From a virus, in the IMG/VR virus record IMGVR_UViG_3300042935_000920, positions 1 through 47,667 of that record: 47,667 nt of DNA. The stretch is one strand, 5' to 3'. Each line of letters begins with the position of its first letter. Positions within the stretch are counted from its first letter, which is position 1. The position numbers were made by a program, and so were the translations under genes. Under the pieces are notes generated by a model. It saw only the letters and a program-made list of their open reading frames with translations. It was not told the origin of the DNA and made no database searches. Below, in pieces: positions 1 through 47,667 of this stretch.

Positions 1-67
1 GGTTTGTGTGAGCAGTTTTATATCATACTCAGGATAGTTAGGAGAGACTCTGAGCCTCCTGCCCTAA

Positions 68-493
68 TTATAGGTAGCGAGCCACCGCATTGTAGGTGGA
101 AGTATTTACTACTTCCTCATCTGTCATCTTGAGGATACGAATTGCGTTAGCAATTTCCTCTTTCTGACTTTCATATTCGTGTCTGTGTAGAACTACGAAA
201 TCCTTAGTTGGCTCTGTTGGCAGTTCCTTTTCTGATACTGCTAGGTCAAAGTCAATGTTTAGGTTGTTGTTCCAAGAACGATATGAAGTGCGGAAGTTGG
301 TTGCCTTCTTGATGTTTGCTACCGCATAGTCAATAAGTTCCTTTTTCCACTTCTCATAAGCCTTCTGATACTTTGCTTCATTTGCTTCTTGTGAAGTCCA
401 ATCAACTTCTAGTTTAGCAAGTGCGCCTTCTAGTGCCTTGATTACCTTTGGTGTTGCGATTTTAACTGAGATTGCTTTACCTCTTGTTGCCAT
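68..493 (-). CDS. Hypothetical 141-aa Lys/Glu-rich protein
   Basis: I do not recognise this protein. The first 75 residues are rich in Lys, Glu and Ala in patterns typical of charged amphipathic helices (ALEGALAKLEVDW, then YQKAYEKWKKEL), so a short coiled coil is likely. There is no Cys cluster, signal peptide or membrane segment. The ATG at 493 is preceded by a purine-rich stretch (AAGAAAAGAGAAA). It lies downstream of its own TTGTCA-N11-TATAAT promoter and is the last gene seen in the leftward small-gene arm. Confidence 0.75.
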   Translation of the reverse strand: MATRGKAISVKIATPKVIKALEGALAKLEVDWTSQEANEAKYQKAYEKWKKELIDYAVANIKKATNFRTSYRSWNNNLNIDFDLAVSEKELPTEPTKDFVVLHRHEYESQKEEIANAIRILKMTDEEVVNTSTYNAVARYL

Positions 494-526
494 TGGGTTT
501 CTCTTTTCTTTTGTGGGTTAGTTTCT

Positions 527-549
527 ATTATAGGGGGTGGGTCTGACAA
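527..549 (-). promoter_or_regulatory. Leftward promoter, TTGTCAG-N10-TATAAT class
   Basis: On the minus strand TTGTCA (549-544) is followed by an 11-bp C-rich spacer and a perfect TATAAT (532-527). It is the best -10 of seven copies of this arrangement in the left arm. No TTGACA-like -35 box sits at 16-18 bp. Confidence 0.7.
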
Positions 550-590
550 GTTGAGCCTTTTTAATTCTTGCTCAGGAATAAGTAATTAGA

Positions 591-758
591 TTACTTTGCT
601 GTCCAAGTTGTCCAGCGTGTGTTGCCATTTACATCTAACTTAACACGAACTGTTTCGCCTGTCTTGCTAGGTGCGATTTCCAAGATAGTGCCTGTTACCT
701 TTGACTTCTGTGAAGTGTAGAGGTCTCCGACCTTATATGTTGCGGTTGCTACTGTCAT
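591..758 (-). CDS. Hypothetical 55-aa basic protein
   Basis: ATG at 758, TAA at 591. The protein starts MTVATATYKVGDLYTS and ends NTRWTTWTAK. Alternating hydrophobic and polar residues with Gly and Asn turns suggest a small beta-barrel (SH3-like) fold, similar in style to the 64-aa and 67-aa proteins at 2468-2662 and 4112-4315. No catalytic motif is visible. It has its own upstream extended -10 promoter. Function unknown. Confidence 0.7.
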   Translation of the reverse strand: MTVATATYKVGDLYTSQKSKVTGTILEIAPSKTGETVRVKLDVNGNTRWTTWTAK

Positions 759-803
759 TTGTTTCTCTTTTCTGTTTGTTGGGCTGGTTTGCCTTATGTA
801 TTA

Positions 804-812
804 AGTATAGCA
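804..812 (-). promoter_or_regulatory. Extended -10 promoter for the 55-aa gene
   Basis: The minus strand reads TGCTATACT, an extended -10 (TGnTATAcT), about 46 bases upstream of the ATG at 758. No good -35 box is visible. Confidence 0.5.
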
Positions 813-1038
813 AAAAATCTAAGAAATAACAAATCCATTTCCAAATAATCTCAAAATGTGAGACATTATCTATGTGATTTGAGTCACTAGGTTTTGTGCG
901 TATAATACAATTTTAGCAGAAAAATCTCAAAAATACAAATCCTGCCTCAAAACCTGGGGGTAATAAAGATCATATCGTAAACCCTGCGTGTCGGCTTGAC
1001 AAATAGGGGTGAGGCCGACGTCCCGTTTTTCCAGGGAT
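813..1038. other. Gene-free regulatory stretch
   Basis: No coding frame is convincing. It holds a CRP-like half-perfect palindrome (873-888), a possible rightward promoter TTGAGT-N16-TATAAT (879-906) that overlaps it, and a 6-bp hairpin GTCGGC/GCCGAC (990-1019). It ends in GACGTCCC, like the other intergenic modules of this arm. Confidence 0.5.
873..888. promoter_or_regulatory. CRP/GlxR-like palindrome, copy 1
   Basis: TGTGATTTGAGTCACT matches TGTGA-N6-TCACA with one mismatch at the last base. It is the weakest member of the series. Confidence 0.5.
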
Positions 1039-1107
1039 TTATCCACTCCCACCTAAAATAGAAATCATTACTATTAGTATCATTAGTAAATAGAACCAAG
1101 GACTCAT
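1039..1107 (-). CDS. 22-aa hydrophobic micropeptide
   Basis: The ATG at 1107 directly abuts the TAA of the Gp88-like gene. The 22 residues (MSPWFYLLMILIVMISILGG, then SG) form a single hydrophobic helix long enough to cross a membrane. Position and composition fit a phage membrane micropeptide. A frame this short could be fortuitous. Confidence 0.4.
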   Translation of the reverse strand: MSPWFYLLMILIVMISILGGSG

Positions 1108-1842
1108 TTACTTTTTACTCGCAGAGAAAAGAATATCACTCTTAGAGTATACACATAACTTACAAGAAACGCAAGCGCTACCCTTAGTAGAGATAAGGGG
1201 AATTTGTTTATTATTCTCAGGACACTTAGCAGCAGGTCGCCCGATCATTTCTTTCATATCTGCTTGACCTATAGCAAAGTTCTTAGCAAGATAAGCAAGG
1301 CGAACACCTTGATTAATTTTTAAGTCAACACCAATTTTTACATTCTCACTATCAGTGCTAAAGTAAAGAGACAAGTTAGGAATATCCTTAAGAATAAGAG
1401 CAGCGGACTTTACGCGGGTATATACCCAGAATTGAACATCCGAATGCTTATCAATAACTACTTTCCAGGCATATGTATAAGTATCATTAAAGAAATCTCC
1501 GTCCCAGTGGATACGGAATAACATCGGTGCGTCTTTCTTGATACAGTCAGCCTTGAAATCAGAAATCATCTCATTAAGTAAGCGGACCATAGTTTCGCCG
1601 TCTGCGTCTTTAAGCAAGGACCAATTGTGTAGCAGATTAACTTTTACTGAGGGGAATACTTTTTCAAGTTTTCCTGCGTAGCAAACGCTTTCACAAACAC
1701 TAGTGGCACCAGGGCACGAGAAAGCCTTTCCAGCAGGTAGGCCGAATGTATTTGCGATTGCTGCTTGCTTTCCATTTTTTGTGACAAGGTTAGCCACCTT
1801 TCTATCATTAGATCTTTTTAGTTTAAGTGTATTAGTAGTCAA
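1108..1842 (-). CDS. Gp88-like protein with Cys clusters
   Basis: The 244-aa protein resembles the Gp88 family of actinobacteriophages and plasmids (biochemical role unknown). Visible hallmarks: an N-terminal GLPAGKAFSCPGATSVC segment followed by ESVCYAGK, the central FRIHWDGDFFNDTYTYAW, then FWVYTR, and a C-terminal Cys cluster (AAKCPEN, then ACVSCKLC). Spacing of the Cys residues suggests a metal or Fe-S site. The frame opens with TTG at 1842, overlapping the upstream gene by 11 bases; no ATG lies near the conserved start, so TTG is probably real. It is third in a leftward operon of small genes. Confidence 0.75.
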   Translation of the reverse strand: MTTNTLKLKRSNDRKVANLVTKNGKQAAIANTFGLPAGKAFSCPGATSVCESVCYAGKLEKVFPSVKVNLLHNWSLLKDADGETMVRLLNEMISDFKADCIKKDAPMLFRIHWDGDFFNDTYTYAWKVVIDKHSDVQFWVYTRVKSAALILKDIPNLSLYFSTDSENVKIGVDLKINQGVRLAYLAKNFAIGQADMKEMIGRPAAKCPENNKQIPLISTKGSACVSCKLCVYSKSDILFSASKK

Positions 1843-2011
1843 GGCCTAGACTCATTTCTAGAGCAATGTCCTCATTATAGGTAGCGGACATTTCTTCTAG
1901 TAAGCAATGAGTACATTTTTCTTCATATGCGTCAACGGCATTTTCTTGACAAGAGGGGCAAGTTGTTGAGTAGTACTCATCAAACATTTCATCTTCATAC
2001 ATATTGGCCAT
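1832..2011 (-). CDS. 59-aa zinc-ribbon microprotein
   Basis: A longer frame begins at 2059, but the ATG at 2011 (MANMYEDEMF) has a good AAAGGAG ribosome site seven bases upstream and overlaps the previous stop as TAATG, so I start there. CPSC and CTHC, 13 residues apart, form a four-Cys zinc ribbon within an acidic protein. The function is unknown; the fold would suit a small adaptor or host-takeover protein. Confidence 0.75.
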   Translation of the reverse strand: MANMYEDEMFDEYYSTTCPSCQENAVDAYEEKCTHCLLEEMSATYNEDIALEMSLGLDY

Positions 2012-2157
2012 TAGGGGGTCTCCTTTGTTTTCTTTAATTCTATCAGTTGGGACTGACATTTCCTACGGTTGTAGGCTTTCTTTGAAGGCACGGCAGAGGC
2101 GGCATTAGAGCGTCTTAACTCCATTAGCCTGCGTAGTTCCTCATTTGTTTTCTTCAT
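2011..2157 (-). CDS. 48-aa basic hypothetical protein
   Basis: ATG at 2157, TAA at 2011, overlapping the next gene as TAATG. The protein (MKKTNEELRRLMELRR at the N-terminus) is strongly basic and helical. Such a protein could bind nucleic acid, but no domain is recognised. The ATG lies six bases after a TAGTAT -10 with a consensus TTGACA -35, so the mRNA is probably leaderless. It is first in the operon to 1039. Confidence 0.7.
   Translation of the reverse strand: MKKTNEELRRLMELRRSNAASAVPSKKAYNRRKCQSQLIELKKTKETP
2037..2059 (-). promoter_or_regulatory. Internal copy of the TGTCAG-N-TAnnnT promoter
   Basis: ATGTCA (2059-2054), 11 bp, TAGAAT (2042-2037) on the minus strand, inside the 48-aa gene. 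It would give a separate transcript for the zinc-ribbon gene starting at 2011. Since it overlaps codons it could be fortuitous, but the spacing is exact. Confidence 0.45.
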
Positions 2158-2163
2158 ATAGCA

Positions 2164-2193
2164 ATACTAACACACATCTGATAAAAATGTCAA
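2164..2193 (-). promoter_or_regulatory. Consensus leaderless promoter
   Basis: TTGACA (2193-2188), an 18-bp spacer and TAGTAT (2169-2164), then six bases and the ATG at 2157. The start of transcription should fall at the start codon. A CRP-like palindrome (2204-2219) lies directly upstream. Confidence 0.7.
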
Positions 2194-2203
2194 ATCTAAC
2201 TCG

Positions 2204-2219
2204 TGTGATTAAAATCACA
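2204..2219. promoter_or_regulatory. CRP/GlxR-like palindrome, copy 2
   Basis: TGTGATTAAAATCACA is a perfect TGTGA-N6-TCACA, 10 bases upstream of a consensus -35 box. Confidence 0.65.
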
Positions 2220-2306
2220 AAAAATTTTCCAGCGCCCAGGATCGGGGAAAAGAAAATAAATCATCTTAAAGATATTTTATAGGGGTTACTGGTGAGTATC
2301 CCCAAG

Positions 2307-2315
2307 TTATCCACA
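2307..2315 (+). promoter_or_regulatory. DnaA box
   Basis: TTATCCACA, a perfect match to the classical DnaA box, directly followed by the 21-bp GC-rich element. Confidence 0.65.
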
Positions 2316-2336
2316 GACACGCCCGACCGCGACGTC
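2316..2336 (+). repeat. 21-bp GC-rich element, copy 1
   Basis: It begins GACACGCCCGACC and ends GCGACGTC. The same 21 bases recur at 3066-3086 and 4537-4557, each between a DnaA box and a hairpin. Its high GC stands out from the AT-rich surroundings. Confidence 0.75.
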
Positions 2337-2341
2337 CAAAA

Positions 2342-2365
2342 ATTGCAGATTTTTATTTCTGCAAT
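2342..2365 (-). terminator. Leftward intrinsic terminator
   Basis: An 8-bp stem ATTGCAGA/TCTGCAAT with an AT loop, followed on the minus strand by a short T run. It lies just after the stop of the 29-aa gene at 2378. Confidence 0.7.
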
Positions 2366-2377
2366 CTTGGTTTTTAT

Positions 2378-2467
2378 TTATTCTTTTTCTATTTCGTCTA
2401 ATAATTCCCAAAGTACTGGTTCTAATTCTAACGCTACTGCGTTTAATTTTTCTTGTAGTGTTTTCAT
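2378..2467 (-). CDS. 29-aa acidic micropeptide
   Basis: The ATG at 2467 directly follows the TAA of the upstream gene. The sequence (MKTLQEKLNAVALELEPVLW, then ELLDEIEKE) forms one amphipathic acidic helix. It is last in its operon, directly before a terminator. Function unknown. Confidence 0.5.
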   Translation of the reverse strand: MKTLQEKLNAVALELEPVLWELLDEIEKE

Positions 2468-2662
2468 TTATTTAACCAACCCTTCGAACCATTGAGAGAA
2501 TCCACCATTAAAGAAAACTTCCTCACCTTTGTGATTAGTAAGCGTTGCACTTACTAATTCGGTTTCGTCGTTAACTTCTAGAATCTCTTTAACAAGATAA
2601 GTTTCGTTATTGGAAATAAATATTTTTCCAACATTGATTTTATTAATTAGTGATAGTGACAT
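2468..2662 (-). CDS. 64-aa hypothetical protein, beta-rich
   Basis: The ATG at 2662 overlaps the upstream stop (TAATG). The pattern INVGKIFISNNETYLVKEI, an acidic turn, then SATLTNHKGEEVFF suggests a small five-strand barrel, comparable to other short proteins of this arm (591-758, 3125-3367, 4112-4315). No catalytic or metal-binding residues stand out. Confidence 0.7.
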   Translation of the reverse strand: MSLSLINKINVGKIFISNNETYLVKEILEVNDETELVSATLTNHKGEEVFFNGGFSQWFEGLVK

Positions 2663-2808
2663 TAGTTTTCTTCTTTCATTAGTAGGTATGAGTTGTTTAG
2701 TGGGCGAGAATTGTTAGAGAACATAGCCTCTACCATAGCCTTATTTTTTTCTGATTGAGCAATTCTTTTTTCTTGTTGCTCTTTAAGAATTCTATCAAAG
2801 GTACTCAT
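2662..2808 (-). CDS. 48-aa charged helical protein
   Basis: ATG at 2808 and TAA at 2662, with TAATG overlaps at both ends, which supports real translation. The first 30 residues (FDRILKEQQEKRIAQSEKNK) form a charged helix; the tail is Asn/Ser rich. It is not recognised. Confidence 0.65.
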   Translation of the reverse strand: MSTFDRILKEQQEKRIAQSEKNKAMVEAMFSNNSRPLNNSYLLMKEEN

Positions 2809-2915
2809 TAGTCAAAGTATCCAAATTCTCCTATACAAGAACCACAGATACCTGAAAATTCTTGTTCGTGTTTTTCGCAATAAGCGACTTTCTTTTTTTC
2901 ATTAGTGTTAGTCAT
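2808..2915 (-). CDS. 35-aa zinc-finger microprotein
   Basis: ATG at 2915. The order CEKH then CGSC (Cys, His, Cys, Cys) gives a compact zinc-finger pattern in 35 residues. It is the first gene of an operon starting at the promoter at 2966-2988, with an AAAGG site upstream. Function unknown. Confidence 0.7.
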   Translation of the reverse strand: MTNTNEKKKVAYCEKHEQEFSGICGSCIGEFGYFD

Positions 2916-2934
2916 TTTTGACCTAACCTTTCTT

Positions 2935-2951
2935 AGTGAGAGTTTCTCACT
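2935..2951 (-). promoter_or_regulatory. 5'-leader hairpin
   Basis: A perfect 7-bp stem (AGTGAGA/TCTCACT) with a 3-base loop near the predicted 5' end of the mRNA and before the ribosome site. Equivalent stems with different sequences occur at 6193-6211 and 7024-7040. Confidence 0.55.
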
Positions 2952-2965
2952 TTCTTTATACTGAA

Positions 2966-2988
2966 AGTCTACCACGCAGGGCTGACAA
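2966..2988 (-). promoter_or_regulatory. Leftward promoter, TGTCAG-N-TAnnnT class
   Basis: TTGTCA (2988-2983), 11 bp, TAGACT (2971-2966) on the minus strand, followed by AGTATAAAGAAAG. The CRP-like palindrome at 3027-3042 is centred roughly 75 bp upstream of the likely transcription start. Confidence 0.7.
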
Positions 2989-3026
2989 ATAGCCAGCGTG
3001 TCGAGTGGTCTGACTAGTCAAAGATT

Positions 3027-3042
3027 TGTGATAAACATCACA
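3027..3042. promoter_or_regulatory. CRP/GlxR-like palindrome, copy 3
   Basis: TGTGATAAACATCACA is a perfect TGTGA-N6-TCACA. Its distance from the promoter at 2966-2988 resembles class I CRP activation. Confidence 0.65.
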
Positions 3043-3046
3043 TAAG

Positions 3047-3055
3047 TTATCCACA
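3047..3055 (+). promoter_or_regulatory. DnaA box
   Basis: Perfect TTATCCACA, four bases after the CRP-like site. Confidence 0.65.
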
Positions 3056-3065
3056 GGCTGTGGGC

Positions 3066-3086
3066 GACACGCCCGACCGCGACGTC
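3066..3086 (+). repeat. 21-bp GC-rich element, copy 2
   Basis: Identical to copy 1. Here it is preceded by GGGC, so GGGCGACACGCCC can fold into a 5-bp hairpin with an ACA loop. Confidence 0.75.
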
Positions 3087-3088
3087 GC

Positions 3089-3116
3089 ATTTTTATTCGG
3101 GGAAGTGAATAAAAAT
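3089..3116 (-). terminator. Possible AT-stem terminator
   Basis: A 10-bp stem ATTTTTATTC/GAATAAAAAT with an 8-base loop, directly after the gene at 3125. The T run is inside the stem, so termination strength is uncertain. Confidence 0.45.
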
Positions 3117-3124
3117 ACTTTTAA

Positions 3125-3367
3125 CTATTCCTCATAGTCAATAAAAACATACAACGGAATCAAATCAGTATAAGCATACTGAGTAAATTCTTTTTCACCA
3201 AATTCGTTTTGAGTTTCTACATCATAGTTATCTCCAGTAGAATCACTTATGATAGAAATAACCTGAACGATATCGTTGTCAATTTTTATTAGATCATCAA
3301 TCATTAACTGACCTGGTGTTATATTGTCAGCGTGTAAAAGTTCCATATCTAACATTGTATCAGACAT
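3125..3367 (-). CDS. 80-aa acidic hypothetical protein
   Basis: The ATG at 3367 abuts the previous stop. The protein is very acidic (net charge strongly negative) with a beta pattern: LMIDDLIKIDNDIVQVISI, then NYDVETQNEFGEKEF. Its strand-turn layout recalls the other small barrel-like proteins of this arm. A DNA-mimic role is conceivable from the charge alone, but that is speculation. Last gene of its operon. Confidence 0.7.
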   Translation of the reverse strand: MSDTMLDMELLHADNITPGQLMIDDLIKIDNDIVQVISIISDSTGDNYDVETQNEFGEKEFTQYAYTDLIPLYVFIDYEE

Positions 3368-3463
3368 TTAGTTCTCACAATCCGAGCATATGATATCGCC
3401 ATCAAATAAGTGATAGCCTGTTTCCTCATCTACCTCTATTTTACAACTCCAACACTTTAGCAT
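3368..3463 (-). CDS. 31-aa zinc-ribbon microprotein
   Basis: ATG at 3463 (TAATG overlap with the upstream stop) to TAA at 3368. CWSC near the N-terminus and CSDC near the C-terminus, about 20 residues apart, make a minimal four-Cys ribbon (KCWSCKIEV, then ICSDCEN). Function unknown. Confidence 0.65.
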   Translation of the reverse strand: MLKCWSCKIEVDEETGYHLFDGDIICSDCEN

Positions 3464-3750
3464 TATTCCTCATCTCCATACTCATCTGCTGGGTCAATGA
3501 ACCAAGATAAGTGGTGCTGCTCAACAATTGCCCAAGCGGGTGCAGTAGTGCGACCTTTATAGGTTATGCCTTCTGGAAGTGCAATTGGCGTATCGCTTTC
3601 TTCTGCATACATAGCATCAATAGCATCAATGCAAGGTTGTACCATAGAAAGTGGTACGGGCGGATAGTGATTACCTTGCAAGTGATACGCTATCTGAGTT
3701 TCTAAATCTAATACTGAGTCTGCTAATCCAATTACTGTTACGCTTCCCAT
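3463..3750 (-). CDS. 95-aa hypothetical protein
   Basis: The protein begins MGSVTVIGLADSVLDLETQI and ends in an acidic tail (DPADEYGDEE). Hydrophobic residues are spread evenly, consistent with a small globular domain. It contains no Cys pair, unlike its neighbours, and no recognised motif. It sits mid-operon; the next gene's stop ends directly before its ATG. Confidence 0.7.
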   Translation of the reverse strand: MGSVTVIGLADSVLDLETQIAYHLQGNHYPPVPLSMVQPCIDAIDAMYAEESDTPIALPEGITYKGRTTAPAWAIVEQHHLSWFIDPADEYGDEE

Positions 3751-3969
3751 TTACTTACCCCCTACAATTCCTGAGCGATACAATATTTTTGTATGCATCT
3801 TGCCTGACGGCTCTGATAAATTAACTGTTCGGTATTCATTAGCAAATCCGTGGTCAATAAACTTTTGATAAACTTCCACGGCAGATAAAGCATCAGCATA
3901 GCGACCAACCCAATTAGGCTTATTCTCGCTATCGTTAGTAGTAGTTACTGAGTATAGGTATTCGTTCAT
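3751..3969 (-). CDS. 72-aa hypothetical protein
   Basis: ATG at 3969 overlapping the upstream stop (TAATG). The sequence (LYSVTTTNDSENKPNWVGRY, then ADALSAVEVYQKFIDHGFAN) reads as strand, helix, strand, as in small alpha/beta phage proteins. Not recognised. Confidence 0.7.
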   Translation of the reverse strand: MNEYLYSVTTTNDSENKPNWVGRYADALSAVEVYQKFIDHGFANEYRTVNLSEPSGKMHTKILYRSGIVGGK

Positions 3970-4112
3970 TAGTTAGCCTCTTTCGTAGTAAATAGTGCGC
4001 CTTCATTAAGTAAGCCCACTTCCAAGTTAAATAGTTCATCAGGTGTAGCAGACTCCAAGTCTACCCACCCTGCGCCTTCGTTGTCAATTCTAAAAATCTC
4101 TATGTATCCCAT
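3969..4112 (-). CDS. 47-aa acidic hypothetical protein
   Basis: ATG at 4112 and TAA at 3969, with TAATG overlaps at both ends. The protein (MGYIEIFRIDNEGAGWVDLE, then SATPDELFNLEVGLLNEG) looks like a beta hairpin followed by a helix. Function unknown. Confidence 0.65.
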   Translation of the reverse strand: MGYIEIFRIDNEGAGWVDLESATPDELFNLEVGLLNEGALFTTKEAN

Positions 4113-4315
4113 TAGTTTTCTACCTTTACTGCTACTGTGCGACATACTGTCTTTCCAAAGTTATTAGGGCGCACTTCTACCAAATAACTTTCGCAACCCT
4201 GATACCATACGGCTTTAGGGTGTATCTCTGCTGAGATAATTTCTCCAGTTAAAGTATTGGAGCGATACTGTGTTCCTACTAGTAGGTGTTCTATTGTATA
4301 GACATTTGCTGACAT
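4112..4315 (-). CDS. 67-aa hypothetical protein, beta-rich
   Basis: First gene of a six-gene operon. The pattern HLLVGTQYRSNTLTGEIISAE, then YLVEVRPNNFGKTVCRTVAVK suggests a small barrel, like the 55-aa protein at 591-758. The ATG at 4315 is preceded by an AGAGG site. No known function. Confidence 0.7.
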   Translation of the reverse strand: MSANVYTIEHLLVGTQYRSNTLTGEIISAEIHPKAVWYQGCESYLVEVRPNNFGKTVCRTVAVKVEN

Positions 4316-4347
4316 TTGCCAACCTCTTTCTTTTTGTTGATAATTCT

Positions 4348-4370
4348 ATCCTACCATAGGGGTCTGACAT
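4348..4370 (-). promoter_or_regulatory. Leftward promoter, TGTCAG-N-TAnnnT class
   Basis: ATGTCA (4370-4365), 11 bp, TAGGAT (4353-4348). The downstream GATAgaatTATC palindrome is shared in form with the promoter at 5410-5432. Confidence 0.7.
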
Positions 4371-4491
4371 TTCTGCTAGACACGCCCAAAGTAAATAGAC
4401 TTTCTTTTTCCTTACTATGTAAGTCTAGCCTATTAGACAGAAAATATCAACTTACTAGCCAGTAAATCCAAATAGTGAGACGCTCAACCTA
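4371..4491. other. Intergenic stretch with a 7-bp hairpin
   Basis: Non-coding. It holds GACACGCCC and an inverted repeat TAGACTT/AAGTCTA (4396-4427). Role unknown. Confidence 0.4.
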
Positions 4492-4507
4492 TGTGATAAA
4501 TCTCACA
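4492..4507. promoter_or_regulatory. CRP/GlxR-like palindrome, copy 4
   Basis: TGTGATAAATCTCACA is a perfect TGTGA-N6-TCACA. Confidence 0.65.
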
Positions 4508-4517
4508 ACACTAAGCC

Positions 4518-4526
4518 TGTGGATAA
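4518..4526 (-). promoter_or_regulatory. DnaA box, reverse orientation
   Basis: TGTGGATAA on the plus strand, a perfect TTATCCACA on the minus strand. It is the only box of the series in this orientation. Confidence 0.6.
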
Positions 4527-4536
4527 ATCTGTGGGC

Positions 4537-4557
4537 GACACGCCCGACCGCGACGTC
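4537..4557 (+). repeat. 21-bp GC-rich element, copy 3
   Basis: Identical to the copies at 2316 and 3066, and preceded by GGGC as at 3062. Confidence 0.75.
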
Positions 4558-4569
4558 CCAAAAAATTGG

Positions 4570-4590
4570 AAGCAGTTTTAAATCTTGCTT
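4570..4590 (-). terminator. Weak leftward terminator
   Basis: A short AAGCA/TGCTT stem followed on the minus strand by a run of six T. It follows the stop of the 50-aa membrane gene. Confidence 0.45.
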
Positions 4591-4601
4591 AGGATTTTTA
4601 T

Positions 4602-4754
4602 TTATTTTTTAAGTCGTTCAGTTCGCAAAGCAACTGACAGTCTGCGAATTTCTTTTTCTAATTTAACATTGCGTTGCCAAAATGCGATCATCATTCCAAC
4701 AGAACCAGCAAGAGCAATTACAATTGCGATTAGTGTTCCAGTATCTAAAATCAT
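4602..4754 (-). CDS. 50-aa single-pass membrane protein
   Basis: ATG at 4754 with TAATG overlap. A helix of about 20 hydrophobic residues (LIAIVIALAGSVGMMIAF) is followed by a basic, helical tail (KLEKEIRRLSVALRTERLKK). This layout (short outside end, one membrane span, charged cytoplasmic coil) resembles small phage membrane proteins. Last gene of its operon. Confidence 0.7.
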   Translation of the reverse strand: MILDTGTLIAIVIALAGSVGMMIAFWQRNVKLEKEIRRLSVALRTERLKK

Positions 4755-4951
4755 TACACACCCGCCAATTCTTTATAGCAAGCAATAGCAAATTTAGTTG
4801 CGTCAAATCTTGGATTATCCGTTTCGAACATTAGAGAAAATTCATCTACCAAATCAGCAAATAGCATTTCCCCTTGTTCGTCAAAAACAGAGGTAGCAAA
4901 ATAATTGCTAAGAATTTCAGCAGTGGCAACATAGTCTTTACGGGTCATCAT
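4754..4951 (-). CDS. 65-aa acidic hypothetical protein
   Basis: The ATG at 4951 overlaps the upstream TAA. The protein is alpha-helical and acidic (MMTRKDYVATAEILSNYFAT, then ending ACYKELAGV). Phage proteins with this helical repeat pattern are common, but I do not recognise a specific family. Confidence 0.7.
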   Translation of the reverse strand: MMTRKDYVATAEILSNYFATSVFDEQGEMLFADLVDEFSLMFETDNPRFDATKFAIACYKELAGV

Positions 4952-5157
4952 TATGCGACCACCTTTAGAATTGCATAAGAACCATTTTTATTTATGTCCT
5001 CAATTACTGGAGTTAATGCAGGCACTAACAGTTCCTTGAGCATACCTTCAAGCATTGCAATTTGTGAGAGTTCATCTAGTTGCAAGAATCGTTGAGAAAT
5101 TGGATGGGTTTCATCAAATTCGGTTACGAAGTTTAGAGAGTGATTTACTTTTATCAT
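4951..5157 (-). CDS. 68-aa hypothetical protein
   Basis: The ATG at 5157 has an AGGA ribosome site about ten bases upstream. The sequence is helical after residue 15 (ISQRFLQLDELSQIAMLEGM) and ends in a beta strand (NGSYAILKVVA). Not recognised. Confidence 0.7.
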   Translation of the reverse strand: MIKVNHSLNFVTEFDETHPISQRFLQLDELSQIAMLEGMLKELLVPALTPVIEDINKNGSYAILKVVA

Positions 5158-5176
5158 TTATTTTATTTCCTATTCT

Positions 5177-5374
5177 TTAGTTTGAGTTTGTTAGTAAGCG
5201 AGTGCCACGAATTGTGCCACTTAGACCGAGAGTATCGCAAGCGATTTTTACAGATACGCCAACAGGTAATTGAGTTGGGTAAGTTGATACGAATTGAGCA
5301 ACCGCACCTTTAGAGGCAAGGTTGATTTTTTTAGTAGAACCATTAAAGGTTTCTAGTGTTACAGTGTAAGTCAT
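5177..5374 (-). CDS. 65-aa hypothetical protein
   Basis: The frame extends to 5392, but the ATG at 5374 (MTYTVTLETFNGSTKKINLA) has a better-placed AAAGGA site, so I start there. The N-terminal beta hairpin is followed by a helix (GAVAQFVSTYPTQL) and a second beta segment with GLSGTIRGTRLL. First gene of a four-gene operon. Function unknown. Confidence 0.7.
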   Translation of the reverse strand: MTYTVTLETFNGSTKKINLASKGAVAQFVSTYPTQLPVGVSVKIACDTLGLSGTIRGTRLLTNSN

Positions 5375-5409
5375 TTTTAGACTTCCTTTCATTTTTAAGT
5401 GATAAGACT

Positions 5410-5432
5410 ATCCTACCACTAGGGGCTGACAT
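5410..5432 (-). promoter_or_regulatory. Leftward promoter, TGTCAG-N-TAnnnT class
   Basis: ATGTCA (5432-5427), 11 bp, TAGGAT (5415-5410), then GATAgtctTATC. A CRP-like site lies 28 bases upstream, centred near -65. Confidence 0.7.
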
Positions 5433-5439
5433 TTTAGGG

Positions 5440-5492
5440 CATTTATTCGCTAGGCTCAATGTGATACTGGTCACATTTATTTGCTAGGCTCA
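5440..5492 (+). repeat. Direct repeats flanking a CRP-like site
   Basis: CATTTATTCGCTAGGCTCA (5440-5458) recurs at 5474-5492 with one mismatch. The CRP-like palindrome lies between and partly overlaps the second copy. Confidence 0.7.
5460..5475. promoter_or_regulatory. CRP/GlxR-like palindrome, copy 5
   Basis: TGTGATACTGGTCACA is a perfect TGTGA-N6-TCACA. Confidence 0.65.
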
Positions 5493-5579
5493 CTACCTTA
5501 TTAGTCATTATTTAATTGTTATAGTAGCAATACTAGCAGACCAAACCCAAAAAGTCAAGGCGACACGCCGTATAATTAA

Positions 5580-5595
5580 TGTGATTTGCGTCACA
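5580..5595. promoter_or_regulatory. CRP/GlxR-like palindrome, copy 6
   Basis: TGTGATTTGCGTCACA is a perfect TGTGA-N6-TCACA, next to CGACACGCCG and GACGTC, both parts of the 21-bp element. No DnaA box is present here. Confidence 0.65.
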
Positions 5596-5609
5596 CGGGA
5601 CGTCAAAAA

Positions 5610-5631
5610 ATCGCAGTTTTTATTCTGCGAT
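5610..5631. terminator. Bidirectional intrinsic terminator
   Basis: A 7-bp stem ATCGCAG/CTGCGAT, with a run of A on the left and a run of T on the right, so it can act in both directions. It ends the leftward operon whose last stop is at 5638. Confidence 0.75.
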
Positions 5632-5637
5632 CTTTTT

Positions 5638-5805
5638 TTATTTATTTATTTTTTTGTATAAGAAATCCCAAGCCTTACGGCATAAAAGAATTGACTTACA
5701 GTTATCACAACAGATAACTCCGTGAGGGTTTAACTCAAGGTCATAGATGTCTATGCTAGTGCTAACCGCACCGCATACTGATTTAATTGATACAAAAGTA
5801 CTCAT
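5638..5805 (-). CDS. 55-aa Cys-containing protein
   Basis: ATG at 5805 overlapping the previous TGA as ATGA. The core VICCDNCKSILLC gives a CxxC knuckle with further Cys residues, so metal binding is plausible. The basic tail (LYKKINK) ends just before a terminator. Function unknown. Confidence 0.65.
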   Translation of the reverse strand: MSTFVSIKSVCGAVSTSIDIYDLELNPHGVICCDNCKSILLCRKAWDFLYKKINK

Positions 5806-5924
5806 TTAGTGTAACTACCTTTCTTAATTGCCTCATCTAGCATTTTTGCTAAATCAGGGTGAATTCCTAATGCTGGATTTTCCCAGTAGGTTTCTAATTC
5901 TAATTTTTCTACAAAATCTTTCAT
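5802..5924 (-). CDS. 40-aa hypothetical protein
   Basis: ATG at 5924 and TGA at 5802 with an ATGA overlap. The sequence (MKDFVEKLELETYWENPALG, then IHPDLAKMLDEAIKK) is helical and charged. Not recognised. Confidence 0.6.
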   Translation of the reverse strand: MKDFVEKLELETYWENPALGIHPDLAKMLDEAIKKGSYTK

Positions 5925-5929
5925 TAGTA

Positions 5930-6175
5930 CTACTCCCAACTTCTAGTAGTGGCATACACTACGCTATTGCGTGGAGTGTATTCTATTTCTACTAGATTAG
6001 TTTCTAGTATTGTACCTGTTAAGGCTACGAGGTCTAAGTAATTGTTAGCCTCAATTTCTGAGTTAAAGATAACTCCTAGACAAGTGCTAAACTCTTTCAT
6101 TAGAGGATAGCGTGGGTTAGTATCTAACTCCACACGATAGGATAACTTGTATCCTTTTACTTTTAGTGAATTCAT
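5930..6175 (-). CDS. 81-aa hypothetical protein
   Basis: First gene of its operon, with an AAAGGA ribosome site before the ATG at 6175. It is beta-rich (LKVKGYKLSYRVELDTNPRY, later TLVEIEY-like strands) with a central helix. No known motif. Function unknown. Confidence 0.7.
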   Translation of the reverse strand: MNSLKVKGYKLSYRVELDTNPRYPLMKEFSTCLGVIFNSEIEANNYLDLVALTGTILETNLVEIEYTPRNSVVYATTRSWE

Positions 6176-6192
6176 TGTGAATTCCTTTCTTT

Positions 6193-6211
6193 ATCAAGAA
6201 CCTTTCTTGAT
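6193..6211 (-). promoter_or_regulatory. 5'-leader hairpin
   Basis: A perfect 8-bp stem (ATCAAGAA/TTCTTGAT) with a 3-base loop between the promoter and the ribosome site. Confidence 0.6.
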
Positions 6212-6226
6212 TTTCTTTATACTAGT

Positions 6227-6249
6227 ATTCTAGCAGGGGGTACTGACAT
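6227..6249 (-). promoter_or_regulatory. Leftward promoter, TGTCAG-N-TAnnnT class
   Basis: ATGTCA (6249-6244), 11 bp, TAGAAT (6232-6227), followed by AGTATAAAGAAAA. A CRP-like site is centred about 75 bases upstream of the likely start. Confidence 0.7.
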
Positions 6250-6286
6250 TTAGGGGTGTTTTTCGGGCGTGTCGGAAAAGTATTTT

Positions 6287-6302
6287 TGTGATACTAATCA
6301 CA
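6287..6302. promoter_or_regulatory. CRP/GlxR-like palindrome, copy 7
   Basis: TGTGATACTAATCACA is a perfect TGTGA-N6-TCACA, five bases before a tandem pair of DnaA boxes. Confidence 0.65.
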
Positions 6303-6306
6303 TAGG

Positions 6307-6326
6307 TTATCCACAAGTTATCCACA
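6307..6326 (+). promoter_or_regulatory. Tandem DnaA boxes
   Basis: Two perfect TTATCCACA boxes (6307-6315 and 6318-6326) with starts 11 bp apart, i.e. on the same helix face. Confidence 0.7.
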
Positions 6327-6357
6327 GGCACGTCCCATTTTTGCAGGGGAATTAAAT

Positions 6358-6456
6358 TTATTCTTTTACGAATAAATAAAATCCACTTGCTAAACAGATC
6401 ATAGAGAACCAGAATAGTGCGTTACCACTTACAAAAAATGTTTCATAGAAATTCAT
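6358..6456 (-). CDS. 32-aa hydrophobic membrane peptide
   Basis: The ATG at 6456 overlaps the upstream TAA. A single membrane span (ALFWFSMICLASGFYLFV) fills most of the peptide. The TAA lies in a TTTATTC/GAATAAA inverted repeat that may act as the operon terminator. Role unknown. Confidence 0.6.
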   Translation of the reverse strand: MNFYETFFVSGNALFWFSMICLASGFYLFVKE

Positions 6457-6593
6457 TATGAATAAATCCTTTCTCCGTAGTATTCGTCAAAATCTTTTAT
6501 AGTCATTAGACCTTTATACTCATTACAGAAACCACAAAACTTGGTTTCGCTAGAATAGATTTTTTCACAAAAGCAACAAATTAGTTTAGTCAT
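6456..6593 (-). CDS. 45-aa zinc-ribbon microprotein
   Basis: ATG at 6593, TAA at 6456, with TAATG overlaps at both ends. CCFC and CGFC lie 11 residues apart and form a four-Cys zinc ribbon. The C-terminus is acidic. Function unknown. Confidence 0.7.
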   Translation of the reverse strand: MTKLICCFCEKIYSSETKFCGFCNEYKGLMTIKDFDEYYGERIYS

Positions 6594-6775
6594 TAGTTAG
6601 ACACTTTCCAATCTGTCCACATAGGTAGACGCTCAGGGTCGGTATCGTTATACCAACGCTCTATATTCTGCTCACAATTTTGGCAGAAAGTAAATTGCTC
6701 ATCTCCTACATTAGAGATAGCAGATTTCATAGGGTTATGCTCAACGCATTTTGTTATTTCATTTAGTGTTATCAT
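6593..6775 (-). CDS. 60-aa zinc-binding microprotein
   Basis: The ATG at 6775 has an AAAGG site upstream and is preferred over a TTG at 6784. The pattern KCVEHNPM, then FTFCQNC, gives Cys, His, Cys, Cys, a plausible zinc site. The tail is rich in Trp and Asp. Function unknown. Confidence 0.65.
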   Translation of the reverse strand: MITLNEITKCVEHNPMKSAISNVGDEQFTFCQNCEQNIERWYNDTDPERLPMWTDWKVSN

Positions 6776-6834
6776 TTTTGACAACCTTTCTTTTTTTATT
6801 AGTTAATTTTATTTTATTAAGTTTTTTTATTTTA
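6776..6834. other. AT-rich spacer
   Basis: Almost pure A/T between two genes of one operon. No stem or promoter is convincing. Confidence 0.5.
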
Positions 6835-7005
6835 TTAGCAGTAGCAATACTCGTTATCGCAAGCGCAAGAGCGTTGCTCTGGAAGTGGTAAGCACATTAC
6901 GCAGGTTTCCCACGCTGTAACTCTTTCACACTTAGAGCATTTTACATATCCTAAGTATTCGTTCATTAGAGGGCTATTACCCTGCTCAAATATTCTGTTA
7001 GTCAT
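6835..7005 (-). CDS. 56-aa Cys-rich microprotein
   Basis: First gene of its operon, with a good AAAGGAG site before the ATG at 7005. Eight Cys residues: KCSKC, TCVMC, SCAC and a C-terminal YCYC. Two metal sites are plausible. It is the most Cys-rich of the zinc microproteins in this arm. Confidence 0.7.
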   Translation of the reverse strand: MTNRIFEQGNSPLMNEYLGYVKCSKCERVTAWETCVMCLPLPEQRSCACDNEYCYC

Positions 7006-7023
7006 TTCTGACTCCTTTCTAGT

Positions 7024-7040
7024 TTAATCACTTTGATTAA
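7024..7040 (-). promoter_or_regulatory. 5'-leader hairpin
   Basis: A perfect 7-bp stem (TTAATCA/TGATTAA) with a 3-base loop just after the predicted mRNA start. Confidence 0.6.
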
Positions 7041-7056
7041 CTTTCTTTATACTGTA

Positions 7057-7079
7057 AGTGTAGCAGGGGGGTCTGACAT
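7057..7079 (-). promoter_or_regulatory. Leftward promoter, TGTCAG-N-TAnnnT class
   Basis: ATGTCA (7079-7074), 11 bp, TACACT (7062-7057), followed by AGTATAAAGAAAG. It is the rightmost leftward promoter of the arm. Confidence 0.7.
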
Positions 7080-7111
7080 TTAGTAGGGTATAAAAGGTAT
7101 AAATCGGACAT

Positions 7112-7143
7112 TGTGATGCGTATCACATATGATACAAGTCACA
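7112..7143. promoter_or_regulatory. Two adjacent CRP/GlxR-like palindromes
   Basis: TGTGATGCGTATCACA (perfect) is followed with no gap by TATGATACAAGTCACA (one mismatch). The first is centred about 70 bases upstream of the likely leftward start. Confidence 0.65.
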
Positions 7144-7179
7144 TTGAGGGGGTGCGCTGAGCAGGGCTTATGTAGCAGG

Positions 7180-7199
7180 TTATCCACAGGTTATCCACA
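7180..7199 (+). promoter_or_regulatory. Tandem DnaA boxes
   Basis: Two perfect TTATCCACA boxes (7180-7188 and 7191-7199), again 11 bp apart, in the divergent region between leftward and rightward operons. Confidence 0.7.
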
Positions 7200-7210
7200 G
7201 GCACGTGCTA

Positions 7211-7226
7211 TGTGATGCATATCACA
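7211..7226. promoter_or_regulatory. CRP/GlxR-like palindrome, rightward side
   Basis: TGTGATGCATATCACA (perfect), 22 bases upstream of the -35 box of the rightward promoter. Confidence 0.65.
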
Positions 7227-7247
7227 CACGACACGCCTATAGGGTGC

Positions 7248-7276
7248 TTGACTTTTAGGGGTAGATGTGTTATTAT
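7248..7276 (+). promoter_or_regulatory. Rightward sigma70-type promoter
   Basis: TTGACT, a 17-bp spacer, TATTAT. It drives the small-gene operon 7606-8608 through a leader of about 320 bases. Confidence 0.75.
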
Positions 7277-7307
7277 ACTAGTATAAGAAAAATTAAATAG
7301 AGATAAA

Positions 7308-7369
7308 AGGTTATGAGCCTACCAAATAAGATAACGAATTGTTATATGAGCGTAGCGAATAAGTAACCT
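7308..7369 (+). ncRNA. Structured RNA element, copy 1
   Basis: The outer stem AGGTTA/TAACCT closes the element. Inside are GAGCCTACCAAATAA, a hairpin ATAAC/GTTAT and then TGAGCGTAGCGAATAAG. GC(C)TAC can also pair with GTAGC, with one bulge. A 17-aa frame from the ATG at 7313 overlaps it but is not kept in copy 2, so I favour RNA. No known family recognised. Confidence 0.6.
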
Positions 7370-7477
7370 AAATCACATATCCCACGCTCCACATAGTGAG
7401 ACTACTGGTTAGTATACTAGACAGTACGGGAAATGTATGTTAGTATTACTACATACAAAAAATTAAATAATAGAAAT

Positions 7478-7553
7478 CCTAGTTGAGCCTCTGAGCCTAC
7501 CAAATAAACCGATTATCGGGTGAGCGTAGCAAATAAGAGCAAATAACACTAGG
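7478..7553 (+). ncRNA. Structured RNA element, copy 2
   Basis: The single-stranded segments are kept (GAGCCTACCAAATAA and TGAGCGTAGCAAATAAG), but the outer stem is CCTAGT/ACTAGG and the inner hairpin CCGA/TCGG. Both helices differ from copy 1 while keeping pairing. GAGCCTC and GCAAATAA are partly duplicated on the two flanks. It lies about 50 bases before the first gene. Confidence 0.6.
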
Positions 7554-7605
7554 CAACAAAAAAGGTATCAAATAGATATCGCATTAAAAGAAAGGTTCAC
7601 TAAAT

Positions 7606-7785
7606 ATGAACACTATATATAACGAAATAGCAGAAGAGTTTGGCTCATCTGCACTATCAGTAAATAACCCTACTAACTATGCATTGACACTACGCCAATG
7701 CGCTATTCTAAACGATAAGTATGGGTTTGATAAGGCTAAGGTTATCGTTGAGCGATATATGGCATTATCTAAGGTAGGTAAGTAA
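7606..7785 (+). CDS. 59-aa hypothetical protein
   Basis: The ATG at 7606 has an AAAGG site. The protein (MNTIYNEIAEEFGSSALSVN, then LTLRQCAILNDKYGFDKAKV) is fully helical. It is first in a rightward operon of six small genes behind the structured leader. Not recognised. Confidence 0.7.
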   Translation: MNTIYNEIAEEFGSSALSVNNPTNYALTLRQCAILNDKYGFDKAKVIVERYMALSKVGK

Positions 7786-7787
7786 AT

Positions 7788-7907
7788 ATGAATCCATTTA
7801 CATCAATAATTGATTGGCTAGATGAGAATGCAGACTATGCCCCTATAGGTGCATTCATAGGGTTAGGTATAGCCATAGCCCTAGCCTTTATTTTCGGGGG
7901 TAACTAA
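7788..7907 (+). CDS. 39-aa membrane peptide
   Basis: ATG at 7788, TAA at 7907, overlapping the next gene as TAATG. An acidic N-terminus (FTSIIDWLDENADYAP) precedes a membrane span (GAFIGLGIAIALAFIFGG). Function unknown. Confidence 0.65.
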   Translation: MNPFTSIIDWLDENADYAPIGAFIGLGIAIALAFIFGGN

Positions 7908-7999
7908 TGAGCCTACCTATTATACTAATAGCCTTGTCAGTGCTAGGCACTATACTAGTCCTTATCCCTACCATACTAGATAAGGATAGTGAATACTAA
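7907..7999 (+). CDS. 30-aa membrane peptide
   Basis: TAATG overlap with the previous gene. The peptide is one hydrophobic span (LPIILIALSVLGTILVLIPT) with a charged tail (LDKDSEY). The pair 7788 and 7907 could act together in the membrane. Confidence 0.6.
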   Translation: MSLPIILIALSVLGTILVLIPTILDKDSEY

Positions 8000-8000
8000 T

Positions 8001-8105
8001 ATGCACATATATCTATGCTCACAATGTAGCACCCTTGCGGTAGTTACACAAAAAGGAAAACAAATAACTATTAACCCCTGCTTATGCACAAAAGAAAAGA
8101 GATAA
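8001..8105 (+). CDS. 34-aa Cys microprotein
   Basis: ATG at 8001. CSQC near the N-terminus and CLC near the C-terminus provide four Cys for a metal site. Two bases after the previous stop. Function unknown. Confidence 0.6.
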   Translation: MHIYLCSQCSTLAVVTQKGKQITINPCLCTKEKR

Positions 8106-8109
8106 ATAA

Positions 8110-8310
8110 ATGAAATGCCAAGTTATAAACTGCAAATCAACAGAGTTAGTCTATAGTGGAACAGATGCCTTTATGTTAGGCATTAACACAGAGACCTATT
8201 GCTATAAGTGCGCTAATGCTTATGCACAAATAGATAGAGTTATGTCTAAGGTAAGACAAGATTACCTAGACTCACTCACACCCGTATCAACACTTACTAC
8301 ATCTGACTAG
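8110..8310 (+). CDS. 66-aa zinc-ribbon protein
   Basis: CQVINC near the N-terminus and CYKC at mid-length form a four-Cys zinc ribbon; the C-terminal part is helical (ANAYAQIDRVMSKVRQDYLD). Not recognised beyond the fold guess. Confidence 0.7.
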   Translation: MKCQVINCKSTELVYSGTDAFMLGINTETYCYKCANAYAQIDRVMSKVRQDYLDSLTPVSTLTTSD

Positions 8311-8317
8311 GAGATAA

Positions 8318-8608
8318 ATGTTTGATTGGTTTACAAATCCGTTTAGTGTATTCTTTGATTGGTTAGGATATTTTCTAATCTTTGGTGCCGTAGTTACTAT
8401 GGTGCTAGTTATTGGTGCAGTAGTCGCAATTCCTTTAGGACTAAAACTATTAGGTGTTGCATTTGCTAAAACTATAGTAATAGAAACATCTAAAGTATTA
8501 AAAGATTTAGGTATTGCTAATATAGACCTAAAACAACAAAAAGAAACTAAGCAAATGAAAGCGTATCTAGATCGCAAGGTGACCCCTATACTTACAAAAG
8601 TTAGTTAG
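8318..8608 (+). CDS. 96-aa membrane protein
   Basis: An aromatic N-terminus (MFDWFTNPFSVFFDWLGYFL) runs into hydrophobic segments (IFGAVVTMVLVIGAVVAIPL), giving one or two membrane spans, followed by a basic helical tail that faces the cytoplasm. It is last in the rightward operon. A holin-like role is possible but there is no specific evidence. Confidence 0.7.
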   Translation: MFDWFTNPFSVFFDWLGYFLIFGAVVTMVLVIGAVVAIPLGLKLLGVAFAKTIVIETSKVLKDLGIANIDLKQQKETKQMKAYLDRKVTPILTKVS

Positions 8609-8611
8609 CCT

Positions 8612-8667
8612 CACCCAGTGATATTTATTAGGTGGGTGCCAGTATTAAGATAAAAAATATTGGTACC
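8612..8667 (+). terminator. Overlapping hairpins after the rightward operon
   Basis: CACCCA/TGGGTG (8612-8638) and a longer imperfect stem (8635-8646 with 8656-8667) share GGTG and cannot form together. There is no T run, so this may be an mRNA-end stabiliser or an attenuator rather than a simple terminator. Confidence 0.45.
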
Positions 8668-8836
8668 TCCTAGTAAATAAAAATAAACTAGCATTAATTT
8701 GACATAAATAAAACAAGATCGCTTATGTGCTCACTATATTTTTATCCTGCACTATTTAAAATACTGCATCATACATCTGAACAAAATATTCAGATTTTAG
8801 GCTATTTGAATTTACAAAATTTTTCAGATTTTGCTG
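8668..8836. other. AT-rich gene-free stretch
   Basis: No coding frame. TTCAGATTTT occurs twice, 34 bases apart, before the promoter at 8837. Confidence 0.4.
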
Positions 8837-8842
8837 TATAAT
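8837..8842 (+). promoter_or_regulatory. Leaderless -10 box
   Basis: TATAAT followed by exactly six bases and the ATG at 8849. Confidence 0.6.
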
Positions 8843-8848
8843 GAATTC

Positions 8849-9037
8849 ATGGGAATATTAGAGAATCTAGAAAAAGCCTGGGATCCAGAATTCCAGTTTG
8901 AATCAAACCCTATACCAGAAACAGACAATATCGGCAGAGAAATGTTTTGGGAAGATTTGGGTAGACCAACAGAAGACTCATCCTTGGCTGTAAAATTATT
9001 TTCAGAAACCTGCTGCGCTGACTGTTCTTGCAAATAA
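8849..9037 (+). CDS. 62-aa acidic protein with Cys-rich tail
   Basis: The frame could open at 8831, but the TATAAT six bases before the ATG at 8849 points to a leaderless start there. The body is acidic with Trp and Phe (LEKAWDPEFQFESNPIPETD), and the last residues CCADCSCK hold four Cys. It converges on the gene ending at 9044. Function unknown. Confidence 0.65.
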   Translation: MGILENLEKAWDPEFQFESNPIPETDNIGREMFWEDLGRPTEDSSLAVKLFSETCCADCSCK

Positions 9038-9043
9038 GGTTTG

Positions 9044-9244
9044 TTACCACTTATCGATAGGACACTTTGCATCTTGAAGCGTTGTCTTTAGTTTCATAAA
9101 GCATCCACACTTTCTGCATTTTGCAAGGGACTTCTTAAACCACTCACACCCATTACATATTTTTAAGCGGGACTCAATTAGTTCACGATCTGATCTTGGT
9201 TGATTAGGATCAAATAAGTCAATAAACCTAACATCATCTGACAT
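9044..9244 (-). CDS. 66-aa zinc protein, CGCFM family
   Basis: ICNGCEWF, then CRKCGCFMKLKTTL, then KCPIDKW. This Cys pattern ending in CP..KW is a conserved phage zinc-binding family without known function, and a second member lies at 18319-18558. It is last in the leftward operon from 12423. A role as a small zinc adaptor is inference. Confidence 0.7.
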   Translation of the reverse strand: MSDDVRFIDLFDPNQPRSDRELIESRLKICNGCEWFKKSLAKCRKCGCFMKLKTTLQDAKCPIDKW

Positions 9245-9253
9245 ATTTAAATA

Positions 9254-10150
9254 CTAAGCAATAATTTCTTTTTGCTTCAATAGGTCATAAATATTTGACA
9301 TCATAAAACTAAGGCTTGGCTGGCTTTGTTCAATTTGCATCTTGATATCTTCTTCTCTTAAACCAGCCTGAAGGCCTAAAGCCAAGTTGTCCGCATTGAT
9401 GCTATCTAACATAATCTTTACTGCTTCTTCTTTTGTCATATTTTTATCCTTTTCTTTATATCCAATTGTATCATAAACTCGTCTTTTTGCCAAATTGAAC
9501 TGGTCTATAGAGGCATCGCTATATATCGCTTTTCTATTTTTTTCCAGGGCAGAGATAATGGTAGTCCCTGTTCCACCAAAGATATCTGCTACAGTATCAC
9601 CCTCTTTAGAAAAAGCCTCTATAAGAGTATCTGATATTTCTTTTGGAAAACCATCGTAAACAAATGCCGAATCCTGATATTTGGAGACATCGGTAAAAAT
9701 CCAAGGCTGATCTATAACTAAACTATTTAGCCCAGGCACAGGATATTGAAAATTTTTATCTTTACGTATCTGTAAAATAAGGTTTGCCATATATTGATTC
9801 TTAATTGCTAAATCCACTTTGCCGAAATGCCACATAATAATCTTATCAATAAAAAGGTTTGTATTTTTTATAATATCTGCAATACCTAAAATACCATCGT
9901 GGCAGTTTGGAATAATAAGAAGAATGTTTCCATCATTCTTGAGGGCATCTTCCATATTCTTAAGATATTTAATCATAGACTGACTAAACTCTTCTTGGTC
10001 TCTTAAATTATGTATTTGAAGGTTTGAGTCACCACCGTATTCGTTGTTATTTGTCATTTTAAAATACGGCGGGTGAATTAAAAAAAGATCTACGCTTTTT
10101 GGCGAAAGAAACACATCCCTAGCATCCTTATTATAAAACTCTACTTCCAC
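9254..10150 (-). CDS. DNA amino-methyltransferase-like protein
   Basis: The 298-aa protein has the beta-class order of N4/N6 amino-methyltransferases: a motif IV-like HPPYF near residue 26, then the SAM-binding motif ADIFGGTGTTIISA followed by NRKAIYSDAS. The usual first residue of motif IV is Asp, Asn or Ser; here it is His, so catalysis may be changed or lost. The C-terminal 70 residues are helical. It opens with GTG at 10150, overlapping the upstream gene by ten bases. It could be a self-modification enzyme or a DNA-binding relic. Confidence 0.65.
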   Translation of the reverse strand: MEVEFYNKDARDVFLSPKSVDLFLIHPPYFKMTNNNEYGGDSNLQIHNLRDQEEFSQSMIKYLKNMEDALKNDGNILLIIPNCHDGILGIADIIKNTNLFIDKIIMWHFGKVDLAIKNQYMANLILQIRKDKNFQYPVPGLNSLVIDQPWIFTDVSKYQDSAFVYDGFPKEISDTLIEAFSKEGDTVADIFGGTGTTIISALEKNRKAIYSDASIDQFNLAKRRVYDTIGYKEKDKNMTKEEAVKIMLDSINADNLALGLQAGLREEDIKMQIEQSQPSLSFMMSNIYDLLKQKEIIA

Positions 10151-10911
10151 TCTATCTCCTGATCATATGTAACGCTATACTCGCCACCAAAGATTTCAGC
10201 ATATGAGATTATATCTTTATTATATCTTAATACGGTGTTTAAACCTACTTTGTCTGACATATACTTACTACCCTGGACTAGTGGCTCAAAACTCATCTCC
10301 TGGCCTTCTAGGGCCTTATTAAGGGTATCTATGTATCTTTCCTTGCCGTATCTTTTAGATACAAATGCTTGGTCTACATATTCAAATCTTGCATCTCTAT
10401 CGTTATCCCGTGCAATGTCCGAATTGTCTGTTATGTACTTTACTGCAGGATGATCCATCCGTGTAGACCAATTTCGCATGTTGTCGCTGTACTTCTCCAT
10501 ATTCTTTAGAGTTGAATCAGCGAAAGCCATGCGTATAAGGTCAGAGTCGGAGGTTTGAACCTCTGTTGCGAAACTTATCAAAAAAGCGGTTGCATATGGA
10601 AACTTGTCAGTATATGTCGTCACGCCGAAGTGTACATTCGGATTAAACGACTCGACTGACATATTATCGTCGAGTAAGCGCATATGATTTCCGAGAGATA
10701 CATACTCTTGTCGATTCATATCGCAGTCGACAAACAAACATTCTTCTGGATTGATCCCGTCGGCGAGACACAAGATGTTCTTATCATATGATCCTACTAT
10801 TTTCGAACCGTTAAAACGCTCTATTAATTTTGCGGTCATAAAGCCATCCATATCGGGGGAGATAATTAAATTCTTAGAATGCTCAAGAGTCTCAAGTATA
10901 GAATCTATCAT
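10141..10911 (-). CDS. Degenerate DHH phosphoesterase-like protein
   Basis: The 256-aa protein has an N-terminal fold like DHH phosphoesterases: ISPDMDGFMTAKLI (motif DxDG), then LFVDCDMN, then LLDDNMS where the family normally has DHH. The His pair is absent, so metal-dependent activity is doubtful. The C-terminal half is unassigned. ATGA overlap with the gene before it. The assignment is tentative. Confidence 0.45.
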   Translation of the reverse strand: MIDSILETLEHSKNLIISPDMDGFMTAKLIERFNGSKIVGSYDKNILCLADGINPEECLFVDCDMNRQEYVSLGNHMRLLDDNMSVESFNPNVHFGVTTYTDKFPYATAFLISFATEVQTSDSDLIRMAFADSTLKNMEKYSDNMRNWSTRMDHPAVKYITDNSDIARDNDRDARFEYVDQAFVSKRYGKERYIDTLNKALEGQEMSFEPLVQGSKYMSDKVGLNTVLRYNKDIISYAEIFGGEYSVTYDQEIEWK

Positions 10912-11141
10912 GTCTGTCTTCCCTCCATCATCTTTCTAATTCTATCCGAAAGGACAGACAAGTCAAGTTCGAACTCTTTACTATATTTTTTAATTTCGTC
11001 CAAAGTTGCAAGCATATAGTATTCTTTAGTATATTCTCTATGGTTAAGATAGTTATTCATATCTTTAAAGGGTATGTGTGGACCATCGCACATCCAGGTA
11101 GTTATGCAAAAGGGGCAACCATCAAAGTTATCGTTTATCAT
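10908..11141 (-). CDS. 77-aa Cys-containing protein
   Basis: FDGCPFCITTWMCDGPHI supplies three Cys and a His for a possible zinc site. The rest is helical and charged (EIKKYSKEFELDLSVLSDRI). ATGA overlaps with both neighbours indicate coupled translation. Not recognised. Confidence 0.65.
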   Translation of the reverse strand: MINDNFDGCPFCITTWMCDGPHIPFKDMNNYLNHREYTKEYYMLATLDEIKKYSKEFELDLSVLSDRIRKMMEGRQT

Positions 11142-11722
11142 AAAAATTCTACATTACCTATGTACTGAATTGGAAGTACGTCAATTATTAGATGAACTCT
11201 GTTTTCATTGCTACTATTTTCCACTGAATGATATTTTCTATTGTTTAACTCGTACAAAGTAGATGACTCCAATTGAAAAACCTCTCGTTCAACTGTAAAT
11301 GTACATTCTTTATTTGTTAAAATAGGTATGTGAAACCTTCTTGACACATACAAAAGGTCTGATCTGTCTTTGTGTGTTCTTATTCTGCTGTTTGGCAACA
11401 GATTTATAACTTCCGACCTTATTACTTTTCCTACCACAAGTTCTTCAAGTTTTTTATATATATTTTTTATTTCATCATTGGCTTCTTTTGTTTTAAAGTT
11501 GTTCGGTGAAGTTGAATTTATTTTATCTTTTAAGTTCCACTCATAATCAAGTTCTTTTAATTGATACATAAAGGTTTTTTCGTGCGATTGGAACTTTTCT
11601 TGTCTAGATGTATCTATTAACCACTCTTCAACATATTCTGTTATTTCTTTTTTTATACTATCAACAAAAACAAAACCAAAGTTGTTTATTCTCCAAGGGT
11701 TTTCTTTGCTAAACTCTGTCAT
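11138..11722 (-). CDS. Aspartyl/asparaginyl beta-hydroxylase-like protein
   Basis: The C-terminal 90 residues match the Asp/Asn beta-hydroxylase type of 2-oxoglutarate/Fe(II) oxygenase: NLLPNSRIRTHKDRSD with the HxD iron site (HKD), then RRFHIPILTN, then YELNNRKYHSVENSS with the distal His, and NRVHLIIDVLP with the Arg that binds 2-oxoglutarate. The family hydroxylates Asp, Asn or Arg, or free amino acids. Its neighbours are a sulfotransferase and a methyltransferase-like gene. ATGA overlap downstream; substrate unknown. Confidence 0.75.
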   Translation of the reverse strand: MTEFSKENPWRINNFGFVFVDSIKKEITEYVEEWLIDTSRQEKFQSHEKTFMYQLKELDYEWNLKDKINSTSPNNFKTKEANDEIKNIYKKLEELVVGKVIRSEVINLLPNSRIRTHKDRSDLLYVSRRFHIPILTNKECTFTVEREVFQLESSTLYELNNRKYHSVENSSNENRVHLIIDVLPIQYIGNVEFL

Positions 11723-12423
11723 TTCATTTTCTCCTTTAAAGTATTATATACCTCTATATCAATTTCATTTATTTCGTATATTTTATCATAATATTTATTA
11801 TAAAGTTCTAAGTCAGTCTCTACGGATTCATTTGCTTTTTTGTTGTAGCCAATTGTGTCATTATTATTTAATCCATAAATGCTAAAAACTTTTTTGTACA
11901 GATCTGGATCTTCAAAAAATAAAACAGTTATATTATTTTTATTAATACTTTCTACAACAGAATCTTTACTTATTTTTTTTGTAATTAGATACCAGTTAGA
12001 AGAAACATGCTTTTCTATTCTATTTGTATTTTTGTTATATTCATCAATATCAATATCCGATGTTAAAAAATAGGACTGCTGGTTGGATAAAACATTTATA
12101 AAATTTTTGTTTGTTAAAAAAAACATAAAGGCTTCATCAATACTCATATAGTTATAAAAATGTTCCCAAATATACTTCATATAACTAAAAGATCTTTCTA
12201 CTGGATCTCTTAATATTGTAAATGTTTTTGAGGCATAAGGTGTTGGGGTAAGACCATAATGTCCAGAAATATAGTCTTTGTTTTTAAATTCTTGTAATTC
12301 TATGTTTACTTTGTGAGTTGATAAAAAGGTTTTTTGGTTTTTTTCAGAATGAGGCAAAACGATATCTCTAATAAAGACTCCAGATGTTCTTGGAATATGG
12401 AGAAAATATATGGCTGTTTTCAT
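11719..12423 (-). CDS. Sulfotransferase
   Basis: The 234-aa protein has the PAPS-binding loop FLHIPRTSG near residue 10 (compare the family's HIPKTGGT) and the 3'-phosphate site TILRDPVERSFSYMKYI. This fits the carbohydrate or heparan 2-O type sulfotransferases, which move sulfate from PAPS to a sugar or protein hydroxyl. It is the first gene of the leftward operon and probably leaderless. A plausible role is sulfation of a surface glycan or of a hydroxylated virion residue (inference). Confidence 0.75.
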   Translation of the reverse strand: MKTAIYFLHIPRTSGVFIRDIVLPHSEKNQKTFLSTHKVNIELQEFKNKDYISGHYGLTPTPYASKTFTILRDPVERSFSYMKYIWEHFYNYMSIDEAFMFFLTNKNFINVLSNQQSYFLTSDIDIDEYNKNTNRIEKHVSSNWYLITKKISKDSVVESINKNNITVLFFEDPDLYKKVFSIYGLNNNDTIGYNKKANESVETDLELYNKYYDKIYEINEIDIEVYNTLKEKMK

Positions 12424-12429
12424 TTTTTG

Positions 12430-12435
12430 AATATA
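12430..12435 (-). promoter_or_regulatory. Leaderless -10 box for the sulfotransferase operon
   Basis: TATATT on the minus strand, six bases before the ATG at 12423. Confidence 0.55.
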
Positions 12436-12440
12436 CCCCT

Positions 12441-12446
12441 TATAAT
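12441..12446 (+). promoter_or_regulatory. -10 box for the small membrane gene
   Basis: TATAAT, nine bases before the ATG at 12456, only five bases from the divergent -10 box. Confidence 0.5.
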
Positions 12447-12455
12447 AATATAGTT

Positions 12456-12728
12456 ATGACAATCCAAGACTGGGCTTCCCTTATCGTAGCCATACTTACA
12501 ATTGTATCATCTATAGCCTTTGGAATCAAGTGGCTTGTTAAACACTATTTAGCCGAACTTAAGCCGAATTCTGGATCATCAATGAAAGACCAAATTTCAA
12601 GACTAGAACTTCGTATCAATGAAGCAGATGTCAGTCGTAGCGCAATGAAAGAAGATCATAAAGTTATGAAAGCCAAACTAGATCATATGTACGATATATT
12701 AATTGAATATATTGCCAAATCCAAATAA
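12456..12728 (+). CDS. 90-aa membrane protein with coiled-coil tail
   Basis: I start at ATG 12456 (MTIQDWASLIVAILTIVSSI), not at the earlier 12384, because a TATAAT lies nine bases upstream. One membrane span near the N-terminus is followed by a basic linker (KWLVKHYLAELK) and a predicted coiled coil (MKDQISRLELRINEADVSRS). This layout occurs in XhlA-type and other small phage lysis proteins, so a holin-associated role is possible, though not shown. Confidence 0.65.
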   Translation: MTIQDWASLIVAILTIVSSIAFGIKWLVKHYLAELKPNSGSSMKDQISRLELRINEADVSRSAMKEDHKVMKAKLDHMYDILIEYIAKSK

Positions 12729-12910
12729 CTCTATATACTATATATAAGATATCTTGTAAATACAAACCTTAAAGATAGTTCTTTTTTCTTATATATTTTA
12801 AGTATACACTATCCGACATCCTGACTATTAAGACTTATTATGACAAAACGGACATTACCTATTATAACAATTTTATAACTTTAAATATCACTGTCCGAAT
12901 TGTACTGATA
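12729..12910. other. Gene-free stretch with inverted repeat
   Basis: AT-rich and without a coding frame. CGGACA (12857) and TGTCCG (12893) can pair across about 30 bases. It separates the early-type genes from the late region. Confidence 0.4.
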
Positions 12911-12919
12911 TGATATACT
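12911..12919 (+). promoter_or_regulatory. Extended -10 before a terminator-like hairpin
   Basis: TGATATACT (extended -10). Transcription would start near 12926, directly at the hairpin. Confidence 0.5.
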
Positions 12920-12926
12920 TTAATCT

Positions 12927-12982
12927 GACTAGTACTCTGGTTTGTCTCTCATACCCACCAGCCTGAGTACTAGTCTTTTTTT
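12927..12982 (+). terminator. Strong terminator or ~55-nt hairpin RNA
   Basis: An 11-bp perfect stem GACTAGTACTC/GAGTACTAGTC with a 27-base loop (which can add TGGT/ACCA), followed by seven T. It ends rightward transcription before the late genes. With the -10 box at 12911 it could also make a self-contained RNA of about 55 nt. Confidence 0.7.
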
Positions 12983-12986
12983 ATGG

Positions 12987-12992
12987 TATAAT
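12987..12992 (+). promoter_or_regulatory. Leaderless -10 box
   Basis: TATAAT, six bases before the ATG at 12999. Confidence 0.65.
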
Positions 12993-12998
12993 CACATT

Positions 12999-13379
12999 AT
13001 GAATCTTTGTTCACCTGAGATATTTGGAGCAGATCCTGCTCGAATCAAATGGAATATAGTTAGAGGAGATACCTCTCCGCTTCGTATTGAATTTTTAGAA
13101 GATGATGAAGTAACATATTTTGATACCTCTGATTGGACCTTTGAGGCTACTACTTATGATCCTCAGTCTGACACTCTTGATTCCCTGGAAGTTACGGCAG
13201 GAGAGGGATATGTAGATATTATGGCTCCAGCCTGTATTACTAAATACTGGGGTACTGGATTTAAGTCAGTTGTAACAGAATTAACATTTGACCTTCAAGT
13301 AACTATTGATGGAGAAACAATTTGGACACCTTTGATTGGAACCATCTCTGTAATTGGAGATATTACAGGTAGCCTATAA
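12999..13379 (+). CDS. RGDT-family virion protein, copy 1
   Basis: A frame from 12942 would run through the terminator, so I start at ATG 12999, placed six bases after TATAAT. The 126-aa protein has IVRGDTSPLRIEFLED at the N-terminus and a C-terminal beta segment (PLIGTISVIGDITGS). Related proteins lie at 15682-16056 and 23845-24261. The fold looks like the Ig-like N-terminal domain of baseplate/appendage proteins. It probably joins an appendage to the tail (inference). Confidence 0.7.
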   Translation: MNLCSPEIFGADPARIKWNIVRGDTSPLRIEFLEDDEVTYFDTSDWTFEATTYDPQSDTLDSLEVTAGEGYVDIMAPACITKYWGTGFKSVVTELTFDLQVTIDGETIWTPLIGTISVIGDITGSL

Positions 13380-13465
13380 TGGCGGTAGTTAAAGTTACAA
13401 CTCCAAGACCTGAGTTGCCACCAGTAATTAGAATCAAGAATAAAATATTCAAAATAAATAAGTGA
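13379..13465 (+). CDS. 28-aa basic Pro-rich peptide
   Basis: The ATG overlaps the previous stop (TAATG). Sequence starts MAVVKVTTPRPELPPVIRIK. The TGA stop is part of the extended -10 of the next gene. Small size makes it uncertain, but the coupling supports translation. Confidence 0.5.
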   Translation: MAVVKVTTPRPELPPVIRIKNKIFKINK

Positions 13466-13471
13466 TATAAT
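13463..13471 (+). promoter_or_regulatory. Extended -10, leaderless
   Basis: TGATATAAT; its TGA is the stop of the 28-aa peptide, and the ATG at 13478 follows six bases later. Confidence 0.7.
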
Positions 13472-13477
13472 TTAGGC

Positions 13478-13759
13478 ATGACTTTACACGCCCACACAAC
13501 ACTTAGCAATACAACTGCTACTCGTTTATCTCCAAACGGAGTACACTCTGGAATGGATATTACAATTCAAAACATACACGAATCTGCTTACGTATACGTC
13601 GGCGGAGAAGATGTCTCTGCCTCTGTTTATGGATATCGCATTGCTCCAGGCGCAGCATTTTCTATTGAACTACCTGGACAAGATGCGCTTTATGCAATTT
13701 CAAATGTTAACAGTTCAAAGGTTGCAATTCTACAGACTGGTTTAGAGACAGGTAACTAA
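13478..13759 (+). CDS. 93-aa small virion protein
   Basis: Beta-rich protein: SGMDITIQNIHESAYVYVGG, then YRIAPGAAFSIELPG and a final ALYAISNVNSSKVAILQTGL. This layout is common for small phage head or tail decoration proteins that lie next to fibre genes. It overlaps the fibre gene by TAATG, so the two are co-translated. Exact role unknown. Confidence 0.65.
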   Translation: MTLHAHTTLSNTTATRLSPNGVHSGMDITIQNIHESAYVYVGGEDVSASVYGYRIAPGAAFSIELPGQDALYAISNVNSSKVAILQTGLETGN

Positions 13760-14922
13760 TGGCACGGTTTTCTACAACAGGTGGTAGCGGAGAAGGTACA
13801 CCAGGTGCCCCAGGAGCAGATGGCGCAGACGGCGCAGATGGAGCGGATGCTCTTTGGAATTTTACTGGTGAATGGGTAAACGGAATTGACTATGCTGCTG
13901 GATCTGTAGTTGAATTTCAAGGATCTACCTACTATCATCCTACTGGCCAATTTTCATCATACGCTCCACCAACAAATGGGTGGCTTTTAGTATCTGCTAA
14001 AGGTGCAGACGGATCAGATGGTGCCGATGGTTCTGACGGTACGAATGGAACAGATTTTGGAATTTATTATTTAGGAAACTATAATGCATCAAGTGGATAT
14101 GTAACAGACATTGCAGTAGTAAGAGGATCAGATGGACAACTATATCTTGCTAAAGCAAGCGGACAACTTGAGGATCCAGTTGGTAACTCTATAGAATGGG
14201 AAGTTTGGATTCCAAAGGGTGCAGATGGCTCAGCAGCAGACACTGGACAAATTACATTTAACGGTGTATATATTATGGGTGCTGGTACAGGATCTGGTGA
14301 CGGTGCTGGTAATGGAACTATTAAATTACTGCCAGATGTGGCTTTAGTACAAAATCAATATCATGAAGATCAGTATTTAATAATTGATCCAACATCACCA
14401 AACCATATTCATATTCGTGCAGGAGGAGTTCAAGATGCTTCTACTGCAGATCTGTTTATTGGAGCAGAAAGAACTGGAGTACAGGTAAGTGATGGCTCTG
14501 GTAATGTAATTATTAGATCAAAAAATCCAGATCGAGTAGACATTTACGCAAACTCTAATCAGGCAAGCAACACGGAATTCATGGTTGCAACAGGTGCAAA
14601 TATTCTTGTTGGTGACACTGTTCATTTGTACACAGGAGGAGATAATTTTGTAGTAACGGCAGTTACACAAGAATATCCTTACGCAGGTTTAATGACAGTT
14701 GTTGCTGACGGTCTATCTTTTGTAACTGGAGAATCTTATACATTCTCTAGAAATATGGGTGAGGATAGATGGATGTTCCAACCTAATGGAGTTACATTCC
14801 CTGACAATACCGTTCAGACTACTGCTTTTGTAGGGGGAGCAACAGGAACATTTGAAACTCCAGATAGTAAATTAGTTACAGTTACTAATGGAATCATTAC
14901 ATCTATAGACCCACTGACTTAA
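13759..14922 (+). CDS. Collagen-like tail fibre protein
   Basis: 387 aa. Near the N-terminus is a Gly-X-Y run (GTPGAPGADGADGADGADA), then a carbohydrate-binding-like segment (WNFTGEWVNGIDYAAGSVVE), a second Gly-X-Y run (GADGSDGADGSDGTNGTD), and a third (GADGSAADTG). The C-terminus has the tail-fibre motif FPDNTVQTTAF, typical of phage fibre tips. Gly-X-Y repeats form trimeric collagen helices in phage fibres. It is a likely adhesin. The Y positions hold Asp and Pro rather than only Pro. Confidence 0.8.
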   Translation: MARFSTTGGSGEGTPGAPGADGADGADGADALWNFTGEWVNGIDYAAGSVVEFQGSTYYHPTGQFSSYAPPTNGWLLVSAKGADGSDGADGSDGTNGTDFGIYYLGNYNASSGYVTDIAVVRGSDGQLYLAKASGQLEDPVGNSIEWEVWIPKGADGSAADTGQITFNGVYIMGAGTGSGDGAGNGTIKLLPDVALVQNQYHEDQYLIIDPTSPNHIHIRAGGVQDASTADLFIGAERTGVQVSDGSGNVIIRSKNPDRVDIYANSNQASNTEFMVATGANILVGDTVHLYTGGDNFVVTAVTQEYPYAGLMTVVADGLSFVTGESYTFSRNMGEDRWMFQPNGVTFPDNTVQTTAFVGGATGTFETPDSKLVTVTNGIITSIDPLT

Positions 14923-14927
14923 TACCG

Positions 14928-14936
14928 TGAGATAAT
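14928..14936 (+). promoter_or_regulatory. Extended -10, leaderless
   Basis: TGAGATAAT, six bases before the ATG at 14943. Confidence 0.6.
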
Positions 14937-14942
14937 AGCGAT

Positions 14943-15674
14943 ATGGCTGCTTCTAAATCTATGGACTTTCCAGGTGCAAAAAAATCTTCCTATGCTGCAC
15001 AAGTAGAGCAAAGTCAAGCATCCCCATACCAAGAAAATACATTATCATTTCTTCCAGTTCCTGGACCAACGGGACCACAAGGACCAGCAGGCAAAAACGG
15101 TATAGATGGAAAAGAAGGACCTCAAGGACCAGAAGGAAAACCAGGTCCCAAAGGATCTGCAGGACCAAATGGAAAAGATGGGATAAGTTCTTTATCGTCT
15201 TCAGGTCAGCAAGCGGGATGGGCTTCATATACAAACGATATTACAAAACCAACCAAACTTGGTATATCTCAAGGAGATGATGGATGGGTCACTCTTTTAT
15301 TAGATACAAAAGATAAAATCCAGAATGAAACATATCTACCTAAAGGCTGTACCAGTCTTTGGAATAGCCATCAAAGAGCCCTAAACTTCCACGGGATAAA
15401 GCAAGGCTCCCAAGTATTCATAACATACAACTTTGAGTTAACTACCTATACCTCTAATACTGAGGTTTGGCTAAGAACCTACTTTGCAAGCAAAGATAAA
15501 GAGTTTGTGCAGTTAGTAGGATCTTTTAAATATCAGAATGTTTACAATCTTTCTATAACCCAGCAGATTTTTATAGAAGATCAGGCTATGTGGGGTAATG
15601 GGGCTGTACCACAGATTAGAACAGACTTTGACGCTTCCGTAATTTTCAATTCTGTATATGTCAGCGTGGTATAA
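14943..15674 (+). CDS. Collagen-like fibre protein
   Basis: 243 aa. After a 35-residue lead comes a run of 13 Gly-X-Y triplets (GPTGPQGPAGKNGIDGKEG and on to GPNGKDG), with Pro mostly in X positions. The C-terminal ~170 residues form a beta-rich domain (GWASYTND start, FITYNFELTTYTSNTEVWLR later), probably the receptor-binding head. Its TAA lies inside the TATAAT of the next promoter. It likely trimerises. Confidence 0.75.
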   Translation: MAASKSMDFPGAKKSSYAAQVEQSQASPYQENTLSFLPVPGPTGPQGPAGKNGIDGKEGPQGPEGKPGPKGSAGPNGKDGISSLSSSGQQAGWASYTNDITKPTKLGISQGDDGWVTLLLDTKDKIQNETYLPKGCTSLWNSHQRALNFHGIKQGSQVFITYNFELTTYTSNTEVWLRTYFASKDKEFVQLVGSFKYQNVYNLSITQQIFIEDQAMWGNGAVPQIRTDFDASVIFNSVYVSVV

Positions 15675-15675
15675 T
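15667..15675 (+). promoter_or_regulatory. Extended -10, leaderless
   Basis: TGGTATAAT overlapping the TAA of the previous gene, six bases before the ATG at 15682. Confidence 0.7.
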
Positions 15676-15681
15676 AAAACT

Positions 15682-16056
15682 ATGGCATTTCCAGGAGAAC
15701 TAAATATAAATTATTATAAGGGTGATACCCACGAGTTTAAGGTATACCCTCAAAAGACTGATGGATCTATTTTTCAATTAGATGACTATAGTAATGCAAG
15801 GTTTAAAATTGCAGAAGTAAGAGGAGCAGCAGGACTTGCAGATCAAATTACTGGAAGTGCAATAATCTCAACAGATGGAACATATATTACTTGCGCTATC
15901 ACTCCAGCAAATGGAGCACTTATGGACCCAGACATAACATATGTTTATGATATTCAAATTTATGCTGCAGGAGCAGGAACTTATGATAAAGTCTTTACAC
16001 TTTTAACTGGCTCTATATCTGTAACAGATGACGTAACCCAGGGTACTGGAAGTTAA
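15682..16056 (+). CDS. RGDT-family virion protein, copy 2
   Basis: A frame opens at 15658, but the leaderless promoter fixes the start at 15682 (MAFPGELNINYYKGDTHEFK). The KGDT core corresponds to RGDT of copies 1 and 3, and the C-terminus (LLTGSISVTDDVTQ) matches copy 1 (TISVIGDITGS). 124 aa. It overlaps the next gene as TAATG. Probable appendage attachment protein. Confidence 0.7.
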   Translation: MAFPGELNINYYKGDTHEFKVYPQKTDGSIFQLDDYSNARFKIAEVRGAAGLADQITGSAIISTDGTYITCAITPANGALMDPDITYVYDIQIYAAGAGTYDKVFTLLTGSISVTDDVTQGTGS

Positions 16057-16643
16057 TGACAAACATATTTGTATCTTCTGATGACGTTAAAGTAATTGGT
16101 GGTACAGCCAATGTTAATGTAGAAGTTGATTTTGGACCACAAGGAGATAGAGGTGGAATTTTTCTTGTAGGAAACGGACATCCAAATACAGTATCACATT
16201 CTGTTACATTGCAACTACTTGACCTTTATATAAATGTTCAGGCAACAGATGATGATTATATGGGTCTTTATCAATACGTAAATGTTTCTGGTGTTAACAC
16301 TTGGGTTTTAACTGGACCATTAATAAAAGATAAATTTAGCGTTATAAGAAATGTTGCTTTTACAGATGGCCAGACCACAAGCGAGGTAGATTTTAGAGTA
16401 TCTAATATTGCACCACAAAGTCTTGTTGGTGGTCTAACAGCAGAAGACTTTAATGTTCAGTGTACATTTTCTGACCCAGGAAATCCTATTGCACACTCTA
16501 TTACAATCAAGCCTTTAGAATTTGAATCAGGAACTGGAGATTTAATGCTTCCAGTTGATATAAATGCCGTTGAATTTTCAGGAGGAAGTTGGGTTAATCT
16601 AAATAGAACAGTTTCTATTCATTTCCTAATTACGGTGGTATAA
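16056..16643 (+). CDS. 195-aa appendage protein
   Basis: Beta-rich protein, ATG overlapping the previous stop. GPQGDRGGIFLVGNG (one Gly-X-Y pair) near residue 30, and QYVNVSGVNTWVLTGPL later. The C-terminal half (GQTTSEVDFRVSNIAPQSL) reads as an Ig-like or jelly-roll domain. It probably belongs to the tail appendage. Its TAA lies in the next TATAAT. Confidence 0.65.
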   Translation: MTNIFVSSDDVKVIGGTANVNVEVDFGPQGDRGGIFLVGNGHPNTVSHSVTLQLLDLYINVQATDDDYMGLYQYVNVSGVNTWVLTGPLIKDKFSVIRNVAFTDGQTTSEVDFRVSNIAPQSLVGGLTAEDFNVQCTFSDPGNPIAHSITIKPLEFESGTGDLMLPVDINAVEFSGGSWVNLNRTVSIHFLITVV

Positions 16644-16644
16644 T
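16636..16644 (+). promoter_or_regulatory. Extended -10 box
   Basis: TGGTATAAT, with the previous TAA inside it. The ATG at 16663 follows 18 bases later; no clear ribosome site is seen. Confidence 0.55.
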
Positions 16645-16662
16645 CTAAGATGGTGATATGTA

Positions 16663-18075
16663 ATGGCTGCTGAATATATTGATAATACGGAAATTGGTTC
16701 TGGTATATACCCAACCAAGATACCTGGCTATGAAGATGCAGCCGACATTCAAGCGGCCTTAAGGCTTTACCACTATGGATCAACAACAATTCCTACAGAA
16801 AACACTCTCGGAACAGCAAGTGGAATTAACACAAAATCAATAGCAGGACATTTTAAAGCCATAGATAACACCATTCAAACACTTGCAACAACCGCCTATG
16901 TTACAAACGCAATTGCTGGAGTTACAGACGAGTATGCTCAACTTGCTGGAACAGGAATTGATTGGAATGCAGGGGCAAACAGGTTCGACCTTGACTATTT
17001 GTCAACAGTTATTGAAAAAACATCTAATTTTACTTTAGAAGCATCTAATGTTGGAAATACAATTCTTTTATCTACTTCTTCAACAATTGCCCTTACAGTC
17101 CCAGCAAATTCTGCCATTGCTTTGCCAATTGGTTATAAGGTTGATTTAATTGAAGTCGGTTCAGGAAGAACGACATTTACTCCAGGATCTGGCGTAACAA
17201 TAAATAGCAAAAATGCACAAATGTATATTGACTCACAATATGGCAAAGCAACACTTTTAAAGATTGCAGAAAATTCTTGGATTGCGTATGGAGATATATA
17301 TGAAGGTGCTTCTACACCAACACCAACTCCCACTCCAGTAGCACCTACTCCAGTAGCACCTACTCCTGTAGCGCCTGTCCCTGTAGCACCTACGCCAGTA
17401 GCACCTACGCCAGTAGCGCCTACGCCTGTAGCGCCTGTCCCTGTAGCACCTACACCTGTAGCACCTACACCTGTAGCACCTACACCTGTAGCACCTACAC
17501 CTGTAGCACCTACACCTGTAGCACCTGCTCCTGTAGCACCTGCTTTTGCAATAACAAGTACTTCCTCAACAACAAGTTCTGTAACATACTCTTGGGCTAA
17601 CGCCCCAGCAGGAACTGTAAATTATAGTATTTTCTATGTTTATGATGATGATACTCAATCTTCTGTAACTACTACATCATCATCATCTGCTACATTTAGT
17701 GGTCTTTCTTCAAGCACAACTTATGGAGTTTATGTTTCAGCAAGAAACTCAGATGGCACAACCTTGGCAAGCGCTTCTGCATCTATTACAACTCTTTCAC
17801 CAACACCTACACCTGTAGCGCCTACTCCTGTAGCACCTACTCCTGTAGCGCCTGTCCCTGTAGCACCTACTCCAGTAGCACCTACTCCAGTAGCACCTAC
17901 TCCAGTAGCACCTACTCCAGTAGCACCTACTCCAGTAGCGCCTGTCCCTGTAGCACCTACTCCAGTAGCACCTACACCTGTAGCACCTACTCCTACAGCA
18001 AATTGTGGACCATACCCATCAGGATATGCTCCAGGAGAGTGCATATGTGTAGGATCAATGTGGACTTGTTTTTAG
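16663..18075 (+). CDS. Tail fibre with PVAPT repeats and FN3 domain
   Basis: 470 aa. The N-terminal 220 residues include an anchor-like region and a domain (SAIALPIGYKVDLIEVGSGR) also found in the C-terminus of the protein at 26955-28235. Then come 14 PVAP units, an FN3-like domain (residues ~295-380), 12 more PVAP units and a Cys tail (NCGPYPSG, CICVG, WTCF). Alternating AP, TP and VP pairs look like the plant arabinogalactan glycomodule, where Pro is hydroxylated and O-glycosylated. In phage fibres such repeats act as extended spacers. Modification is inference. Confidence 0.75.
   Translation: MAAEYIDNTEIGSGIYPTKIPGYEDAADIQAALRLYHYGSTTIPTENTLGTASGINTKSIAGHFKAIDNTIQTLATTAYVTNAIAGVTDEYAQLAGTGIDWNAGANRFDLDYLSTVIEKTSNFTLEASNVGNTILLSTSSTIALTVPANSAIALPIGYKVDLIEVGSGRTTFTPGSGVTINSKNAQMYIDSQYGKATLLKIAENSWIAYGDIYEGASTPTPTPTPVAPTPVAPTPVAPVPVAPTPVAPTPVAPTPVAPVPVAPTPVAPTPVAPTPVAPTPVAPTPVAPAPVAPAFAITSTSSTTSSVTYSWANAPAGTVNYSIFYVYDDDTQSSVTTTSSSSATFSGLSSSTTYGVYVSARNSDGTTLASASASITTLSPTPTPVAPTPVAPTPVAPVPVAPTPVAPTPVAPTPVAPTPVAPTPVAPVPVAPTPVAPTPVAPTPTANCGPYPSGYAPGECICVGSMWTCF
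17335..17544 (+). repeat. 15-bp coding repeat, 14 units (PVAP-T/V/A)
   Basis: Tandem 15-bp units encoding PVAPT, with V in place of T at units 3 and 7 and A in the last two. Synonymous changes differ between units. Confidence 0.9.
17812..17991 (+). repeat. 15-bp coding repeat, 12 units (PVAP-T/V)
   Basis: Second array of the same unit. The T/V pattern is similar to the first array, suggesting duplication of a block. Confidence 0.85.
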
Positions 18076-18086
18076 TTGATAACTTG

Positions 18087-18095
18087 TGCTATAAT
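18087..18095 (+). promoter_or_regulatory. Extended -10 box
   Basis: TGCTATAAT; a leader of about 15 bases with AGGAGG follows before the ATG at 18116. Confidence 0.65.
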
Positions 18096-18115
18096 TAATA
18101 AAAATAGGAGGCATT

Positions 18116-18307
18116 ATGTCAGAAGTTAGATTTGCAATTGTAGTTGATGGAGAAGTCGCGGGTACATTTAGTTTAGATTCAAATAGTACAGATTCTACAG
18201 CCACTGGACTGATTGCAGCATTAAAATCAGATCCAAAAATTATTGAAGATGAAACAAACTCTGTAAAAAGAGGCTGGACCCATAATGGAACAAGTTTTGT
18301 AGAATAA
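18116..18307 (+). CDS. 63-aa conserved virion-region protein
   Basis: MSEVRFAIVVDGEVAGTFSL at the N-terminus and a C-terminal RGWTHNGTSFVE (compare the GWtyDGtnF type ending seen in many phage small proteins). A beta-sandwich is likely. It has the strong AGGAGG site. Function unknown. Confidence 0.65.
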   Translation: MSEVRFAIVVDGEVAGTFSLDSNSTDSTATGLIAALKSDPKIIEDETNSVKRGWTHNGTSFVE

Positions 18308-18318
18308 GATAACTAAAA

Positions 18319-18558
18319 ATGTCAGAAGTTCTTAGTCCTTGGCAGCAATGGAAAAAAAATCTTGGAGAAGCCAGGCCTTGGGATATAGCAAACCCTAATA
18401 CAGAATGGGCAGATGAAGAAAAAGCAGAAGATAGATTTTCTATTTGCAAAGCATGTCCAGAATTGATTAAACTAACTACGCAGTGTAAAAAGTGTGGGTG
18501 TTTTATGAAAGTAAAAACAAAATTAGATTTGGCAACATGCCCTATAGGAAAATGGTAG
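18319..18558 (+). CDS. 79-aa zinc protein, CGCFM family
   Basis: ICKACPEL, then CKKCGCFMKVKTKL, then CPIGKW: a paralogue of the protein at 9044-9244, with the same Cys spacing and KW end. The N-terminus is longer (SPWQQWKKNLGEARPWDIAN). It stands just before two oxygenase genes. Zinc binding is likely; function unknown. Confidence 0.7.
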   Translation: MSEVLSPWQQWKKNLGEARPWDIANPNTEWADEEKAEDRFSICKACPELIKLTTQCKKCGCFMKVKTKLDLATCPIGKW

Positions 18559-18561
18559 ACA

Positions 18562-19161
18562 ATGAACAAAGAAGAAATAGCACCAGGAATAGTTGTTTAT
18601 AGTAATGTAATACCAAATTCAGAAAACTTATATAAAGAAATTGAAGAAGGCATCAATTCTGCAAAAATAGAATGGCAGGGTGCATCTGTAAAAGAAGCAG
18701 ATAATGTTAGGATTAACAACGAAACAAGAAACACCTTAACAATAGGGATACCATATTTAGCGAAAATAGACAAAGAATTATCAACAAACTTTGTTGAAGA
18801 GTTTAACAAAAATTTAAATAATTTATTTTTTGAACATTTTGATTTAATTGAAAAAGACTATTTATCTTTTTATGGAATAAACTCAAATTGGCACGATCAA
18901 TATGGAATTTTAAAATATGGTAAAGGACAGTTTTTTACTAATCATATAGATGATCACCCAGACTATCATAGAAGAGTTTCTACTTTATATTACATGAACG
19001 ATGACTATGTTGGTGGAGAAATAAACTTTCCTAGATTTAATTTAAGCATAAAGCCAATGTCAAATCAAATGATTATATTTCCTTCAACATATGTTTATAA
19101 TCACTCAGTATCTCCAGTAATTGAAGGAGAAAGATACGCAGTAGTTAGTTGGATGCGATGA
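18562..19161 (+). CDS. 2OG/Fe(II) oxygenase (prolyl-hydroxylase-like)
   Basis: 199 aa. NHIDDHP supplies the HxD iron site, then YYMNDDYVGGEINFP (the characteristic NDDY-GGE turn of prolyl-4-hydroxylase-like phage enzymes), FPSTYVYNHSV gives the distal His and ERYAVVSWMR the Arg for 2-oxoglutarate. The full set of active-site residues is present. It ends as ATGA with the next oxygenase gene, so the two are coupled. Substrate unknown. Confidence 0.85.
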   Translation: MNKEEIAPGIVVYSNVIPNSENLYKEIEEGINSAKIEWQGASVKEADNVRINNETRNTLTIGIPYLAKIDKELSTNFVEEFNKNLNNLFFEHFDLIEKDYLSFYGINSNWHDQYGILKYGKGQFFTNHIDDHPDYHRRVSTLYYMNDDYVGGEINFPRFNLSIKPMSNQMIIFPSTYVYNHSVSPVIEGERYAVVSWMR

Positions 19162-19730
19162 AAGAGCCACAATTAATAAATAGTTTATTAAATGCTGAAG
19201 ATTATACAAGACTGCTTGAGTCTTTAGACAATCCTAAAAGTTTTGGTTTTGATCCTGGATTTAGTAGGTACTGCATTGGAGACTTTGATCTTCCAATTCT
19301 TGGTGAATTAGCAGATAAACTAGTAGACACTGCAAGACAAGTATTTGATAGTGAATCTTTAATGCCAACATATACCCTATTTGCACATTATGAAGGACAA
19401 AACCCTACCCCAAGTCTTTACAAACATAAAGATGACAATGCATGCACATATACTCTTGATATGTGTGTTTATCAGAATAATCCGTGGGATTTGTGGGTAG
19501 AAGACAAAAACTATTGTCTTTATCCTAACCAGGCATTGGCATACTACGGCAATGATCAATTACATTGGCGTGAAGAATTTCCTAACCCAGAGACGAATCA
19601 TGTTGCTATGATTTTCTTTCATTTTGCAGAGCCAGATCATTGGTGGTTTACCAAGGGCGCAGAATATCTTCAGGTAGTCAGAGGGCAAATTACAGAAGAG
19701 CAGTGGGGGCTCAATTATGGCAACAAATAA
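19158..19730 (+). CDS. 2OG oxygenase-like protein, divergent
   Basis: 190 aa from ATG 19158 (a TTG nine bases earlier is less likely). SLYKHKDDNACTYTLDMCVY carries an HxD (HKD) and ALAYYGNDQLHWREEFPNP a possible distal His, followed by NHVAMIFFHFA. No Lys or Arg stands at the usual 2-oxoglutarate position. It may have altered cofactor binding or bind a non-standard substrate. The frame overlaps its neighbours on both sides. Confidence 0.6.
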   Translation: MKEPQLINSLLNAEDYTRLLESLDNPKSFGFDPGFSRYCIGDFDLPILGELADKLVDTARQVFDSESLMPTYTLFAHYEGQNPTPSLYKHKDDNACTYTLDMCVYQNNPWDLWVEDKNYCLYPNQALAYYGNDQLHWREEFPNPETNHVAMIFFHFAEPDHWWFTKGAEYLQVVRGQITEEQWGLNYGNK

Positions 19731-20754
19731 GATATTTTTCCAACACTGGAATCCTTGCGGATTAATAAATCAGGTAATGAGTCTAGAGTTAGCAGTGGGT
19801 CTCTCACATGAAACAAATGCAACTGTTGTAGTTCATAATGCAAGCAACAAGGGTGATCATTTATTTGATTTTAGGGCTGTTCCAATTCACACTCCTTCTA
19901 GATTTCATAACAATCAAAGAGAAGGATTTACAAATCCAGATCAGTTTCCACACCTATTAGAATTATTAGACTTTGATTCAAACTTAATTGTAATTGATCA
20001 AAAAATAGACAACTTTAAGCAGGAAGAAGTGGTTATAGAGGACATATTAAATAACTACTACTACAGCAATAGCACAAAAATAACAGAAAATGAGTTAGCA
20101 TTTGCTGAGGGCAGACAAAGATTGCCACTAGATAGACCAATACATCTAAAAGGAACATTGGGCTGGTACTCAAGATTTTTCTATAACAGAAGCCCTGAAC
20201 TAGATAAGGTATTGTCCTCAGTTAGGTTTAAGAAAGAATACACAGACCTGGCTAAGAAGATATCTAACTCTTTAGGCACATTTCAAGGTATGCATTTAAG
20301 ACTAACTGACCATGTGCACATGTTTGAAACCACTCAAGAAATGTTTGAGTCTTGGATCAGTAACTTTGAGCAAAACAACTTGCCAATAGTTTTGTCAACA
20401 GATGAACCAGGTCATAAAATGGTTGAAGACAATAAGCATAGATTTATGCTATTAGATGAATACATTGTTAACAACTTTGCAGAAGACTTTAAGTCCTTAC
20501 AATTTCAGGATGAAGTAGTTTTTGGTTTAATCTGTAATTTAGTTATGCATGATTCAGAAACTTTTGTTGGCACATCAGGAAGCACCTATACTGCATACAT
20601 CCATAGAAATAGAAATCAAACTCGTAATGAAACTTGGGATTTCTTTGATAATCCAGAAACAACAGAAGGCCATCCATACTCTTGGAATGGTCATCCACTA
20701 AACCCTGGCAGAAAAATGTGGTGGAGAGAATGGAAGGAGTCAAGATTATCATGA
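19717..20754 (+). CDS. Fucosyltransferase-like glycosyltransferase
   Basis: 345 aa. LINQVMSLELAVGLSHETNA at the N-terminus resembles the donor-site region of O-fucosyltransferase/NodZ-type enzymes. FQGMHLRLTDHVHMF contains the HxRxxD motif of GDP-sugar inverting transferases (GT23/65/68 clan). FVGTSGSTYTAYIHRNRNQT supplies the later S/T-rich motif. It probably moves a GDP-linked 6-deoxy or L-sugar. The next gene makes such a donor, and the two overlap by ATGA. Confidence 0.65.
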   Translation: MATNKIFFQHWNPCGLINQVMSLELAVGLSHETNATVVVHNASNKGDHLFDFRAVPIHTPSRFHNNQREGFTNPDQFPHLLELLDFDSNLIVIDQKIDNFKQEEVVIEDILNNYYYSNSTKITENELAFAEGRQRLPLDRPIHLKGTLGWYSRFFYNRSPELDKVLSSVRFKKEYTDLAKKISNSLGTFQGMHLRLTDHVHMFETTQEMFESWISNFEQNNLPIVLSTDEPGHKMVEDNKHRFMLLDEYIVNNFAEDFKSLQFQDEVVFGLICNLVMHDSETFVGTSGSTYTAYIHRNRNQTRNETWDFFDNPETTEGHPYSWNGHPLNPGRKMWWREWKESRLS

Positions 20755-21773
20755 AGACAGCATTAGTCTTAGGAGCAGGTGGTTTTATTGGAAGCCATAT
20801 GGTAAAGCGTTTAAAGTCTGAAGGATACTGGGTTCGTGGAGTAGACCTAAAACATCCAGACTTTTCTGAAACACAAGCAGATGAATTTATTGAAAGAGAT
20901 CTGTCAGTATACGACAACATGGAAAAGGTTGTTCAGTTTAAGGGTTATGCTGGTAATTTTTATTCAGAGATACCATATAAATTAATTACATCATTTGACG
21001 AAATATATCAGTTTGCTGCAGACATGGGTGGTGCTGGATATATTTTTACTGGAGATAACGATTCCCAGATTATGGAAAACTCAGCATTAATTAATTTAAA
21101 CTTACTTAGAGCACAATCAAGACTAAACAAAAAATACGAGATTAACAAGACCAAGATATTCTACTCAAGTTCAGCATGTATGTATCCCGATTACAAACAA
21201 CTAGAAACCAATAATCCTGGACTCAAAGAATCAGATGCGTACCCTGCAGATCCCGATAGCGAATATGGTTGGGAAAAACTGTTTAGCGAAAGACTATTTC
21301 TAGCATTTAACAAGAACAACAAGATACCAGTTGCAATAGCAAGATATCATAACATCTTTGGGCCAGAAGGAACATGGGATGGTGGTAAAGAAAAAGCACC
21401 TGCAGCAATGTGTAGAAAAGTTATTCAGGCAACAGATTCTATAGAAATTTGGGGCGACGGTGAACAAACTCGTTCATTCTTGTTTATTGATGAATGCATA
21501 GATGCAACCAAAAAACTTATGGAATCAGACTTTACGGGACCAATCAATATTGGCTCTGAAGAAATGGTAACAATAAACCAGTTAGTAGACACAGCCTGCT
21601 CTATTGAAGGAAAGTCTTTAAAGAAAAATCATATTTCAGGACCATTGGGTGTTCGTGGAAGAAACTCAAACAATGATTTAATCAGAGAAAAACTACAGTG
21701 GGACTATTCTCTGCCATTGCAAAACGGTATAGAAAAAACCTACAATTGGATTAAAAGTCAAATAAATGGATAA
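20751..21773 (+). CDS. GDP-mannose 3,5-epimerase
   Basis: 340 aa from the ATG at 20751. An NAD-binding GAGGFIGSH loop near residue 8, SSACMYPDYKQLET with the serine, YGWEK as the Tyr-x3-Lys pair, RYHNIFGPEGTWDGGKEKAP and IWGDGEQTRSFLFIDEC are hallmark stretches of this enzyme, which converts GDP-D-mannose to GDP-L-galactose and GDP-L-gulose. GDP-L-fucose synthase is a relative, but the GTWDGGKEKAPAA stretch fits the 3,5-epimerase better. A GGAAGGAG site lies upstream. It feeds the two adjacent glycosyltransferases (inference). Confidence 0.8.
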   Translation: MKTALVLGAGGFIGSHMVKRLKSEGYWVRGVDLKHPDFSETQADEFIERDLSVYDNMEKVVQFKGYAGNFYSEIPYKLITSFDEIYQFAADMGGAGYIFTGDNDSQIMENSALINLNLLRAQSRLNKKYEINKTKIFYSSSACMYPDYKQLETNNPGLKESDAYPADPDSEYGWEKLFSERLFLAFNKNNKIPVAIARYHNIFGPEGTWDGGKEKAPAAMCRKVIQATDSIEIWGDGEQTRSFLFIDECIDATKKLMESDFTGPINIGSEEMVTINQLVDTACSIEGKSLKKNHISGPLGVRGRNSNNDLIREKLQWDYSLPLQNGIEKTYNWIKSQING

Positions 21774-22605
21774 GGCTGAAGTTGTAAGAGAAGTTTTTTT
21801 GCAAGATGGCATTGGAGCACAACTATGGAGAAAACTATTCTGCATGTCTTATGCAAAATACCACAACCTTCTTTTTGAAGACAGTCCAATTACAGATTTT
21901 TTAATTCATGAATCTGACAAAGTTTACAGCGAAGAAGAAAAGGTTAAATTCATAGATAAGTTTAATACAATATTAAGTAACCCTTGGAAAGATATAGACT
22001 TTTCTAACAAAGACAGTTTTGTTCTTTGTGATAAAGTTGGCTTAGGATACGAAATATTGTACAAAAATGCAGGAGTAATAGATCAGCCATGGACATTCTT
22101 AGATGTTGCCAAAGAATTTAGCACTATAGAAAAAACAGAAAACAATGTAGTGATTCATATAAGAAGAGGCAATGTTCTTCCAGAAAATCCAAGATGGGTA
22201 GAAGAATCTGTTTATGTAGACATGTTGCAACGACTTCCAGACTTTTTAAAAAAACTAAATATTGTTCCAGACAGAGTAATAATTTTAACAGATGCTCCAG
22301 ATTCAAACAAAAAGTTTAAGCCTATAAATCAAAATCAATTAGATAAATGGAGACAACCTCATTTACACAAAGACGAAAACGATTCTTTTGACACAATGTC
22401 TATAAACTTTAAATTACTTAGGGATGCATATCCAGGTATTGAAATTTTAAATAATCTAGATACCTATACAGCATTTACTATGATGGTAATGGCAAAAGTT
22501 TTAATAACTGGTAGATCTGCCTTCAGCGAATCTGCGGGTCTACTATCAAAAAACACTGTTTTGTCAGTTAATAACTATCGCAGTTTTTTTGAAAGTATGC
22601 AATAA
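21766..22605 (+). CDS. GT11-like fucosyltransferase
   Basis: 279 aa. VREVFLQDGIGAQLWRKLF at the N-terminus is like the GLGNQ-type donor loop, and NNVVIHIRRGNVLPENP has the HxRRG motif of alpha-1,2-fucosyltransferases. LITGRSAFSESAGLLSKNTV is the C-terminal motif of the same family. It overlaps the epimerase gene by eight bases. It probably adds the GDP-L-sugar to a glycan. Together with the two preceding genes it forms a sugar cassette. Confidence 0.7.
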   Translation: MDKAEVVREVFLQDGIGAQLWRKLFCMSYAKYHNLLFEDSPITDFLIHESDKVYSEEEKVKFIDKFNTILSNPWKDIDFSNKDSFVLCDKVGLGYEILYKNAGVIDQPWTFLDVAKEFSTIEKTENNVVIHIRRGNVLPENPRWVEESVYVDMLQRLPDFLKKLNIVPDRVIILTDAPDSNKKFKPINQNQLDKWRQPHLHKDENDSFDTMSINFKLLRDAYPGIEILNNLDTYTAFTMMVMAKVLITGRSAFSESAGLLSKNTVLSVNNYRSFFESMQ

Positions 22606-22609
22606 AATA

Positions 22610-22633
22610 CCCCCAAGGATTTCTCCAAGGGGG
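22610..22633. terminator. Bidirectional terminator
   Basis: CCCCC/GGGGG plus an inner GGA/TCC separated by a 2x2 mismatch, with T-rich flanks on both strands. It sits between convergent genes (22605 rightward and 22649 leftward). Confidence 0.7.
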
Positions 22634-22648
22634 CATTATTTTTATTTA

Positions 22649-23212
22649 TTATTTAGGAAATTTAGCCATCCAGGTTTTAGTTCTTGGAGTGATGCCCTTC
22701 CATGAGGACCAGTCTTCTCCACCATTTGTCATATAATATGCAATCTCTGCATTTTTGACGGGATTAAATAGTTCAGCATTTGACTCAAGATCAAACTTAG
22801 TTCTACGATCAGGACCAAGGTTGTCAATCATATTGATTTGGAACATACCATAAGACGAGTCCCCAGTCTTGTGATTGCCATTAAAAGCCAATGGTCGCCC
22901 ATTAGACTCCTTTTTAGCCACTGCCCAAGCAACTACAAGGTCTTTACCCTTGAAGCCTACTAAGGACAGGAGTTCCTTTAGTTCTAAATCAGTTAGAGAA
23001 GTCTTATTCTCAAAACTCTCTAGTTTTTTTTCCTTAGAAACCAAAAAAACCTCTTTCGAGGCGGTATCTATTGTCTGAGCCTGTTCAAGGCTAAGATTGT
23101 TCTTCGTATCAAGACCTGAATCAGCATTGGCTCCGTTCGACAAAACAGTTACTAATGCTACGATACTGAGTGTGCTAATGATCTCTTTGTTTCTTTCGAT
23201 AAATTTAATCAT
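22649..23212 (-). CDS. Lytic transglycosylase/lysozyme-like protein
   Basis: 187 aa from the ATG at 23212, which has a strong AAGGAGG site (the frame opens earlier at 23239). A signal peptide or anchor (STLSIVALVTVLSNGANA) is followed by a charged linker, and then an SLT-like domain: AWAVAKKESNGRP with the catalytic Glu (residue 102), NHKTGDSSYGMFQINMID, and a C-terminal EIAYYMTNGGEDWSSWKG. It should cut peptidoglycan outside the membrane, as endolysin or tail-associated lysin. It is the only leftward gene in the late region. Confidence 0.8.
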   Translation of the reverse strand: MIKFIERNKEIISTLSIVALVTVLSNGANADSGLDTKNNLSLEQAQTIDTASKEVFLVSKEKKLESFENKTSLTDLELKELLSLVGFKGKDLVVAWAVAKKESNGRPLAFNGNHKTGDSSYGMFQINMIDNLGPDRRTKFDLESNAELFNPVKNAEIAYYMTNGGEDWSSWKGITPRTKTWMAKFPK

Positions 23213-23259
23213 AGTTTCCTCCTTAGAAAACAATAACACCCTGGTAGGTGTCTATACCA

Positions 23260-23289
23260 AGTATAACATGATTTTGGGCCAAAAGTCAA
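23260..23289 (-). promoter_or_regulatory. Leftward promoter for the lysozyme gene
   Basis: TTGACT (23289-23284), 18-bp spacer, TATACT (23265-23260). Near-consensus. Confidence 0.65.
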
Positions 23290-23298
23290 ATTTGGGTG

Positions 23299-23304
23299 TA
23301 TAAT
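23299..23304 (+). promoter_or_regulatory. -10 box for the fibre gene
   Basis: TATAAT, nine bases before the ATG at 23314. Confidence 0.5.
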
Positions 23305-23313
23305 TATTTTATT

Positions 23314-23832
23314 ATGACTACATATGATTTTTCTACTGCTGGAATTCAATATCCCCTGGAAACATCACCAGTAAACGTACACGGAGACTTCAAGAAATTA
23401 GCAGAATCCCTTGATGCAATTCTACCAGCATATGGAGTATCATATTTTCAGATTAATGTAAAAAATAATAGCGGGGCTGCAATAAATGCTGGAGTACCAG
23501 TATATGCAACAGGGTATTCAACAAAAACCACAATAGCAAAAGCACTTCCATCTACATCATCTCCAATACTTGGACTATTAAAAAACAATACGGGAAATGG
23601 TTCTGATGGAGTAGTTGTTGTTGCTGGAGTTATGGAAGGGTTAAATACTTCAAGTTTCGTTGCAGGAGAGGTTTTATATGTTGGAGAGTCTGGAGGCCTA
23701 ACAAATGTTAGACCAGCAGGAGGATCTGCAGCAGTTGGTATTTGTGCATATGCAAACAATACAAACGGAATCGTAATAGTAGAGGCAAAAGGCAACGGTA
23801 CCTGGGGATCACTCAGAGACGGTTTGTCGTGA
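23314..23832 (+). CDS. 172-aa appendage head-domain protein
   Basis: Starts at MTTYDFSTAG (a GTG at 23296 in the frame is inside the promoter). Beta repeats (FQINVKNNSGAAINAGVPVY, then GLTNVRPAGGSAAVGICAYA) resemble the capsid- or tail-appendage domains that bind surfaces, and the C-terminus GTWGSLRDGLS recalls fibre tips. The TGA is part of the next extended -10. Probable receptor-binding accessory. Confidence 0.65.
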   Translation: MTTYDFSTAGIQYPLETSPVNVHGDFKKLAESLDAILPAYGVSYFQINVKNNSGAAINAGVPVYATGYSTKTTIAKALPSTSSPILGLLKNNTGNGSDGVVVVAGVMEGLNTSSFVAGEVLYVGESGGLTNVRPAGGSAAVGICAYANNTNGIVIVEAKGNGTWGSLRDGLS

Positions 23833-23838
23833 TATAAT
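23830..23838 (+). promoter_or_regulatory. Extended -10, leaderless
   Basis: TGATATAAT; the TGA is the stop of the previous gene, and the ATG at 23845 follows six bases later. Confidence 0.7.
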
Positions 23839-23844
23839 AAACAA

Positions 23845-24261
23845 ATGGCAACTCTAAGAGGATCTCAAACATCATACGACATAGGAAATAAACCTCCTAC
23901 AGTTATTTGGACTGTGGTTCGTGGAGATACATCTGGGTTTAAGGTTTATGTAACTGATGATGCTAAAGAGCCTTTGGTTTTAAAAGGCGAGGGATCTGAG
24001 TGGGACATTGCTATGAAAATTAAAAGACCAACCCTTGCAAAAGATAAAGGCATTATTACAGATGCAGCAACCCTGGTTTTAAATTTATATCCAGTTGCAG
24101 ATGAAGATGACCTTGTTGGTGAATTTACAGTTTGGCTTACAGCAGAAGAATCAGTTCAACTTGAAACAGGAGACATCTTTGATATTCAGGTATCAGACCC
24201 AACAAGAGTTTGGACAGTTGCTCAGGGTAGCATGAAGATTCTTGAAGATGTAACAGATTAA
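23845..24261 (+). CDS. RGDT-family virion protein, copy 3
   Basis: 138 aa. TVVRGDTSGFKVYVTDDAKE matches the RGDT core of copies 1 and 2, and the C-terminus (WTVAQGSMKILEDVTD) is the same strand. It is followed directly, with TAATG overlap, by a small protein, as copies 1 and 2 are followed by coupled genes. Appendage base protein by inference. Confidence 0.7.
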   Translation: MATLRGSQTSYDIGNKPPTVIWTVVRGDTSGFKVYVTDDAKEPLVLKGEGSEWDIAMKIKRPTLAKDKGIITDAATLVLNLYPVADEDDLVGEFTVWLTAEESVQLETGDIFDIQVSDPTRVWTVAQGSMKILEDVTD

Positions 24262-24485
24262 TGGCCACAGCATTAATACTTGATGAATTAAAAAACAAAA
24301 CAGAGCGAATCTTTTTAGTAGATTACGCAGAAGTTAAAGTAGAAGACTTCACAAGAAAAACAGTTATAACTGAGGTATTGCCGTTTAGAGTTAAATTTAG
24401 TGCAATACAGATTCAGGCTATTGGTTCAGGTAACACCCCAGCAATTCCTCTACAGGTTATTGGGTACAGCAACTATATTCTTTAA
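24261..24485 (+). CDS. 74-aa appendage-associated protein
   Basis: Coupled to copy 3 by TAATG. A helix (ALILDELKNKTERIFLVDYA) followed by beta strands (ALPLQVIGYSNYIL-like ending). No family recognised. Its place is like that of the 28-aa peptide at 13379 and the 195-aa protein at 16056. Confidence 0.6.
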   Translation: MATALILDELKNKTERIFLVDYAEVKVEDFTRKTVITEVLPFRVKFSAIQIQAIGSGNTPAIPLQVIGYSNYIL

Positions 24486-24503
24486 TTAGATTAATTAAAA
24501 GGG

Positions 24504-24512
24504 TGATATAAT
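24504..24512 (+). promoter_or_regulatory. Extended -10, leaderless
   Basis: TGATATAAT, six bases before the ATG at 24519. Confidence 0.7.
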
Positions 24513-24518
24513 CTCTAT

Positions 24519-24965
24519 ATGGCTAAAATATCAATTTCAAATGTAAAGAGTCTATTTCAAACAGGTGATAGACCTACTCAAGAAAATTATGTAGATCTAA
24601 TTGATACCCTTTCTGCTCAGGCAACAGACCTGGGATCAGCGGGTAACAATGAAAACACAATCACTGGTATTGAGAACTTAACTGTTATTGATAGTTTTGA
24701 TGCTACGGTTTGGCGTATGGTGAAGTATATTGTTTCAATATCAAAAACTTCAGCAGGTGACAACAAGTTCTACGCAACTGAAATGACAATTCTTGTTGAC
24801 GGTACAGATGTATCAGTCAGCGAGTATGGAACAATCGACAATGATGGGAATATTGGCACCATTGATGTCTCTCGCACTGGAAATACCGTGGCTTTAACAG
24901 TCACTCCAGACCCTGCGATCAGGCCAGTCACTGTACGTTACGCACGTATGGGACTTAAGGCATAA
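24519..24965 (+). CDS. 148-aa tail-appendage protein
   Basis: The N-terminus (MAKISISNVKSLFQTGDRPT, then QENYVDLIDTLSAQA) is a common attachment motif of phage fibres. The C-terminal ~95 residues (TVWRMVKYIVSISKTSAGDN, then GTIDNDGNIGTI and VTVRYARMGLKA) form a beta domain shared with the end of the next protein. Probable fibre-tip or network protein. Confidence 0.65.
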   Translation: MAKISISNVKSLFQTGDRPTQENYVDLIDTLSAQATDLGSAGNNENTITGIENLTVIDSFDATVWRMVKYIVSISKTSAGDNKFYATEMTILVDGTDVSVSEYGTIDNDGNIGTIDVSRTGNTVALTVTPDPAIRPVTVRYARMGLKA

Positions 24966-24981
24966 CTAAGGAGATATAAAA

Positions 24982-26406
24982 ATGGCAACAAATAATAAAG
25001 ATTTTAAAGTAAAGCACGGGCTGATTGTTGAGGGTGCACAAGGTACAATTAACAACCAGACAATTCTTACAGAAGCAGACGGAGATGCATACATCCTCGG
25101 CCTGGTAGGTGGATCAACACTTATCACATCTGTTGACACAGATGATTTCACAGTAACCGCTGGACTACTTACAGTAGCAGCAGGTTCAGACATTGCAAGA
25201 GATGGCGATATCACTACAGCAATTGATGCACTTGATACAGACGATATTGAAGAAGGTTCAACAAACCTTTACTATACAGATACTCGTGCTCGTGGAGCAA
25301 TCACTGCAGGAACTGGTATTGATTACAATTCAGCAACTGGCTACATTGATGCAAATCTTGGAACAGGACTTGGACTTGATGGTTCAAGTCAAATTGAAAT
25401 TAATCGTACAACAGTAGATACTTGGTACGATGCATCAGGTGCTGCAGCAGCAGCACAGGCAGCAGCAGAAGCATATGCAGATGGTCTTGCAGGCAACTAT
25501 GATCCAGCAGGAACAGCAGCCGCTGAGGTTGCAGCCCTTGTTAATGGTGCTCCAGAACTTTTGGATACACTTAACGAACTTGCAGAAGCAATTAACGATG
25601 ATGCTTCATTTGCCTCAACAATTGCAACATCAATTGGAGAAAAGCAAGACACATTAACTGCAGGAGACAACATCAATATTACAGGAGCAACAATTTCTGT
25701 AACTGGTCTTGATTCAGCAGACATTTCAGACTTTAACACTGCAGCACTTTCTGCAACAGCATCAGCATACGATGCAACTGGAACAGCACAAGGCATTGTT
25801 GATGCACTTGATACAGACGATATTGAAGAAGGTTTAGCAAACCAGTACTTCACAGATGTTCGTGCTAAGACTTCAGCAGCACAACTTTTGACTGGTGCAA
25901 CTCTTGATAATATCACTATCACAGGTGACGAAAATGGTCTTACTATTACCGCAGAAAACGGTGTAGCAGATTCTGATACTGATGATCTTGATGAAGGTAC
26001 AACAAACCTTTACTTCCAGGATTCTCGTGCAGTAGATGCTCTTGAAGCAGTTGTTCCAAACTTTACAGCAGTTGAGATTAACTCAGTTGCTAAGCAGGTA
26101 GCAGCAACAGTTTCAGTAGCAACAGCAAGCCAAGTAACAGCATACGAGTTCCTTGGAACAGAGTATCGCTCAGCGAAGTTCTTAGTAAAGACAGCACAAG
26201 GCTCACACACAGATGTTGCAGAAGTTCTCCTAACTATGGATTCTTCAAACAACATCTCAATTACAGAATATGCAATGGTCGGAACTAATGGTTCCCTAAT
26301 GACAATAACAGCAGACTATGTGTCAGTTGGAACGACTGTAAGACTTCGTGTAACAACTGCCAACAATACCTCAGTGGTAACTGTTGTCGGAACATTGCTT
26401 GCATAA
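24982..26406 (+). CDS. 474-aa tail fibre
   Basis: N-terminus NKDFKVKHGLIVEGAQGTIN is an anchor also found in the next gene. The middle is alanine-rich and contains internal repeats (DTDDIEEGSTNLYYTDTRAR; LDTDDIEEGLANQYFTDVRA; DTDDLDEGTTNLYFQDSRAV). The tail (ASQVTAYEFLGTEYRSAKFL onward) is the same beta domain as in 24519-24965. AAGGAG site at a good distance. It is a trimeric fibre by analogy with similar repeats in cyanophage fibres. Confidence 0.75.
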   Translation: MATNNKDFKVKHGLIVEGAQGTINNQTILTEADGDAYILGLVGGSTLITSVDTDDFTVTAGLLTVAAGSDIARDGDITTAIDALDTDDIEEGSTNLYYTDTRARGAITAGTGIDYNSATGYIDANLGTGLGLDGSSQIEINRTTVDTWYDASGAAAAAQAAAEAYADGLAGNYDPAGTAAAEVAALVNGAPELLDTLNELAEAINDDASFASTIATSIGEKQDTLTAGDNINITGATISVTGLDSADISDFNTAALSATASAYDATGTAQGIVDALDTDDIEEGLANQYFTDVRAKTSAAQLLTGATLDNITITGDENGLTITAENGVADSDTDDLDEGTTNLYFQDSRAVDALEAVVPNFTAVEINSVAKQVAATVSVATASQVTAYEFLGTEYRSAKFLVKTAQGSHTDVAEVLLTMDSSNNISITEYAMVGTNGSLMTITADYVSVGTTVRLRVTTANNTSVVTVVGTLLA

Positions 26407-26441
26407 TAAAAAATAAAAATAGTTGGAAGAGGGAGCAGTAA

Positions 26442-26897
26442 ATGACAACAGCAGATAAAGACTTCAGGGTCAAGAATGGATTAGTCGTAGCAAACGGCGG
26501 TACATTTGGAAATGCAGTAACAGTAGGAGCCCCAACTCTTGCAGAGCATGCAACAACCAAGGAGTATGTGGATTCTGTAGCAGGATCTATGTCTGTAGGA
26601 GCAACTGCTCCCGCTTCACCAACTAATGGAACACAGTGGTTAGACACTGCAACAAACAGAGTTAATTTTTATTACGATGGTTCTTGGTATACCCAAGCAA
26701 CTATTGATGATACAAATAACTTACCACAGCACATTCACGATACAGCAATTGATGGAACTGGTTTCATAGTATCTCAGTTCTACGATGGCGCAACATTTAA
26801 CAGCCCACAGGGTGCAGGTTTAGATGCAGGTGGACCAGACACAACAGTTTGGACAGTTGTATTTGATGGCGGTAGTGTAGTAGATAACTTCAATTAA
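26442..26897 (+). CDS. 151-aa fibre protein
   Basis: The N-terminus (DKDFRVKNGLVVANGGTFGN) is the same anchor as in 24982-26406. HATTKEYVDSVAGSMSVG and PTNGTQWLDTATNRVNFYYD are standard fibre stretches; the WLDT and YYDGSW parts read as a carbohydrate-binding or trimeric plug domain. A GGGAG site precedes the ATG. Short accessory fibre. Confidence 0.65.
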   Translation: MTTADKDFRVKNGLVVANGGTFGNAVTVGAPTLAEHATTKEYVDSVAGSMSVGATAPASPTNGTQWLDTATNRVNFYYDGSWYTQATIDDTNNLPQHIHDTAIDGTGFIVSQFYDGATFNSPQGAGLDAGGPDTTVWTVVFDGGSVVDNFN

Positions 26898-26908
26898 AAA
26901 ATAGGGGT

Positions 26909-26914
26909 TATAAT
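26909..26914 (+). promoter_or_regulatory. -10 box with longer leader
   Basis: TATAAT; the ATG at 26955 follows a ~35-base leader with AAGGAG. Confidence 0.5.
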
Positions 26915-26954
26915 AAGATAGTAAATGGGCAGCACCCATAAGGAGAAATAAAAT

Positions 26955-28235
26955 ATGGCAACAAGAATGCAACAGCGCAGAGGAACTGCACAGCAGTGGA
27001 CTACTGCAAACCCAACACTTGGAGCAGGTGAAATTGGATTTGAGACCGACACAAATAAATTTAAAATTGGTAATGGATCTTCAAACTGGGCTGCACTATC
27101 ATATTTTGCTAACACAGCAGGCCTTGAAGCACTCCTTAATGACGGCGCACCTGCAGCACTAAATACTCTTAATGAAATCGCAGCAGCAATTAATGATGAC
27201 CCAGCGTTTTTTACAACAATTGCAACTAATCTAAGTACACACGAATCAGACACATCTGTTCACGGGATTGCAGATACATCAGTCCTTGCAACTTTCTCAT
27301 ATGTCACAGACGCAATTGCTTCAGTTACAGGTGAGTATTCAGACCTTGCTGGAACAGGACTTGCTTGGAACTCAGGAACAAACTCACTTGAAATTGATAA
27401 CACAGTAGCAACAGAAACTTATGCAGATGGAGCAGTAACAACACATAACTCAGCAACAGCAAATGTTCATGGAATTGCAGATACATCAATCCTTGCAACT
27501 ACAACAAATGTGTCGACTGCTCAAACAGCAGCAGAAACAACAGCATCTGGATATGTTACAACACATAACTCAGCAACAACAAATGTTCATGGAATTGCAG
27601 ATACTAGCATACTAGTTACAACAACTGGAACACAAACTTTAACAAATAAAACAATTACATCTCCTGTAGGACTTGCAAAGGCAGATGTAGGACTTGGAAA
27701 TGTTGACAACACAGCAGATGCATCAAAGCCAGTATCTACAGCACAGGCTACAGCGATTCAAACTGCTAAAACAGAAGCAATTGCAGATGCAACATCTCAG
27801 GTAAATGCAATTCTTGCAGGTGCTCCAGCAGCCCTTAACACACTTGATGAACTTGCTGCAGCCCTTGGGGATGATGCAAACTTTGCTTCAACAGTAACAA
27901 CTAGTCTTGGATTAAAGGTAGATTCTTTAACACCTATTACTCAAAAGACTGCCTCATACACACTTTCAACATTAAATCACAGAGATGATTTAATTGAAAT
28001 GGGATCGGCTTCAGCACTTACATTAACAATTCCTCTAAATGCAACAATTGCATACCCAGTTGGAACATCTATAGATATTCTTCAAACTGGAGCGGGACAA
28101 GTAACAATTGCTGGAACAGCAGGAGTAACAGTAAATGCAACACCAGGATTAAAGTTAAGAACTCAGTGGTCATCTTGTACTCTGTTTAAGAGAGCAGAAA
28201 ACACTTGGGTTGTCTACGGCGATCTAACAGCGTAA
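26955..28235 (+). CDS. 426-aa tail fibre with Mtd_N-like start
   Basis: MATRMQQRRGTAQQWTTANP, then LGAGEIGFETDTNKFKIGNG is the N-terminal module of many phage fibres (major-tropism-determinant type). The middle has repeats (HNSATANVHGIADTSILATT, and variants). The last 110 residues (ASALTLTIPLNATIAYPVGT, then WVVYGDLTA) match the N-terminal region of the PVAPT fibre at 16663-18075. It is a likely receptor-binding fibre. Confidence 0.75.
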   Translation: MATRMQQRRGTAQQWTTANPTLGAGEIGFETDTNKFKIGNGSSNWAALSYFANTAGLEALLNDGAPAALNTLNEIAAAINDDPAFFTTIATNLSTHESDTSVHGIADTSVLATFSYVTDAIASVTGEYSDLAGTGLAWNSGTNSLEIDNTVATETYADGAVTTHNSATANVHGIADTSILATTTNVSTAQTAAETTASGYVTTHNSATTNVHGIADTSILVTTTGTQTLTNKTITSPVGLAKADVGLGNVDNTADASKPVSTAQATAIQTAKTEAIADATSQVNAILAGAPAALNTLDELAAALGDDANFASTVTTSLGLKVDSLTPITQKTASYTLSTLNHRDDLIEMGSASALTLTIPLNATIAYPVGTSIDILQTGAGQVTIAGTAGVTVNATPGLKLRTQWSSCTLFKRAENTWVVYGDLTA

Positions 28236-28266
28236 TAAAAATTCAATAAGAAATTAGGAGATACAA

Positions 28267-29076
28267 ATGGCAGCAGGTAAAAAAGCAGGTAAGAAGTCTC
28301 AAGCGTCTAACGACTTTCTAGAGCCATTAGCACCAACAAGCGTATCTGCTACAAACGTAGGTACTGGTAGAGCATTTAATAATGGCTCAGCAACAGTTAC
28401 CTTTTCTTTACCAGCACTTTCTCCTGCAGCCACATCCTTTACAGTAACTTCAAGCCCAGGGGGATTCACAGCCACTGGTGCCAGTTCACCACTTACAGTA
28501 ACTGGTCTTCAGTCAAATACAGCATATACATTTACAGCAACAGCAACAAATGCTGCAGGAACATCTGCTGCATCATCTGCCTCAGCATCAATTACTGCAA
28601 CAACAGTTCCAGCAACACCTTCAGCACCAACCGTAACCACACAGGTTAACCAGGACAATGTTTCTTGGTCTGCCCCAGCAAACGGTGGTTCTGCAATTAC
28701 TGGCTACACCTGGGCATCTTCTGATGCAAAGGGTGCAACAGTGGGTTCAGGAACTATAAGCGTTGCAGTTACTCAAGAAGGAGGAACTGCTCAGACATAT
28801 ACAGTTTATGCAACAAATGCTAATGGAAATTCTTTAACTTCAGCAGCCTCTAACTCTGTTACCACTACTCCTCCGTTCTTCCCACCGTTCTTCCCACCAT
28901 TCTTCCCGTTCTTCCCACCATTCTTCCCACCATTCTTCCCGTTCTTCCCGTTCTTCCCACCGTTCTTCCCACCATTCTTCCCGTTCTTCCCACCATTCTT
29001 CCCACCATTCTTCCCACCATTCTTCCCACCATACTTCGCCCCACCTACATTCTCTGGCGCGATGGCATTCTTCTAA
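28267..29076 (+). CDS. FN3-domain protein with Phe-Pro repeat tail
   Basis: 269 aa. Two FN3-like domains: residues ~20-115 (APTSVSATNVGTGRAFNNGS to SASASITATT) and ~116-200 (SAPTVTTQVNQDNVSWSAPA to SAASNSVTTT). Then about 55 residues of (F)FPP and FFP repeats and the end YFAPPTFSGAMAFF. FN3 domains sit on phage tails and bind surfaces. The tail is extremely hydrophobic and Pro-rich. It sits just before the oxygenase cassette. The repeat could be an assembly zipper, a membrane-active segment or a hydroxylation target (inference). Confidence 0.75.
   Translation: MAAGKKAGKKSQASNDFLEPLAPTSVSATNVGTGRAFNNGSATVTFSLPALSPAATSFTVTSSPGGFTATGASSPLTVTGLQSNTAYTFTATATNAAGTSAASSASASITATTVPATPSAPTVTTQVNQDNVSWSAPANGGSAITGYTWASSDAKGATVGSGTISVAVTQEGGTAQTYTVYATNANGNSLTSAASNSVTTTPPFFPPFFPPFFPFFPPFFPPFFPFFPFFPPFFPPFFPFFPPFFPPFFPPFFPPYFAPPTFSGAMAFF
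28873..29037 (+). repeat. Phe-Pro coding repeat
   Basis: Tandem short units of TTCTTCCCACC- and TTCTTCCCG-type, encoding FFPP and FFP in mixed order. Codons are nearly uniform (TTC, CCA), consistent with recent expansion by slippage. Confidence 0.9.
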
Positions 29077-29133
29077 AAACAAACATATAAATATTTATGT
29101 TTAAATTTAAAAGATATGTGATTTATTTTGATG

Positions 29134-29142
29134 TGATATACT
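29134..29142 (+). promoter_or_regulatory. Extended -10 before the oxygenase cassette
   Basis: TGATATACT; a leader of about 30 bases with AAGGAT precedes the ATG at 29179. It probably drives the cassette. Confidence 0.55.
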
Positions 29143-29178
29143 TAGGGTTAAGTTGTTTATATCAAGATAAGGATAAAG

Positions 29179-29892
29179 ATGTCGGTATATGATGAAAATT
29201 CAAATCCTTGGTTTACTAAGGATAGATCAGAAACTGCTATAAATAGATTTCCAACTAGGACAATAGAGGATAGTATTGTAGTTGAAAACCCAGCACTAGG
29301 GATAAATCTATATAGAAATGTTTTTTCAAAAGAAGATTCAGAAAGATATATAAACACTCTTGAATCAAATCTTGATGGCACTAAAAAATATAAATGGTCA
29401 GAGGCTACAGTTACAAATTCTCCTAATCCAATTAAAAAAGCAAGAGACTGTGTAGATTTTAAATATAAACAAGAAAATCTTGGACCAAGAGATCAAGACA
29501 ACTCTGAACTAATCGATTTACACGAAGAAATATATCAAAAACTTAAATACTGTGTAGACGATTACGCAAAATATTGGGGAATAAATGTTGTTTATTATGA
29601 AGCCTTTAATTTTGTAAAATATGAAGGAGAAGGAAAACATTTTAATATACACGCAGACCACGGACCAGCCTATAACTGTACAGTTTCTGCTGTAATTTAT
29701 ATTAATGATGACTATGAAGGCGGAGAAATAAAATTTCCAAGACTTGATGGATATGTTCACACTCCTAAAGTTGGGGATATTCTTCTTTGCCCATCTAATT
29801 ATATTTATGAGCATGCTTCTTTGCCAATGAAATCAGGGGCAAAATATTGTGTTGTTGTAATGACTGATATAAATGAGTTAGGACACAAGTAG
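29179..29892 (+). CDS. 2OG/Fe(II) oxygenase (P4H-like)
   Basis: 237 aa. FNIHADHGPAYNCTVSAVIY holds H158 and D160, YINDDYEGGEIKFP the typical turn, SNYIYEHASLP the distal His (212), and AKYCVVV a Lys (222) in the position of the usual Arg. The RDCVDFKYK and EAFNFVKY stretches are shared with 30677-31360, so the two are close paralogues. First gene of the cassette. The final stop is shared with the next GTG start. Confidence 0.85.
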   Translation: MSVYDENSNPWFTKDRSETAINRFPTRTIEDSIVVENPALGINLYRNVFSKEDSERYINTLESNLDGTKKYKWSEATVTNSPNPIKKARDCVDFKYKQENLGPRDQDNSELIDLHEEIYQKLKYCVDDYAKYWGINVVYYEAFNFVKYEGEGKHFNIHADHGPAYNCTVSAVIYINDDYEGGEIKFPRLDGYVHTPKVGDILLCPSNYIYEHASLPMKSGAKYCVVVMTDINELGHK

Positions 29893-30668
29893 TGACTACA
29901 AAAAGTAATAAAATTATATTTAAACCACTTAGGCCATGGCTAAATAAAAATAGCGTTAATGTTCCTGTTCCAACACAAAAAGAAACTCCAGGTTGGTATA
30001 AGGATGCAGACAGGTTTGCAAAGATGCCAAACGGAGAATACTACAAAGCACCAAAAGAAGTTTGTCCATTTCCTAAAGAAGGAACCGTAGACGACTATGG
30101 AAGAATCCCTACATGGAAAGCCTGTCCAGCAATAATGGATGCATTTATAACTGGCTACGTTTTTAAAACTCCTTGCGATTTAACATTTACTAAAAATAGT
30201 TCAGGGTATTTAGATGTTAAGGTTGAGAACCCAATGTATACAGAATTTTGTATGCCAAGACCACCAATGCCACAGTTTGAACACCCTAAAGGATACTATA
30301 AACACCACTTTGCTTGGATGGCAGACTGGGGAATGAAACTACCAGAAGGCTATAGCGCTTTGTTTATGACACCAATGAATAGATTTGACCTCCCATTTAT
30401 AAATACAACTGGTGTTGTTGATTCTGATAAAGTTCATCTTCTTGGCAGTTTCCCATTTTTTATTGCAGATGGTTGGGAGGGAACACTCCCAGAAGGAACT
30501 CCATACCTACAAGTTCTTCCATTTAAAAGAGAAAATTGGGAGCACAAAATAGAAGATCTTGATCAGTCTACTGCCTACAACGAATTAATAGAAAATAGAA
30601 AGTTTTATAGACAGCCTGACGGCGGTGTATATAAAAATAAAGTATGGTCAAGAAGAGAATATAAATAG
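29892..30668 (+). CDS. 258-aa conserved phage protein (DUF6065-like)
   Basis: Starts at GTG 29892 (TAGTG overlap). IPTWKACPAIMDAFITGYVF, then FAWMADWGMKLPEGYSALFM and TPMNRFDLPFINTTGVVDSD are stretches found in a conserved phage family of unknown function that I believe corresponds to DUF6065. It is paired with 31360-32088, which has the same layout. It contains several Trp and His. A small-molecule or sugar binding role would fit the cassette but is inference. Confidence 0.6.
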   Translation: MTTKSNKIIFKPLRPWLNKNSVNVPVPTQKETPGWYKDADRFAKMPNGEYYKAPKEVCPFPKEGTVDDYGRIPTWKACPAIMDAFITGYVFKTPCDLTFTKNSSGYLDVKVENPMYTEFCMPRPPMPQFEHPKGYYKHHFAWMADWGMKLPEGYSALFMTPMNRFDLPFINTTGVVDSDKVHLLGSFPFFIADGWEGTLPEGTPYLQVLPFKRENWEHKIEDLDQSTAYNELIENRKFYRQPDGGVYKNKVWSRREYK

Positions 30669-30676
30669 GAGATAAA

Positions 30677-31360
30677 ATGCAAACATGGACAGAAAAAGTA
30701 AATCTAGGCAATGGAATAGTTTGCTATAGAGGAGTAATTAAAAAAGAGTTTGATGTTATTAATAGACTTGAAAACGCCCTTGGATCAGTTGCTTTATATG
30801 GAGAGTTATCCCCAGAGGGTAATAGATACCACTGGATGCCAGCGTATGTTGGATATCAAAAACTTATGCCAGAATATAGGGACTGCGTAGACTTTAAATT
30901 TAAAAAAACAGACATAGAGCAAGACCCTAGCGAAGAATCTCTAAAGTTGCAGGCTATTTGGCAAGATGTATATGATGCTCAGTTTGCAGCAGTGGAAGAC
31001 TACAGAAGAGATCATAGCATTATGCCGTTAAAGTATTGGGAAGCATTTAACTTTATAAAGTATGGTCCAGGACAACACTTTAAAGAGCATCACGATCACG
31101 GCTTTTCATATAATTGTACAGTTTCTCTTGTCGCATATGTCAATGATGATTACGAAGGTGGGGAATTGTACTTTAGGCTACAAGACCTAAATATAAAAGC
31201 ACAGGCTGGAGACTTGTATATTTTTCCATCAAACTTTATGTATCCTCATCAGGCTATGCCAGTTACTTCGGGAACTAAATATTCAATTGTTACAATGTTA
31301 GATTACAGCAAAAAGTTTCATACCCCAGATATGTATGATCCAAAATGGGATAATGAATAG
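30677..31360 (+). CDS. 2OG/Fe(II) oxygenase (P4H-like)
   Basis: 227 aa with an AGGAG site before ATG 30677. FKEHHDHGFSYNCTVSLVAY supplies H138 and D140; YVNDDYEGGELYF the turn; SNFMYPHQAMP the distal His (191); TKYSIVTM the Lys (201). Close paralogue of 29179-29892. Pair separated by the 258-aa gene. Its stop is shared with the GTG of the next gene. Confidence 0.85.
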   Translation: MQTWTEKVNLGNGIVCYRGVIKKEFDVINRLENALGSVALYGELSPEGNRYHWMPAYVGYQKLMPEYRDCVDFKFKKTDIEQDPSEESLKLQAIWQDVYDAQFAAVEDYRRDHSIMPLKYWEAFNFIKYGPGQHFKEHHDHGFSYNCTVSLVAYVNDDYEGGELYFRLQDLNIKAQAGDLYIFPSNFMYPHQAMPVTSGTKYSIVTMLDYSKKFHTPDMYDPKWDNE

Positions 31361-32088
31361 TGTTTAAAATATCGGCTGAAAAATCTCATGGTGCTTTATT
31401 TAATATTGCTCCGATGTCTATAAAAAGAGAGTGGATGGATGCAACTTCCGAAGGTCACGCTTATAGATGTTTTCCAGTAACACAGTCAAATGTGGTTGGA
31501 TGGAGTCTTTCCTGTATTGAAGATATAGAGTTTATTTGGGATGGTGTAAATGATCAAACTGCAGAACATATTGAAATTATTAAAGCACCAGAAGGATCCT
31601 ATGGAGGAAGAGGTCAATCATCTATAAGTTTTAATACTGGATTAATATTTAGAACTGAACAAAATGTTAGTATATTTACTATTAATCCAGTTAATTATTT
31701 TAGCAATGATTTTGAAACAATGTCAAACATCGTCAGTACATCTTTTTATGACAATCCTCTTCCATTAGCAATCAAAGCAAAATCACCTAACAAAAACATT
31801 ATTATTAAAGCGGGAACTCCGCTTGCAACAATAGTTCCTATTTCTCTTTCAGATTTAAACAATACATCAATAGAAGTTGTTGATTATAAAGATGAAGATA
31901 GAAAAAGAGTAGATGCGAATATATCTTATGGAGATGCAGCACAAGTGATAAATTCTGCTGGAAAGTGGACAGACTGGTATAGAGATGCTGTAAACGAAAA
32001 AGGAGAAACTCTGGGTGAGCACGAAGTTAGGGTTTTAAAGTTATCGGTAGAAGATAATACAAAAAATAAACAGAATGGTATAATATAA
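31360..32088 (+). CDS. 242-aa protein, relative of 29892-30668
   Basis: Opens with GTG 31360 (TAGTG). GWSLSCIEDIEFIWDG aligns with GYVFKTPCDLTFTKN of the 258-aa protein, GLIFRTEQNVSIFTINPVNY with the GYSALFMTPMNRF region, and AGTPLATIVPISLSD with GTPYLQVLPFKR. So it belongs to the same family but is divergent. Each lies next to a P4H-like gene. Function unknown. Confidence 0.6.
   Translation: MFKISAEKSHGALFNIAPMSIKREWMDATSEGHAYRCFPVTQSNVVGWSLSCIEDIEFIWDGVNDQTAEHIEIIKAPEGSYGGRGQSSISFNTGLIFRTEQNVSIFTINPVNYFSNDFETMSNIVSTSFYDNPLPLAIKAKSPNKNIIIKAGTPLATIVPISLSDLNNTSIEVVDYKDEDRKRVDANISYGDAAQVINSAGKWTDWYRDAVNEKGETLGEHEVRVLKLSVEDNTKNKQNGII
32076..32084 (+). promoter_or_regulatory. Extended -10, leaderless
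   Basis: TGGTATAAT, six bases before the ATG at 32091, inside the end of the previous gene. Second promoter within the cassette. Confidence 0.65.
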
Positions 32089-32090
32089 TT

Positions 32091-32762
32091 ATGAATAATG
32101 CAGACAACGTTGTAATAAGAAAGCCATCAATGACACCTTCTGGATGGTTTGGTAATGGTAAAGAAAATATTGTCGAGTTAGAAAATTTTATGACTCAAGA
32201 AGAATTAGAATTGCTTGACAAAGCAGCAAGAACTTTGACTGTGTGGGATCAAACACAAAGCCACGTAAATGAAAATGGAACAGTTGTCTATGATGCTGGA
32301 TTTTGGAAAGACAGAGTGGCTAGTGCTCCATCTTTAAACCAAAACGATCCAAGAATAGTTCCAGTAATTTCTGGTCTAGTCGAAAGATTAAAACCAATTG
32401 TAGAAGAGTTTTTTCAAGTCAAAGCACAACCTACAGGACAAACAATTGTTAAGTGGCTTCCAGGTCAACTACAGAGGCCTCACGCAGACAAAGAACTTCA
32501 TGAAGGTCCAGATGCTGGAAAGCCAAATGATTTCCCTCAGTATGATATCGCAAGTTTGTTTTATATTAATGATGACTATGAAGGAGGAGAGTTGTACTTT
32601 CCTTTACAAAAAGTTCAGTTTAAACCAAAGCGTGGAGCAGCATACTTTTTCCCAGGGGATAAGGAATATATTCACGGAGTAACAGAGATAACTAGTGGGC
32701 TCAGGTATACCTGCCCATTCTTTTGGGAAATATTAAAGCACACAGGAGATAGACAGCCATGA
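32091..32762 (+). CDS. 2OG/Fe(II) oxygenase (P4H-like)
   Basis: 223 aa. QLQRPHADKELHEGPDAGKP gives H131 and D133, FYINDDYEGGELYFP the turn, KEYIHGVTEI the distal His (195) and SGLRYTCPF the Arg (205). All canonical residues are present. Overlaps the next gene by ATGA. Confidence 0.88.
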   Translation: MNNADNVVIRKPSMTPSGWFGNGKENIVELENFMTQEELELLDKAARTLTVWDQTQSHVNENGTVVYDAGFWKDRVASAPSLNQNDPRIVPVISGLVERLKPIVEEFFQVKAQPTGQTIVKWLPGQLQRPHADKELHEGPDAGKPNDFPQYDIASLFYINDDYEGGELYFPLQKVQFKPKRGAAYFFPGDKEYIHGVTEITSGLRYTCPFFWEILKHTGDRQP

Positions 32763-33625
32763 TAAATTCTGATCTAAATCCAGTTGAGGTTTACCCTAAG
32801 ATATTTGTTTATAAAAATGTTTTTAAAGATATTAATGCTACATATTCTCAACTAAAGGAATCTAACGGAGAAGATGATGGATTGTTTAGTCCTTGGACAA
32901 AATGGTCTCATTTTGGAGAATATCTAAATCCTACATTTACAGATCATCCACACAGATTAAGCGTTGACTACCTTGAGAAAATAGAAACAAAAACAGAAAA
33001 AGAAGAACTACAAAGACTCGCAATCCTTGAACTTTTTAAGAATTTTCATTTAGTTACTGAAGACTATGCTTCACGTAATAGTGTAGACCTTGACAAAACA
33101 AAAACGGTATTGTCAAATGATGGCAAAACTAAAGAAGAGTGGCAAATGACTGGACCATCTATAGCAAGATATAGAACAGACATTGATGACCCAATTGCAA
33201 TGACATATCATTCAGACTATATTAGAGAGCCTATCATTAGTCCAGGATACAAGTTTGCTATAACAGCCCTTGCTTATTTTAATGATGATTATGAGGGTGG
33301 AGAGATTGATTTTATTGTAAATGGAGAGGCATATAAGTATAAGCCAGAGGCTGGAGACTTTCTTGTTTTCCCTTCTGGGCACCCTGAAATACTAAAAAAT
33401 GGAGACAGTGTATATCTTCATGGAGTAATGCCAGCAACAGGAGCAAGTAAATACCTTTCTAGGATGTATTGGATGAAGTATTCTGTAGGAGATCCTGAGT
33501 GGTTTGAAAAAGAAAAAGAGTTTGGTAAAGATGTTTGGGCAGAAATGCAACCAGACATTATGCAAAAATTTAGAGATGAAAATCCTAACAAAAGTAATGC
33601 TGACAAAGAAAGAAGGATAAAATGA
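32759..33625 (+). CDS. 2OG/Fe(II) oxygenase, long form
   Basis: 288 aa, longest of the set. TYHSDYIREP carries HxD, AYFNDDYEGGEIDF the turn, SVYLHGVMPA the distal His and ASKYLSRMYW a Lys in place of Arg. The region between HxD and the distal His is longer than in its neighbours (insert with NGEAYKYKPEAGDF). The C-terminal tail is charged (EFGKDVWAEMQPDIMQKF). ATGA coupling on both sides. Confidence 0.85.
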   Translation: MINSDLNPVEVYPKIFVYKNVFKDINATYSQLKESNGEDDGLFSPWTKWSHFGEYLNPTFTDHPHRLSVDYLEKIETKTEKEELQRLAILELFKNFHLVTEDYASRNSVDLDKTKTVLSNDGKTKEEWQMTGPSIARYRTDIDDPIAMTYHSDYIREPIISPGYKFAITALAYFNDDYEGGEIDFIVNGEAYKYKPEAGDFLVFPSGHPEILKNGDSVYLHGVMPATGASKYLSRMYWMKYSVGDPEWFEKEKEFGKDVWAEMQPDIMQKFRDENPNKSNADKERRIK

Positions 33626-34377
33626 ATCTAAATAATAAAAAAAGAATAACAAAAGATATAGTTGTTTATGAAAACTTTATTAGTGATGAAGAGTGTAAAA
33701 AAATGATTCAAGCACTTGATGCTCAAGCAGAAAGTGAAAAGTTGTCCTGGATGCCTATATCATTTTATGAGTCATACTCTTCTGTCCTTCCACAAGATAA
33801 CGATCAAGAGGTGCTTGATGCTGGATTATCTCCAACTATTTTTTCAGACATTGAAAAAGCAATGCCAGAAGCAATTGCTTCAGTTCACGACCTTGATCCA
33901 AAAACAATTTGTAAAATTGGATATCACACACAAAAGTGGGAGCCTGGAGCATATGCAAGAATACACTCAGACAACACAGATGCTGAAGGAAAGTCTGGAG
34001 CATTTACAAGAAGCAGATATGCTGGATTCCTTTACTTAAATGATGACTTTGAGGGCGGACTATTAAAGTTCCCAGGACAAGAAATAGAGATTCAGCCAAA
34101 GGTTGGAATGCTTGCCGTATTTGACGGGGGATTTAGCAATATGCACGAAGTAACTTTGATTGAAAGTGGAGTAAGATACACCATCGGATCTTTCTGGGAT
34201 GATCGTGAAGAGGATGCTTACCCACAAGAATTAAGAGATGCTTGGGCTGCAGAAATGAAAGCAACAAGAGCCCAGCAAGAGATTGAAAGAGCAGAGTGGC
34301 AAGACTTGTTAAAAGAAGGATACAAGTTAGATAAAGACGGAAATAAATACAAGATAGAAGATGTTGATAATGATTGA
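33622..34377 (+). CDS. 2OG/Fe(II) oxygenase with charged tail
   Basis: 251 aa. YARIHSDNTDAEGKSGAFTR has H115 and D117, YLNDDFEGGLLKFP the turn, FSNMHEVTLI the distal His (175) and SGVRYTIGSFW the Arg (185). The last 60 residues are a helical, charged extension (EIERAEWQDLLKEGYKLDKD) absent from the neighbours, perhaps for protein binding. ATGA overlap with 32759-33625. Confidence 0.85.
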   Translation: MNLNNKKRITKDIVVYENFISDEECKKMIQALDAQAESEKLSWMPISFYESYSSVLPQDNDQEVLDAGLSPTIFSDIEKAMPEAIASVHDLDPKTICKIGYHTQKWEPGAYARIHSDNTDAEGKSGAFTRSRYAGFLYLNDDFEGGLLKFPGQEIEIQPKVGMLAVFDGGFSNMHEVTLIESGVRYTIGSFWDDREEDAYPQELRDAWAAEMKATRAQQEIERAEWQDLLKEGYKLDKDGNKYKIEDVDND

Positions 34378-35029
34378 TTCTTTTAAAAAACAATTAAAAG
34401 AAAGCGGATACTCTTTTGAAGAAATTACCTCAGAACTAATATCGGTTGAAAACTTTTTGTCAAAAGATCAGTTAAATACTCTAAACAGTATTATAGATAG
34501 TACATCGCAAGAAGATTGGGAAGTAGAATACCACGCTAACTTAAAAACATTTTGTATGAAAAAATTTGGAAGAGATGATGTAGAAAACCTTGTTGCTGAA
34601 GGTAAGTTTGAAATTACACAAAACTGGAAAGATAAAAATTTTAATATATCTAATCATGAAATATACCATCCAATGTATGAGGTTTTAAATTCAATGGTAA
34701 TTGACTCAGACTCAACATTACATTTAAGTGGACTTGCAACAATTCAAAGAATGCAGCCAGGCGTAGAGTTAAAATCACACACAGATCAAAACACAGACCC
34801 CTCTATTAAATATGCTACAATTGTATATATAAATGATGACTATTTAGAGGGTGAACTATTTTTCCCAAATTTGGATATAAAGTTAAAGCCCAAGCCAGGA
34901 ACAATGTTGTTTTTTCCAGGGAATAAAGAGTATGAGCATGGAGTAAACTATGTAGCAGAAGGACCAACAAGATATGTTCTTGTAGGTTTTATAAAAGACA
35001 AAGATCATTATGAAAACAATAGGTACTAG
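34370..35029 (+). CDS. 2OG/Fe(II) oxygenase (P4H-like)
   Basis: I start at ATG 34370; an in-frame ATG at 34361 is also possible. About 219 aa. VELKSHTDQNTDPSIKYATI (HxD), VYINDDYLEGELFFP (turn), NKEYEHGVNYV (distal His) and GPTRYVLVGF (Arg). All canonical. It overlaps the previous gene by eight bases. Confidence 0.85.
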   Translation: MIDSFKKQLKESGYSFEEITSELISVENFLSKDQLNTLNSIIDSTSQEDWEVEYHANLKTFCMKKFGRDDVENLVAEGKFEITQNWKDKNFNISNHEIYHPMYEVLNSMVIDSDSTLHLSGLATIQRMQPGVELKSHTDQNTDPSIKYATIVYINDDYLEGELFFPNLDIKLKPKPGTMLFFPGNKEYEHGVNYVAEGPTRYVLVGFIKDKDHYENNRY

Positions 35030-35039
35030 GAGGAGTTAA

Positions 35040-35774
35040 ATGAATAAAGAAATATTAGACCCAAAGGTTTATTACTATACAGATGCAATAGATAATTTTG
35101 ATAAGTTTCAGTCAACACTAAAGGAGTTAGACTACCTTGATTCAAACAATGAAACTGGGGTAAATGTTTGGAACCCTTGGACATCATCTAATGATAAAAG
35201 TTTTATTTATGGCGAAACAAAGACATTTGATATTAATGCAATAAACAAGTTTGAAGGAGAAGTAGGAGAAAAAAGCAAGTATATTTATGATTCAATAATG
35301 AATACTTTGTATAATGTTTGCAAAGACTATGCTACATCTATTGGAGATTTTGATGAACCAAGAATTTTCCCAACCTTTAATATAAAAAAATATAACACTG
35401 GAACAGGTATGGGTGCACACTTTGATCAATTAGACGGAGACAAAACTTTGAGATACTCTCTCGTAATGTATCTAAATGATGACTGCGAAGGGGGAGAAAT
35501 CTCTTTTCAATTAAAGGATTATGATGGTGGATGGACAAGTTCTGATGGATTCTCTAAAGGATCTGCACCAGCAGTAGACTTAGACTATGATATATCTGTA
35601 GCAAATAAAGCAATTGATTTTGGACTAAAACCAAAAGCAAATAGCGTTATCATATTCCCAGCATTTCCTCCATACTTTCATACAGCACATATTGTGAAGT
35701 CTGGTTTTAAATATATGGTTCCTGCACACTGGATTCATAATGGAATGGATCTTAACAAATCTCAGGGGATGTAA
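35040..35774 (+). CDS. 2OG/Fe(II) oxygenase with Asp-rich insert
   Basis: 244 aa with a GGAGGAG site. GAHFDQLDGDKTLRYSLVMY (HxD), YLNDDCEGGEISF (turn), FPPYFHTAHIV (distal His) and SGFKYMVPAHW (Lys). A ~40-residue insert (DYDGGWTSSDGFSKGSAPAV, then DLDYDISVANKA) lies between HxD and the distal His, possibly a substrate-recognition loop. Confidence 0.85.
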   Translation: MNKEILDPKVYYYTDAIDNFDKFQSTLKELDYLDSNNETGVNVWNPWTSSNDKSFIYGETKTFDINAINKFEGEVGEKSKYIYDSIMNTLYNVCKDYATSIGDFDEPRIFPTFNIKKYNTGTGMGAHFDQLDGDKTLRYSLVMYLNDDCEGGEISFQLKDYDGGWTSSDGFSKGSAPAVDLDYDISVANKAIDFGLKPKANSVIIFPAFPPYFHTAHIVKSGFKYMVPAHWIHNGMDLNKSQGM

Positions 35775-36437
35775 GTGAAAACAGCAATAGTTACAGGTGC
35801 CAGTAAAGGCGTTGGCTATGCCACTGTAAAACTTTTATCTGAAAACGGATACAAGGTTATTGCTGTTTCTAGAGATTTGTCTAAAGTTATTAATTTAGTT
35901 TCTGATAATGTTGAAGTTTATAGACTGGACATAACTAGCGCTGATGAGATTAAAAGGTTTCACGAAAAGTATAGTGACATAACTCTTGACTTGCTTGTTA
36001 ATAATGCAGGAGGAGGATCAGGTCCTACTCATATAATTAATGAAACAATGGATAACTTTAGAATAGCGTATGATATAAATGTATCTGGTCCAATGTATCT
36101 TTCACAACTATTTGTTCCTTCTATGAAAAAGTCAGAATCTCCTACAATTATTTTTATTAGTTCTTTGGGTGGAAAGTTTCCATATAGATCAGGAGGAAAC
36201 TATACTAACGCTAAAAGAGGTATGATGGCTCTTGTAGATACTATGAGATTAGAGTTTCCAGAATATGGAATTAAGATTACTGAAATTTGTCCAGGTACAA
36301 TAGATACACAAGAAGAAAAAAAGAATGCTGCATTAACAGCAGAAGATATGGCAGAGTGCATTAGGTGGGTATCTGAGTTACCAAAGCATGTAAATATAAA
36401 TCACATAGAGGTAAACCACATACTTAGTGGTAAATAA
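35775..36437 (+). CDS. Short-chain dehydrogenase/reductase
   Basis: 220 aa. Opens with GTG 35775 directly after the previous TAA. TGASKGVG is the NAD(P) loop, LLVNNAGGGS the NNAG motif, FISSLGGKFPYRSGGNYTNAK carries the catalytic Ser and the Y-x3-K pair. It oxidises or reduces a hydroxyl or carbonyl group. Being inside an oxygenase cassette, it could act on a hydroxylated product or sugar (inference). Confidence 0.8.
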   Translation: MKTAIVTGASKGVGYATVKLLSENGYKVIAVSRDLSKVINLVSDNVEVYRLDITSADEIKRFHEKYSDITLDLLVNNAGGGSGPTHIINETMDNFRIAYDINVSGPMYLSQLFVPSMKKSESPTIIFISSLGGKFPYRSGGNYTNAKRGMMALVDTMRLEFPEYGIKITEICPGTIDTQEEKKNAALTAEDMAECIRWVSELPKHVNINHIEVNHILSGK

Positions 36438-36448
36438 TTTGGAGAAAT

Positions 36449-37015
36449 ATGAAAATAAATAAACTTTATGATGATGTATATGAAGTAGAAGAATTTTTAA
36501 CAGAGCAAGAACTTGCCGATGTTTATACTATAATCAACAATACTCCAGAAGAAGATTGGTTTGATGAAGCAGCAAGGGATGAAAATAAAACTCCAGATTT
36601 TTGGTATGGAAAAAACCTATACTTTAAATCAACAAATGTTTTTGATTTAATAAACGATAAGATGAGAAATCTTTTTGAGTCCTATTCTTACTATCCTGAA
36701 AAGACACATTTGCAAAGATATAAAAAAGGTGACTTTATTAAACACCACGCAGACCAGTGGATTCCAGATTTGCCATACTACATAGGATATGGATTTTGTT
36801 TGTATTATAATGATGACTATTTAGGCGGGGAGTTAGATTATCCAGATCTAAAAATTACAATTAAACCAAAAGCAAATGCATTATATATACACGGGGGGCA
36901 CATAGTCCACGGCTCTCTGCCAGTCCTAGATGATACAATAAGATACTTCTCTACTGTTTTTATACGTGGAACAGAGGATTCTCCAACAAGACTAAAGAAA
37001 GAGTTATTTAAATGA
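36449..37015 (+). CDS. 2OG/Fe(II) oxygenase (P4H-like)
   Basis: 188 aa. DFIKHHADQWIPDLPYYIGY (HxD), YYNDDYLGGELDYP (turn), GGHIVHGSLPV (distal His) and TIRYFSTVFIRG (Arg). All canonical residues are present. A GGAG site lies upstream. Overlaps the next gene by ATGA. Eighth and last oxygenase of the cassette. Confidence 0.87.
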   Translation: MKINKLYDDVYEVEEFLTEQELADVYTIINNTPEEDWFDEAARDENKTPDFWYGKNLYFKSTNVFDLINDKMRNLFESYSYYPEKTHLQRYKKGDFIKHHADQWIPDLPYYIGYGFCLYYNDDYLGGELDYPDLKITIKPKANALYIHGGHIVHGSLPVLDDTIRYFSTVFIRGTEDSPTRLKKELFK

Positions 37016-37593
37016 TACATAACATAACACAGCAAGAACAGTTTGTAATTGATATTTTAGATAAAAAGAAAAATGGATATTATGTAGAGTTGGGTGCAGC
37101 ACACTATAGCAATGGTAATAACACTTTTTCGTTAGAGCAAGACTATGACTGGACTGGGGTTTCATTTGAAATAGTTGAGTCTATGAGAGATGAATTTAAT
37201 TCTAATAGAAAAAACCCTTGTATGGGTGATGCTCTTGCCTTTAACTATGTAGACTACTTTGAAAAAAACAACTTTCCAAAACAAATTGACTATCTACAAT
37301 TAGACATAGATGCTGGTTATGATAATTACGGTAGGCCAGTTGGAAATAGTCATTGGACACTTCAAGGATTAATAGCAGTTCCACTAAACACGTATAGATT
37401 TACTTTAATTACTTTTGAGCACGATGCAAATATGTATTGGAGAAATGATTCAATTAGAGATGCACAAAGAGAAATCTTGGATTCTTTTGGATACTCTTTA
37501 GTTCACAGATCTTTTCACGAAGATTGGTGGGTTGACTCAAATGTTATTGGTCACGGAGACTACAGAAAATACCTACACTGGCAAACATTGTAA
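37012..37593 (+). CDS. FkbM-like methyltransferase, degenerate
   Basis: 193 aa. YYVELGAAHYSNGNNTFSLE and DWTGVSFEIVESMRDEFNSN resemble the N-terminal SAM domain of FkbM-family O-methyltransferases, and QIDYLQLDIDAGYD continues it. The usual Gly-rich SAM loop (DIGAHxG) reads ELGAAHYSN, so binding may be altered. These enzymes usually methylate sugar hydroxyls. The last residues (HGDYRKYLHWQTL) are unusual. ATGA coupling with the oxygenase. Confidence 0.6.
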   Translation: MIHNITQQEQFVIDILDKKKNGYYVELGAAHYSNGNNTFSLEQDYDWTGVSFEIVESMRDEFNSNRKNPCMGDALAFNYVDYFEKNNFPKQIDYLQLDIDAGYDNYGRPVGNSHWTLQGLIAVPLNTYRFTLITFEHDANMYWRNDSIRDAQREILDSFGYSLVHRSFHEDWWVDSNVIGHGDYRKYLHWQTL

Positions 37594-37643
37594 ACTAACT
37601 GTAAATAACAACTTTAGGGAGAGTTTTGCTTTTTATAAAACTC

Positions 37644-37652
37644 TGCTATAAT
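37644..37652 (+). promoter_or_regulatory. Extended -10 next to an inverted repeat
   Basis: TGCTATAAT. An 8-bp inverted repeat (AGAGTTTT/AAAACTCT, 37620-37644) ends at its first base and may be the terminator of the cassette or an operator. Confidence 0.6.
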
Positions 37653-37689
37653 TAACACTTAATCCGTTTTTGAAAGGACGATACACATT

Positions 37690-39723
37690 ATGTCAGATTT
37701 TTTTAGTTTTAAACTTCCAGAGGACTTCGTAGAAAAGTACAAGAACCAAGCAAGCCCATTTGGGTTTAAAGATGCAGCAGAAAATTCACTTGGAGAAATT
37801 ACTTTTATTCGTACTTACTCAAGAATGAAGGAAGATGGAACCAAAGAGAGATGGCATGAGGTTTGTCGTCGTGTAATCGAGGGTATGTATTCAGTTCAAA
37901 AGAATCACGCTAAAGAAAACCGCCTACCGTGGAATGACTACAAGGCTCAGAAGTCAGCACAAGAAGCATTCCAAAGAATGTTTGAATTAAAGTGGACACC
38001 ACCAGGCCGAGGTATGTGGGCATTTGGAACTCCTATGACTATGGAGAAGAAGAACTCAGCAGCACTACAAAACTGTGCAATGGTATCAACAAAGGACCTT
38101 GATAAGAATGATCCAGGAGCCTTGTTTGCTTGGGTTATGGATGCATTGATGCTTGGCATTGGTGTAGGGTTTGATACAGTTGGACAGGATAAGAATTTTT
38201 CAATCTACACCCCAACAGAACCAGAAGAGATCTTTGAAATCCCAGACACTCGTGAAGGTTGGGTAGAATCAGTTAGACTTCTGATCAATTCATATTTAAG
38301 AGCAAACCAGAGTATTCAGAAATTTAACTATGATTTGATCAGACCCCTAGGAGCCCCTATCAAGGGCTTTGGAGGCGTTGCATCAGGACCTGCACCTCTT
38401 ATCAAGTTGCACGACCAGATAGACCGTGTAATCGGCTCCAGAGGCGGAGAAACACTAGATTCTCGTGCCATTGTAGACTTAGTAAACCTTATTGGTACTT
38501 GCGTTGTATCAGGCAATGTTCGTAGATCAGCAACTCTTGCTTTGGGTAATGCAGGGGATGAAACATTTATGAATCTAAAGAACTCAGAGATGTTCCCAGA
38601 GCGCAACTCATTTGATCCAGAAAATCCAGGTTGGGCTTGGATGTCTAATAATTCTATTTCAGCAGAAGTAGGAACAAAGTATGAAGACTATGTAGATTTA
38701 ATTACAGAAAATGGAGAACCAGGTTTTATCTGGCTTGATGTTGCTCGTAATTATGGCAGACTAAAGGATGCGCCAGATGGGAAAGATTATCGTGTGATGG
38801 GCTTTAACCCTTGTGCGGAGCAGCCATTGGAATCATATGAATTATGTACACTTGTAGAAGTGCACCTAAATCGTCACGAATCTAAGGAAGACTTCCTGCG
38901 TACCCTGAAGTTTGCATACTTGTATGGAAAGACTGTAACACTTGTTCCAACACACTGGCCACAAACAAACGGTATTATGCAACGCAATCGTCGTATTGGT
39001 ACATCTCTTACTGGTATTGCATCATTTGCAGATCAAAAAGGTTTGCCAATTGTTCGTGAATGGATGGATGAAGGCTACAACAAGATTCGTCACTATGATC
39101 ACCAATATTCAGAATGGCTATGTGTTCGTGAATCAATTCGTGTAACAACAGTTAAGCCATCAGGATCAGTTTCAATTCTTTCTGGTGCAACTCCTGGAGT
39201 TCACTGGGGACCTGGAGGAAACTTTTTCCTTCGTGCAGTTCGTTTTGGAAACACAGACCCAATGATGCACTTGTTCAAAGCAGCGGGGTACACAATTGAA
39301 GATGACGTAGTATCAGCAAACACATCAGTAGTTTACTTCCCAATCAAGTCAGGTCATCCAAGATCTGAAAAGGATGTTACATTATTTGAAAAGATTGCAC
39401 TTGCTGCAACTGCTCAGAAGTACTGGTCAGACAATGGTGTTTCTGTAACACTTTCATTTGACAAGGAAACAGAGTCAAAGCATGTTGTTCCAGCACTGCA
39501 TATGTACGAGGGACAGTTAAAGGCAGTTTCATTTCTTCCAATGGGAAATCATACATATCCCCAACAGCCATATACTCAGATTACTGAAGAGCAATATGAG
39601 TCCTATATTGGTAAGTTGAAGCATATTGATTTTGCTGCTATTTATGACGGAGCAGAAAATCTTGAGGCTCAAGGAGAGATGTACTGCACCACAGACTACT
39701 GTGAAATTAAAATAAACAAGTAG
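37690..39723 (+). CDS. nrdJ: Adenosylcobalamin-dependent ribonucleotide reductase (class II)
   Basis: 677 aa, close to the monomeric class II type (about 700-740). ALQNCAMVS holds the first redox Cys (129); FNPCAEQPLESYELCTLVEV holds the thiyl-radical Cys (375), Glu (377) and second redox Cys (386); TVKPSGSVSILSG is the phosphate-binding loop; the C-terminal CTTDYC pair re-reduces the site. It makes deoxyribonucleotides for phage DNA synthesis and needs host or scavenged vitamin B12. It has its own promoter between fibre-modifying and structural genes. Confidence 0.88.
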   Translation: MSDFFSFKLPEDFVEKYKNQASPFGFKDAAENSLGEITFIRTYSRMKEDGTKERWHEVCRRVIEGMYSVQKNHAKENRLPWNDYKAQKSAQEAFQRMFELKWTPPGRGMWAFGTPMTMEKKNSAALQNCAMVSTKDLDKNDPGALFAWVMDALMLGIGVGFDTVGQDKNFSIYTPTEPEEIFEIPDTREGWVESVRLLINSYLRANQSIQKFNYDLIRPLGAPIKGFGGVASGPAPLIKLHDQIDRVIGSRGGETLDSRAIVDLVNLIGTCVVSGNVRRSATLALGNAGDETFMNLKNSEMFPERNSFDPENPGWAWMSNNSISAEVGTKYEDYVDLITENGEPGFIWLDVARNYGRLKDAPDGKDYRVMGFNPCAEQPLESYELCTLVEVHLNRHESKEDFLRTLKFAYLYGKTVTLVPTHWPQTNGIMQRNRRIGTSLTGIASFADQKGLPIVREWMDEGYNKIRHYDHQYSEWLCVRESIRVTTVKPSGSVSILSGATPGVHWGPGGNFFLRAVRFGNTDPMMHLFKAAGYTIEDDVVSANTSVVYFPIKSGHPRSEKDVTLFEKIALAATAQKYWSDNGVSVTLSFDKETESKHVVPALHMYEGQLKAVSFLPMGNHTYPQQPYTQITEEQYESYIGKLKHIDFAAIYDGAENLEAQGEMYCTTDYCEIKINK

Positions 39724-39730
39724 CCTTCTG

Positions 39731-39739
39731 TGGTAAAAT
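39731..39739 (+). promoter_or_regulatory. Extended -10 box
   Basis: TGGTAAAAT, nine bases before the ATG at 39749. Confidence 0.5.
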
Positions 39740-39748
39740 AGACTTATA

Positions 39749-42700
39749 ATGTCTAATCCATCAAATCTGTACGCAGAAAAAATATATGCAGAGCATCCAA
39801 TCGCTTTGTGGGCTTTGGACGATAAGGCTGACTATATAAGTTTGATAGATGAGGCTGGCAGAGATGTCTCTAATTGGAAAGATGCTTCAGGAGATCCTCT
39901 TGGTCTTTCTGCAGTTACTGTTACAGACATTACTGATGAACCATTTCCAGAAAGCAAGACCACAAAAATAACTGGTGCTTTGACAAATGATGCCTTTAGT
40001 CAGATAACTTGCATAAGTAATGATATTGATAACTTTTCAAACTTAAACAAAGATCTATCAACATTTTCTGTAGGAGCATTTTTTAATTCGATAAGTGCCT
40101 ATACATCTAGTTTTGAAATTGGATATGAGTACTACGACACAACATCTGGAAGTACAATACAAAGACTAAAGTCTTATACCACATCGGTTCAAAATAGATG
40201 GTTTTTTATATCAGAAACATTTGACATTCCAGAAGACACCACACAGTTTAGAGTTGTTATCAAAATTAACTATGTTGGTGGAGCCCTAAATGAAGAAGAC
40301 TATGAGTTTTTAGTAAACGGAGTTACTGTCGGGCAGTGGTCTGAAGAGTTTAATTCATCTTCACTTGGTGTTCAAAAGATTTCTCTTCCTTCGACTATCG
40401 CTTTGCCTTCGTCTTTTGCAATTCCAGCAGATGCATACGGTCTTGAAGAAAATAAAGGCTACTATTTGGTTAAAGATAATAGCCTTATGGCAAAGAACAC
40501 AGGAATTCCACTTGTATACGGCGCATCAAACTTAACAAAACTTTTGCCAAATACAGATATGCCATCTGTTATTATCCCAGGTCTTGGATTTTTATCTGAG
40601 GCTGGTCAGTATAAAGAGTACACTTTGGAAGCATGGATTAGAATTAATTCAGACTCAATTACAAAGAAAAGAATTCTTGGTCCAATTTCTTCTACAGATG
40701 GATTATATGTTGAAGGACCTTTTATTGTTTTAAAAGTTGGAGAAAATTCTGGATCTTACTACATTGGTGAATGGACAAGGCCAATGCTTATACACATAAG
40801 ACTTTCTGAAAACAATGCATCTCTTCTTATAAACGGAGAGGAGGTAATTTCTTTAAATTACCTAACTTCAGATTTAGTATTTCCTGTAAGTATTTTAAAT
40901 GACAAGGAGCAAGACTGGATTGGATTTTATGCATACGAAGATGTTTCTCCGATAGAAATTGATTGTGTTGCTATATACACCTATGTTGTTCCAATTATTC
41001 TTGCTAAAAAAAGGTTTGTTTATGGCCAAGGAGTTGAATTTCCAGAGGGGATTAATCAATCATATAGTGGTTCATCAGTATATATAGATTACCCATTTGC
41101 AGACTATACAAATAACTACTCATATCCAAACATAGGAAAATGGAATCAAGCAATTGTTGACAATCTTAGTGTTGAAAACAATCTTTTATGTACTCCAGAC
41201 TATAAACTACCAGAAATAGTTCTTGGGTCTTCAAATATTAATCAGTTGTATTCTGACCTTGGAGAGATTCAGGATGAGCCAGATAAATTCTTTTCTTTTG
41301 ATTCCGTTACAAACGGGTATATGTATTTTGATAATTTAAACTTTTTAAATCAAAGAGTTAGATCTTTTTATGGCTCTTTTAAATTTTTAGAAGAACCAAC
41401 TCAGACACAGACCTTATTTAGAGTAGAGTCAGAAAACTCTTCCGACTATTTTGAAATCTCTACACAAAACAAAGATATAGTTTATAAATTAAATTATGGA
41501 AATACAGAAAACATTATTGCAACATTTTCTTGGTCTGATAATGATCCATTTACTGGTATAGCACTAGAAGAAATATTTTCTGTTGGGCTAGACATAGATA
41601 AGGTTTCTAAATATTTTGGAGGCAGCGTTGCTTCTTTTTTTGGCAACATAAACACATTAAAATTTTACATAGGTGGAAAATCAGACCTAACACAAACCTT
41701 TACTGGTAAAATATACAAAGTTGGGTTTTGCACAGAAAGAAACCACAAAAAAATTGAGGGGTTATTTAATGAGCGAGGAATTCCTATAAATGATGAGAAT
41801 GTTTTTCAATTATACTCAAACACAGTAGATGTAGAATATAACTCTACAGATGATTATTTTGGAAACAATAGTGCGGAGTGGGATCAATTGGTTGATTCAG
41901 GAGGAGCAGATTCATACCCTGTAGATAGATTTCAGGTTCATACCGCAAGTTACACACTCTCTCCATCTTTCTACTTTGATAATTACACCTTAGACATTGA
42001 TGTGCAGGGTTATTGGGAAGACTATATTCCACTAACATACTTTTCTCAATTTGTTACAGATAAAAAAAATAACTCATACTATGACCTTGACCTGATTCAA
42101 TTTAATATTAACTATCCAGCACCCTCAAATTTTGTTGAAGAAGAGCAAACAGATGAGTGGACATATAAAGAATTATTAGATGAATATAATATTCCAATAC
42201 AAAGAACTTATGAGTCTTTGGATAATCAATTGTTTACAGGGTATTTAAATTATGATGATTTAAAAAATAGAGCGTTTAAAAATTACAAGTATGATACTTC
42301 AGGCTCCCTAGTTAAGTCTTATGTTACATTTCAGTATATTGAAAACGGAGCCAACCTTTTAGAGTCAAACTTTATTAATATAGAAAAACCTTCTAATGAT
42401 TCTATTGTTTCTCCAGGAAATAACTGGATGAACACAAAGTACGAAGTTGTAAATAATATGATCATTTACCCTCCAAAAGATGTCAGAGTAACAGATCTTG
42501 CACTTGTCACACATTTAGACTTTAATGTAAAAGGTATTATAAACAACAAGGTTAAGATTAGAAACCTTGAGTATGCTTCTCAGGCATTTAATTCAACATC
42601 TCCGAATCCAATTGGAACAAGATTTGGAAATGAAATGTACCCATACAAAAAATCTGGATTTTACTATGACTATAAAGATAGGAATCCGTTTTCAATTTAC

Positions 42701-43471
42701 AAGGGTAGTTCTCCATACCTCTATCTAACAAGATATACGGGAATAGAGTTAAAAGGAACATTTGATCCAGTGGTTAATCGTGGATTGTCTATTCCAATTA
42801 ATAAAGAAATGTCTAGCAACTACAAGGTTATGGCTATGCAGATAGCAATAAGGTACGATCAAGATGCATTCCCGTACGCCTCAACAGAAATATTTGAGAT
42901 TCAATCAAAAGACACTCATATAAAATTTTATATGGTAGCCATTCACCCAAGTGGAGAACGGGCTAAGATTTATGCTATAAACGTAAGAACTGGAAAACTA
43001 GAAGACAATATAGGGTTTTATTGGAATGGAAAACTTGTCAAAGAGCCCGTTGTAACTGTAAAAGAGTGGGGATTCTTGGGAATATCATTTCCAAACCTAT
43101 TAAACTTTGATTCTAGGGTTGGGTCAATTAATCTAAATGGACCAATAACATTTAATATGATATCTTATTATCAATCAACAAACCTGCAAGAGGTTCAAAA
43201 GGTTGATATACGACCGTGGTTTGGAGTTAAATACTCTCTTCCTCTTACCCTTGAATGGGATAACTGGAAAACATCTTCTTTTGTTTGGCGTGGGGTTTTG
43301 ATTTTATCTTCAACAAGTTATTATGGAGTAGATCCATCAACAATCTACAAGAGTTACACAGGAACTAACAAGATTATTATTGATACGGACAAGGTGTTTA
43401 CAGTTAATGGGTACGAGTATACCGTGTATAAAGGTATTACTTCGAAACAAATAACGGCTAGTGCTGTCTAA
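39749..43471 (+). CDS. 1240-aa LamG-like tail protein
   Basis: The N-terminus (LYAEKIYAEHPIALWALDDK) is typical of actinophage minor tail proteins with concanavalin/LamG-type domains. YTLEAWIRINSDSITKKRIL, then FIVLKVGENSGSYYIGEW and HIRLSENNASLLINGEEVIS is a clear LamG-like sandwich near residues 290-375. A second similar segment lies near 530-650. The remaining 600 residues are beta-rich and unassigned. No coiled coil suggests it is not a tape measure. It probably binds host glycans. Confidence 0.75.
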   Translation: MSNPSNLYAEKIYAEHPIALWALDDKADYISLIDEAGRDVSNWKDASGDPLGLSAVTVTDITDEPFPESKTTKITGALTNDAFSQITCISNDIDNFSNLNKDLSTFSVGAFFNSISAYTSSFEIGYEYYDTTSGSTIQRLKSYTTSVQNRWFFISETFDIPEDTTQFRVVIKINYVGGALNEEDYEFLVNGVTVGQWSEEFNSSSLGVQKISLPSTIALPSSFAIPADAYGLEENKGYYLVKDNSLMAKNTGIPLVYGASNLTKLLPNTDMPSVIIPGLGFLSEAGQYKEYTLEAWIRINSDSITKKRILGPISSTDGLYVEGPFIVLKVGENSGSYYIGEWTRPMLIHIRLSENNASLLINGEEVISLNYLTSDLVFPVSILNDKEQDWIGFYAYEDVSPIEIDCVAIYTYVVPIILAKKRFVYGQGVEFPEGINQSYSGSSVYIDYPFADYTNNYSYPNIGKWNQAIVDNLSVENNLLCTPDYKLPEIVLGSSNINQLYSDLGEIQDEPDKFFSFDSVTNGYMYFDNLNFLNQRVRSFYGSFKFLEEPTQTQTLFRVESENSSDYFEISTQNKDIVYKLNYGNTENIIATFSWSDNDPFTGIALEEIFSVGLDIDKVSKYFGGSVASFFGNINTLKFYIGGKSDLTQTFTGKIYKVGFCTERNHKKIEGLFNERGIPINDENVFQLYSNTVDVEYNSTDDYFGNNSAEWDQLVDSGGADSYPVDRFQVHTASYTLSPSFYFDNYTLDIDVQGYWEDYIPLTYFSQFVTDKKNNSYYDLDLIQFNINYPAPSNFVEEEQTDEWTYKELLDEYNIPIQRTYESLDNQLFTGYLNYDDLKNRAFKNYKYDTSGSLVKSYVTFQYIENGANLLESNFINIEKPSNDSIVSPGNNWMNTKYEVVNNMIIYPPKDVRVTDLALVTHLDFNVKGIINNKVKIRNLEYASQAFNSTSPNPIGTRFGNEMYPYKKSGFYYDYKDRNPFSIYKGSSPYLYLTRYTGIELKGTFDPVVNRGLSIPINKEMSSNYKVMAMQIAIRYDQDAFPYASTEIFEIQSKDTHIKFYMVAIHPSGERAKIYAINVRTGKLEDNIGFYWNGKLVKEPVVTVKEWGFLGISFPNLLNFDSRVGSINLNGPITFNMISYYQSTNLQEVQKVDIRPWFGVKYSLPLTLEWDNWKTSSFVWRGVLILSSTSYYGVDPSTIYKSYTGTNKIIIDTDKVFTVNGYEYTVYKGITSKQITASAV

Positions 43472-43473
43472 TA

Positions 43474-43482
43474 TGGTATACT
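43474..43482 (+). promoter_or_regulatory. Extended -10, leaderless
   Basis: TGGTATACT, seven bases before the ATG at 43490. Confidence 0.6.
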
Positions 43483-43489
43483 TATAGGT

Positions 43490-43894
43490 ATGAATCCTCA
43501 AGATCCGCGTAAAAAGAAGAAGCAATTGCCCAGAATGAAAGGGCAAGTGGGAGAGTCCCGTGCAAAAATTATTGAAAAACACTATGACTGGGGTCTTTAT
43601 GTTTACAAAAAGGCTAACGGTAAGTGGTTTACGGATGGAACTGGTTCTGTTTTAAACATTGAATCAATGAAAGGAGATATCCTTCAAATATCAAAACTTA
43701 AAGAAGCAGCAAGATATTACGGGGATGAAGGAGATGGAGAATGCATCTTCGTTCCAGGTCTAACCAGAATCTCAGAAGAAGAATACTCTGAGCAAAAACA
43801 AAGAATGGCAGAAGGATTAATTCCATCTATGAACGATCTTGGTGCAGTACAAGCAGCCAAGGATACTATTGCAAAATATGGAAGTGATGACTAA
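43490..43894 (+). CDS. 134-aa head-region hypothetical protein
   Basis: Basic N-terminus (MNPQDPRKKKKQLPRMKGQV), then a beta stretch (HYDWGLYVYKKANGKWFTDG) and an acidic helical end. It lies directly before the portal gene and overlaps it by one base. It may be a head-assembly or packaging accessory. Not recognised. Confidence 0.65.
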   Translation: MNPQDPRKKKKQLPRMKGQVGESRAKIIEKHYDWGLYVYKKANGKWFTDGTGSVLNIESMKGDILQISKLKEAARYYGDEGDGECIFVPGLTRISEEEYSEQKQRMAEGLIPSMNDLGAVQAAKDTIAKYGSDD

Positions 43895-45501
43895 TGAGTG
43901 AAGACAAAGAATTTTTTATTAGAGCAAAGACAGATAGTCCACTTCCTGAAGATGACACTTTTACAAAGCAAGATCCATTTAATCAGTCATGGGATGTAGT
44001 CAAAGATTTGCAGGGACTTGATGCAAACTTTAAAAGAAGAACAACTCGTGTACTAAAGGGTGAAGCAACACCAGCATACATAGAAAGTTCAAGAGCAGAA
44101 AGCACTGGTCGTGACGGAGCAAAGTCCAAAGAGATTAACTCAGGAACAGTATTTAGAAATGCTTACGGACTATTCGATGTAATTACTCCACCATGGAATC
44201 TTTACGAACTTGCAAGTTTCTATGATACTTCATTTGCAAACCACGCAGCAATTGATGCCAAGGTAGAAAATATTGTTGGGCTTGGTTATGAGTTTAAGGT
44301 TTCTAAAAGAACAATGCTTAAGTTAGAAGCATCAGAACCAAAGACAGCAGAAAATGCACGTAGAAGAATTGAAAGAGCCAAGATTGAGTTAAGCGATTGG
44401 CTAGAATCTCTAAATACAGAAGACTCCTTTACTACAACCATGGAAAAGGTGTTTACTGATCTACAAGCAACAGGAAATGGATACCTTGAAGTAGGAAGAA
44501 CAGTTCGTGGGGACATTGGATATGTTGGTCATATCCCATCTACAACAATGCGTGTTCGTCGTCTTCGTGATGGCTTTGTTCAGGTCATTGCAAACAAAGT
44601 AGTTTACTTCCGTAACTTTGGAGCAACAAATGCAAATCCACTTGGAACAGATGCTCGTCCAAATGAGATTATTCATTTTAAAGAATACTCACCACTAAAT
44701 ACTTTTTATGGCGTTCCAGATATCATGTCTGCGATTGGATCGCTTCACGGAGATCAACTTGCATCACAATACAATATTGACTACTTCCAGAATAAGGCAA
44801 CCCCAAGATATGTTGTAACGCTTAAGGGAGCAAAACTATCTGCTGAGGCAGAAGATAAAATGTTTAGATTTCTTCAAAGTGGTCTTAAAGGACAAAATCA
44901 TAGAACACTATATATTCCACTTCCTGGAGATTCAGATACCAACAAGGTAGAGTTTAAGATGGATCCTGTAGAAAATGGAATTCAAGAGGCATCATTTAAA
45001 GAGTATCGCAAACAAAACAGAGATGATATTCTTGTTGCACATCAAGTTCCTCTTTCTAAAATTGGTGGTTCTGATTCAGCAGCCATCGCTGCAGCCCTAT
45101 CTCAAGACCGCACATTTAAAGAGCAAGTTGCAAGACCAGCACAAAGAAATCTTGAGAAAATGATTAACAAGATTATAAGAGAAAAAACAGATATCTTGGA
45201 GTTTAAGTTTAACGAACTTACTCTTACAGATGAAATTGCTCAATCACAAATAATTGAAAGACTTGTTAAGACTCAGGTTATGCTACCAAATGAAGGTAGA
45301 GAACTTCTTGGTCTTCCACAGATTGAAGGCGGTAACGAGCCTTTCGATCCAAAACCTCAAGACACAGCAAATGATAATGCAGATAGACAAAGAGACACAG
45401 AAAGAACTAATAACCAGTCTGACGGACCAGCCACAGTAAGTGGAAGAAATCCAAAAGGCGAAGGTCGTAAAGTTGACGATGTGTCCGATATGTCCAAATA
45501 G
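43894..45501 (+). CDS. Phage portal protein
   Basis: 535 aa. FDVITPPWNLYELASFYDTS, then HAAIDAKVENIVGLGYEFKV, then DYFQNKATPRYVVTLKGAKL and RDDILVAHQVPLSKIGGSDS (portal family core), and the C-terminal EGRELLGLPQIEGGNEPFDP, as in the HK97/PBSX-like portal group. The C-terminal 50 residues are polar and disordered. Twelve copies form the DNA gateway of the capsid. Followed by protease and capsid genes in the usual order. Confidence 0.85.
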   Translation: MSEDKEFFIRAKTDSPLPEDDTFTKQDPFNQSWDVVKDLQGLDANFKRRTTRVLKGEATPAYIESSRAESTGRDGAKSKEINSGTVFRNAYGLFDVITPPWNLYELASFYDTSFANHAAIDAKVENIVGLGYEFKVSKRTMLKLEASEPKTAENARRRIERAKIELSDWLESLNTEDSFTTTMEKVFTDLQATGNGYLEVGRTVRGDIGYVGHIPSTTMRVRRLRDGFVQVIANKVVYFRNFGATNANPLGTDARPNEIIHFKEYSPLNTFYGVPDIMSAIGSLHGDQLASQYNIDYFQNKATPRYVVTLKGAKLSAEAEDKMFRFLQSGLKGQNHRTLYIPLPGDSDTNKVEFKMDPVENGIQEASFKEYRKQNRDDILVAHQVPLSKIGGSDSAAIAAALSQDRTFKEQVARPAQRNLEKMINKIIREKTDILEFKFNELTLTDEIAQSQIIERLVKTQVMLPNEGRELLGLPQIEGGNEPFDPKPQDTANDNADRQRDTERTNNQSDGPATVSGRNPKGEGRKVDDVSDMSK

Positions 45502-45524
45502 TGATACTTCAATAAAAAAGGGTA

Positions 45525-45530
45525 TATAAT
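45525..45530 (+). promoter_or_regulatory. -10 box for the protease gene
   Basis: TATAAT, nine bases before the ATG at 45540. Confidence 0.5.
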
Positions 45531-45539
45531 AGAATAACC

Positions 45540-46853
45540 ATGATTATATCTAAAGCACACTGGAATTCAGAGGGAGATAATCTCCGACTTTCGATGCCTT
45601 TTAGTAAGGTAGATAAAGAGCGAAGAATCGTCTCAGGCTTTGCATCACTTGACAATATTGATAAGCAAGATGACATCGTAACAGCAGAAGCATCAATGGC
45701 AGCATTTGCAAAATTCCGTGGGAACATTAGAGAAATGCACCAACCACTAGCAGTAGGCAAGATGGTTAACTTTAAAGAAGACAAGTACTTTGATCCAGAA
45801 TCAAAGAAGTTTTATAAGGGTGTTTTTGTCTCCGCATATGTTTCAAAAGGTGCACAAGATACTTGGGAAAAAGTTCTAGATGGAACGCTAACTGGTTTTT
45901 CTATTGGCGGAAGAATGAATAAGTGGGATGACGCATATGATGAAAAGTCAGACACACAAATTAGAGTTATTAAAGAATATGATTTAGTTGAGTTGAGTCT
46001 TGTAGATTCCCCAGCAAATCAATTTGCAAACATTGTATCTGTTGAAAAGGTAGACGGAGTAGATGTATTTAAGGGTGACGCAACAGTTTTAGAAAATGTT
46101 TTTTACGATAAAGCAAATGGTATAGTTTTGGCATCTGAGAATGAGTCAGAAACTAGTCCAATAAACGGTGAACAAATGGAAAATATAGGTTTCGTTGAAA
46201 AAACGGATAAAGAAAAAGTAACAATGATAAAATTCTTAGTTGATAGTGCTAAAGGCATTAATACTTCTAAGATTAACAAGGAGGTACAACCTATGACAGA
46301 AAAGACAGAAGCAGTTGCAGAAGTTCTTGAAACAGAAGCAGCAGTAGAAGTAGAAAAGTCAGAGGTCGCTCCAGAGGTTGATGCAGTAGTTGAAACAACT
46401 ACAGAAGATGTTATTAAGGCTGATGAAGCCCCAGCATCTGAAGAGATTGCAAAGTCTGAAGAGACTTCTGCAGTTGACGTAGTTGAAGAAGTTACAGAAG
46501 TATCTAAATCAGATGAAGCAGTTGATTCAACTGTAGAAATCAAGAACACTCTAGAATCAGCCTTTAGCGATCTAGTTTCAAAGGTTAACTCATTGCAGGC
46601 AGAAGTAGAAATGCTTAAGTCTTCAAAGGTTGATGTTGAAACAGCAAAAAGTTCATTTGAAGCAGTTGCAAAAGATATTGCAACAGTATCAAGTGGATTC
46701 AATGAATTTGGTAAGCGTGTGGAACTTGTAGAGCAAGACACTGCTTTCCGAAAGTCTGGCGATCTCGGCGAGATAGTACAGAATCAACCTGAAACGGTTG
46801 AAAAATCCCTATGGGGCGGTAGTTTCCTCAAAACAGCCGACTTATTTAATTAA
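45540..46853 (+). CDS. Prohead protease with fused scaffold domain
   Basis: 437 aa. The N-terminal ~180 residues are a HK97-type prohead protease: His67 in REMHQPLAVGKM and Ser121 in LTGFSIGGRMN, followed by YDLVELSLVDSPANQFANIV. The C-terminal ~185 residues are acidic, low-complexity and then coiled coil (VNSLQAEVEMLKSSKVDVET), typical of scaffold or delta domains. An internal AAGGAGG site (46278-46284) lies eight bases before an in-frame ATG (46293), so a separate 186-residue scaffold can be made. Confidence 0.85.
   Translation: MIISKAHWNSEGDNLRLSMPFSKVDKERRIVSGFASLDNIDKQDDIVTAEASMAAFAKFRGNIREMHQPLAVGKMVNFKEDKYFDPESKKFYKGVFVSAYVSKGAQDTWEKVLDGTLTGFSIGGRMNKWDDAYDEKSDTQIRVIKEYDLVELSLVDSPANQFANIVSVEKVDGVDVFKGDATVLENVFYDKANGIVLASENESETSPINGEQMENIGFVEKTDKEKVTMIKFLVDSAKGINTSKINKEVQPMTEKTEAVAEVLETEAAVEVEKSEVAPEVDAVVETTTEDVIKADEAPASEEIAKSEETSAVDVVEEVTEVSKSDEAVDSTVEIKNTLESAFSDLVSKVNSLQAEVEMLKSSKVDVETAKSSFEAVAKDIATVSSGFNEFGKRVELVEQDTAFRKSGDLGEIVQNQPETVEKSLWGGSFLKTADLFN
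46278..46284 (+). promoter_or_regulatory. Internal ribosome site for a nested scaffold
   Basis: A perfect AAGGAGG inside the protease gene, eight bases before the in-frame ATG at 46293. The product (MTEKTEAVAEVLETEAAVEV onward) would be the scaffold alone, as in lambda C/Nu3. Confidence 0.6.
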
Positions 46854-46881
46854 TAAGTAAAAAATCACAGGAGGTGACAAT

Positions 46882-47667
46882 ATGTCGGAACAAAATATAG
46901 AAAAGAACCAACCTGGAACTTCAGGTAATCTTGGTGGAACAGCACCAGGACTGTATCAGGGACAAGGTGCATTCGCATCTGGATCTGAAGCAGGTTCAAA
47001 CGTACCAGGTAATTACACCGATGGTGGTGTCTTGGGTAATATCCCAACAGCACTATCAGGAGTAACATCTGGACCAAATGCAGTTAACCCTTCAGGTGAG
47101 GCTGGATCAGGTATCCTACGCCCAGAGCAAGCACGTCGTTTTATTGACTACGTGTGGGATGCTACCATTCTCGCCCAAGATGGCCGTCGCGTTACAATGA
47201 GAGCCAATACAATGGAACTCGAAAAGGTAAACGTCGGAGAGCGTGTTATTCGTGCAGCAGCGCAAGCAGTTGGCGATTACACAAACGCAGGTGCAACATT
47301 CTCAAAGGTTGAATTGACTACAAAGAAGATTCGTCTTGACTGGGAAGTATCTGCAGAAGCACTAGAAGATAACATCGAAGGTGCAGCACTAGAAGATCAC
47401 ATTGTACGCTTGATGACAAACGCTTTCGGTAATGATATCGAAGACCTTGCAATCAACGGAACAGGAACAGGTTCAAACGCATTTACTTCAATCCTAAACG
47501 GTTTCGTAAACCGTGTAAAGACTGACGGAGATGCTCATGAGTCAGTTGTAACAGTCGCTAATAACGCCTGGACAACAGATGTAATGCAGAACATCATTCT
47601 TGCAATGCCACGCAAGTATCGTGCTATCAAGTCTAACTTGAAGTTCTATGCTGGTACAGATGCATTC
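46882..47667 (+). CDS. Major capsid protein, partial (runs off window)
   Basis: ATG at 46882 with a strong CAGGAGGTGA site. 262 residues are seen. After a Gly-rich N-terminus come ILRPEQARRFIDYVWDATIL, then MRANTMELEKVNVGERVIRA (N-arm/E-loop region) and LEDHIVRLMTNAFGNDIEDL, LAINGTGTGSNAF, AMPRKYRAIKSNLKFYAGTD (P-domain). This is the HK97-fold layout seen in many actinophage capsid proteins. It continues beyond the right edge. Confidence 0.85.
   Translation, partial: MSEQNIEKNQPGTSGNLGGTAPGLYQGQGAFASGSEAGSNVPGNYTDGGVLGNIPTALSGVTSGPNAVNPSGEAGSGILRPEQARRFIDYVWDATILAQDGRRVTMRANTMELEKVNVGERVIRAAAQAVGDYTNAGATFSKVELTTKKIRLDWEVSAEALEDNIEGAALEDHIVRLMTNAFGNDIEDLAINGTGTGSNAFTSILNGFVNRVKTDGDAHESVVTVANNAWTTDVMQNIILAMPRKYRAIKSNLKFYAGTDAF

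Follow-up and report, generated by a model that had tools for sequence, protein, structure and literature searches.

Repeat-tailed fibre genes and matched oxygenase cassettes in a tailed-phage genome fragment

Oxygenases and fibre of the first island

The window, the whole 47,667-nucleotide stretch of viral DNA analysed here (IMG/VR record IMGVR_UViG_3300042935_000920), is a fragment of a tailed phage, which probably has an actinobacterial host. It encodes eleven 2OG/Fe(II) oxygenases, the number given in an earlier note made from the letters alone: nine match Pfam PF13640, one matches PF05118 and one is probable. Eight of the PF13640 matches lie at 29179-37593, as that note had also claimed, all on the plus strand (ORFs starting at 29179, 30677, 32091, 32759, 33622, 34361, 35040 and 36449). 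By HMM search seven of these eight pass the family cut-off and 36449 falls below it (23.4 versus 27 bits, E 1.2e-4); the ninth member, 18562, scores 63.6 bits, giving eight of nine window proteins over the cut-off. The features of this first island are as follows.

26955..28235, plus strand: T3, which served as an anchor: tail-fibre or minor-tail protein, upstream of the island (PHROG 8780 minor tail, E 5.5e-23; other tail-fibre families)
28267..29076, plus strand: fibre with fn3-like domains (E 2.1e-8), then a (PPFFPFF)n tail at about residues 202-257, the repeat read from the sequence
29179..29892, plus strand: O1, P4H-like 2OG oxygenase (PF13640, 7.8e-9)
29892..30668, plus strand: D1, DUF6065-type protein (PHROG 7084, 3.9e-33; no Pfam match of its own; model pLDDT 90.7)
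30677..31360, plus strand: O2, P4H-like 2OG oxygenase (PF13640, 1.5e-14)
31360..32088, plus strand: D2, DUF6065 protein (PF19541, 9e-27; PHROG 7084, 2.1e-9)
32091..32762, plus strand: O3, P4H-like 2OG oxygenase (PF13640, 1.2e-7)
32759..33625, plus strand: O4, P4H-like 2OG oxygenase, missing or replaced in some relatives (PF13640, 2.4e-7)
33622..34377, plus strand: O5, P4H-like 2OG oxygenase (PF13640, 4.6e-8)
34361..35029, plus strand: O6, P4H-like 2OG oxygenase (PF13640, 4.2e-11)
35040..35774, plus strand: O7, P4H-like 2OG oxygenase (PF13640, 3.6e-8)
35775..36437, plus strand: short-chain dehydrogenase, optional member (PF00106, 1.1e-39)
36449..37015, plus strand: O8, P4H-like 2OG oxygenase, optional member (PF13640, 1.2e-4, below cut-off)
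37012..37593, plus strand: optional member, judged only by eye to be a possible FkbM-type methyltransferase (homologues in G010, 92%, and G033, 70%)
37690..39723, plus strand: ribonucleotide reductase (RNR), island boundary, used for trees (PHROG 367, 5.1e-143)

The PF00106 match confirms the short-chain dehydrogenase named earlier, and the "two related conserved proteins" are D1 and D2 of DUF6065 / PHROG 7084. The protein called FkbM-like, at 37012, found no family match in Pfam, PHROGs or NCBIfam. Outside both islands, 11138..11722 on the minus strand encodes an Asp/Arg beta-hydroxylase-like 2OG oxygenase of a different family (PF05118, E 1.6e-11).

We aligned the eleven proteins (alignment A2). 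The HxD motif and the distal His are invariant in all of them, so the intact triad reported previously stands, and all nine PF13640 members have, by eye, a Lys or Arg at the position expected for 2OG binding. The NDDxxGGE turn, ascribed earlier to all eight cassette members, is strict in six; 33622 has NDDFEGGL and 34361 NDDYLEGE. The enzymes are divergent apart from the pair 29179/30677 (42% identity), again as first described: the other seven PF13640 members share 21–25% identity with 30677, against 16% for the two remaining proteins.

Five relatives, picked for at least six PF13640 matches each, were read whole. The order O1 D1 O2 D2 O3 (O4) O5 O6 O7 is preserved in all five at 42–91% identity, which indicates that the cassette is more than a chance assembly; D1 precedes O1 in G033. 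O4 is absent from one relative, the dehydrogenase is found in three, 37012 in two and 36449 in one. Identity is 86–88% for O5, whose PDB matches include a prolyl 4-hydroxylase (3itq, 1.2e-5) and prolyl 3-hydroxylase 1 (2.6e-4), and 96–99% for the RNR. The cassette is under purifying selection, with a median dN/dS of 0.04–0.17 for every gene.

The fibre at 28267-29076 sits directly upstream of the cassette. Its PPFF tract is almost homogeneous in DNA, with two versions of nine FFPPFF words, and is therefore shaped by slippage. Some homologues of this fibre end in a Hint/intein-like domain (14 of 118, counted with a rough pattern), for which a profile of four sequences matched the solved inteins 6rpp (3.1e-4) and 9hth (8.8e-4) and the bacterial intein-like domain 2lwy (0.0078). 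We read no Hint domain in the sequence of the window's own fibre.

Repeat type and cassette content in related phages

We surveyed relatives for co-occurrence of the oxygenases and Pro-rich fibres. Of the related contigs, 68 have the cassette plus enough upstream DNA, and every one carries a Pro/Phe-repeat fibre beside it, 63 by a strict count and five on inspection; a cassette lacking a Pro-rich fibre, which the earlier note had named as counting against its proposal, was sought among these 68 and found in none. We classified 103 contigs, each by the first repeat ORF encountered, using repeat classes picked after viewing examples and with many close kin in the counts. A Pro/Phe repeat is followed by at least three cassette oxygenases in 74 contigs and not in four, while a Phe/Gly-type repeat is followed by them in none and stands without them in 25. 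The four Pro/Phe exceptions are second-island ORFs, and all four contigs have an additional PPFF ORF at the first island. Six of the 25 Phe/Gly-type rows likewise lie at the second island, three of them followed by one P4H-like gene (O2-type in L160 and L165; 18562-type in L163, whose ORF also scores as XP).

Across 57 distinct islands, the Pro fraction of the repeat correlates with the number of P4H-like genes (Spearman 0.87): all 32 islands with a repeat Pro fraction of at least 0.30 have four to eight such genes, and 23 of the 25 below 0.25 have none. L149 combines a low-Pro repeat with two P4H-like genes. Evidence for the linkage of repeat and cassette is strong, and a linkage is partly expected of neighbours.

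At the first-island locus, what follows a Pro-poor (Phe/Gly-type) fibre is DUF6065 and/or a dark family, A6 (labelled AspHx/AspHy). One A6 member (L104:10944-11642) was searched and matched no named Pfam or PHROG family. The AF2 model (pLDDT 88.3) is predicted to have the double-stranded beta-helix fold of 2OG oxygenases, with a VIA Z of 16.6 to the uncharacterised 3bvc and 12.9 to PHD2 (3.4 Å over 177 residues), and the family has conserved His and Arg residues that may include the metal and 2OG ligands. The predicted D1 fold resembles dUTPase, at a VIA Z of at most 9.6 and a best Foldseek E of 8.1e-4, barely above the stated noise level. DUF6065 may be unrelated to modification, as it accompanies repeats with almost no Pro.

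Repeat and cassette also switch together, about eight times on the tree of the neighbouring RNR, where each changes eight times (49 rows; bootstrap 7–9); well-supported branches alone give four independent switches (sign test p 0.125). The repeat label equals the cassette label in all 57 scored rows ending at the RNR (39 and 18). A Pro/Phe and a Phe/Gly fibre can be 80% identical in their fn3 parts while repeat and cassette differ, and the exchange breakpoint can lie inside the fibre gene. In L255 an unrelated fibre N-part at another genome place has the same PPFF tail and cassette.

The second island and kinship of the enzymes

A second fibre with oxygenases lies upstream in the window.

16663..18075, plus strand: fibre with an fn3-like domain (5.3e-7, residues 296-373) between two (PTPVAP)n tracts; tandem repeats at 17338-17541 and 17804-17994
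18562..19161, plus strand: P4H-like 2OG oxygenase (PF13640, 3.4e-17)
19149..19730, plus strand: probable 2OG oxygenase (PHROG 2954, 1.4e-13)
19717..20754, plus strand: O-fucosyltransferase-like protein, weak (PF10250, 1.1e-4, below cut-off)
20682..21773, plus strand: NAD-dependent nucleotide-sugar epimerase/dehydratase (PF01370, 1.2e-35), the nearest named model being GDP-L-fucose synthase (NF047922, 6e-21, below cut-off)
21766..22605, plus strand: second gene previously called fucosyltransferase-like (no Pfam match; weak matches only)

The 19149 protein, given earlier as 19158, has no Pfam match; we call it a probable 2OG oxygenase because it matches PHROG 2954 and HxD...H is invariant in 16 of 16 homologues. 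One of the two proposed fucosyltransferase-like enzymes, 19717, finds weak agreement, and no family was confirmed for 21766.

XP repeats, which include (PTPVAP)n and (TP)n, accompany these enzymes elsewhere. An XP-repeat protein lies at most three genes upstream in 18 of the 19 loci with an 18562 homologue, the remaining one having PPFF; conversely, a homologue of 18562 or 19149 comes after 29 of 31 XP ORFs. Among loci gathered irrespective of 18562, this holds for 11 of 13 XP ORFs, and the other two are first-island fibres. In five second-island loci, none of the ORFs that precede the repeat matches an ORF of the window, and the pairing recurs partly in unrelated phage backbones. Labelled sugar genes, with weak family matches, lie downstream in 15 of the 19 loci.

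We compared the P4H-like enzymes to solved structures. The closest matches of 18562 are the prolyl 4-hydroxylases 5iax, 3itq and 5hv0 (1.1e-6 to 1.2e-6). A profile (A7) built from 18562, a further 17 homologues and all but one of the eight cassette members matched 3itq (1.7e-12), 5c5t (5.7e-10) and prolyl 3-hydroxylase 1 (1e-9). The five PDB sequences that it matched best all carry the name of a prolyl 4- or 3-hydroxylase, and the leading three are nearly identical versions of a single protein. By sequence, the closest solved relatives are peptidyl prolyl hydroxylases. The 5c5t entry, the prolyl 4-hydroxylase of chlorovirus PBCV-1, is likewise virus-encoded. However, PBCV-1 is a eukaryotic algal virus, whereas the fragment studied here, from a bacterial phage, has nine P4H-like genes, which accompany repeat fibres and are exchanged along with them. 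The profile matches 3gze/2jig, a Chlamydomonas P4H, weakly (1.1e-4), as it does human LH3 and 6ax6, mimivirus L230 (1.6e-4, 2.9e-4). The latter two are comparable in combining hydroxylation and sugar transfer on a repetitive structural protein, but collagen lysyl hydroxylases target Lys in Gly-X-Y and the PPFF repeat contains no Lys.

Paired fibres and enzymes as proposed modification modules

We propose, with a probability of about 70%, that the window carries two modules, each a repeat fibre plus oxygenases that act on that repeat. We infer the substrate role of the repeat, and likewise the residue modified, the glycosylation and the presence of the fibre on the virion. The linkage of repeat and cassette lends strong indirect support to the earlier proposal that the phage hydroxylates its own fibres. 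Among the residues then suggested, Pro is best supported; Lys and Asn, neither of which occurs in the PPFF tail repeat, are unsupported there. The putative substrate can be narrowed to the adjacent upstream fibre tails, 28267-29076 for the main cassette and 16663-18075 for 18562/19149.

In the first module, the (PPFFPFF)n tail would be the substrate of the P4H-like O1-O8, with prolines hydroxylated, probably at several ring positions and in several contexts. This would explain the keeping of seven or eight distinct enzymes, for which two residue types seem few. Some oxygenases may act on Phe, and the dehydrogenase and possible methyltransferase may further tailor the hydroxyls. In the second, 18562, together with 19149, would hydroxylate the (PTPVAP)n tracts; products of the downstream genes may add sugars to these new hydroxyl groups or to the threonines. 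Plant and algal extensins and arabinogalactan proteins, as abstracts agree, have XP repeats that are hydroxylated by P4H and then O-glycosylated. The second island shares with these hydroxyproline-rich glycoproteins an XP-repeat protein genetically paired with a P4H-like gene and followed by sugar genes, but is a phage operon, has no endomembrane system and makes putative products. The sugar decoration proposed earlier is plausible for this island only, in which the P4H precedes genes resembling fucosyltransferases and GDP-sugar epimerases; the case for sulfation is weak, with one match to PHROG 3347 (E 7e-4).

The block is replaced between conserved tail genes and the RNR, and the dehydrogenase and the sugar genes belong to metabolic types, as would suit a host-range island in which fibre tail and cassette are co-exchanged and the oxygenases modify a metabolite, glycan or lipid of the same host. 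Cyanophage 2OG-Fe(II) oxygenases (PHROG 61), of the same superfamily and in several copies per stretch, would also suit it, as none of the four loci examined has a Pro/Phe, Phe/Gly or XP repeat within 9 kb. We consider this unlikely, since P4H-type genes vary with how much Pro the repeat contains and not just with its presence, the pairing survives a changed fibre N-part, genome place and phage backbone, and the nearest solved relatives are peptidyl hydroxylases.

It is less probable still that the enzymes modify other proteins. The window does encode collagen-like fibres (13759 and 14943), and the solved Pseudomonas P4H 4iw3 is titled as a complex with elongation factor Tu. However, the cassette follows the type of the adjoining repeat while the collagen-like genes lie elsewhere, and these were set aside as substrates in favour of the adjacent tails, and a single host protein would not explain the match to repeat type. 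The repeat protein could instead be processed to a modified peptide, secreted or bound to the cell, with the intein-like Hint domain of some homologues cutting or coupling it; this we regard as very improbable, as the fn3 domains and tail-protein neighbourhood point to a structural role and the window's fibre lacks the domain.

Under the module reading, repeat and enzymes would be inherited as one unit, exchangeable for units with other repeats and oxygenases. A wider version, on which we would bet at slightly under even odds, has the fibre chemistry itself interchangeable. Repeats and enzymes would form matched sets (P4H-like enzymes for Pro/Phe; DUF6065 and/or the dark 2OG family for Phe/Gly, Phe/Thr/Pro or His/Tyr/Gly; P4H and sugar genes for XP) that recombine inside the fibre gene, so that a phage alters the chemistry of its surface when it swaps substrate and enzymes at once. 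DUF6065 would then be a novel enzyme, or helper, of protein modification, and Phe would be hydroxylated by some of the oxygenases.

2OG oxygenases are widespread in aquatic phages, so far without explanation, and PMC12774648 has a passage in which PHROG 61 ranks with the most frequent phage groups that have human structural matches. Viral use of prolyl 4-hydroxylase "remains cryptic" in the words of PMC9301287, which cites Eriksson 1999, whose title claims hydroxyproline in viral proteins; an older paper (PMC3368898) states in one passage that bacteria and viruses are without the enzyme needed for collagen Pro. The pairing described here gives each set of enzymes a proposed substrate. By analogy with animal collagen and plant extensin, it suggests that some environmental phages may coat or stiffen their fibres with hydroxylated residues. 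If so, phages would make hydroxyproline-rich, perhaps glycosylated fibres whose chemistry is swapped as a unit. This would matter for host recognition, for the way in which many "auxiliary metabolic genes" are annotated and for the production of hydroxylated protein materials in bacteria.

Oxygenases and companion proteins

We examined the enzymes and fibres of two islands in the window:

28267-29076 (+), first-island fibre, with fn3-like domains and then a nearly pure Pro and Phe (PPFF) tail whose repeat contains neither Lys nor Arg
29179-37593, first-island cassette of P4H-like 2OG oxygenases (O1-O8) with two DUF6065-type genes, bounded by RNR (37690)
16663-18075, second-island fibre with (PTPVAP)n tracts
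18562 and 19149, oxygenase genes of the second island

The eight cassette oxygenases reported in the earlier note are real members of PF13640, as is 18562; 11138, outside both islands, is a PF05118 protein and 19149 is a probable 2OG enzyme from its sequence. The HxD...H triad is invariant in all 11 window oxygenases. Their divergence was also borne out, since only 29179 and 30677 form a closer pair (42% identical) and the other nine share 16–25% identity with 30677. They are old paralogues. Fresh duplication is ruled out by identities of 16–42%, and gene decay by a median dN/dS of 0.04–0.17. A profile that combined 18562 and 17 homologues with all but one of the eight cassette members ranked solved peptidyl hydroxylases first in the PDB (3itq and near-copies, 1.7e-12; 5c5t, 5.7e-10; prolyl 3-hydroxylase 1, 1e-9), followed by PKHD-type (PiuC) and HIF prolyl hydroxylases, and single-sequence PDB searches with window oxygenases concur.

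The two related conserved proteins of the cassette, 29892 and 31360, are DUF6065-type. The DUF6065 sequence gave no meaningful match in the PDB and a literature search for the family found nothing. The model of 29892 (pLDDT 90.7) shows modest matches to dUTPases (VIA Z 9.6, 4.8 Å over 121 residues; for 1sjn, Z 9.4, 2.4 Å over 111 residues). DUF6065 may act as an enzyme or as a helper; it may also be nucleotide-related, a neighbour of RNR as it is in halovirus HF1. In HF1 (L089, 3857-4741) the DUF6065-type gene adjoins RNR, with a Gly-rich protein nearby, and its relatives occur in 49 phage records, all named viruses of halophilic archaea; this context neither helps nor hurts the pairing of repeats with enzymes. 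One genome scan of cells with D2-type (31360-type) sequences returned a single locus, JAFMJX010000128.1, filed under a Chitinophagaceae MAG. Its genes mark it as a fragment of a phage of this group, PPFF fibre and cassette included, and its placement is probably a binning error. The wider Pfam DUF6065 family is present in cells (Caulobacter control genome).

A further family, A6, is found in the Pro-poor islands. It gave no meaningful PDB match by sequence and, for the one member searched, no Pfam or PHROG match. Its AlphaFold model (pLDDT 88.3) has a 2OG-oxygenase fold, with VIA Z 16.6 to 3bvc and 12.9 to PHD2 (3.4 Å over 177 residues). The early label for A6, AspHx/AspHy, does not establish it as PF05118.

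Repeat class and gene content at the first island

The record is linear, 47,667 bases long and from a viral collection, with portal, prohead and capsid-side genes at its right end. The best isolate matches of the portal are Streptomyces phages such as Annadreamy and Yaboi (46–48% identical), which suggests an actinobacterial host. Viral contigs hold at least 594 relatives of the portal, and the top 80 were retrieved; O5 has at least 598 viral matches. With the best 80 per query, three scans yielded 237 loci, all given identical ORF calling and labelling. The ORF caller is simple, longest-first, and missed at least one fibre (L177, present in another frame), and family labels (O7, D3 etc.) are nearest-reference blastp labels.

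Eight of the 38 searched records were read whole. Relatives with RNR 96–99% and portal 78–97% identical to the window carry, between the tail gene 26955 and RNR, a fibre followed by the same cassette or by other genes. The PPFF tail is found in all five cassette-bearing relatives (G003, G005, G008, G010, G033), which were chosen for at least six PF13640 hits; G033 holds only the C-terminal part of the fibre, with a Hint-like end. The three contrasts have portals 92–96% identical.

Fibre tails and following genes in the contrast records
G004, tail FSPFGVFG, one A6 gene
G011, tail FTPYSFTPYA, a sulfotransferase-like gene and a DUF6065-type gene
G013, tail HYAGFYHGF, two DUF6065-type genes and one A6 gene

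From 128 repeat ORFs in the 237 loci we kept 103, the first met on each contig; the rest lay on a contig already counted or too close to a contig end. With repeat classes set after examples had been seen, a Pro/Phe repeat was followed by at least three cassette oxygenases in 74 contigs and not in 4, and a Phe/Gly-type repeat in 0 and not in 25. The portal-query loci contributed no Pro/Phe rows, and the scan subset not selected for the cassette gave 41, 4, 0 and 15 in the same order. All four Pro/Phe exceptions (L130, L140, L142, L171) lie at the second island, with homologues of 18562 and/or 19149 after them, and each contig has a further PPFF ORF at the first island, which precedes seven P4H-like genes in three of them and the contig end in L142. 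The Phe/Gly-type rows comprise 19 first-island and 6 second-island ORFs, the latter followed by a P4H-like gene in three cases and by none in three. Deduplication was per contig and not per lineage, so Fisher's p for the 103 contigs (4e-20) overstates independence; tree counts are safer.

In the reverse direction, 68 cassette contigs extended 2.5 kb or more upstream, and 63 passed a strict count (a minimum of five FFP within 4.5 kb). In the remaining five, inspection showed Pro/Phe repeats.

Contigs below the strict count
L133 and L166, FFGPPGFFAPP-type repeats
L177, intact PPFFPPSFPFFPPAFCPFFPNF repeat in another frame
L180, measured at the second island; its first island has the same repeat type as L177
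L162, opens PPFFPPSFPFFP, like L177, then breaks into unlike sequence, perhaps a frame error

Thus, cassette-bearing relatives lacking a Pro-rich fibre, which the earlier note had held would count against fibre hydroxylation, were looked for and none was found among the 68. In 57 distinct complete islands, P4H-like gene number correlates with how much Pro the repeat contains, as a fraction (Spearman 0.87). All 32 islands with Pro of at least 0.30 carry 4–8 P4H-like genes, and 23 of the 25 below 0.25 carry none (L149 has 2, L162 has 5). A DUF6065-type and/or AspH-labelled (A6-type) gene is present in all 57.

Several fibre homologues end in a Hint (intein-like) domain after the repeat (L097:15247-16545, L104:9284-10888, L107:3489-4517 (-), L255:5399-6367, G033:3-656; about 14 of 118 by a rough pattern), which could cleave the fibre protein or attach it to some other molecule. 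In L261 (9233-12409) and L262, a second large FIB-like ORF, its repeats rich in Ser and Tyr, lies downstream of the cassette. Minisatellite arrays encode the window's fibre repeats (28873-29037 and 17338-17994); the PPFF tract is nearly homogeneous at the DNA level and the PTPVAP tracts are more varied (8 versions of 19 words).

A second pairing at the second island

Here the fibre with (PTPVAP)n tracts comes first, then 18562 and 19149, and after them genes for an O-fucosyltransferase-like protein, a GDP-sugar epimerase-like protein and one further product. A search with 18562 found 19 viral loci, several of them near-copies (about eleven lineages by eye). Every one of them has a repeat protein within three genes upstream, 18 of XP type ((TP)n, PTPVAP, PVTP, APVPAPIP) and one PPFF, and labelled sugar genes lie downstream in 15. 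Homologues of 18562 or 19149 follow XP-type ORFs in 11 of 13 cases at loci fetched without selecting for 18562, and in 29 of 31 over all loci; the two exceptions (L136, L151) are fibres of the first island with DUF6065 after them. In five loci (L274, L275, L278, L280, L283) none of the ORFs upstream of the repeat matches an ORF of the window, so the XP repeat and 18562 have moved as a pair between phage backbones. A small DUF6171-like zinc-ribbon gene often lies between the two (L273:5771-6001, L283:5766-6008); the window copy is elsewhere, at 9044-9244 (-).

Repeat pairing as a general rule for phage 2OG genes was rejected. In four hand-picked cyanophage loci with related enzymes, repeats of the XP, Pro/Phe and Phe/Gly types are all absent within 9 kb, and the pairing is thus a trait of these phages rather than of phage 2OG genes at large. 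Synechococcus phage S-SCSM2R (L362, 8011-16044) clusters annotated 2OG oxygenases with several glycosyltransferases, a radical SAM protein and an amidinotransferase.

Linkage, substrate and significance

The association could reflect exchange of whole blocks or a bond between enzymes and substrate. Repeat and cassette labels are concordant in all 57 scored rows ending at RNR, and on the RNR DNA tree (49 rows, 32 Pro/Phe) each class changes 8 times (bootstrap range 7–9). Well-supported branches alone leave 4 independent pairs (p 0.125, not significant), and the protein tree likewise. The break can fall inside the fibre gene: the fn3 parts of a Pro/Phe and a Phe/Gly fibre can be 80% identical (L187, L164), and a tree of this part (75 distinct fibres) requires at least 3 switches of repeat class. 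L255 has the cassette at another genome position, after a fibre whose N-part is unrelated but which carries the same PPFF tail. These breaks and L255 go further than block exchange; repeat and enzymes are what moves as one. The collagen-like fibres (13759, 14943) are not favoured as substrate, since it is the adjoining repeat that tracks the cassette.

The cassette noted earlier is real, and the proposal that the phage hydroxylates its fibres is supported in part and becomes more specific: matched modules of repeat fibre and oxygenases (74 Pro/Phe contigs against 0 of Phe/Gly type; 68 of 68 in reverse). The likeliest target, judged from gene content, is Pro of the adjacent repeat, and the cassette holds more enzymes than simple 4-hydroxylation of Pro needs.

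Hydroxylation chemistry of this kind is known from chloroviruses, animals and plants. It is cited in PMC9301287. Pairs of repeat fibres and oxygenases are not described in the titles and abstract openings listed, nor in the term-matched passages of PMC12774648, PMC9301287, PMC3368898, PMC6802176 and PMC10202952; the words hydroxylase, oxygenase and proline are absent from those of the two freshwater actinophage papers (PMC6802176, PMC10202952). On this basis, and within the literature searches made, the modular, exchangeable form of this chemistry in bacterial phages appears to be new.
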